Origin: Chitinophagaceae bacterium T5-Br10_B2g13 | GTDB lineage: Bacteria > Bacteroidota > Rhodothermia > Balneolales > Balneolaceae | DNA: 32,380 bases | NCBI GenBank assembly: GCA_001564065.1 | Contig: LKNA01000035.1 | Span: 1-32,380, forward strand | Direction: 5' to 3' | Shown here: positions 1 through 32,380 of the stretch, in pieces | Position numbering within the stretch: the first letter of the stretch is position 1 | How the letters are laid out: the number at the start of each line of letters is the position of its first letter | The notes under the pieces: generated by a model | The model's input: the letters and a program-made list of their open reading frames with translations, nothing else | Databases searched by the model: none | Told to the model about the DNA's origin: nothing | Translations under genes and position numbers: made by a program

Positions 1-1
1 G

Positions 2-217
2 TTAGTCGGTCATTTCGGGTTTAACGATAATCGGGTCCATATCGTCGCCGGTTCTCTGGTCCCAGGTATCTCCGGCACGTTCGATGGTGGTTGTTTCCAC
101 AGCGGGTTCGTCCATCAGGTCAACATTAGCGTCTGTAACAGTTGCACAGCCTGCAGCGAAAAAGAGAGCAATTGCGGTTAAAGATATTTTCGAAATCACT
201 GTTTTATATGTATCCAT
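2..217 (-). CDS. Small putative lipoprotein of unknown function
   Basis: A 71-residue protein with a basic start, a hydrophobic stretch at about residues 8-22 and a Cys at residue 24 in the context FFAAGC. This resembles a signal peptidase II site, although the residue three before the Cys is Ala rather than the usual Leu. The mature part would be only about 48 residues, strongly acidic, and rich in Asp, Glu and Thr, with no domain I recognise. No Shine-Dalgarno sequence precedes the ATG, as is common in this group. It is divergent from the sigma-factor gene across a 284-base AT-rich gap, so the two could share a control region; that is inference. Function unknown. Confidence 0.6.
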   Translation of the reverse strand: MDTYKTVISKISLTAIALFFAAGCATVTDANVDLMDEPAVETTTIERAGDTWDQRTGDDMDPIIVKPEMTD

Positions 218-501
218 GATATTTTCTGTATTGGTTCGGTTAATTAGTTAGTATATGTATGGTTAAGTACAAGAGTATTTAGTGTCTGTATTGTTACAAA
301 ATAAATTGTAAGTGAAATAAATTTAATTGTCTAAGGAAGCGTGAAAATTTTAATAAATAGATTTGTGTGGATAATTTTATTTACAAAAATGATTTGTACT
401 CTCTGTATCGGTTTATATATTCTTTAAAGTATCATCAAATGGAATATTGATCGGGGTTTTGGTTGATAAGCCGTGTAAATATAATGTATTAGGACACAGT
501 T

Positions 502-1056
502 TTGGCCAGAGTTGATTATTCGGAATTGGTAGAAGCTATACAGAATGGGGACGATTCGACGGCTAACAGGCTTCTTGAGGAGCTAATGCCGAGGATCGTG
601 GACTATCTAGTCATTACCATGAAAGCTGATCGAAATGAAGCTCGTGAGTGTACCCAGGAAGTTTTCACAGAGGTTTATGATCGAATTCGAAAAGACAAGA
701 TCAGGGAGCATAAGTATATTTTTAGATACATTACTCTTTCTGTTAAAAATGAATATGTCCGCTACAAAAAATATCAACATCGCTTTGCCGCTCCCGATGA
801 AGCGTATGACCAGGCAGAGCCTGCAGAACAGATTCAAAACTTAATGGATGAAGAGCGAATGAAGCAGTTAGAAGAGTGTCTTTATGAGCTCGACAGAGAG
901 AGCCGTTCACTCATTAAATATATGTTAAAACATCCGGATAAGAGCAGCCAGGAGTATGCCGAACACTTTAACATTTCGAGCGGTAACGTTCGCATTCGAA
1001 AATCCAGGATATTGAATATTCTTCATCACTGCTACAAGAGGAAGGCGTCTAAGTAG
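502..1056 (+). CDS. RNA polymerase sigma factor, sigma-70/ECF-like
   Basis: A 184-residue protein with the two-domain plan of small sigma-70 family factors. Residues about 25-95 look like region 2: a helical segment with CTQEVFTEVY, then a stretch rich in aromatic and basic residues (YIFRYITLSVKNEYVRYKK) as in the -10 recognition part. Residues about 118-180 look like region 4, with a helix-turn-helix around SSQEYAEHFNISSGNVRIRKSR. A charged linker joins them. The start is a TTG at 502, preceded by AGGA at 491-494, a usable ribosome site; no ATG fits better. A Bacteroidota-style promoter is possible (TTTG at 393-396, TATATTCT at 416-423, 19-base spacer) but poor in its -7 box. No anti-sigma gene is adjacent. 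It converges with the next gene, only 4 bases apart. Which genes it controls is unknown. Confidence 0.8.
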   Translation: MARVDYSELVEAIQNGDDSTANRLLEELMPRIVDYLVITMKADRNEARECTQEVFTEVYDRIRKDKIREHKYIFRYITLSVKNEYVRYKKYQHRFAAPDEAYDQAEPAEQIQNLMDEERMKQLEECLYELDRESRSLIKYMLKHPDKSSQEYAEHFNISSGNVRIRKSRILNILHHCYKRKASK

Positions 1057-1060
1057 CAGA

Positions 1061-1663
1061 TCAAAAAGGAATTGTTAGCGATAGGGATGTGCCTGTAAAC
1101 TGAATGTTTTCAATATTCTCAATTAGAGACCTGCTTTGATTTCTACTGAGGAGATAGAGAATAATATCAAACGTAAACAGAAATCCACCTTGAAGAATCA
1201 TCGATTGGCCATAACCAACCAGGCGATCACTCTCCTTCCGTAACCCTCGCTCCCATAAATAGGCCCCGATTGCCATATAGCCAACATCAAGGCCGGCATT
1301 GAAAAGCAGGATATTCTCGAAGTTGTGAAATTCATTGATAGTATCCGATAAAGATAGATCCAGAGATGAGTTGCTCAATCCATAGTAACCAAAACCGGCT
1401 ATCCCGAGGTTTACGGTATTCCACGCGGCATTCATCTGATGGAAATATTTTGTGCGTCCACCGGTTTGAGTCATCCCAATACCGCCAATGGCAATATTGG
1501 TAATGGCCCAGCCGCCCAATACAAACATTCCGTTACTGTTCAACTGAATTCGGTCCCGATTGATTTGTTCCAAGTTGGGGGTCGAATTTTGGGCTAATAT
1601 CCAGCCAGTAAATAAAAATTGAACCAGTACAAATAGTAAGAGTCTCTTTTTCATATCACTCAT
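1061..1663 (-). CDS. Exported hydrophobic protein of unknown function (possibly DUF6992-like)
   Basis: A 200-residue protein with an N-terminal signal peptide (KKR, then a hydrophobic run, likely cleaved after residue 24 at ILAQ). About four later hydrophobic segments follow: roughly 47-65 (FVLGGWAITNIAIGGIGM), 83-95, 119-136 and 155-172. Asn, Gly and Trp are common between them, and it ends in a short beta-like tail finishing in F. It resembles small exported proteins of Bacteroidota often listed under DUF6992, a name I give from memory and with little certainty. It lies 37 bases upstream of pdeM on the same strand end but is transcribed away from the sigma factor gene; the stop codons of the two convergent genes are only 4 bases apart, so no separate terminator fits between them. 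Function unknown. Confidence 0.65.
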   Translation of the reverse strand: MSDMKKRLLLFVLVQFLFTGWILAQNSTPNLEQINRDRIQLNSNGMFVLGGWAITNIAIGGIGMTQTGGRTKYFHQMNAAWNTVNLGIAGFGYYGLSNSSLDLSLSDTINEFHNFENILLFNAGLDVGYMAIGAYLWERGLRKESDRLVGYGQSMILQGGFLFTFDIILYLLSRNQSRSLIENIENIQFTGTSLSLTIPF

Positions 1664-1700
1664 ATTTTATTTTCTTAAATAACTCATTTCGAATGAACAA

Positions 1701-2372
1701 TCATTCAGTTGTGCTTTCTAAGCTGATAACTCGATTTTCAACAATAGGGAAAATTTGTCGGTGACGCCCCGGCTGAATAAGATGTAATCCGGTAAACTCA
1801 CCGAAAGCAGGCAGGACAATTTCTCTATCAGAAACAGAAAAACAGGGTAGTCTGAGTTTTTGTCTGCCTTTACCTTTCAGTTTTACTCCGGGATGAATAT
1901 GGCCAGAAACGATCGTTCTTGATATCTCTTCTTTCATATCGGCACTGTCATGAACAAACAGAAAATCATCAAAAACATAGCGATTCGTCACGTCAATATT
2001 TGCGGACTGATAAAAAGAGTCATGAAGTTGATCATGATTTCCGGAAACCAAAAGAATGTTTAGATCAGGATATATTTGTCGCCACTTTTCAAACTGAAAC
2101 CACTCCCTGTTTGCGCTGCTGTGAAACAGATCCCCAAGTACGAATAATTTTTCAGGTTCAGTGGAGTCAATCAGTTTGGACAATCGGTCCAAGTTCTTGA
2201 GGTTAGCACTGCCCGGTGCTGCAATTCCGGATTTTCTGAAATGGCCCGTTTTTCCAAGATGGAGATCGCTTAGGATCAGGTACTCATTATCTGCCCAAAA
2301 AAGAGCTTTCTGTGGCAGAAGAGAAAATTGTTGGTTTCGAATGTTGAGCTTAATTGTATCCTTAAATGACAT
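1701..2372 (-). CDS. pdeM: Ligase-associated DNA damage response endonuclease PdeM
   Basis: A 223-residue calcineurin-type metallophosphoesterase. The metal-binding motifs are all present in order: SDLHLGK (Asp36, His38), GDLFHS (Asp81), GNHD (111-114), and GHIHPG (157-162). In the family these bind two metal ions and cut phosphodiester bonds. Length and motif spacing match PdeM, a protein named for its usual place in a cluster with an ATP-dependent DNA ligase, a beta-lactamase-fold exonuclease and an Lhr-like helicase. Here the helicase lies directly upstream, 5 bases before this ATG, so the two are surely co-transcribed. The ligase and exonuclease genes are not beside them. The acting role, repair of damaged DNA, is inferred from the family and this pairing. 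Confidence 0.88.
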   Translation of the reverse strand: MSFKDTIKLNIRNQQFSLLPQKALFWADNEYLILSDLHLGKTGHFRKSGIAAPGSANLKNLDRLSKLIDSTEPEKLFVLGDLFHSSANREWFQFEKWRQIYPDLNILLVSGNHDQLHDSFYQSANIDVTNRYVFDDFLFVHDSADMKEEISRTIVSGHIHPGVKLKGKGRQKLRLPCFSVSDREIVLPAFGEFTGLHLIQPGRHRQIFPIVENRVISLESTTE

Positions 2373-2377
2373 TTAAA

Positions 2378-4855
2378 TTAACTCCTCTCCAGTTCTTTTT
2401 GCATTTTCATGATACGATCGATCAGCTTCTCGGATGAGAGCCGTTCCCGCAATCTGTCAACAAATATCGGGAAGGCGAGTGGAGAGAAGCGGTCCACTTC
2501 TCTGAAAATAATGTCCTGTTTGTTGATTCTGTCCAGTGCCGTTCGAAGGCGGGCTTCATCCAGCTGTTCATTTAGTACTTCGTCATAGGCTTGCTGAAGC
2601 AGCAGGTGATCCGGTTCATGTTCTGTGAATACATCAAAAAAGAGTGAAGAGGACATCTGAAGGTGCTTCCCCGCTTTTTTGTTGCCGGGAAAACCGGTAA
2701 AAACCAATCCGGCAATTTGACTGATCCCTCGAAACTTCCTTTTTGCCAATTCTGTATTGTTCAGGCTGTTCATAATATCCTTGATCAGGTTATCTTCTGA
2801 AAAGATATCACTCTTTAAACCGGCTTCAATCGGAATATCCTGATCAGAAAGGAGTTCAAACCCATAATCATTCATGGCTATAGAGAAGGTTATCGGTTGT
2901 AGTTTTGACAATCTATGGGCGATCAAAGCCGATAGGCCTTCATGAACGTATCGTCCTTCAAAAGGAAAAAAGAAACAGTGACATCCCTCTTTTGACCACG
3001 ATTTCTCTATTAAAAACTGTTCCTCATTGGGTATGACTGACCGCTCTCGCTGAACATCGAGAATAGGTTTTATTGATTTTAATTCTTCATTTTCGGAGTT
3101 ACCCTCAGCGGCTTCCCTGAATTTTTTTCGAAGCAATTCTGACATGTTTGATGAGAGCGACATTCGGCCGCCCAGCCAGCTTGGGACTTTGCTCGACTTT
3201 TGTTTGGATCGACGTACATATACCGTCATGTTTTTTATCTGTACCAGTTCAAGGTTTCTGCCTGCAAACCAGAATGTATCGCCGATGTTTAGCTGTGATA
3301 TAAACCATTCTTCAATCCTGCCGAGTCTGCTCCCTTTAAGATATTTAACGGATAGCATTGTGTCGCTTGTGATGGTCCCGATAGACATTCGATGTCTTCT
3401 TGCTATCCTGCGATCGTAGACTTTCCAGGTTCCATCTTCATCTATCTCTGTTTTTGAGTAGTCATCATATCGTCCCAGTGAAGATCCGCCTGTGTGAATA
3501 AAATCCAGAATGGAGCTCCACTCTTTATCCTGAAGTGTCTGGTATGCAAATGTCTGCTTTACCTCGTTGTAGATCTGGTTCGGGTCGAAACCTTCAGAAA
3601 CTGCTAGTGTTACTAAATATTGAGACAAAACGTCGTATGGCTTTAAGATCGGCGTACGACTTTCAATTCTTTCATTTTCCAAAGCATCCTTAAGGGCGGA
3701 AGCTTCGATCAATTCCAGCGCATTGGTGGGAACAAACCAGATATTGCTCTCTGCATCAGGCCTGTGACCGCTTCGTCCGGCTCGCTGCATAAATCTTGAG
3801 ACACCTTTTGGGCTGCCGATTTGGATGACTTTGTCGACCGGACGGAAATCAACTCCAAGATCCAGGCTGGAGGTGCAGACTACAGTTTTTAAAGTTCCGT
3901 CGTGAAGTGCCTCTTCCACCCAGTTTCTAATTTCCGATGAAAGTGATCCGTGATGAAGCGCGATAGTTCCGGCCAGATCCGGTTTGGCTTCCAGGATATT
4001 TCTGAACCAGATTTCAGACTGTGATCGTGTATTTGTAAAAATAAGTGTTGAGCCGGGGCTATCAAGAATGGGGAGTATTTTTGGAAGAAGCTGAATTCCC
4101 AGATGTCCCGACCATGGAAACTTTTCAACATCATCCGGGAGTATGGAATGAGCGTTAATTTTTTTCTGAACATCGGCTTTGATAATCATTCCAACTTTAG
4201 CCCGTCCGGGTCCCAGCAAAACTTCCAGGGCCTCTTCCAGGTTTCCGATAGTAGCTGAAATTCCCCATACCTGAAGATTTTCCTTCATTCCAAAAAGTCG
4301 GGACAGACCGAGTTCGGTCTGCGTTCCGCGTTTTGAGCTAATCAGCTCATGCCACTCATCAACCACTACGGTGCTTAGATTCTTAAATCGTTTTGGATAC
4401 CCTTTTTGGGCTAACAGAATATGCAGGCTTTCCGGGGTTGTGATCAAAACTTCCGGCATCTGTTTCTTCTGCTTCTGTTTTACCGAGGAGGATACGTCAC
4501 CGGTTCTGCGCTGTATTTGCCACGGTATGTTGAGTTCATCCACAACTTCCTGCATCGCCTGTTCGATATCTTTAGCCAACGCTCGAAGAGGTGTAATCCA
4601 CAACAGCTGCAACCCATTGTTTTGAAGGTCTGTATAATCTTCAGGGTGCTCATTGATCCATCGCATTAAAACCGGCATGAATAGCGCAAAGGTTTTTCCA
4701 CTGCCCGTGGGAGCATTTAAAAGGCCGCTATTATTCTCTTTTATTTGTTGCCAGACATTTCTTTGCCATTCAAACGGAGTGATTCCCTTTTCCTGAAACC
4801 ATGTTTCAATGATTTTTTGTCCGCGATCGCTATACATAGATAATCTTTGAGTCAA
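2378..4855 (-). CDS. Ligase-associated DEXH box helicase (Lhr-like, superfamily 2)
   Basis: An 825-residue superfamily 2 helicase. Visible motifs: Q-like EWQRNVW (29-35), motif I APTGSGKT (48-55), Ia TPLRALAKD (88-96), motif II DEWH (166-169), motif III SAT (200-202), and motif VI QRAGRSGHRP (357-366). The DEWH box and the long region after the two RecA-like domains (a winged-helix-like part and the roughly 400-residue Lhr C-terminal part) place it in the Lhr group. At about 825 residues it matches the 'ligase-associated' helicases, which are much shorter than full Lhr proteins of about 1500. It precedes pdeM in one operon and is divergent from acs across 139 bases. Predicted role: ATP-driven 3'-5' unwinding in DNA repair (family knowledge). 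Confidence 0.9.
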   Translation of the reverse strand: MTQRLSMYSDRGQKIIETWFQEKGITPFEWQRNVWQQIKENNSGLLNAPTGSGKTFALFMPVLMRWINEHPEDYTDLQNNGLQLLWITPLRALAKDIEQAMQEVVDELNIPWQIQRRTGDVSSSVKQKQKKQMPEVLITTPESLHILLAQKGYPKRFKNLSTVVVDEWHELISSKRGTQTELGLSRLFGMKENLQVWGISATIGNLEEALEVLLGPGRAKVGMIIKADVQKKINAHSILPDDVEKFPWSGHLGIQLLPKILPILDSPGSTLIFTNTRSQSEIWFRNILEAKPDLAGTIALHHGSLSSEIRNWVEEALHDGTLKTVVCTSSLDLGVDFRPVDKVIQIGSPKGVSRFMQRAGRSGHRPDAESNIWFVPTNALELIEASALKDALENERIESRTPILKPYDVLSQYLVTLAVSEGFDPNQIYNEVKQTFAYQTLQDKEWSSILDFIHTGGSSLGRYDDYSKTEIDEDGTWKVYDRRIARRHRMSIGTITSDTMLSVKYLKGSRLGRIEEWFISQLNIGDTFWFAGRNLELVQIKNMTVYVRRSKQKSSKVPSWLGGRMSLSSNMSELLRKKFREAAEGNSENEELKSIKPILDVQRERSVIPNEEQFLIEKSWSKEGCHCFFFPFEGRYVHEGLSALIAHRLSKLQPITFSIAMNDYGFELLSDQDIPIEAGLKSDIFSEDNLIKDIMNSLNNTELAKRKFRGISQIAGLVFTGFPGNKKAGKHLQMSSSLFFDVFTEHEPDHLLLQQAYDEVLNEQLDEARLRTALDRINKQDIIFREVDRFSPLAFPIFVDRLRERLSSEKLIDRIMKMQKELERS

Positions 4856-4951
4856 TCAGATAGCATAAATTCCGGAAGTGGCAGTGTCGTTCCCGTTTAG
4901 ATTGGCAAAAGATTGAAAATAATCTTGATAATGAGCAGAAAAAACGACAAA

Positions 4952-4966
4952 ATGAAAGCGCTTCGT
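4952..4966 (+). promoter_or_regulatory. Possible LacI-family-type operator upstream of acs
   Basis: ATGAAAGCGCTTCGT fits the catabolite-responsive (cre) pattern WTGNAANCGNWNNCW at all but one position. It has a perfect 8-base centre AAGCGCTT (4956-4963) and is flanked by AAA and TTT at equal distance. It sits about 30 bases before the acs start codon, where a repressor could act. In Bacillus, CcpA controls acetyl-CoA synthetase through cre sites, but this organism's group is not known to carry CcpA, so another LacI-family protein would be needed. A chance palindrome is quite possible. Confidence 0.28.
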
Positions 4967-4994
4967 TTTAATATCAAACCAAACAGAGATTGTC

Positions 4995-6893
4995 ATGTGG
5001 CTGAATATCAAATCATTTGAAGAGTACAAAGAAGTTTACGATCAGAGCGAAAAGAATCGCGAAAAATTCTGGGAGCATGAGGCCGGAACGTTTTACTGGC
5101 GAAAAAGCTGGGATAAAGTACACTCCGGGGGATTTGAAAATGGAGATATCAAATGGTTTGAGGGCGGCAAGCTGAATATTACTGAGAATATGCTCGATCG
5201 GCATCTGAATACCATCGGCCATAAAACCGCATTTATTTTTGAGCCGAATCATCCTGACAGTTTTCGCCGCACAATCACCTATCGCCAGCTACATGAGGAT
5301 GTATGCCGTTTTGCCAACGTTCTGGAGAGCAAAGGGATTGAAAAAGGAGACCGTGTCTGTATATATATGGCGATGACGCCGGAGCTGATTATATCAGCCC
5401 TTGCCTGCGCACGTATTGGAGCTGTTCACTCGATTGTGTTTGCCGGTTTTTCTGCTCAGGCTCTGGCCGAACGGATTCAGGATTGCGATGCAAAAATGCT
5501 GATTACCAACGACGGACTTCGTCGCGGCGACAAGCATGTTCCGCTGAAAGATATTTCTGATGAAGCGCTTGAGAGCTGCTCTACTGTAAAGAATGTAATT
5601 GTATGCCAGCGTACCAACCGCGAAATCGATTGGGTTGAAGGCCGGGACGAATGGTGGCACATGCTTATTCGGAATGCATCAAAGCGTCACAAGGCTGTAG
5701 AGATGGATGCGGAAGATCCGCTTTTTATTCTCTATACATCCGGTTCAACCGGCAAGCCAAAAGGTGTGTTGCATACCTGCGGCGGATACATGGTTTATAC
5801 CAGCTATACCTTCCGGAATGTGTTTCAAGTTGAGGAGGAGGATGTCTATTGGTGTACGGCGGATGCAGGCTGGATTACCGGCCACTCGTATATTATTTAT
5901 GGTCCGCTTTTCAACGGAGCTACAGGAATAATTTTTGAGGGAACCCCAACCTATCCCGATCCCGGCCGGCTGTGGGAGGTGGTTGAAAAATATAAGGTCA
6001 CACATTTCTACACGGCACCAACCGCAATTCGTGCACTGATGAGCTACGATCTGGATTATGTTCAAAAATATGACCTAAGCTCACTGAAAGTACTGGGCAC
6101 GGTGGGTGAGCCAATTAATGAAGAAGCGTGGCACTGGTATAATGATCATGTTGGAGGAGGGCGCTGCCCGATTGTGGACACATGGTGGCAAACGGAGACC
6201 GGCGGAATTTCCATTTCACCGCTGGCGGGAATCACCCCGACAAAGCCCGGATTTGCGACACTGCCACTGCCGGGAATTTCTCCGGTACTGATGGATGAAA
6301 ATGGCAAGGAGATTGAAGGCAATGGCGTAAATGGAAATCTCTGTATCAAACATCCGTGGCCGGGAATTGCCCGAACTATCTGGGGTGATCATGAGCGCTA
6401 TCTCAAAACGTATATGAGTGCCTATAAAGGGTACTACTTTACCGGAGACGGCTGTCGGCGTGATGCTGACGGTTATTATAGAATTACCGGTCGTGTGGAT
6501 GATGTTCTAAATGTGTCGGGGCACAGACTGGGTACGGCTGAGATTGAAAATGCTGTTGATGAACATCCCAATATTGTGGAGGCAGCTATTGTAGGATATC
6601 CTCATGATGTGAAAGGGCAGGGAATATTTGCCTTTATGGTTTGCGAAAAGGATCCAAAGAGCCCGGAGGATTTCAAACAGGAAATACACGATCTGGTAAC
6701 CAAAATTATTGGCCCAATAGCCAAGCCTGATAAGATTCAAATTGTTTCCGGACTGCCAAAAACCCGATCCGGAAAAATTATGCGGCGTATCCTGAGAAAA
6801 ATTGCAGCAGAGGATGTTGAAAATATCGGGGATACCTCAACACTTCTCGATCCGGCCGTGGTTGAGGATATCAAAAAAGGAAAGGCGTATTGA
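4995..6893 (+). CDS. acs: Acetate--CoA ligase (AMP-forming acetyl-CoA synthetase)
   Basis: A 632-residue member of the adenylate-forming superfamily, close to the usual 640-660 for this enzyme. It converts acetate, ATP and CoA to acetyl-CoA, AMP and pyrophosphate in the cytoplasm. Evidence: the P-loop-like YTSGSTGKPKG (247-257); DTWWQTETGG (395-404), whose Trp shapes a small acetate pocket; the FTGDG and GRVDDVLNVSGHRLGTAE hinge region; and KTRSGKIMRR with Lys594, the lysine that Pat-type acetyltransferases modify and Sir2-type deacetylases restore. The first residues (SFEEYKEVYDQS) are typical too. It is transcribed alone, divergent from the repair pair and convergent with a small membrane-protein gene. 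A palindromic possible operator lies about 30 bases upstream. No strong ribosome site is visible. Identity is near certain. Confidence 0.96.
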   Translation: MWLNIKSFEEYKEVYDQSEKNREKFWEHEAGTFYWRKSWDKVHSGGFENGDIKWFEGGKLNITENMLDRHLNTIGHKTAFIFEPNHPDSFRRTITYRQLHEDVCRFANVLESKGIEKGDRVCIYMAMTPELIISALACARIGAVHSIVFAGFSAQALAERIQDCDAKMLITNDGLRRGDKHVPLKDISDEALESCSTVKNVIVCQRTNREIDWVEGRDEWWHMLIRNASKRHKAVEMDAEDPLFILYTSGSTGKPKGVLHTCGGYMVYTSYTFRNVFQVEEEDVYWCTADAGWITGHSYIIYGPLFNGATGIIFEGTPTYPDPGRLWEVVEKYKVTHFYTAPTAIRALMSYDLDYVQKYDLSSLKVLGTVGEPINEEAWHWYNDHVGGGRCPIVDTWWQTETGGISISPLAGITPTKPGFATLPLPGISPVLMDENGKEIEGNGVNGNLCIKHPWPGIARTIWGDHERYLKTYMSAYKGYYFTGDGCRRDADGYYRITGRVDDVLNVSGHRLGTAEIENAVDEHPNIVEAAIVGYPHDVKGQGIFAFMVCEKDPKSPEDFKQEIHDLVTKIIGPIAKPDKIQIVSGLPKTRSGKIMRRILRKIAAEDVENIGDTSTLLDPAVVEDIKKGKAY

Positions 6894-6900
6894 TCTGTCT

Positions 6901-6953
6901 TTTGGGTAGATTCGGAGTGGGAGATTGAACTCACTTCGGGCAAACTACCGAAT
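6901..6953. terminator. Possible bidirectional terminator hairpin between acs and the convergent gene
   Basis: Two nested stems can form: TTCGGAGTG (6911-6919) with CACTTCGGG (6932-6940), counting G-U pairs, and an outer pairing of GGGTAG (6904-6909) with CTACC (6945-6949). The outer right arm includes the stop codon of the minus-strand gene. There is no strong T run after it on either side, so ending of transcription here is only plausible. Confidence 0.3.
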
Positions 6954-7313
6954 AACAAATCCGGCTATCAATAAAATTAAGCTGAATAAGACTAAGCTCA
7001 ATCGGAAACGTGTACTGATGATTATGGGGTGAAAAAGGACGCCGTAGGTAAAAGGGTGTCCTTTTAACCATTTATAGTAGTGATGACGGTGGAGAGCTCC
7101 CATGGCTGTGGTTACATGACCGTGCAAAATGGTTAGCATAAAAGGCAAAGCGAAAATAATGGATCCCGGATAAGCGATTATTTTACTAATGCCCAAAGAA
7201 TTGCAGAAAAAATAGTAGGGCCATGCGAAAATCAGAAGCAGTGGGACAGACAGAGCCCAGTTTATAAATGCGATTCGTCTATAATTTTGTTCACTCAGTT
7301 CTGATGCTGGCAT
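6945..7313 (-). CDS. Small membrane protein of unknown function, three predicted helices
   Basis: A protein of 122 residues if it starts at the ATG at 7313. An in-frame TTG at 7343 would add ten residues and has a weak GGAT before it. Three hydrophobic segments stand out: SVPLLLIFAWPYYFF, IIAYPGSIIFALPFMLTIL and LSLVLFSLILLIAGFVI. Between the second and third is a His-rich stretch (HGHVTTAMGALHRHHYYKWLKGH) that could lie at the membrane surface and bind metal or haem; that is only a guess. I recognise no family. It follows alanine dehydrogenase on the same strand after a 127-base gap that holds an AAAAGGCAAAA palindrome, so it is probably transcribed separately. Confidence 0.65.
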   Translation of the reverse strand: MPASELSEQNYRRIAFINWALSVPLLLIFAWPYYFFCNSLGISKIIAYPGSIIFALPFMLTILHGHVTTAMGALHRHHYYKWLKGHPFTYGVLFHPIIISTRFRLSLVLFSLILLIAGFVIR

Positions 7314-7352
7314 TGTGAAAGTTTTTTGTTCATTGATTCGCAAGGTGATCCG

Positions 7353-7427
7353 TCAAAAGGCAAAACTCAAAATTGAAGAGTGTAATATCAAAAAAGCGTG
7401 GAATAGTTTTTTACTTTTGCCTTTTCA
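7353..7427. repeat. Intergenic palindrome, AAAAGGCAAAA word family
   Basis: TCAAAAGGCAAAACT (7353-7367) is the near-perfect reverse complement (13 of 15) of the sequence at 7413-7427; the core AAAAGGCAAAA is exact. A 45-base spacer separates the arms. It lies just after the alanine dehydrogenase stop on the minus strand and could act as a 3' hairpin or loose terminator. It shares the design, though not the words, of the palindromes near 12.4, 16.5, 17.6-25.4 and 28.4 kb. Confidence 0.6.
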
Positions 7428-7440
7428 CTTTTACAGAAGG

Positions 7441-8655
7441 TTAAATCTGGCTCGCTATTAGCATCTCAATATCGCGGTAAGGCATTTCAAACTGCTCGGC
7501 TAAGCCTTTTTTAGTGAGATGCTTTTTGTAGACATAGGCACCATTTCTTAGAGCTGTATTACGCCACAGGCACTCTTCAATTCCGCTGGCGTCACCCAAT
7601 TCAACGAGATAGGGTACAATTACATTGTTGAGCGCATAGGTTGCGGTTCGGGCAACGTTTGACGGAATATTCGGCACACAGTAGTGTACCACGTCATATT
7701 TTCTGAAAACCGGATTCGAGTGCGTTGTCGGTACGCTTGTTGAAATACACCCGCCCTGGTCGATCACGGTATCCACGATCACACTGCCCGATTTCATAGA
7801 TTGAACCATTGGGTCTGTGACCCAGCAGGGAGCGCGTTCACCTTCCGTCATAGCAGCTCCGATTACCACATCGGCAAACTCTAAGGCGGTGGAGAGATAT
7901 TGATGATTTGCGGTTGCGGTAATTATCCGCCGGTCAAATGAGTTTTCGAGCCGCCGGAGCATCGTTAGGTCGTTATCCATTACAAAAACCTGGGCTCCAT
8001 ACCCAAGTGCGGTTCGGGCAGCGTACTCTCCGGTAATTCCCGCTCCTAAAATGGCAACGGTTGCCGGAGGAATCCCGGAAATGCCGCCCAGCATGATTCC
8101 TTGTCCGTCACTTCCGTTTTCGAGGTAGTGGGCTGCAATCTGAACGGACATCGATCCGGTAATTTCATGCATCATCCGAACAATCGGGAACTCATTGTCT
8201 TGGCTTTTTATGTATTCATAACCAATAGCACACACACCCTTTTTAATCAGAGAGTTTAAAAAATCAGGATTGGTGTGTCCAAGATGGAGAGCAGAGATTA
8301 AAATCTGATTTGGCTGCATCCACCCAAGTTCTGTTTTAGTAGGAGGTGCTACCTTTACTATCATTTCAGATTTTTTGAAGAGCTCTTCGGCACTATGTGC
8401 AATTTCAGCGCCGGCCTCTGCGTACTCGCTGTCTGAAAAGTGTGCATCAACACCAGCATTTTTCTCAATAAAAATTTCGTGACCGTTTGCCACAAGAATT
8501 GAGACGCCTCCGGGTGTAAGAGATATCCGCCGTTCATCATTAGATGTCTCTTTAGGTAAACCTATTTTTAGCGAACGGGCTGATTTGGTTTTCATCAGGC
8601 TTTTTTCAAGTGTTTGAATGCCTAACTGTTCTGTATCAAAGGGATTGATTTCCAT
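7441..8655 (-). CDS. ald: Alanine dehydrogenase
   Basis: A 404-residue enzyme that interconverts L-alanine and pyruvate plus ammonia with NAD. Evidence: the N-terminal KIGLPKE...ERRISLTPGGV, active-site Lys101 in IVKVAPP, His124 in SALHLGHT, and the NAD-binding Rossmann loop GAGITGE (204-210) followed by Asp in VFVMDND. Transhydrogenase alpha subunits share this fold but lack the later CVPNIPSNVARTATYALNN segment, which is typical of alanine dehydrogenases. The N-terminal extension of about 28 residues before KIGLPKE makes it longer than the 370 residues usual in Bacillus or Mycobacterium; such extensions are common in Bacteroidota-type versions, so I keep the ATG at 8655. It is divergent from rsmA across 150 bases. 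Confidence 0.94.
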   Translation of the reverse strand: MEINPFDTEQLGIQTLEKSLMKTKSARSLKIGLPKETSNDERRISLTPGGVSILVANGHEIFIEKNAGVDAHFSDSEYAEAGAEIAHSAEELFKKSEMIVKVAPPTKTELGWMQPNQILISALHLGHTNPDFLNSLIKKGVCAIGYEYIKSQDNEFPIVRMMHEITGSMSVQIAAHYLENGSDGQGIMLGGISGIPPATVAILGAGITGEYAARTALGYGAQVFVMDNDLTMLRRLENSFDRRIITATANHQYLSTALEFADVVIGAAMTEGERAPCWVTDPMVQSMKSGSVIVDTVIDQGGCISTSVPTTHSNPVFRKYDVVHYCVPNIPSNVARTATYALNNVIVPYLVELGDASGIEECLWRNTALRNGAYVYKKHLTKKGLAEQFEMPYRDIEMLIASQI

Positions 8656-8805
8656 ATGTGAGCGATCTGATTGAACGGATGCAGTGTCGGGTTACCATTT
8701 ACTTTCAAGTTTTAAATCTGACGAAATCATCCGTAAAAGTGAAGAAAATCTGTTATGTTAATCTAATCAAAATCGACAAGATCTTCATTTAGTTATTGAA
8801 TCAAT

Positions 8806-9585
8806 ATGGCAAATCATCCCAGAACCAAAAAGAGTTTAGGGCAGCATTTTTTGAAGGATACAAATATGATCCGGAAAATTGTGGATTCCATTCCTGCTCA
8901 AAAGGGTGATCGAATAGTGGAAATCGGCCCCGGTGCAGGCGCTATTACCGGATTAATGCATCAGGTGTATGATGATGTAGTGGCAGTGGAGATCGATCAG
9001 AGAATGGTGGAGCACCTGGCAGAGGAGTACCCTAATCTGAAAATTGTACATGAGGATATCTTAAAAAGTGATTGGTCTCAATTTATCATTGCCGATAAGC
9101 CGGTACACGTAGTAGGTAATCTTCCTTACTATATAACCAGTCAAATTCTGTTCAAGGTTTTGGAGTACAGAAAACATATTAATTCGGCGCTTTTGATGAT
9201 GCAAAAAGAGGTAGCGGAGAGAATAATGGCCGAACCGCGAAGCAAAGAGTATGGAATACTGAGTGTTCAGACTCAACTGATGAGTACTCCCGAGATATTA
9301 TTTGATGTGCCGCCTGATGTATTTTCACCGCCCCCAAATGTAAACAGCGCTGTTCTGAAACTTACTTTCGAAAAGCCGGATTTGAAATGCTCAGATAAGA
9401 ATTTGAAGACAGTTGTGCGCATGGCGTTCAATCAGAGAAGAAAGAAGTTGAGCAATGCCCTGAAGCGATTGGAGACAGAGTTACCGGAAGATGAATTCGA
9501 CTTTAATCTTCGCGCCGAAGCACTGACACCCGACAAGTATGAAAAGTTGACAGCCCGCCTTGAACAACTTGGCACATTTTCATGA
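8806..9585 (+). CDS. rsmA: 16S rRNA (adenine1518/1519-N6) dimethyltransferase RsmA (KsgA)
   Basis: A 259-residue SAM-dependent enzyme that dimethylates two adjacent adenines near the 3' end of 16S rRNA late in small-subunit assembly. Evidence: KKSLGQHFLKD (8-18), the SAM loop EIGPGAG (39-45), acidic residues VEID (61-64) and EDI (83-85) that hold SAM and the adenine, and the catalytic NLPYYI (105-110), with Tyr-Tyr as in KsgA. The small helical C-terminal domain (about 195-259) contains the RMAFNQRRKKLSNAL motif. Length is normal. It lies 176 bases before groES on the same strand, a gap that includes the groES ribosome site. Confidence 0.96.
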   Translation: MANHPRTKKSLGQHFLKDTNMIRKIVDSIPAQKGDRIVEIGPGAGAITGLMHQVYDDVVAVEIDQRMVEHLAEEYPNLKIVHEDILKSDWSQFIIADKPVHVVGNLPYYITSQILFKVLEYRKHINSALLMMQKEVAERIMAEPRSKEYGILSVQTQLMSTPEILFDVPPDVFSPPPNVNSAVLKLTFEKPDLKCSDKNLKTVVRMAFNQRRKKLSNALKRLETELPEDEFDFNLRAEALTPDKYEKLTARLEQLGTFS

Positions 9586-9748
9586 CTTTTATGTCTGACT
9601 GATCCGGTGTAAGCCCCTCATTTTAGTAAAACGAACTCCATTTGGCACTTCTTTGGTTTTGGTACGGATGTTGCAGACATCAAGGCAGAAGAAAAAGCGC
9701 ATACTTTGCGTGACAAAAAATTAACGATTAACCAAAAACCTAATAAGT

Positions 9749-9754
9749 AAGGAG
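9749..9754 (+). promoter_or_regulatory. Strong ribosome-binding site of groES
   Basis: AAGGAG lies 7 bases before the groES ATG. It stands out because most starts in this window lack a clear Shine-Dalgarno sequence, which fits high expression of the chaperonin. No CIRCE inverted repeat (TTAGCACTC-N9-GAGTGCTAA) is present in 9586-9761, so HrcA control of the usual type is not supported here. Confidence 0.7.
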
Positions 9755-9761
9755 TCATAAT

Positions 9762-10049
9762 ATGGCTAGTATAAAACCATTAAGCGATCGAGTGCTTGTT
9801 CGCCCGATCGAAGCTGAAGAAAAAACCAGCTCCGGAATTATCATCCCTGACACTGCAAAAGAGAAACCACAACGGGGAACCGTGGTTGAGGCAGGTCCCG
9901 GAAAAGTTGAAAACGGGAACAAGATCGACATGTCTGTTAAGAAAGGAGATGAAGTACTCTACGGAAAGTATTCCGGAACCGAAGTAACTCTTGATGGTGA
10001 AGAGTATCTGATTATGAGAGAATCAGACATTCTCGGTATTGTATCCTAA
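9762..10049 (+). CDS. groES: Co-chaperonin GroES
   Basis: A 95-residue protein of the normal GroES length. It forms the seven-subunit lid that closes the GroEL folding chamber. Visible features: the start [12 protein letters not shown], the mobile loop that contacts GroEL (about residues 17-35, with [14 protein letters not shown]), the roof region around residues 45-58, and the C-terminal strand [15 protein letters not shown] strong ribosome site precedes it. groEL follows after 51 bases on the same strand, so both are made from one message that ends at the hairpin after groEL. Confidence 0.97.
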
Positions 10050-10100
10050 CGGCATTTGTCAAAAACGATTTAATAAACACTAACAAAACAATTTAAAATT

Positions 10101-11774
<1,674 letters not shown>

Positions 11775-11820
11775 TTTCACCCCCATAAAAACCCAGACTG
11801 ACTATTCAGTTTGAAATTGA

Positions 11821-11854
11821 AAGCCTCAATCCGATTTCGGGTTGGGGCTTTTTT
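11821..11854 (+). terminator. Intrinsic terminator of the groES-groEL operon
   Basis: A 13-base-pair stem, AAGCCTCAATCCG (11821-11833) with CGGGTTGGGGCTT (11838-11850), closes on the loop ATTT. All positions pair if two U-G wobbles are allowed. A run of six T follows (11849-11854). This is a textbook rho-independent terminator 46 bases after the groEL stop. Confidence 0.9.
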
Positions 11855-11867
11855 ATTGAATCGCAAA

Positions 11868-11955
11868 ACCCAGTGGGAAACTGCAGAACCGTAGAACAGA
11901 AAAAAAGAGGCAGAAAACCTATAAATAACAAACAGATAAACTAAAAAACCGATGA
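11868..11955 (+). repeat. Upstream block of GAACCG/AAACCG repeat words flanking the four-helix-bundle gene
   Basis: A purine-rich stretch of short irregular words: AAACTGCAGAACCGTAGAAC (about 11878-11897) and AACAGATAAACTAAAAAACC (about 11929-11949) followed by GATGAAG. The second part resembles the 3' end of the four-helix-bundle gene (AACAAACTTAGTAAAACCGA, from about 12411). So related words lie on both sides of that gene in direct orientation, with an inverted set further down (12497-12541). Confidence 0.5.
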
Positions 11956-12031
11956 AGTGCTTTTCCAAAAAGAAGTGTAAGGAATCTTGATTTCCGGTTT
12001 CATATAGAAAAGAGTAATAAATCGGAGAGCA

Positions 12032-12439
12032 ATGAAACGAAAAATATATGACCTTGAAGATCGTCTGATTAATTTTGGAGTGACAATTATCGAAGCTGCT
12101 GAGTCGATGAATATAAAACGGTATGTAGGGCTACATTTATCAAAGCAGTTGATTCGATCGGGAACATCACCGGGAATTCATTATGGGGAAGCGCAAGCTG
12201 CAGAGTCAAGAAAAGATTTTGTTCACAAAATGAAAATTATCCTAAAAGAGCTCAGGGAAACACGGGGAAATCTCAAGATGAGCAATCGTGTGAAACTCTT
12301 CCAATCAAGGCAGAATATTGATGATATTATTGCAGAATGTTCCGAGCTGATTGCAATCTTTGTAAAAAGTATTCAAACCGCAGAAAGGAGTAGGATAAAT
12401 GATAAACAGAAGAACAAACTTAGTAAAACCGATAAATAA
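12032..12439 (+). CDS. Four-helix-bundle protein (S23/23S rRNA intervening-sequence family)
   Basis: A 135-residue basic helical protein. The pattern of FGVTIIEAAESM...LSKQLIRSGTSPGIHYGEAQAAESRKDFVHKMKIILKELRETRGNL is typical of the TIGR02436-type family, first found in intervening sequences of 23S rRNA genes and related in fold to the Avd protein of diversity-generating retroelements. These form small oligomeric bundles that bind nucleic acid; cell role is mostly unknown. Here it is not inside an rRNA gene. GGAG at 12024-12027 precedes the ATG. The last dozen or so residues (about NDKQKNKLSKTDK) are low-complexity and encoded by DNA that matches the repeat words around the gene, so the natural protein core probably ends near residue 121. 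The setting suggests a gene that moved or spread together with its flanking repeats; that is inference. Confidence 0.85.
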   Translation: MKRKIYDLEDRLINFGVTIIEAAESMNIKRYVGLHLSKQLIRSGTSPGIHYGEAQAAESRKDFVHKMKIILKELRETRGNLKMSNRVKLFQSRQNIDDIIAECSELIAIFVKSIQTAERSRINDKQKNKLSKTDK

Positions 12440-12546
12440 AGAACCGAGAAACTGAAGAACTGATAAAGTATTTATCCGGGAAGTTTAGAAAACTCACTTC
12501 TTCGGTTCTGCGGTTTGTCGGTTTCTCAGTTCCACGGTTTTTTATT
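12425..12546. repeat. Intergenic palindrome, GAACCG/AAACCG word family
   Basis: The left arm (12425-12469, with AAAACCGATAAATAAAGAAC) pairs imperfectly with the right arm (12497-12541), whose reverse complement reads as the same kind of words: AAACCG, GAACTGAGAAACCG, GCAGAACCGAAGAAG. Many differences are C/T changes, which keep G-U pairing in RNA. The left arm includes the stop codon of the four-helix-bundle gene. A run of T (12538-12543) follows the right arm, so the structure could end transcription on the plus strand. Confidence 0.7.
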
Positions 12547-12617
12547 AGCTCCCCAACCTGTCAAGAAGGGACAAAATTCAAAAATTATGGAACTGACAGA
12601 TACAAGCTCCTTCAGAT

Positions 12618-13565
12618 TTATTTCTCAACTTTATCCTCAACCTCGTCAAGCTGTTCGAGTGAAAGACCTTCTATCAGCGCGTCGTAGTTGGTAATATCTT
12701 TCGGCAATATGATCTGATTTTCATCTTTACCCAGTCCGTCCAATACTTTAAGGTATTTCTGTTTTAGCTGCAGCTTCATCGCTTCTTTTCCTTTAGGCTG
12801 TGATATCGCGTCGGCAATTTGCTCAATGGAAACAGCGGTGGCTTCGGCGATTGCCTCAATCTCATTGGCCCAACCTTCCGCTTCGTTTATTCTGCGCTGC
12901 ATTTCTGCTTCAGAGATGTTTACCATTTCGGCTCTTCGTCCCTGGGCATCATTTACGTTCGAATCCCGAACCCCTTCAGATTTGGCAATTACGGCCCGAC
13001 GCTCTCTTTCAGCGGTCATTTGGCGCTCCATCGCTTTTTGCACGGTTCGGGGAGTGTTAATATTTTTGATTTCATACCGATGCACACGAATCCCCCATAA
13101 TTTCTCCACATCCCCCAGAACTTCAACTACTTTTTTACTCATCTTTGCTCGCTCCTCGAACGTTTCGTCAAGATCCAGAAGGCCAATTACAGAGCGCGTG
13201 GTGGTTTGCGCGAGCTGCACGGCAGCGTAGCGATAGTTGGTGATTCCATAGCTGGCGTTTACGGGATCGACCACACTTAGATAAAGAACACCGTCCACTT
13301 CAACTTTCACATTGTCTTTGGTGAAACATTCCTGGGGTTCTACCTCAATGGTTTCTTCACGCAGGTCTTGCTTGTAAACGACCTTATCCACAAAGGGAAT
13401 CAAGGCGTGAAATCCGGGCCCAAGCGTTTTGTGATAATTCCCGAGTCGCTCAACAATATGCGCGTATTGATTTGGTACAAGGCGAAGTGCCTGTAAAAAT
13501 TTAAAAGTCAGATAGATCGCAAAAATCGCCAGTACAACCTGGCTAAACATATTTAATGCACTCAT
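12618..13565 (-). CDS. SPFH/band 7 (stomatin-like) membrane protein, second copy
   Basis: A 315-residue SPFH protein of the QmcA/paraslipin type. One N-terminal membrane helix (about 7-27) is followed by the SPFH domain (about 30-200): RLGNYHKTLGPGFHALIPFVDKV, LREETIEVEPQECFTKDNVKVEVDGVLYLSV, and LAQTTTRSVIGLLDLDETF. Residues about 185-250 form a charged, Ala/Glu/Arg-rich coiled coil (ERERRAVIAKSEG, ISEAEMQRRINEAEG) that drives assembly in this family. Such proteins form large cage-like or raft-like membrane assemblies and often guard proteases or quality control. Its ATG overlaps the stop of the first SPFH gene by four bases (ATGA), so translation is probably coupled. It is the last gene of the nfeD-SPFH-SPFH operon. 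Confidence 0.9.
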   Translation of the reverse strand: MSALNMFSQVVLAIFAIYLTFKFLQALRLVPNQYAHIVERLGNYHKTLGPGFHALIPFVDKVVYKQDLREETIEVEPQECFTKDNVKVEVDGVLYLSVVDPVNASYGITNYRYAAVQLAQTTTRSVIGLLDLDETFEERAKMSKKVVEVLGDVEKLWGIRVHRYEIKNINTPRTVQKAMERQMTAERERRAVIAKSEGVRDSNVNDAQGRRAEMVNISEAEMQRRINEAEGWANEIEAIAEATAVSIEQIADAISQPKGKEAMKLQLKQKYLKVLDGLGKDENQIILPKDITNYDALIEGLSLEQLDEVEDKVEK

Positions 13566-14515
13566 GATGTTGGCCCCTGTGGATTAGCTGATGAAGATGA
13601 ATGACTGTTTTGAGTATGTCGTTTCAGTGTTCCAACACCCTCAAAGAATGTTTTCAAATTAGCAGTTTCAGTTGGCAGAACCGAAACGTTAGTGCTCTTA
13701 ATAATTTTGCCAAACTGGTCGATATACTGTTCTACAAGTTTTGTCTTGACGGCTATATCACCACCTGGTTTTTCGATAGCTCTGGAAACACGCCGGATTC
13801 CATTGGCAGTAGCAGTTGCAACAAGTTCAATCTCCTTAGCCCGACCTTTTGCTTCATTAATTCTGCGCTGACGCTGAGCTTCTGATATTAAAATCTGGCT
13901 CTGCTGTTCTCCTTTAGATTCATTAATTCGAGCTTCTCTATATCCTTCTGAATTGGTGATTTCAGCACGTTTTTCACGCTCGGCTTCCATCTGCTTCTCC
14001 ATGGTATCTACGATATCATTGGATGGACTGATGTTTTTGATTTCGTAACGCATCACTTTAATCCCCCACGGGTCAGCCGCTTTATCGATCTCCTCAACGA
14101 TGTTTTCATTCATCATGTCACGCTCCGAAAACGTATCATCGAGAGTGATTTTACCGATTTCGCTTCTCATAGTGGTTTGAGCCAGATTTACAGCAGCGGC
14201 TATGTAGTTCGAGATACCGTAGCTGGCGCGATAAGCATCCATCACCTTAATGTAGATCAGCCCGTCGACGGCAACTTCAATGTTATCTTTAGTAATACAG
14301 GTTTGGCTTGGCACATCAATCACCTGTTCACGCATCTCCTGCCGGTATGCGGCACGATCAACAAAGGGGATCATAAAATGAAACCCCGGAGATAGTGTCT
14401 TTTTATATTTCCCAAGGCGCTCCTGGATGACCTCTTCCCGGAACTCTACAATGATGAAAAGTCGAGTTACAATCACAAAAAGGATTGCAAAAAATATGAG
14501 TAGTGCTGTCCACAT
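13562..14515 (-). CDS. SPFH/band 7 (stomatin-like) membrane protein, first copy
   Basis: A 317-residue paralogue of the next gene, with the same plan: N-terminal membrane helix (about 3-22), SPFH domain (RLGKYKKTLSPGFHFMIPFVDRA, CITKDNIEVAVDGLIYIKV, LAQTTMRSEIGKITLDDTF), then the coiled coil (EREKRAEITNSEGYRE, ISEAQRQRRINEAKGRAKEIE). The two copies agree closely at these motifs but have different tails; this one ends in a Ser/Asn/His-rich stretch (QNSHSSSSANPQG). It begins 2 bases after the nfeD stop and overlaps the following SPFH gene by four bases. In E. coli a single SPFH gene (qmcA) pairs with an NfeD-type gene; two adjacent SPFH copies suggest a mixed assembly, by inference. Confidence 0.9.
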   Translation of the reverse strand: MWTALLIFFAILFVIVTRLFIIVEFREEVIQERLGKYKKTLSPGFHFMIPFVDRAAYRQEMREQVIDVPSQTCITKDNIEVAVDGLIYIKVMDAYRASYGISNYIAAAVNLAQTTMRSEIGKITLDDTFSERDMMNENIVEEIDKAADPWGIKVMRYEIKNISPSNDIVDTMEKQMEAEREKRAEITNSEGYREARINESKGEQQSQILISEAQRQRRINEAKGRAKEIELVATATANGIRRVSRAIEKPGGDIAVKTKLVEQYIDQFGKIIKSTNVSVLPTETANLKTFFEGVGTLKRHTQNSHSSSSANPQGPTS

Positions 14516-14517
14516 AA

Positions 14518-15015
14518 TCAGTTTCTATTTCGGTTTTTAAGTTGCTCTTTTGATGGTTCCTTCACGCCCAATGGCTCAACGATCCAGGTTGTATTTTCAC
14601 GGTATTGGATTCGTACTTTTTCACCGGCTTTGATTGTGCCTTCAAGAGATTTGGCTCTCCAGCTTGTTCCATTAAGCCGAATTTTGCCGTTGTTATTCTC
14701 ATCATTGATCTCTTCGATAACATCTACAATTTGATCCATGGCCTCATAATCTTCATCCGCAAACTTAAAGTAGCTTTCCGATTTGAAATACTTTTTTAAT
14801 AATGGACGAATCACAATAGTGAGTGCAACAGACAATATCAGCCACACAGCGACGGATGCTCCTGCACCGGATAGGAGGCCGAAAAACCGAAGCACACCGA
14901 CTGTTAATCCACTGAACCCCAGAAACAGAGCAACTCCTCCAGGAAGTGCCAGTTCCAAAAGCATTAACAAAATGCCGCCACCAAGAAAAATCCAGGTAAG
15001 TAAATCTGCATCCAT
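14518..15015 (-). CDS. NfeD-like membrane protein
   Basis: A 165-residue protein of the short NfeD type. Two to three hydrophobic segments at the N-terminal end (about 7-28, 30-48 and 53-70, with LTWIFLGGGILLMLLELALPGG) are followed by a cytoplasmic or periplasmic OB-fold domain at about 100-155 (GKIRLNGTSWRAKSL...IKAGEKVRIQYRENTTWIVEPL). NfeD proteins are nearly always encoded beside SPFH genes and are thought to be their membrane partners. That is the case here: it is first in the operon, with the first SPFH gene starting 2 bases downstream. It lacks the serine-protease domain of long NfeD proteins. It is divergent from kbl across 259 bases in which I see no feature. Confidence 0.9.
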   Translation of the reverse strand: MDADLLTWIFLGGGILLMLLELALPGGVALFLGFSGLTVGVLRFFGLLSGAGASVAVWLILSVALTIVIRPLLKKYFKSESYFKFADEDYEAMDQIVDVIEEINDENNNGKIRLNGTSWRAKSLEGTIKAGEKVRIQYRENTTWIVEPLGVKEPSKEQLKNRNRN

Positions 15016-15274
15016 AAAGTATGAATAGATTGATGTTTTTTGGTTAGATAGGAATTTGTACGGTCAAAGTCTACAAAAGTTACTCAACTTATTACGATCT
15101 CTTGATGATCTAATACATACATCTACTTCTTCAAATAAATTGAAACCGGTAGCCAGTATTTAAAAGATGACTTTATAATACCCGAATATGATTTTCATCT
15201 GCCAAAACACTCCTCATTTTTTCTTATTTTCAGTCCGAAAAACAGAGCAACTCATCAAATAAATCTGCCATAAT

Positions 15275-16465
15275 ATGTATTCAAATCTGAAAGACGATCT
15301 TCAAGCTGAACTGGATCAAATCAAAAAAGACGGGCTCTACAAAGAGGAACGCGTTATTACTACACCACAGGGCGCGGTCATCAAAACGACGAAAGGGGCT
15401 GAAGTAATCAACTTTTGCGCAAATAACTATCTCGGATTGTCATCTCACCCGCGAGTGCTTGAAGCTGCCAAAAAGACGATTGATGAGTACGGTTATGGAA
15501 TGTCGTCTGTTCGATTTATTTGCGGTACACAAACGATCCACAAGGAACTGGAAGCAAAACTATCTGAGTTTTTAGGCACCGAGGATACCATTCTCTACGC
15601 TGCGGCTTTTGATGCAAACGGAGGTGTTTTCGAGCCACTTCTTGGAAAAGAGGACGCCATTATTTCCGATCAGCTGAACCACGCTTCTATTATTGACGGA
15701 GTTCGATTGTGCAAGGCGCAGCGATATGTGTATAAGCACAACGATATGGCGGATCTTGAAGAGCAGCTGAAAGCAGCTTCCGGCGCGCGGACAAAAATTA
15801 TCGCCACAGATGGAGTTTTCTCGATGGACGGAACTATTGCCCAGCTCGACAAGATTTGCGACCTGGCCGATAAGTATGATGCATTGGTGATGAGTGACGA
15901 GTGCCATTCTACCGGATTTGTCGGAAAAAACGGTCGTGGAGTACACGAATACAGAGATGTAATGGGACGAGTGGATATCATTACCGGAACCTTGGGTAAG
16001 GCACTTGGAGGTGCATCCGGTGGATTTACGGCTGCCCACAAAGAGATTGTAGATATGCTGCGTCAGCGTTCACGTCCATACCTTTTTTCAAACACGCTGG
16101 CTCCTGCCATCACCGGGGCATCCATTGAAGTGTTGAAGCTGTTGAGTGAAACAACAGAATTGAGAGACAAGCTGGAGGATAACACTACCTACTTCCGAAA
16201 AGCGATGACAGATGCCGGTTTTGATATCAAACCTGGGAATCATCCGATTGTACCGGTGATGTTGTACGATGCAAAAGTATCGCAGGATTTTGCTGAAAAG
16301 CTGCTTGAAAAAGGGATTTATGTGATAGGGTTCTATTATCCGGTTGTACCAAAAGGCGAAGCAAGGATTCGGGTTCAACTCTCAGCAGTGCACGAAAAAG
16401 AGCACCTCGATAAAGCGATTGAAGCATTTACGGAAGTGGGTAAGGAATTAGGCGTTTTGAAGTAG
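15275..16465 (+). CDS. kbl: Glycine C-acetyltransferase (2-amino-3-ketobutyrate CoA ligase)
   Basis: A 396-residue PLP enzyme of the alpha-oxoamine synthase family, at the normal length. It cleaves 2-amino-3-oxobutyrate with CoA to give glycine and acetyl-CoA. Evidence: [14 protein letters not shown] (46-59), His136 (NHAS) that stacks on the cofactor, [10 protein letters not shown] (208-217, Asp208 and His211), and the PLP-binding Lys242 in [17 protein letters not shown] is preferred over the related AONS (BioF) and ALAS enzymes because of [18 protein letters not shown] and because the next gene is a threonine dehydrogenase, the previous step in the same pathway. A palindrome lies between the two, so they may be partly uncoupled. 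Confidence 0.95.
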
Positions 16466-16474
16466 TCTGACCGA

Positions 16475-16551
16475 ATTTCCAAGCTCCAAATAACAAATTC
16501 CAAACTTTAAAATAGAACCTGTTTGGAATTTGGTGCTTGTGATTTGGAAGT
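16475..16551. repeat. Intergenic palindrome, AAATTCCAAAC word family
   Basis: AAATTCCAAAC (16495-16505) is exactly complementary to GTTTGGAATTT (16521-16531) across a 15-base loop. Outer parts extend the pairing imperfectly, with TTTCCAAGCTCC on the left and GGTGCTTGTGATTTGGAAG on the right. It sits between kbl and tdh, starting about 10 bases after the kbl stop. It lacks a T run, so it may be an mRNA-shaping hairpin rather than a full terminator. Same design as the other word-based palindromes in this window. Confidence 0.7.
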
Positions 16552-16642
16552 TAATTCAATTCAATTACCCTAAGTCTTCTCCATATTTACAGGAGGGGAG
16601 ATATCTACCATAACTGAAAAATGAGATAACTAAAACTGTACA

Positions 16643-17599
16643 ATGAGCAAGATTTTAATTACCGGTGCCTGCGGACAGCTGGGAAGTGAGCTGACCACTG
16701 AACTCAGAAAAATTCACGGCACGGATAATGTGATTGCATCCGATATCCGTGAGGCAAATGATCAAATAGGTGACGGCCCATTTGAGCATTTGGATGTGAT
16801 GGATAAAGCACGAATCGAAGAGGTAATCGAGAAGTATAATATTACGGTCATTTATCATCTTGCTGCGCTTCTTTCAGCCAACGCTGAAAAAAATATTGAA
16901 TTGGCGTGGAAGCTCAATATGGATGGCCTTCTCAATGTGCTGAATATTGCGAGGGAGAAAAATTTAGAGCGAATTTTTTGGCCAAGCTCCATAGCCGTTT
17001 TTGGTCCCGATGCACCCAAAAATGATACGCCGCAAAACACCGCAACCAATCCAACCACGGTTTACGGAATTACGAAAGTGGCCGGTGAGCAGTGGTGTGC
17101 CTATTTCTACAATAAGTTTGGCGTGGATGTGCGAAGCCTGCGCTATCCGGGACTGATTGGCTACAAATCCCTGCCCGGTGGCGGTACAACCGACTACGCT
17201 GTGGATATTTATCACAAAGCACTAGCCGGCGAGACGTTTTCATGTTTCCTCGAAGAAGATGCAGCGCTCCCAATGATGTACATGAGCGATGCAGTAAAAG
17301 CGACGATTGACCTGATGCAGGTGCCCGAAGAGAATGTGAAAGTGCGAACCAGCTACAATGTGGCGGCTATCAGCTTTAACCCGGCAGAAATTGCGGACTC
17401 CATCATAAAACAGCTTCCCGGATTTGAAATTGAATATGCCCCGGACTACCGGCAAGAGATCGCATCTTCATGGCCCGACAGCATTGATGACTCTGCGGCA
17501 CGAAGTGATTGGGGGTGGAAGCACGAGTTCGACCTCGACAAAATGACAGTAGATATTCTCGAAAACCTACCAATAATTATTGAAAAAGCAGAAAGCTAA
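16643..17599 (+). CDS. tdh: L-threonine 3-dehydrogenase, short-chain/extended SDR type
   Basis: A 318-residue NAD-dependent enzyme of the epimerase-like (extended SDR) family. Evidence: the nucleotide-binding TGACGQLG (7-14, GxxGxxG), Asp34 that would bind the NAD ribose (IASDI), the SDR catalytic Ser115-Ser116 region (WPSSIAVFG), and Tyr141-xxx-Lys145 (VYGITK). SDR-type threonine dehydrogenases (as in Flavobacterium and Cupriavidus) share PGGGTTDYAVDIYHKAL and the C-terminal SWPDSIDDSAARSDWGW seen here. They are unrelated to the zinc-containing E. coli Tdh. It oxidises threonine to 2-amino-3-oxobutyrate, the substrate of Kbl encoded just upstream. Function is strongly supported by both sequence and neighbour. 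Confidence 0.93.
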   Translation: MSKILITGACGQLGSELTTELRKIHGTDNVIASDIREANDQIGDGPFEHLDVMDKARIEEVIEKYNITVIYHLAALLSANAEKNIELAWKLNMDGLLNVLNIAREKNLERIFWPSSIAVFGPDAPKNDTPQNTATNPTTVYGITKVAGEQWCAYFYNKFGVDVRSLRYPGLIGYKSLPGGGTTDYAVDIYHKALAGETFSCFLEEDAALPMMYMSDAVKATIDLMQVPEENVKVRTSYNVAAISFNPAEIADSIIKQLPGFEIEYAPDYRQEIASSWPDSIDDSAARSDWGWKHEFDLDKMTVDILENLPIIIEKAES

Positions 17600-17605
17600 T
17601 AATCT

Positions 17606-17740
17606 GTGAAACTCTGCGTAAACCTCTGCAAGAATCAGCGAGAAAGATAATCTGCACTATAAACCGGAATACTATTCTAAACGAAAGTTAGGGACTCTCG
17701 CAGAGTGGCGCAGATGACCCGCTGAGTTTCGCAGAGTGTA
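17606..17740 (+). repeat. CTCTGCG long palindrome, copy A
   Basis: Left arm words GAAACTCTGCG, AACCTCTGC and AATCAGCGAGAA (17608-17644), a central spacer with TCTGCACTATAAACCGGA and TTCTAAACGAAAG, then right arm words CTCGCAGAGT, GGCGCAGATGA and GAGTTTCGCAGAGTG (17696-17738). The arms fold on each other imperfectly. It starts about 7 bases after the tdh stop and fills most of the gap before the TRIC gene. Confidence 0.85.
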
Positions 17741-17791
17741 CCGTGCCATTCCGTTATTCCGTGGCAACTTAAACCTCAGAATTTTGAGTTA

Positions 17792-18415
17792 ATGTCCATC
17801 CAACCCGAACAAATCATCCTCATCATAGAAGCAGCCGGCACGTTTGCCTTTGCAGTTTCCGGGGCAACAGCTGCCATCCGGAGCCGGTTTGACCTGTTTG
17901 GGATCTTTGTACTGGCTTTTGTCACTGCAATTGGTGGCGGAACCATTCGCGATCTTCTGATCGGTAACCTGCCTGTAAACTGGCTGACCGATACGTTGGC
18001 CATTACCTCAGTCATAGCCGGCTTTATTTTTACGCTTCTCATCTACCGGCGAATGAAAAAACTGGAAGGCTGGCTTTTTGCATTTGACGCTGCCGGACTC
18101 GGACTGTTTACCGTGATGGGAACTCAAATTGGTTTGGAAGCGGGGATGAGTGTTGGAATCTCAATCGCTTTGGGAACGATCACAGGCTGTTTTGGCGGGG
18201 TGATTCGGGATGTACTGGCAGGGGATAAACCCCTGATCTTTCAGGAAGAAATCTATGCCATCGCCGCTATCACTGGTGGAATAATATTTACCCTGATTTT
18301 GCACTTCTTTGATGCACTTTTTGTGGCTCAATTAACCGGAATCGTAGTTATCGTGTTAATCCGCGTGATTGTGGTGCGCTATAAAGTGGGCCTTCCGAGG
18401 ATGAATGTTGACTAA
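17792..18415 (+). CDS. TRIC-type cation channel family protein (UPF0126/YicG-like)
   Basis: A 207-residue membrane protein with about seven hydrophobic segments. It is built of two related halves, each with a signature GGG-T/V-IRD loop: GGGTIRDLLIG (48-58) and GGVIRDVLAGDKP (135-147). Both loops are followed by hydrophobic helices, as in the trimeric intracellular cation (TRIC) channel family; bacterial members form trimeric pores for monovalent cations, probably potassium, with Lys/Arg-Gly-rich kinks in the helices. Length is normal (about 200). The true partner or trigger is unknown. It stands between copies A and B of the long palindrome, and converges with the AlkA-like gene. The ATG at 17792 fits the first helix and no better start is seen. 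Confidence 0.88.
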   Translation: MSIQPEQIILIIEAAGTFAFAVSGATAAIRSRFDLFGIFVLAFVTAIGGGTIRDLLIGNLPVNWLTDTLAITSVIAGFIFTLLIYRRMKKLEGWLFAFDAAGLGLFTVMGTQIGLEAGMSVGISIALGTITGCFGGVIRDVLAGDKPLIFQEEIYAIAAITGGIIFTLILHFFDALFVAQLTGIVVIVLIRVIVVRYKVGLPRMNVD

Positions 18416-18480
18416 AGGCTGCATGAAGGTAGGTGTATGTTTAGTGCAGTTTGTTAGATTTGGATAATTTTGAGAAAACT

Positions 18481-18619
18481 ACTCCGCGAACCTCTGCGTA
18501 AAACTCTGCGATAATCAGCGAGAAAAATGATCTGCGCTAAAAAACGAAACATTAATCTTAACGAAATTTTCTGGTTCTCGCAGAGTTGCGCTGATGAACC
18601 GCGGAGTTTCGCAGAGGTT
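18481..18619 (+). repeat. CTCTGCG long palindrome, copy B
   Basis: AACCTCTGCG (18489-18498) is exactly complementary to CGCAGAGGTT (18610-18619), and imperfect pairing continues inward through AAAACTCTGCG and ATAATCAGCGAGAA on the left and TTCTCGCAGAGT, GCGCTGATGAACCGCGGAG on the right. The spacer (TGATCTGCGCTAAAAAACGA, then CATTAATCTTAACGAAA) resembles that of copy A. It sits between the convergent TRIC and AlkA-like genes and ends 1 base from the AlkA-like stop codon, a natural place for a two-way terminator. Confidence 0.88.
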
Positions 18620-18620
18620 T

Positions 18621-19565
18621 TTAACCGCGATTTTTCTTTTGGTTGATGACGTAGTTTACAAACAGAAACTCGATCGCTGCCGCTTCATATCCTTTCCAGT
18701 TTTTGATCAGTTCCAGAAACTTCTCCTCTGATGTGTTGTCAGGATCACCTCCATAACTCATGATGATCCATTTTCTCAATCCTTTCTCTTCACCGCTTTT
18801 CATGTTGCTCGGGAAAACAGCTTCGGTTGTTTCGCGGAAGAGCATCAGGTCCTGTGCAGATGTAGGTCCGATGCCCCGAACTTTTGAGATCTTATCATAA
18901 AACTCCTGCGGTCCGGCCTCTCTGTCCAGGTAATCCAGATCCGCTTCACCCGCCAAAATATCCTGTGCGAGTCCCACCATGTATTCCCCTTTTCTGAGTG
19001 TGGGACCCATCTTTCGGATCTGAGCCGGGTCTGCCTTGGAAAGCTGAAACGGTCGCGGCCAGGCGGGTAGGGTCTTCCCGTTGTGAGTTAGGTGCGTCCC
19101 GTAAGCCTCCCGGACTTTGAACGCCATCTTCTTGGCAGTCGGTTTATGTGCCATCTGCATCTGAATGATTCGGTTCATGATATCCTCGAGAAGCGTTCCG
19201 CGCGACATCCGCTTCAGCCCATAAAACTCTGTCAGTTTGGAACCAAGAACCGGATCGTTTTCAGCCTGATCATAAAGAGGTCGCAGGTCAAGGTGTGTAC
19301 CTAAAATCCTTGCTAAAGTCTGATTTGCCTGATTGATCTCATCATTGCTCAAATCTTCAACTGTTTCGATGTGAAACTCCGGCTTTTCCGGATCTCCGTT
19401 AAAAAAGACAGTCGTAATGATATCCCGATCATCAAGTGGAATCGGCCGTGTGAATCCCTCCTCAAAAATAGTTTCGGGGTCGTGCTCATGGTCGAAGTAG
19501 TTTTCTACATCTAGGCAGATAAACCAGTCGTGCGGCGGGATGGATTTGAGAGTCCAGGAACTCAT
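18621..19565 (-). CDS. AlkA-like DNA glycosylase-fold protein (HhH-GPD superfamily), catalytic Asp not seen
   Basis: A 314-residue protein with the two-part plan of AlkA-type 3-methyladenine DNA glycosylases. The N-terminal part (about 1-100) fits the AlkA_N beta domain. The C-terminal part has DPVLGSKLTEFYGLKRMSRG (104-123), a helix-hairpin-helix KVRGIGPTSAQDLMLFR (228-244), and a final NWKGYEAAAIEFLF (289-302) matching the usual W-x-P-Y-R-S-Y-A-A tail. In active enzymes the hairpin is followed by FP-x-x-D, where the Asp attacks the sugar. Here it reads FPSNMKSGEEKG, with no Asp; Glu259/Glu260 are the nearest acids. The usual GQQ-type motif is also altered (IIQMQMAHKP). It is either a divergent glycosylase or a DNA-binding relative without activity. 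It is alone in its operon. Confidence 0.75.
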   Translation of the reverse strand: MSSWTLKSIPPHDWFICLDVENYFDHEHDPETIFEEGFTRPIPLDDRDIITTVFFNGDPEKPEFHIETVEDLSNDEINQANQTLARILGTHLDLRPLYDQAENDPVLGSKLTEFYGLKRMSRGTLLEDIMNRIIQMQMAHKPTAKKMAFKVREAYGTHLTHNGKTLPAWPRPFQLSKADPAQIRKMGPTLRKGEYMVGLAQDILAGEADLDYLDREAGPQEFYDKISKVRGIGPTSAQDLMLFRETTEAVFPSNMKSGEEKGLRKWIIMSYGGDPDNTSEEKFLELIKNWKGYEAAAIEFLFVNYVINQKKNRG

Positions 19566-20157
19566 TTTGTAGCAGTTTTAAGTTGAGCAATATTTATTGA
19601 ACAAACTATGTAAGATTACATAATCGTTCGGTCAGAATTAAACAGAAACATGTAGCTAAATAATCATATCAAATATTGATCATATGGGATAATTTGCCAG
19701 CTGTAGAACTCAATTCGAAATTTTGATGAAAGGGAATTAGAGAATCGAACGGCTTTAGTTAGATTTTCGATAGTAGGTATGAAAAATGCTCCAACCATGC
19801 ATAAATATTTTTGTTCAGATTTAACTGATAGATGAATTAGAAAATTTTTCTTTTTTAATAAGCGAATAAATCGGTGTAAATCTTTTTCCTCAATGTTTTT
19901 AAAACAAAACTGAACCAATTCTTTTTTTCTTGGTTTTCGATTTAAACACTACATAAGTGTAATTTTTTCAGGAGTAAGTTTAGGTAGTCTTGTTTCCATG
20001 ATCTCCCTTTTCTTATTTAATGGTTTAATCGTAAGAAACGGGTTGTATTAAATCCTTACAGCAACTTCGTAAATCAATGGATTAATCATGTTGTTGCGAT
20101 TTCCTTTTTCTTTGTGGTTATTTCTTTTGAACCCAACGTTAATCACACTCTAATCTC
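19566..20157. other. AT-rich intergenic region
   Basis: A 592-base gap between the divergent AlkA-like and S9 peptidase genes, clearly more AT-rich than its surroundings. It holds one weak open frame on the minus strand (19664-19918, listed separately) and presumably both promoters. I see no tRNA, repeat copy or clear palindrome. The last 60 bases before the S9 start have no strong Shine-Dalgarno sequence. Confidence 0.5.
19664..19918 (-). CDS. Doubtful small hypothetical protein
   Basis: An 84-codon open frame starting at TTG, with no ATG or GTG alternative before an upstream stop. The predicted protein is basic, begins MVQFCFKNIEEKDLHRFIRLL and has amphipathic character. It does not match any family I know. 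The surrounding DNA is unusually AT-rich, where long frames are less likely by chance, which argues slightly for a real or decayed gene. No clear ribosome site precedes it apart from an A-rich run. It could also be noise. Confidence 0.28.
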   Translation of the reverse strand: MVQFCFKNIEEKDLHRFIRLLKKKNFLIHLSVKSEQKYLCMVGAFFIPTIENLTKAVRFSNSLSSKFRIEFYSWQIIPYDQYLI

Positions 20158-22137
20158 ATGGCTCAACTACGTTTTTTCCTTCTAATTACTCTTCTTTTCA
20201 TCATAACCGGAATTCAATCCATCTATTCGCAGGCTGTCATTGAAAGCTGGACACCGGAAGCAATGGTGAATCAGCCTGTTGTGGGATCACCGGCTGTTTC
20301 ACCGGACGGATCGATGATTGCATACACCATTCGTGAAACAAAGATGGAGGGTGAGGATTCTGAATTTCTTTCACACATCTGGGTAGCGTCAGCCGATGGC
20401 GCGATGAATCGCCAGTTTACCCGGGGCGATCAATCCGTATCGAATCCACAGTTTTCACCGGATGGTCAGTTTCTATCATTTACATCCCGTAGAAATGGTG
20501 AAAACCAGGTTTATCGAATGTATTTGAACGGTGGTGAGGCCGAACAGATAACCCATGCAGAAAATGGAGTTGGAAGCTATGCATGGTCGCCCGATGGAAA
20601 CCGGATTGCCTACACGATGAGAGATGCTGAGACAGAAGAAGAAAAAGAGCGTGCACGGGAAAAACGTGATGTAACCGTAGTTGATACAAACTTTAAGTTC
20701 TCCAGAATATATGTTCAAACGGTTGGTGAAGATAGCGCAAAAGCGATTTATGGTGATGACGTCCACACAGCGTCGTTCGATTGGTCGCCGGATGGCTCCA
20801 CAATTGTATTTGCCCATCAGCCGACTCCCAAAATTGATGACCGCTACAAAATGGATATCTCCACGGTGCCGGCCGACAGCGGAGCGGTAACCTCACTTAT
20901 CGATTGGGAAGGAACGGACAGCTCCCCAAGATATACTCCGGATGGAAATTCGGTGGTGTTTACCTCTCATGGCGGTGAGCTGGAGGCGATTGGACTGCAG
21001 GATCTTTATGTAGTTAATGTCTCGAGTGGGGAAGTCCGCGCACTGGCTCACACTTATGACAGGAATGCGAGCATCGTTGGGTTTGATGCAAACGGTCGAT
21101 TACTGATTCAGGAGCCGAGAAGAACGGTGTCAGCGCTTTATCGTGTGCCTCTGAATGGGTCAGAGCCGAGGCTGTTAACCCCAGAGGATGGAATTTATCG
21201 CGGATTTTCGGTGAGTGACGATGGCAATAGAGTTGTTTATACCTACCAGAACTCCAATCAGCCCTCTGAAGTTTACTATAGTGATCTGGGACGGTTTTCG
21301 AAACAGAAAGTGTCCACACTACATGACGAGTCTCAATTTCCAGAAATGGGCCGGACTGAACTTCTGACCTGGACATCTGATGACGGAATGGAGATTGAAG
21401 GATTGCTCACCTATCCAGTTGGTTATGAGGAGGGTGATCGTGTGCCTTTAATTTTGATGGTGCACGGCGGCCCGGCCGGAGTCTATTCACAAACCTGGAC
21501 GGGTGGAGGAAGCATTTACGCAATTCAATATTTCGCTGAAAAGGGATACGCGTTGTTGCGGCCAAATCCCCGCGGAAGTACCGGGTACGGCAAGGAGTTT
21601 CGCTATGCCAATTTTCAGGATTGGGGATACGGTGATTACGAAGACCTGATGACAGGTGTGGATAAAGTGATTGAGATGGGCGTTGCTGATCCCGATCGAC
21701 TGGCCGAGATGGGGTGGAGCTATGGCGGTTACATGACCTCATGGATCGTATCACAAACGGACAGGTTTAAAGCGGTGAGTATGGGTGCCGGATTGTCGAA
21801 CCTGGTGAGTATGGTGGGAACGACAGATATTCCGGGCTATCTGCTTGGTCACATGGGCGGGCCGTACTGGAATGGAAATATGGAGACGTATGAGCGTCAC
21901 TCTGCCGTCTATTTTATGGACAATGTGGTTACGCCGACTCAGATTATTCACGGATCAGGTGATCTGCGGGTTCCTCTGGGACAAGGCCAGGAGTTCTATT
22001 GGGCGCTTCAGGAGAAGGGCGTGGATAGCGAAATGATTTTGTTGCCCCGAACCGGACACGGCCCAACCGAGCCTAAACTAATTGCCGAAGTATCAACCCG
22101 GATTCTTCAGTGGTTTGATAAGTATATTGAGCGGTAA
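20158..22137 (+). CDS. Exported S9 family serine peptidase (acylaminoacyl/dipeptidyl peptidase type)
   Basis: A 659-residue secreted enzyme. A signal peptide (about 1-25, FFLLITLLFIITGIQSIYSQA) is followed by a beta-propeller domain (about 35-390) with repeated PD40-type strands such as AVSPDGSMIAYTI, FSPDGQFLSFTSRR, WSPDGNRIAYTM and YTPDGNSVVFTS. The alpha/beta hydrolase domain (about 400-659) has the catalytic triad Ser521 in GWSYGGY, Asp602 in HGSGDLRVP and His634 in TGHGP, plus the oxyanion segment HGGPAG. The propeller restricts entry to peptides in this family. It likely degrades oligopeptides outside the cytoplasm together with the M20 enzyme downstream, an inference from order and export. 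The start ATG is followed directly by the signal peptide. Confidence 0.94.
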   Translation: MAQLRFFLLITLLFIITGIQSIYSQAVIESWTPEAMVNQPVVGSPAVSPDGSMIAYTIRETKMEGEDSEFLSHIWVASADGAMNRQFTRGDQSVSNPQFSPDGQFLSFTSRRNGENQVYRMYLNGGEAEQITHAENGVGSYAWSPDGNRIAYTMRDAETEEEKERAREKRDVTVVDTNFKFSRIYVQTVGEDSAKAIYGDDVHTASFDWSPDGSTIVFAHQPTPKIDDRYKMDISTVPADSGAVTSLIDWEGTDSSPRYTPDGNSVVFTSHGGELEAIGLQDLYVVNVSSGEVRALAHTYDRNASIVGFDANGRLLIQEPRRTVSALYRVPLNGSEPRLLTPEDGIYRGFSVSDDGNRVVYTYQNSNQPSEVYYSDLGRFSKQKVSTLHDESQFPEMGRTELLTWTSDDGMEIEGLLTYPVGYEEGDRVPLILMVHGGPAGVYSQTWTGGGSIYAIQYFAEKGYALLRPNPRGSTGYGKEFRYANFQDWGYGDYEDLMTGVDKVIEMGVADPDRLAEMGWSYGGYMTSWIVSQTDRFKAVSMGAGLSNLVSMVGTTDIPGYLLGHMGGPYWNGNMETYERHSAVYFMDNVVTPTQIIHGSGDLRVPLGQGQEFYWALQEKGVDSEMILLPRTGHGPTEPKLIAEVSTRILQWFDKYIER

Positions 22138-22241
22138 CCGCCAAGGGCGCTAAGTACGCCAAGGTTATGCACTGTGCGAGAAATAGGATTTTTTGGTTCT
22201 CGCAGAGTCCCGCTGATGAACCGCGGAGTTTCGCAGAGGTA
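22138..22241 (+). repeat. CTCTGCG long palindrome, copy C (mosaic left arm)
   Basis: The right half (22195-22241: GGTTCTCGCAGAGT, CCCGCTGATGAACC, GCGGAGTTTCGCAGAGG) is almost identical to copy B. The left half instead has another word set, CCGCCAAGGGCGCTAAG and TACGCCAAGG (22138-22164), then GTGCGAGAAATAGG. The normal left CTCTGCG words are missing and the spacer is short, so its hairpin would be weaker. It starts immediately after the S9 peptidase stop codon. Confidence 0.8.
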
Positions 22242-22275
22242 TTGAAGTATCTAATCGAAAAATAAACATATCCAC

Positions 22276-23592
22276 ATGAAGAAGATCGTATTCACACTAT
22301 CACTGGTTATGGGTTTGGTAATCATATCAAATTCAGTACAAGCACAATCAGATAATACATTTAACTGGCAGGAGTACATCGACAATCAAACCGAAGAGCT
22401 CTATGAAAAAGTGGTAGAGTGGCGGCGGCATTTCCATCAATATCCTGAGCTGTCGAATCGTGAATATAACACAGCTGAGAAGGTGGCCGAGCATCTTCGA
22501 GATCTGGGAATTGAAGTTCAAACCGAAGTGGCTCATACCGGTGTGGTGGGTATTTTAGAGGGTGGAAAACCAGGGCCGGTAGTTGGATTACGCGCGGATA
22601 TGGACGCTTTGCCTGTAAAAGAACGAGTGGATATTCCATTCGCTTCAGAAGTAATGTCAGAATATATGGGAGAACAGGTTCCGGTGATGCACGCCTGCGG
22701 ACATGATACCCATATCGCCATGTTGATGGGCGTTGCAGAAATGCTGAGTGAAGTAAGAGATGAAATTCCCGGTACGGTAAAATTTATATTTCAGCCTGCT
22801 GAGGAAGGTACACCTCCCGGCGAGGATGGCGGTGCTGAGATGATGGTGGAAGAGGGGGTGCTTAAAAACCCTGATGTGGATGTGATTTTCGGGCTGCATA
22901 TAAGTTCACAAACTCCGGTTGGGCATATCAACTATCGTCCGGGGGGAATTATGGCAGCCTCGAACCGATTCTCGATTGATGTGAAAGGAGTACAAACGCA
23001 CGGTGCACGGCCATGGGGAGGCGTGGATCCGATTGTGGCTTCGGCCCAGATCATCAATAACCTGCAGTCGATTGTAAGCCGGCAGACCGAACTCACCAAA
23101 GAGGCGGCTGTCATTACAGTTGGCATTATCCGGGCGGGTGTTCGCAATAATATTATTCCGGAAGAGGCCTATATGGAGGGTACTATTCGGACCCTGGATC
23201 AGGAGATGCAGGATGTCCTGTTTGAGAAGATGCATCGTACTGTGGAGTACACTGCTAAAAGTTTCGGGGCTGAAGCAACACTGACGATTTATGACGGATA
23301 CCCCATCACATATAATGATCCTGACCTAACAGCGATGATGGCACCCACACTTGAAAAAGTGGCCGGTTCCGATCAGACTCATTTGATTAATGCAATTACC
23401 GGCGCAGAGGATTTCTCATTCTTTCAAATGGAAGTACCCGGTCTCTACTTCTTCATCGGCGGTATGCCGCCTGATATGAATCCTGAAGATGCAGCCCCTC
23501 ACCACACTCCGGATTTCTACTTGGATGAGGAGGGAATGAGAACAGGAATTCGGGCACTGGCCAACCTGACAATCGATTACATGATGAAATAG
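22276..23592 (+). CDS. Exported M20 family amidohydrolase/aminoacylase
   Basis: A 438-residue metallohydrolase of the M20D type (N-acyl-amino acid or peptide amidohydrolase, IAA-amino-acid hydrolase-like). A signal peptide covers about 1-24 (TLSLVMGLVIISNSVQAQ). The metal ligands are in VMHACGHDTHIA (Cys141, His143), QPAEEGTPPGEDGG (Glu176/Glu177), GLHI and the late DAAPHHTPDF; Asp108-Met-Asp110 (LRADMD) is the first conserved acidic pair. The middle dimerisation or lid domain (about 225-335) holds GVQTHGARPWGGVDPI. Being exported, it probably frees amino acids from acylated or peptide substrates in the periplasm. It follows the S9 peptidase, 138 bases apart, with palindrome copy C between them. 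A second, cytoplasmic relative is encoded at 31.0 kb. Confidence 0.94.
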   Translation: MKKIVFTLSLVMGLVIISNSVQAQSDNTFNWQEYIDNQTEELYEKVVEWRRHFHQYPELSNREYNTAEKVAEHLRDLGIEVQTEVAHTGVVGILEGGKPGPVVGLRADMDALPVKERVDIPFASEVMSEYMGEQVPVMHACGHDTHIAMLMGVAEMLSEVRDEIPGTVKFIFQPAEEGTPPGEDGGAEMMVEEGVLKNPDVDVIFGLHISSQTPVGHINYRPGGIMAASNRFSIDVKGVQTHGARPWGGVDPIVASAQIINNLQSIVSRQTELTKEAAVITVGIIRAGVRNNIIPEEAYMEGTIRTLDQEMQDVLFEKMHRTVEYTAKSFGAEATLTIYDGYPITYNDPDLTAMMAPTLEKVAGSDQTHLINAITGAEDFSFFQMEVPGLYFFIGGMPPDMNPEDAAPHHTPDFYLDEEGMRTGIRALANLTIDYMMK

Positions 23593-23733
23593 GAAACTCA
23601 GCGAAACTCTGCGCAAAACTCAGCGATCATCTGCGAGAAAGTAACCTATACTATAAACTGGATCTCTTCTCACAACGAATTCGATGGTTCTCGCGGAGTC
23701 CCGCAGATTAACCGCGGAGCTGTGCCGAAGTAG
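23554..23733 (+). repeat. CTCTGCG long palindrome, copy D, with source of the segmental duplication
   Basis: The palindrome proper is 23593-23733: left arm GAAACTCAGCG, AAACTCTGCGC, AAAACTCAGCG, ATCATCTGCGAGAA; spacer CTATACTATAAACTGGAT and TTCTCACAACGAATT; right arm GGTTCTCGCGGAGT, CCCGCAGATTAACCGCGGAG. It begins right after the M20 stop. Bases 23554-23644 (last 12 codons and stop of the M20 gene, then the left arm) are identical over 91 bases to 25202-25292; similarity continues, with changes, to about 23735. Confidence 0.9.
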
Positions 23734-23807
23734 AGATTCCAAAGTAATCAATTAATGTTTTTAAATAGCGTTTTTGCATTATTACTATAGATTTAGTAAT
23801 TAATGTG

Positions 23808-25187
23808 ATGCGCAATCTCATTTACTTTTCTATATCAGTTTTAATTTTCTTGATAGCAGGTACTGATGCTGTCTCTCAAACCGTAATTCGTGGTAAAGTT
23901 CTCAGTGCAGACGGTAAACCTATTGTCAAAGCAGAGATCTCAACTGTAATTCCGGGTGTTCAGGATATCTTTGCTGATAATCGGATCAGAGTGGATGTTG
24001 CAGAGGATGGTGCTTATCAACTTCACGTCGATCGACCGGGTATTTACAACCTTGCAGTGAGGGGCGTTTTTCATCATACCATGAATATACCGGTGTTAAT
24101 TTATGATCAATCTACACTTGAGATGAATATTTTGATGCTTCCAAGATACTTTAATAATGGGAGGCATTTTGAAAACGAAGATTATCTTCAGTGGATTCGC
24201 GTATTGGGTAATTTCAATAATTTTGATTTTCGCACAGGGGAACAATTCACCCTTAACAGTGATGGTTCTATCTCAGCCATGGTTCCGGTTACATCCGATA
24301 CCATGCGTATTCAGGTGAGAGGGCTTAATTATGGACAGGGAGCCAGTGCAATGCCGCCGGCTGACAGGTATGAACTGCGTCCCGACAACTCATTTGTTTC
24401 GGTTTTATACAGAAACCTCCCTTCTGATTCTCTCGAAATTCGCTATAAACCGAACGAAACGATTCCTTATCGAGGAGTTTTACCAAGTGACAGAAATCCC
24501 AATAGTTTAGTTATAAGAGGATTCCTAACCTTCGAAAATGATCTCGAAAGGCATTGGGTAGAACCGATCACAGCTATGCAGGCGATACCGTTTCGGTACA
24601 AGGTTTTGGATAACAGATTTTCTGAAGGGATTACAAAAGAAGATCAAATGACACTTCAGGATAGAGAAGTTAGATCATTTTTTGATATGGATTGGAATAA
24701 CTCACTCGAAAAAATATCGAATGCCTTGAACATTTCATTACTGCACGAGCAACAGGTAAATCTGCTCCTCCTTGCCTATGCGGGAGTGGTTCATCGTGCA
24801 GCGATTAGCAGAGATCATTTTAAGAGGGTTGAGCGAGATGAAAACATCCCCAAAATTGAGTATAAGCCTGTGATTATTGATAGAATTTTTGATGAGATTG
24901 AGCCCGGACATACGGTCTGGGCCAGAAATCGCCTTTTACCACAATTTCTTCTGGAGCTACAGCAGTTTGATGATCGCCGGATAAACTATTTTACCGATCT
25001 TGTTTTGTACCACAATAACGATGCTCTGGCAGCAAATGTCTCTCAGGCGATAGTTGAAGCTACAGCTCAAAACTATCAATCTGTTGAGCAGCTACCGGTC
25101 TATCAGGCCATTTTACAACGCTTTGGAGAGGGGAGTGTACTCAGGCGGGCAGAGTTGGTGTTTGAACAACAGAACCGAAGAGAATAA
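23808..25187 (+). CDS. Exported protein of unknown function with N-terminal carboxypeptidase-regulatory-like domain
   Basis: A 459-residue secreted protein if it starts at the ATG at 23808; a GTG directly before it would add one residue. The signal peptide (about 1-24, IYFSISVLIFLIAGTDAVSQ) is followed by a beta-rich domain (about 25-112, TVIRGKVLSADGKPIVKAEIST... DGAYQLHVDRPGIYNLAV) of the carboxypeptidase-regulatory-like or transthyretin-like fold. A second beta domain follows (about 135-220, with GSISAMVPVTSDTMRIQVRGL), possibly an E-set or carbohydrate-binding-like fold. The C-terminal half (about 270-459) is mainly alpha-helical without known motifs. It has no thioredoxin or TonB box. 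It lies between repeat copies D and E, whose outer edges are near-identical, so this whole gene is enclosed by the duplicated segment. Function unknown. Confidence 0.8.
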   Translation: MRNLIYFSISVLIFLIAGTDAVSQTVIRGKVLSADGKPIVKAEISTVIPGVQDIFADNRIRVDVAEDGAYQLHVDRPGIYNLAVRGVFHHTMNIPVLIYDQSTLEMNILMLPRYFNNGRHFENEDYLQWIRVLGNFNNFDFRTGEQFTLNSDGSISAMVPVTSDTMRIQVRGLNYGQGASAMPPADRYELRPDNSFVSVLYRNLPSDSLEIRYKPNETIPYRGVLPSDRNPNSLVIRGFLTFENDLERHWVEPITAMQAIPFRYKVLDNRFSEGITKEDQMTLQDREVRSFFDMDWNNSLEKISNALNISLLHEQQVNLLLLAYAGVVHRAAISRDHFKRVERDENIPKIEYKPVIIDRIFDEIEPGHTVWARNRLLPQFLLELQQFDDRRINYFTDLVLYHNNDALAANVSQAIVEATAQNYQSVEQLPVYQAILQRFGEGSVLRRAELVFEQQNRRE

Positions 25188-25201
25188 AAACCGGCGTCAG
25201 C

Positions 25202-25240
25202 GCACTGGCCAACCTGACAATCGATTACATGATGAAATAG
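25202..25240 (+). pseudogene. Copied 3' end of the M20 amidohydrolase gene
   Basis: These 39 bases match the last 12 codons (ALANLTIDYMMK) and TAG stop of the M20 gene at 22276-23592 exactly. No start or rest of the gene is present, so it cannot be expressed as a protein. It is joined to palindrome copy E with the same junction as in the source, showing that gene end and repeat were copied together. The sequence just before it (AAACCGGCGTCAGC) does not match the source, marking the left breakpoint at about 25201. Confidence 0.88.
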
Positions 25241-25381
25241 GAAACTCAGCGAAACTCTGCGCAAAACTCAGCGATCATCTGCGAGAAAGTAATCTAAACT
25301 ATAAACTGGATCTATTCTCACAACGAAATTTGACGGTTCTCGCAGAGTGGCGCAGATGAACCGCGGAGTTACGCAGAGGTA
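25241..25381 (+). repeat. CTCTGCG long palindrome, copy E
   Basis: Left arm identical to copy D (GAAACTCAGCG, AAACTCTGCGC, AAAACTCAGCG, ATCATCTGCGAGAA); spacer very similar (CTAAACTATAAACTGGATC and ATTCTCACAACGAAATTTG); right arm GGTTCTCGCAGAGT, GGCGCAGATGAACCGCGGAG, TTACGCAGAGGTA. Its right arm is closer to the family consensus than that of copy D, so D has drifted, or E was partly converted by another copy. It sits before the metalloprotease gene. Confidence 0.88.
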
Positions 25382-25473
25382 ATCATCCAAGAAATTTGAT
25401 ACTTTCCTCTACTCTTTTACAAGAGAATTGGTATTATCTTATCAGAAATCAAATAGATGAGCCAATCCATTTT

Positions 25474-28401
25474 ATGAAAACAGTAATCTCTCTTTTTCTG
25501 CTGTTCATCATTTTTACAGCAGATCTTTCCGCTCAGGGCTTTAACTCTCTGAATGGCCGTAATCATCCCTACCTGAACTGGCAGGTAGCTGAGACGGAAC
25601 ACTTCAGAATTATCTTTCCTGATCGTATTTCAGAAATTATTCCTCAAGCCGCAGCCGTTGCGGAAGAGAGTTACGCTGCATTGTCCGCAAATCTTGAAGT
25701 GGAGTTTTCAAAGAAAATAAGGATCTATCTTTCGGATGAGGATGAGATCGTCAACGGTTTTGCCAACCCGATCGGAAAAGGCTACACCGCTATCTGGGTG
25801 AACCTGAATGACTATGCCGAAACATGGACGGGTAGTGAAAAGTGGCTTCGGAAAGTGATTGCCCACGAATTGGGACATATTTTCCATTTCAAGGCAGTAT
25901 GGTCCGATTTTGGGCTTTTGAACTATCTAATTGCCGACCCGCTTCCTCGTCACTGGACTGAAGGATTGGCGCAGTATCAGACGGAATATTGGGACTCCCA
26001 GCGTGGAGACCGCTGGCTTCGAAAAGCGATTTTTGACAGCCGGCCGGGATTCAATGATGGCCAATCCATCGAGAACGGAAGGCTGCTCTATGCGGTTGGG
26101 AATTCGCAGCTTCGCTTTTTTACCGAAAAATATGGCGATAGTACACTTGTGAATCTACTTTCGCACAGAGATGATTTTCTGGGAATGAAGTACCACGATT
26201 TTAACAGTGCATTTGATGAAGTAGTAGAGGGCGGGTATCGATCATTCTACGAGGATTGGCGTAAGCATATGAATGTGTACTACAATACTCTTGCATCTCA
26301 GATGGAGCGCACAGACTCTTTGGGAACAGAGTCTGTTTCCTTGCCCGGTCAGTTCTATTACGATGTGGCGGTGAGTCCGGATGGGTCACAGCTGGCCGTT
26401 CTCTCATTGCAGTCGCTTGCCAGGCCCGTTCGTAGCCTCCATATCGTTCAAAACGACTCCACCCGCAACAGCCGGAAAGTGGCTGAGGGCTCAATTAACT
26501 CAGATGTTTCATGGAGTTCCGACGGTTCAGTCCTGTACTACTCCCGAACCGTTCGGGGAGTAAACTCTTCACTGTTGAATGACATTTTCAGCTTGGATGT
26601 AGAGTCGGGAAAGGAGGAACGACTTACACAAAGCCGCAAAGCAAAGTATCCTACACAGGGTCCGCTGAATAATACCATAGCATATATAGTAAATGAAAAC
26701 GGTGTCGGAAATCTTTTTCAGCTTGATTTGGTAACGGGAGAGGAGAGTCGAATTACAAACTACTCCGGCGATGTGCAAACGATACACCCGCTTTGGGTAA
26801 AACGAAACCAGTCGTGGCTGATTCATAAGTTCAATGAAGATGGCAGTCGAAATATGGTGCTGGTCGACCCGCTTTCCGGAAGCGAAACTGTTCTGGACCG
26901 AAATGATACAGACAACAGAAATTTTGTTTTAAGTCCTGATGGCAGCAAATTGGCCTATACATCCCTTCGCGATGAAGTGCCAAATGTGTTTGTGTACGAC
27001 TTTGAATCAGCTGAAGAACGGCGGGTAACCAATCTCTTCACCGGAGGAGAAATTTATGGATGGACGTCATCAGTGGATACGCTCGAGACGGAAAAGTTGC
27101 TGATCAAAGCGAGTGAAACAAAACGAAGGGATCAAGTCTATTGGGTTGATCCGGATAGGGATGTTTTTACTGGCGATGATAGGGTACCTGAAGTCTACTC
27201 GAGCTGGAGACTCAAACAGGCGCCGAATATGATTTCGTCTGTGATTGATCCTGACGAAAGCCTGATTGTTGACCGGTACAAGTATCGACCGCTTCAGAAT
27301 TTGACGCACGCATCAACCATCATTCTGCCTTACTACGCAGATTCGAGAAACTGGGGACTGTTTGGGGTGACCGGATTTACAGAACCGCTGGGTAAACATA
27401 TTTTTGCGGCAACGGGTAATGTTTCATTCGGGAATTTTGATTACTCCTACGGTGTGTTGAGCTACATCAACAATCAGTTTTATCCATCTATTGCTACCTC
27501 GATCTATAAAACTCCGGGAAGCGCCTTTTTTTATGGGGATAAATTTCTGGTTGAGGAGCTGATAGGCGGACAAATTACCGTAAATATACCGGTAGATCGT
27601 TTTGAAGCGCCCTATCAAAACGGGAGTATTTATGCACGATTCCGGCATGTTTTGATTCACCCTTTTGACCGAGATGCTTTCCCCGGTTCATTCCAAGTCC
27701 CGGCTCCGGAGGAAGCGCGGCAAACGGATCTGACGGTTGGATTTCAGATCAAAAAGCAGAGGCCGTGGAGAGATAATGTGATCCACACGCTGGACGGCTG
27801 GGGTGTTCGTGGATTATTGACCGGTGCAGAAAAGATTCTGGGATCAGAAGTGAGATTTGCAACGGCAGACCTAAGCGCATATAAGGTGTTTCCGTCTCTC
27901 GGTCTGCAGCGGTTTTATTTCTATGGACGATATCAGCAGCAGTGGGGATCTCCGTTACTTCAGAACTACATCGGTTTTTCCCGGCTGGATAACATCCATT
28001 TGAGTTTACCTGGAGAAGTGCCGCTCGAGTTGTTTAATCAGGCTGAAAGAGTTCGCGGATACCGGGAGTTTATTGCCGGTGATCGTGTTGCCTTTGGACG
28101 ATTTGAGTACCGGATTCCGTTTCTGCCATCACTGAACACAACTATTCTGGGACTGCTTGATTTAGGAGCAACGTCAATTTCGCTGTTCTCAGACGCCGGT
28201 GTGGTTTGGAATGCAAGGTTTGCAGATGGCACGACCGGCAGAGAGGAGCGATGGGGAGCCGGTGCGGAACTAAAAAATTCACTGAATCTTGCAGGTATCA
28301 GGATTGCCCATGCAGTCGGAATTGCACAGCCTGCGCAGGAGCTTTTTACAGATACTGATTACGATCTTTACTATCGGGTGCGTGCGGTGGTTCCGTTTTA
28401 A
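25474..28401 (+). CDS. Exported HELGH metalloprotease with PD40 propeller and outer-membrane beta-barrel region
   Basis: A 975-residue protein starting at the ATG at 25474, which begins a signal peptide (MKTVISLFLLFIIFTADLSAQG); a longer frame from a TTG at 25396 would bury it. Domain 1 (about 25-280) is a peptidase-MA-like zinc protease: His131-Glu-Leu-Gly-His135, with Glu in HWTEGLAQY as a likely third ligand. Domain 2 (about 290-580) has PD40/TolB-like strands (VAVSPDGSQLAVLS, VSWSSDGSVLYYS, LSPDGSKLAYTS). Domain 3 (about 620-975) alternates beta strands rich in Tyr and Gly, ending YYRVRAVVPF, the aromatic end typical of outer-membrane barrels; VRGYREF recalls Omp85-type surface antigens. 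It may be a barrel-anchored protease exposed at the surface or the periplasm. The exact substrate is unknown. Confidence 0.82.
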   Translation: MKTVISLFLLFIIFTADLSAQGFNSLNGRNHPYLNWQVAETEHFRIIFPDRISEIIPQAAAVAEESYAALSANLEVEFSKKIRIYLSDEDEIVNGFANPIGKGYTAIWVNLNDYAETWTGSEKWLRKVIAHELGHIFHFKAVWSDFGLLNYLIADPLPRHWTEGLAQYQTEYWDSQRGDRWLRKAIFDSRPGFNDGQSIENGRLLYAVGNSQLRFFTEKYGDSTLVNLLSHRDDFLGMKYHDFNSAFDEVVEGGYRSFYEDWRKHMNVYYNTLASQMERTDSLGTESVSLPGQFYYDVAVSPDGSQLAVLSLQSLARPVRSLHIVQNDSTRNSRKVAEGSINSDVSWSSDGSVLYYSRTVRGVNSSLLNDIFSLDVESGKEERLTQSRKAKYPTQGPLNNTIAYIVNENGVGNLFQLDLVTGEESRITNYSGDVQTIHPLWVKRNQSWLIHKFNEDGSRNMVLVDPLSGSETVLDRNDTDNRNFVLSPDGSKLAYTSLRDEVPNVFVYDFESAEERRVTNLFTGGEIYGWTSSVDTLETEKLLIKASETKRRDQVYWVDPDRDVFTGDDRVPEVYSSWRLKQAPNMISSVIDPDESLIVDRYKYRPLQNLTHASTIILPYYADSRNWGLFGVTGFTEPLGKHIFAATGNVSFGNFDYSYGVLSYINNQFYPSIATSIYKTPGSAFFYGDKFLVEELIGGQITVNIPVDRFEAPYQNGSIYARFRHVLIHPFDRDAFPGSFQVPAPEEARQTDLTVGFQIKKQRPWRDNVIHTLDGWGVRGLLTGAEKILGSEVRFATADLSAYKVFPSLGLQRFYFYGRYQQQWGSPLLQNYIGFSRLDNIHLSLPGEVPLELFNQAERVRGYREFIAGDRVAFGRFEYRIPFLPSLNTTILGLLDLGATSISLFSDAGVVWNARFADGTTGREERWGAGAELKNSLNLAGIRIAHAVGIAQPAQELFTDTDYDLYYRVRAVVPF

Positions 28402-28405
28402 AAAA

Positions 28406-28479
28406 AGTATTGGGTAGCGGGTATCGAGTATAAAGTAAACTCCTTTTTACTTGTTACCTGATACTTACTACTTAATACT
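28406..28479. terminator. Palindromic bidirectional terminator, AGTATT/GTATC word family
   Basis: The 20 bases at 28406-28425 (AGTATTGGGTAGCGGGTATC) pair with the 20 bases at 28460-28479 in 19 positions when G-U wobbles are counted. A second inner stem AAGTAA/TTACTT lies in the spacer. It separates two convergent genes (stops at 28401 and 28483), a typical site for a terminator that serves both. No long T run follows, so the strength is uncertain. Same design as other word palindromes here. Confidence 0.65.
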
Positions 28480-28482
28480 GAA

Positions 28483-29262
28483 TCAAATTCCTCTTCTCAA
28501 TCCTCGCTCGGTAAATCGCCAATCCTCAATTGAAGTGTTGATTTCCCTGTCACTCCAGGTGATTTCTGTTTTTCGGTCTTCGCGCAGGTCGTACATCGTC
28601 ATTTTGGCCGGACTCCAGAGCTGATCTGTGATCTGTTCTAAATTTTCAGCTTCCAGTCTCTTAATCTGTTCGCCTTCCTCATTGTAATAGTGAATTTTCT
28701 GAAGCGCGTATTTCTCTTTCAGGATTTCAAACTCTACATAAGCATACTGACCGGATTCGGGTTTGGACGCGCGAACGAGGTAGTATGCTTCATGCTCTTC
28801 AAGCCACTCAAATTCATAATCGTCCGGATCCTGATCGCCGAGATCTTCGTAGGTGAAGTCGCTACCCATAAAGCGGTCACCTCGTTCGGCTGATCCGATG
28901 GTTTGTATTCTTCCGACTGACGGTAGATAAAGACGTTGATCTGTATTTCCATCCTTCCGAACGGTTAAGAATCCCGTGCCTCTTACATTGCCCGGATCGG
29001 AAAATATAATCAGGCTTTTGTTGTTGTCGCCGTCAACTACATTCCAGGATTGCATGGTTCTGGAGCGGGTTCTACCTCTCGGATCGGTAATCACCATCTC
29101 CATTTTTGCCGTTTCAGACTCGATGGAATTTCTGCGATCATCTACTTCCTCAAAAATAGATCGAGCCTGTTCTTCATCTGTGATTCTTTCCTGGGCTGCG
29201 AGCTGATTGGTAAGTGAGAAAAGGAGAAAGCCTGCAAATAAAAAAGTCAGTTTTTTCATCAT
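28483..29262 (-). CDS. LolA-like outer membrane lipoprotein-sorting family protein
   Basis: A 259-residue exported protein with a signal peptide (about 1-23, KKLTFLFAGFLLFSLTNQLAAQ). The rest fits the LolA-like fold used for lipoprotein or lipid carriage: SETAKMEMVITDPRGRTRSRTMQSWN, DNNKSLIIFSDPGNVRGTGFLTVRK, RLYLPSVGRIQTI, MGSDFTYEDLG, then the final WSDREINTSIEDWRFTERGLRRG. The phrase F-x-P-x-x-V/I-R-G-T-G-FL and MGSDFTYEDL are typical of the 'outer membrane lipoprotein-sorting protein' group, which often serves RND-type transporters of the MMPL family. No such transporter is adjacent. Two adjacent ATG codons at 29257-29262 could start it. It converges with the metalloprotease gene. Confidence 0.87.
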   Translation of the reverse strand: MMKKLTFLFAGFLLFSLTNQLAAQERITDEEQARSIFEEVDDRRNSIESETAKMEMVITDPRGRTRSRTMQSWNVVDGDNNKSLIIFSDPGNVRGTGFLTVRKDGNTDQRLYLPSVGRIQTIGSAERGDRFMGSDFTYEDLGDQDPDDYEFEWLEEHEAYYLVRASKPESGQYAYVEFEILKEKYALQKIHYYNEEGEQIKRLEAENLEQITDQLWSPAKMTMYDLREDRKTEITWSDREINTSIEDWRFTERGLRRGI

Positions 29263-29322
29263 ATTTGTTCTGTTTTCTGAAAAAACAGCCCGGAATTTTT
29301 AAACGTTCAAATATAGGTCAGT

Positions 29323-30675
29323 TTATTTTAAGGAGGTATTTCTTAACTCCTCTTCAAAAAAGAACTTCGATCGTCCAAATGCCGGCTGAAGCTCATCAAG
29401 CCAGATGGCATCCGGATTATACTTGGCAAAAAATGGCTTGTCTACCCATTCGGGATTCCTGCCTTGAATCAATCGCAGGACAAAAACCTTTTCTCCGTGG
29501 ACTTCTTCTACTCCAAGTATTTGCACCTTGCCGGGGTGTGCTGACATGCTGGGGCCTCTCACAGTCCGTCCCAGTCCACTTGTTTGTTGATAAGCCTCCT
29601 GGAAAATCTGCCAGGCTCGCTCAAGAGGTATGCCATAAAAATGTTGAGCACCGGTATTCCGAACTACAAACATATAGTACGGGATGACACCCATCTGCAC
29701 CTGTTGCTGCCACATTTTAGCCCATATATCAGGATGATCATTAATTTTGTAGAGCAGCGGTGACTGGGTTCGTATCACAGCACCTGTCTGCTGAATATTT
29801 TGAACAGCTTTTTTGACAATAGCTGTTTCTTGTTCAACCGGGTGATTGAAGTGCGCCATGAATGCAAGATGTATCCCGGAGTCGACCACTTTTTTAAAAA
29901 GGCTGAGCGTTTTACGGGCATCGCGGTCAGTTACATATTTGTAAGGCCAGTAACTCAGGGATTTGCTGCCGATGCGAATGTTTTGCAGATTCGGAAGGTC
30001 TGCTTCAAGAAGAGGATTGATGTACCGTTCCAGTATATCAGCTTTCATAACCATTGGATCACCGCCGGTAAAGAGAATATCAGTAATCTGAGGGTTTTCT
30101 CTGAGATAGCCGATCAGTTTTTCAATTTCCCGAGTTGCAAATCTATAATCATTCATACCAACAAACTGAGGCCAGCGAAAACAAAAAGTACAGTATGCAT
30201 GACAGGTTTGTCCTTGACTGGGAAAGAAGAGAAGGGTCTCCCGGTATTTATGCTGAATACCCTCAAGCTTCTCTTCATGATAATGTGGAACATTATGCTC
30301 CATCTGTCCGGCAGGGTTGGGATTTAGTTGTAGCCTGATCGCATTGGCTTTAGCCTTTATTTCTTTTTTTGAAGCACCACTCCTGATCAGCTCAGCCATC
30401 GTATTAAAGTGCTCCTCATTCAGCAGCTCTTTAACCGGAAAAGTCAATATAAAAATGGGATCGTCAGGAGCATTATCCCAATTAATTAATTCGTCAACCA
30501 CATAATTATTAGCCCTGAAGGGCAAAACAGATCCCACAACCTCAATGGCAAATCTGGCTTCTTCAGATAGTTTTTTTATTTGAGGAATTTCCCGAAAATT
30601 TTTCAGAGTGTATGCTCTATAGTTTTGAATTGAAATATCGGAATGACCATTTGGATGGTGAACATTTGATTTCAT
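29323..30675 (-). CDS. KamA-family radical SAM protein (lysine 2,3-aminomutase-like)
   Basis: A 450-residue radical SAM enzyme. The 4Fe-4S cluster motif is Cys158-xxx-Cys162-xx-Cys165 (CHAYCTFCFRWPQF). The SAM-binding TGGDPM (203-208) and a C-terminal HPGKVQI with Lys383, in the place of the PLP-binding lysine of aminomutases, are also present. SPLLYKINDHP (305-315) corresponds to the SPLLxGVND region. The surround of the cysteines (FCFRWPQFVG) differs from the usual CRHCTRR/RK of true lysine 2,3-aminomutase and EF-P lysyl mutase EpmB, and the protein is longer than EpmB, so the substrate may not be lysine. The ATG is preceded by GAGGAGG, although only 2 bases away. It stands alone, with a 333-base gap upstream. 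Confidence 0.82.
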   Translation of the reverse strand: MKSNVHHPNGHSDISIQNYRAYTLKNFREIPQIKKLSEEARFAIEVVGSVLPFRANNYVVDELINWDNAPDDPIFILTFPVKELLNEEHFNTMAELIRSGASKKEIKAKANAIRLQLNPNPAGQMEHNVPHYHEEKLEGIQHKYRETLLFFPSQGQTCHAYCTFCFRWPQFVGMNDYRFATREIEKLIGYLRENPQITDILFTGGDPMVMKADILERYINPLLEADLPNLQNIRIGSKSLSYWPYKYVTDRDARKTLSLFKKVVDSGIHLAFMAHFNHPVEQETAIVKKAVQNIQQTGAVIRTQSPLLYKINDHPDIWAKMWQQQVQMGVIPYYMFVVRNTGAQHFYGIPLERAWQIFQEAYQQTSGLGRTVRGPSMSAHPGKVQILGVEEVHGEKVFVLRLIQGRNPEWVDKPFFAKYNPDAIWLDELQPAFGRSKFFFEEELRNTSLK

Positions 30676-31008
30676 ACCCTCCTCATTTGAACGGTTAACT
30701 TTTCTTTAAAATCGTATCAACACTTTCTGATTGACAGCTACGTCTAGCAGGTGCAGGTTTATAGCCTCTCGCAGATAAATATGTGATCCTTTTTTAATAT
30801 ATAAAGGATTTTAAGAGTAAAATTAAAAACTTAAGAGCACTAATGGCTAAATGATGAATATAAATTACTTGAATCAGCTTATGAATTTTAGAGGACGTTG
30901 GAAGGGCGCAACTGAGTGGCATACTATAGTGGGATAGAAATCGGTATATTCTTGTAGATTTCTGATTTACTGTTTCTCTCAACCCCAAATTGAATAAAAA
31001 TTGATTTC
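30676..31008. other. Intergenic region between the KamA-like and M20 genes
   Basis: A 333-base AT-rich gap that must hold two divergent promoters. The only structure I see is a small hairpin ATCCTTT (30786-30792) with AAAGGAT (30803-30809). A 27-codon frame from 30854 and a 64-codon minus frame (30794-30988) exist but show no sign of being real. No repeat-family copy, tRNA or riboswitch is recognised. Confidence 0.45.
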
Positions 31009-32196
31009 ATGAGTACCTTTCGTGATCTGATTAATAAACAGGCGAAAATACATTTCGATTACATGGTTTCCGTACGCCGCCACCTCCACAAAAATCCGGA
31101 GGTGAGCTACAAAGAGTACGACACCACCGAATTTATTCTGAATGAGCTGAAGCAGATGGGAATTGAGACTCACCGCCCGCTCGAGACCGGATGCGTGGGA
31201 ATCATTGAAGGGAAACCTTCAGGCCGGGTCATTGCACTGCGTGCCGATATTGATGCGCTGGCAATGGATGAAGAGGGTGAAGCAAAGCAGGAGTTCAAAT
31301 CTGAAAGGCCGGGAGCGGCTCACTGCTGCGGACACGATGCTCATACGGCCAATATGCTGGGGGCTGCAAAAATCCTGATGGATCTGAAAGATCAGATTCA
31401 GGGAAAGGTCGTATTGATATTTCAACCCGGAGAGGAGAAGCTTCCCGGTGGCGGGCGTCTGCTGATGGAGTCCGGATTTTTGCAGAAACAGGGAGTTCAG
31501 GAGGTGTATGGCCTTCATATGAATCCGAACTACGAAGTTGGACAAATTGCCACAAAAACCGGCCCGCTGATGGCTCGCCCCGATGAGATCGAGATCGAAA
31601 TTTATGGTAAAGGTGGTCACGCGGCTTCCCCTCACGAAACGATCGATCCGATTGTGCTGGCAGCACAGGTTATTACTCAATTTCAAACCATTGTGAGCCG
31701 AAATATTAATCCGACCGAGCCTGCAGTGATAACTATTGGAAAAATTCAGGCGGGGTCAACCTATAACGTGATACCGGAAAAAGCGAAGCTGCTTGGGACC
31801 GTTCGAACATTTTCGCGGGACACTGCCATGCTGATCAAATCAAGAATGGAGGCGATTCTGAAAGGAGTTGTTGAGGGGGCCGGCGGCAGATACGAATTTC
31901 TATTTAATGAGGGGTATCCGGCAATTGATAATGAGGAAGGTTGTACACAGAACGTGATGGAGACGGCAAAAGAGCTGTTTGGTGAGGATCAGCTTATTGA
32001 AATCGATACTCCGGTTATGGGCGGGGAGGATTTTGCTTTTTATCAACAGGAATTTCCGGGAGCTTTCTACTTTTTGGGTATCAGAAGTGAAGAGGCGGAT
32101 TCCGCCTGGAGCTGGCATCATCCCAAATACAATATCGATGAGCGGGCTTTTCTGACCGGCGCTTCGCTTATGGCAGGTTTGGCTTTAAAGGAGTAA
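31009..32196 (+). CDS. Cytoplasmic M20 family amidohydrolase
   Basis: A 395-residue M20D-type metallohydrolase without a signal peptide. Motifs: RRHLHKNPEVSYKEYDT (23-39), LRADIDALAM (77-86), the metal site HCCGHDAHTANML (Cys107, His109), FQPGEEKLPGGG (138-149, Glu142/Glu143), GLHM, GKGGHAASPH in the lid domain, GGEDFAFY near the end, and a last metal His in WSWHHPKYNID. It is related to the exported enzyme at 22.3 kb but with shorter N-terminus and a cytoplasmic location, so the pair would treat acylated amino acids or short peptides on both sides of the inner membrane. Substrate is not readable from sequence. Its last codons contain the ribosome site of the next gene (AAAGGAG at 32187-32193), so both are translated from one message. 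Confidence 0.93.
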   Translation: MSTFRDLINKQAKIHFDYMVSVRRHLHKNPEVSYKEYDTTEFILNELKQMGIETHRPLETGCVGIIEGKPSGRVIALRADIDALAMDEEGEAKQEFKSERPGAAHCCGHDAHTANMLGAAKILMDLKDQIQGKVVLIFQPGEEKLPGGGRLLMESGFLQKQGVQEVYGLHMNPNYEVGQIATKTGPLMARPDEIEIEIYGKGGHAASPHETIDPIVLAAQVITQFQTIVSRNINPTEPAVITIGKIQAGSTYNVIPEKAKLLGTVRTFSRDTAMLIKSRMEAILKGVVEGAGGRYEFLFNEGYPAIDNEEGCTQNVMETAKELFGEDQLIEIDTPVMGGEDFAFYQQEFPGAFYFLGIRSEEADSAWSWHHPKYNIDERAFLTGASLMAGLALKE

Positions 32197-32200
32197 TTCG

Positions 32201-32380
32201 ATGAAACTTGCATTTGATAATCCTTCGGGCAGCTTTTTTCAACTTTCTGATGAGCAGATTAAAAAAGGATTGGAAGCTTCTCGTAAAAGCCCGCGGAAAA
32301 GAATGATTTTGCCAATCCACCGTGTGCAGGGAGCTGAAGTGCAACGGTTGATCAACTTCCTTCAGCCGGGAACCTATATA
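32201..32380 (+). CDS. WbuC-type cupin-fold protein, N-terminal part (cut by window edge)
   Basis: Sixty codons from the ATG at 32201 run open to the end of the window. The visible part starts MKLAFDNPSGSFFQLSDEQI and contains SPRKRMILPIHR and VQRLINFLQPGTYI. This S-P-R-x-R...H-R...VQR-x-x-N-x-x-x-P-G-T-Y pattern is that of the WbuC family of small cupin metalloproteins, which would continue into a PHxH metal motif just past the edge. Some family members lie in O-antigen gene clusters, but the reaction is poorly known. The ATG is 4 bases after the M20 stop, with AAAGGAG as ribosome site. Confidence 0.7.
   Translation, partial: MKLAFDNPSGSFFQLSDEQIKKGLEASRKSPRKRMILPIHRVQGAEVQRLINFLQPGTYI

Follow-up and report, generated by a model that had tools for sequence, protein, structure and literature searches.

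Clustered intergenic palindromes built from seven-nucleotide words point to a probable repeat-plus-nuclease system

Five palindromes lie in the gaps between genes of the 32,380-nt stretch of DNA analysed here (the window), and the evidence points to a little-noticed system of repeat plus nuclease, not to a conserved RNA hairpin. By analogy, the palindromes are best read as non-autonomous copies or relics of a word-array element linked to a nuclease, which would resemble REP/RAYT in its working, with an unrelated nuclease. The full reading, towards which the balance of probability tips, if not far, is that they lack the gene of an intergenic element which, in its complete form, codes for a putative GxxExxY nuclease that reads the words, and that the arrays are copied in trans. 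Repeat and gene are associated in several respects: the anatomy of the copies, the bracketing of the gene across phyla, the common version ("dialect") of the words, the correlation of dialect with protein, the presence in a relative of a copy with the gene at the equivalent locus, and the clustering of copies. Repeats of the CACAGAG, CGCAAAG and CTCTGCG types are scattered over bacterial genomes, and to our knowledge there is no agreed role for them.

The five copies described in an earlier note on this sequence (c1 to c5) are real and occupy about 17604-17741, 18478-18620, 22137-22240, 23592-23733 and 25240-25382. All have the one orientation claimed for them: in a covariance model, c1, c2, c4 and c5 score 130-152 bits on the plus strand and 42-68 bits on the minus strand, high scores being expected because all four are members of the model, and c3 scores 28.6 bits (E 0.001) on the plus strand only. 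The placement of each copy directly behind the end of a plus-strand gene holds for c1 (behind an epimerase gene; arms at about 17610-17645 and at 17696-17736), c3 (behind an S9 peptidase gene) and c4 (behind an M20 peptidase gene). It needs qualification for c2 (arms at 18480-18524 and 18572-18617), which begins 63 nt past the upstream stop in a gap between the convergent genes 17792-18415 (plus strand) and 18621-19565 (minus strand), and it fails for c5, which stands ahead of a 1001-aa ORF (25396-28401) and is preceded not by an intact gene but by a relic of the 3'-end of the M20 gene (25179-25240, plus strand). This relic, which matches 23531-23592, travels with c5. Since 23531-23679 is 92% identical to 25179-25327 over 149 nt, c4 and c5 are best read as one local duplication around the 460-aa ORF between them (23805-25187, plus strand), for which the syntenic stretch of the relative G018 gave no counterpart.

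Of the features reported earlier, c3 has neither the CTCTGCG left arm nor the ACTATAAA centre, and c2 does not have the central motif ACTATAAA-x-x-GGAT in its exact form. Copy c3 is a composite: its left part (22139-22163) consists of CGCCAAG-type words, CGCCAAG-GGCGCTAAG-TACGCCAAG, in right-arm orientation, and is followed by a right arm at 22193-22239. Left arms are better kept than right arms between c4 and c5 (49/49 versus 36/46 identities) and between two copies in the relative G027 (44/47 versus 34 identities, 11 mismatches and 2 gaps). This asymmetry was considered as evidence of copying but set aside as weak; it may be a general trait, because left arms are also better kept between c1 and c2 (40/48 versus 73/96 for the remainder) and when c2 is compared with the corresponding G027 copy (43/48 versus 78/95).

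Within the arms of the window palindromes the words recur every 10-12 nt, in agreement with the earlier note, and in other phyla mostly every 8-10 nt, near one helical turn. The window contains nine arrays in which three or more copies of the word C-R-C-N-R-A-K, written down after the sequences had been looked at, follow each other at a spacing of 8-13 nt. All nine are at the five places, and a control word read backwards yields none. The repeat is clustered, as claimed. This word type is indeed absent from the remainder of the window, but palindromes of other word types were seen by eye at 7352-7428 and 16474-16552.

In the 4.3-Mb source genome the full-length model recovered only the five window sites at E <= 0.01 (115 of 606 first-look candidates scored), and the right-arm pattern with up to three mismatches occurs at eight places, five in the window and three elsewhere (backward control, 0). 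A genome search without further copies had been named in advance as a refuting outcome; full-length copies are indeed confined to the window among the candidates scored in its own genome, yet 13 other genomes of the genus carry copies, a number of which surround a gene. Of 28 genus genomes, 14 gave model matches and every one of these has a GxxExxY gene, as do 8 of the 14 without matches. Twelve of the 42 match sites lie less than 2 kb from a GxxExxY gene, with 0.13 expected (10 of 40 when the two model members there are left out), and the other 30 are not within 2 kb of one on their own contig. The source genome has a single GxxExxY gene, whose dialect differs from that of the window copies. 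Among 98 relatives, the highest number of pattern matches per genome was 48 (G038).

Two relatives are particularly informative. G027, which keeps large parts of the window gene order and a copy at the gap equivalent to that of c2, carries at the c3 site the arrangement palindrome-GxxExxY-palindrome, both palindromes being of the window type; the arms of this G027 gene are of the CGCNGAK dialect. G018 keeps the gene order from kbl to the second M20 gene, apart from the 460-aa ORF and a radical-SAM ORF (no tblastn match, or outside the tblastn queries), with copies at the gaps equivalent to those of c1, c2 and c5; of the four gaps shared with the window, three retain a full copy and one a right arm. 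No clean filled or empty site, no defined ends and no target duplication were seen, G018 keeping its copies and G011, G003 and G024 being too diverged at the base level.

Across phyla, rows of C-R-C-N-R-A-K words flank GxxExxY genes in inverted orientation. At 31 loci of relatives, flanks compared as inverted repeats score 34.3 when matched and 22.1 when mismatched, with 18.2 for a shifted control (n=115). At 76 loci from many phyla (80 less 4 dropped for a flank below 200 nt) the scores are 46.5 and 21.7 (shifted control 20.5, n=275), and 47 loci exceed the 95th percentile of mismatched pairs whereas 29 do not. The nearest words face the gene from both sides in inverted sense at 58 of 111 loci, or 58 of 83 when only loci with words on both flanks are counted; the simple inverted arrangement is missing at 53, eight of them without words, and the backward control word also yields two-word arrays at 38 of the 111. 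Single-armed arrays occur as well. The grammar was fixed after inspection of loci that overlap the 111-locus set, most genomes of the phylum-wide array search described below being new. A was also allowed as the last letter in the 111-locus analysis, the single-armed arrays, the dialect-protein tests, the G027 locus and the Y1 loci, and C at the fifth letter in the 111-locus analysis and the dialect-protein correlations.

The two arms of a locus share one dialect: at the 68 of 111 loci with both arms, mean agreement per locus is 81.7%, and exchanging the arms of different loci lowers it to 53.2% (at most 59.7%). In the cross-phylum set, the more similar two proteins are, the smaller the distance between their word profiles (r -0.33 with local G+C removed; r -0.25 for pairs below 50% protein identity; computed without tree correction). 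Among the 94 of the 111 loci that have three or more words, alignment position 99 (L001 numbering) is mostly Leu with CGC words and another residue with CAC words, and is a candidate contact.

GxxExxY (TIGR04256/PF13366) is about 130 aa long, and the product of the partner gene matches PDDEXK_3. In an alignment of the relatives' loci, from which 2 of 31 were left out for stop codons, the invariant residues are H, E, D, E-x-K, Q and Y. The predicted structure (pLDDT 96) has a fold closest to Cas4, its best solved match being SSO0001, a Cas4 protein. The catalytic motif set of Cas4/RecB-like nucleases is D, E-x-K, Q and Y; with both this set and the core fold present, GxxExxY is predicted to be a nuclease of that kind. 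Of two members submitted to PADLOC, one gave weak Cas4 matches. One paper (PMC8934634) notes a cas4 gene that was reported by its pipeline as GxxExxY, and the main text of a Cas4 phylogenomics paper (PMC5704561) contains none of the terms "GxxExxY", "PF13366", "inverted repeat" and "palindrom".

From these associations we infer recognition of the words, cutting, copying in trans and a loss at c3. The two arms of a locus face one another and have a single, locus-specific dialect; in the proposed scheme, the DNA words of that dialect are probably recognized by the nuclease as its sites for binding or cutting. Gene-less arrays would probably be duplicated in trans, perhaps via nuclease-triggered repair or template switching, and be placed in nearby gaps behind gene ends. 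In the lineage of the window, a gene-bearing copy may once have occupied the c3 site and then been lost. A wider generalization, which we put forward tentatively and would expect to fail somewhat more readily than to hold, is that an undescribed, cross-phylum class of selfish intergenic elements has GxxExxY proteins as its word-reading nucleases, with one C-R-C-N-R-A-K dialect per nuclease, inverted arrays as substrate, local gene-less copying behind gene ends, and elements with S23 four-helix-bundle genes, including those of rRNA intervening sequences (IVS), as a second branch.

An unlikely alternative, though the most probable of the rivals, is that the repeats are passive, the words being homogenized by slippage inside each arm and by hairpin template switching from arm to arm, with genes tolerating the repeats and the nuclease gene as a passenger. 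Dialects that differ from locus to locus and are common to neighbouring copies would be expected from such processes, and two unrelated gene families are found inside such arrays. The phylum-wide search bears on both views. Among 247 sampled genomes, 122 have a TIGR04256-type gene, and arrays occur in 33 of these versus 12 of the 125 gene-free genomes (backward control, 3 matches in 247). One gene-free genome, G225, has 43 array matches and no TIGR04256 or PF13366 match, which counts against a strict dependence of arrays on the gene and agrees with passive repeats; the 11 others have one or two matches each. Random 20-kb samples contained no arrays in 400 kb of 20 gene-bearing genomes or in 212 kb of 17 gene-free ones, where many samples were short, and this comparison is uninformative. 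Passive repeats fit poorly, however, with one word grammar around one gene family across phyla, with the correlation between dialect and protein, and with the way copies cluster close to the gene. Among 72,556 plasmid records only 8 contained relatives of one GxxExxY query, none of 50,697 phage records did, and plasmid or phage carriage is therefore not the usual vehicle.

It is also rather improbable that the palindromes are RNA elements, that is, 3'-UTR hairpins that end or stabilize transcripts and whose pairing is under selection. Single folds are more stable than shuffled sequences in 8 of 10 copies (z -2.3 to -7.2; the exceptions are c3, -0.5, and c4, -1.1), and both the location behind gene ends and the retention of copies in G018 would suit such a role. 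The covarying stems envisaged earlier were not found, however: RNAalifold on nine aligned related copies gave 23 pairs with no compensatory changes, and a word-by-word structure has 85.6% of cells paired versus 85.9% in shuffles, a covariation score of 0.040 versus 0.044, and a change on both sides in one pair versus 1.2, although the power of the test is limited because only nine copies were available. Nor do the arms agree word by word in register at the 68 two-armed loci (81.3% versus 82.2% with word order shuffled), and some arrays have a single arm. The palindromes are unlike terminators, as had been stated: the stretch 15000-32380 contains 17 terminator-like sites, with 16.4 expected by shuffling, and not one falls within a palindrome; accordingly, an intrinsic terminator, a G+C-rich stem followed by a T run, was rejected at these sites. 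Rfam gave no match in the window at the gathering threshold. With most single folds stable but covariation absent, the RNA reading is kept only as a rival.

Movement of REP elements by a Y1 (RAYT-type) transposase of the source genome is very improbable. There are eight Y1_Tnp matches in that genome, and the location at gene ends is as in REPs (PMC3733652), but none of the eight loci is bracketed by window words, two having one array somewhere in about 3.3 kb; the flanks of one locus (L353) match each other well (score 64) but consist of other sequence, and model matches bracket GxxExxY and not Y1 genes. The window itself has no transposase family among the proteins of its scanned ORFs, as the earlier note had it. 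An integron attC array with exchangeable cassettes was rejected, the gene order being largely kept in G018 and in large parts in G027.

The preferred reading, gene-less copies of a nuclease-linked element, finds a close parallel in REP/REPIN-RAYT, for which a repeat-flanked gene, joint change of repeat and protein, and co-presence of gene and repeat have been described (PMC2817692). Shared features are intergenic palindromes behind gene ends, a dedicated nuclease gene between two inverted repeats (here in simple form at the 58 loci mentioned above), the changing of repeat and protein together (here the correlation without tree correction), and gene presence going with repeat presence. In contrast, RAYT is an HUH/Y1 protein and GxxExxY a predicted PD-(D/E)XK, Cas4-like nuclease; REPs are 20-40 bp long and the arms here are rows of 7-nt words; REPs exceed 100 per genome, versus about five full copies in the source genome; and the dialects are locus-specific here. 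Solo-Cas4 proteins are similar in predicted fold and invariant residues, but GxxExxY is about 130 aa long and its gene lies between word arrays.

The widespread GxxExxY family lacks an assigned function, and the link to word repeats would give both a testable function. For a small, Cas4-like putative nuclease, the 7-nt words are predicted sites and the natural dialects would be ready-made specificity variants. If the reading is true, a second, independently built repeat-plus-nuclease system exists beside REP/RAYT. Searches of the open-access literature found no paper on a link between GxxExxY and word repeats.

The IVS of 23S rRNA with an S23 ORF are comparable in having a small ORF within inverted repeats and in their "selfish" reading, and S23-type four-helix-bundle genes of the relatives lie between word arrays of the same architecture. 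IVS, however, reside within rRNA genes and are cut from the RNA by RNase III (PMC4990558), whereas the window copies lie between or behind protein genes, match no Rfam family and have mainly GxxExxY as partner. One four-helix-bundle element is present in the window; no groEL match stands beside its neighbour band_7 in the other 25 loci, some of which are cut by contig ends, so that no empty site was recognizable. Its gene, at 12032-12439, is surrounded by words of another type.

We rate the palindromes in the window as a repeat that probably has a dedicated nuclease. Five same-orientation copies, reported in the earlier note, are present at its positions (c1 to c5: 17604-17741, 18478-18620, 22137-22240, 23592-23733 and 25240-25382, all on the plus strand), and in each arm seven-letter words follow one another at 10-12 nt spacing, for example CGCAGAG, CGCTGAT, CGCGGAG and CGCAGAG in a right arm, with words of the reverse-complement type in the left arms. 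Searching for three or more words of the grammar C-R-C-N-R-A-K, spaced by 8-13 nt, returned nine arrays in the 32.4-kb window, every one at the five palindrome sites, and 0 arrays for the word read backward. A covariance model of nine copies (c1, c2, c4 and c5, three from the relative G018 and two from the relative G027) found full copies in the window's own genome at the five sites only (E ≤ 0.01; 115 of 606 first-look candidates scored), and a looser right-arm pattern found three further places there, a lone arm (L009) and two arm pairs in reverse order (L007, L008). The copy c3 is composite. The copies c4 and c5 have an identical left arm and share about 60 nt of the end of the upstream M20 gene, and their right arms have 10 differences in 46 positions; because G018 has the order M20, palindrome, 1001-aa ORF, without the 460-aa ORF, the best reading of this pair is a single local duplication.

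Our starting lead was that such words accompany genes for GxxExxY, a predicted Cas4-like nuclease, or S23-type four-helix-bundle genes. The own genome has one GxxExxY gene, which is set between CACGGAA-type words and adjoined by a degenerate CTCTGCG-type palindrome, and of 98 genomes (this one and its relatives), 51 encode GxxExxY and 65 a member of the four-helix-bundle family. In the relatives, inverted-repeat scores for flanks of the same gene vs. different genes were 34.3 vs. 22.1 for GxxExxY (31 loci) and 32.1 vs. 20.5 for four-helix-bundle genes (30 loci), with a shifted control at 18.2 (n=115); around GxxExxY, entire palindromes are repeated in direct orientation too (mean direct score 62.9). 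Across many phyla, matched GxxExxY flanks scored 46.5 vs. 21.7 for mismatched ones in the 76 usable loci of the best 80 of 517, and 47 of the 76 lay above the 95th percentile of mismatched pairs while 29 did not. The words at these loci (CACAGAG, CACGGAG, CGCAAAG, CGCCAAG, CACGAAG, CACAGAT and others) have the grammar of the window words. The nearest words on both sides face the gene in the inverted sense in 58 of 111 loci; another 25 carry words on each side but oriented otherwise, 20 have them on a single side and 8 lack them, and a backward control word formed two-word arrays in 38 of the 111. Spacing around GxxExxY genes is mainly 8-10 nt (310 of 355 intervals).

Three-word arrays of fixed period 10 were found in 15 of the 98 genomes (110 matches, overlapping ones included), and 13 of these 15 genomes carry the GxxExxY gene, and the backward control gave 3 matches; the pattern is blind to the window arrays, whose spacing varies, and the own genome has 0 matches. 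In a sample of 247 phylum genomes, which overlaps some of the 98 relatives, 33 of 122 gene-bearing genomes have arrays (120 matches), as do 12 of the 125 that are gene-free (one-sided Fisher p 3e-4); G225 alone accounts for 43 of the 55 matches in the gene-free group. A PF13366 search found no match in nine gene-free array genomes, including G225 (8 of these 12, plus G083), and therefore arrays can persist, or arise otherwise, without the gene. The covariance model has matches in 14 of 28 genus genomes, all 14 of which have the gene, as do 8 of the 14 without matches. The distance to a GxxExxY gene of the same contig is at most 2 kb for 12 of the 42 distinct model sites, against 0.13 expected, and at most 20 kb for 18, against 1.33 expected; two of the 12 and five of the 18 are themselves members of the model. 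For the other 30 sites no such gene lies within 2 kb on the contig, and in the own genome none of the five palindrome sites is on the contig of the GxxExxY gene.

Synteny of G018 with the window extends from kbl through the second M20 gene; of the four gaps in common, three have a palindrome and the fourth, the c3 site, has a right arm, with differing numbers of words. In G027 the order is epimerase, transporter, c2-like palindrome, glycosylase, S9 peptidase, palindrome, GxxExxY, palindrome, 1001-aa ORF, and the window's c3 site is the position of this GxxExxY gene. G018 also has a GxxExxY gene, with words of the CGCAGAG type, some 12-18 kb past its palindrome cluster, at the locus of the CACGGAA-type gene in the own genome (pfkB neighbour 91% identical). 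By eye, two further relatives (G024, G003) have palindromes of different words around the same genes, and in G011 no palindrome was seen between M20 and the 1001-aa ORF.

Each locus has its own choice of words, or dialect. In 94 loci, word-profile distance drops with rising protein identity (r -0.34; -0.24 for pairs below 50% identity; -0.22 below 40%, with 13 of 2000 permutations as low), and with local G+C removed in the cross-phylum set alone r is -0.33 (-0.25 below 50%). Recognition would give such a correlation, which ignores the tree, and joint inheritance can give it too. Residues invariant in twenty-nine relatives' GxxExxY proteins include H14, E23, D63, E73, K75, Q87 and Y91, which we take to be the Cas4/RecB motif set. 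The predicted model (mean pLDDT 96) has as its best solved match SSO0001 (4ic1; E 8e-4, TM 0.62 by query), presumably a Cas4, followed at weaker E-values by LHK-Exo, AddAB and RecE. With PADLOC Cas4 models, one GxxExxY member gave a weak match (E 5e-4) and a second gave none, and a published paper mentions a cas4 gene called only GxxExxY by the pipeline used there (PMC8934634).

In logic, the nearest known system is REP/RAYT, which is described as having inverted flanking repeats, coevolution and gene dependence (PMC2817692). The present repeats seem to share inverted flanking repeats, repeat-protein coevolution and dependence on the gene, but nuclease type and copy number place them outside that system. 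In architecture, the nearest is the 23S rRNA IVS with its S23 ORF (PMC4990558); the location of the present repeats sets them apart from it.

The word rows, with near-helical spacing and pointing inward on both sides of the gene, resemble protein binding arrays on DNA. A Cas4-like nuclease might act at the arrays and leave opened ends, and repair would then copy the array, at times together with adjoining sequence, into a gap nearby. The M20 tail accompanying c5, a single case, is consistent with such copying, and the left/right asymmetry of the copies supports copying weakly, since it is present between orthologous copies too. Gaps behind gene ends may merely tolerate insertion; in 18 regions of the genome G038 picked for arrays, the 21 arrays outside ORFs (90 aa or longer) divide into 11 between convergent, 7 between tandem and 3 between divergent genes.

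A conserved RNA stem, for which the earlier note had proposed covariation as a test, is not supported. Folded singly, 8 of 10 copies are more stable than their shuffles. In the nine copies, related sequences that limit the power of covariation tests, RNAalifold gave 23 pairs with 0 compensatory changes, and under register-by-register word pairing the share of paired cells was 85.6% (shuffles 85.9%) and the covariation score 0.040 (shuffles 0.044). When the k-th words from the inside were compared between the arms of 68 two-armed GxxExxY loci, degenerate positions agreed in 608 of 748 cases (81.3%), and in 82.2% with word order shuffled inside arms; arms swapped between loci gave a per-locus mean of 53.2% (maximum 59.7%) vs. 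81.7% observed. The two arms of a locus have a common vocabulary and no pairing register.

Several minor observations should be noted. The G225 matches are CACGGAT-type arrays grouped into tandem blocks some hundreds of bases long (L253-L256), one of which, by eye, adjoins a toxin-antitoxin-like gene pair, and at G236:C30:42628-44046 (L257) arrays recur about every 47 bp on either side of a GxxExxY gene (43456-43809). The flanks of two relatives' four-helix-bundle genes (L045, L060; scores 14 and 17) are without inverted words and, judged by eye, resemble coding sequence, which sets them apart from most other such loci. Two other palindromes in the window, at 16474-16552 and 7352-7428, have different words (TTCCAAA type; AAAAGGC type), and one is directly behind kbl. 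Three species (L103, L104) have kept a TATTACTA-N-TTTAGTAATTA-like box, at 23740-23830 in the window, 5' of the 460-aa ORF; a BlaI-like operator is our guess. The window region 11878-12540 has a four-helix-bundle gene (12032-12439; PF05635, 23S_rRNA_IVP, E 3.6e-10) with groEL and band_7 as neighbours, words of a different dialect (GAACCG/CGGTTC) on either side and a promoter-like TGTAAGG-N-TTTCATA at 11976. The motif TGTAAG-N12-22-TC[AT]TA precedes none of the 80 cross-phylum GxxExxY genes, and in the relatives it lies upstream of 14 of 31 GxxExxY and 18 of 30 four-helix-bundle genes vs. 7 of 3600 background windows of 220 nt; the two families seem to have one promoter type in common within this lineage.
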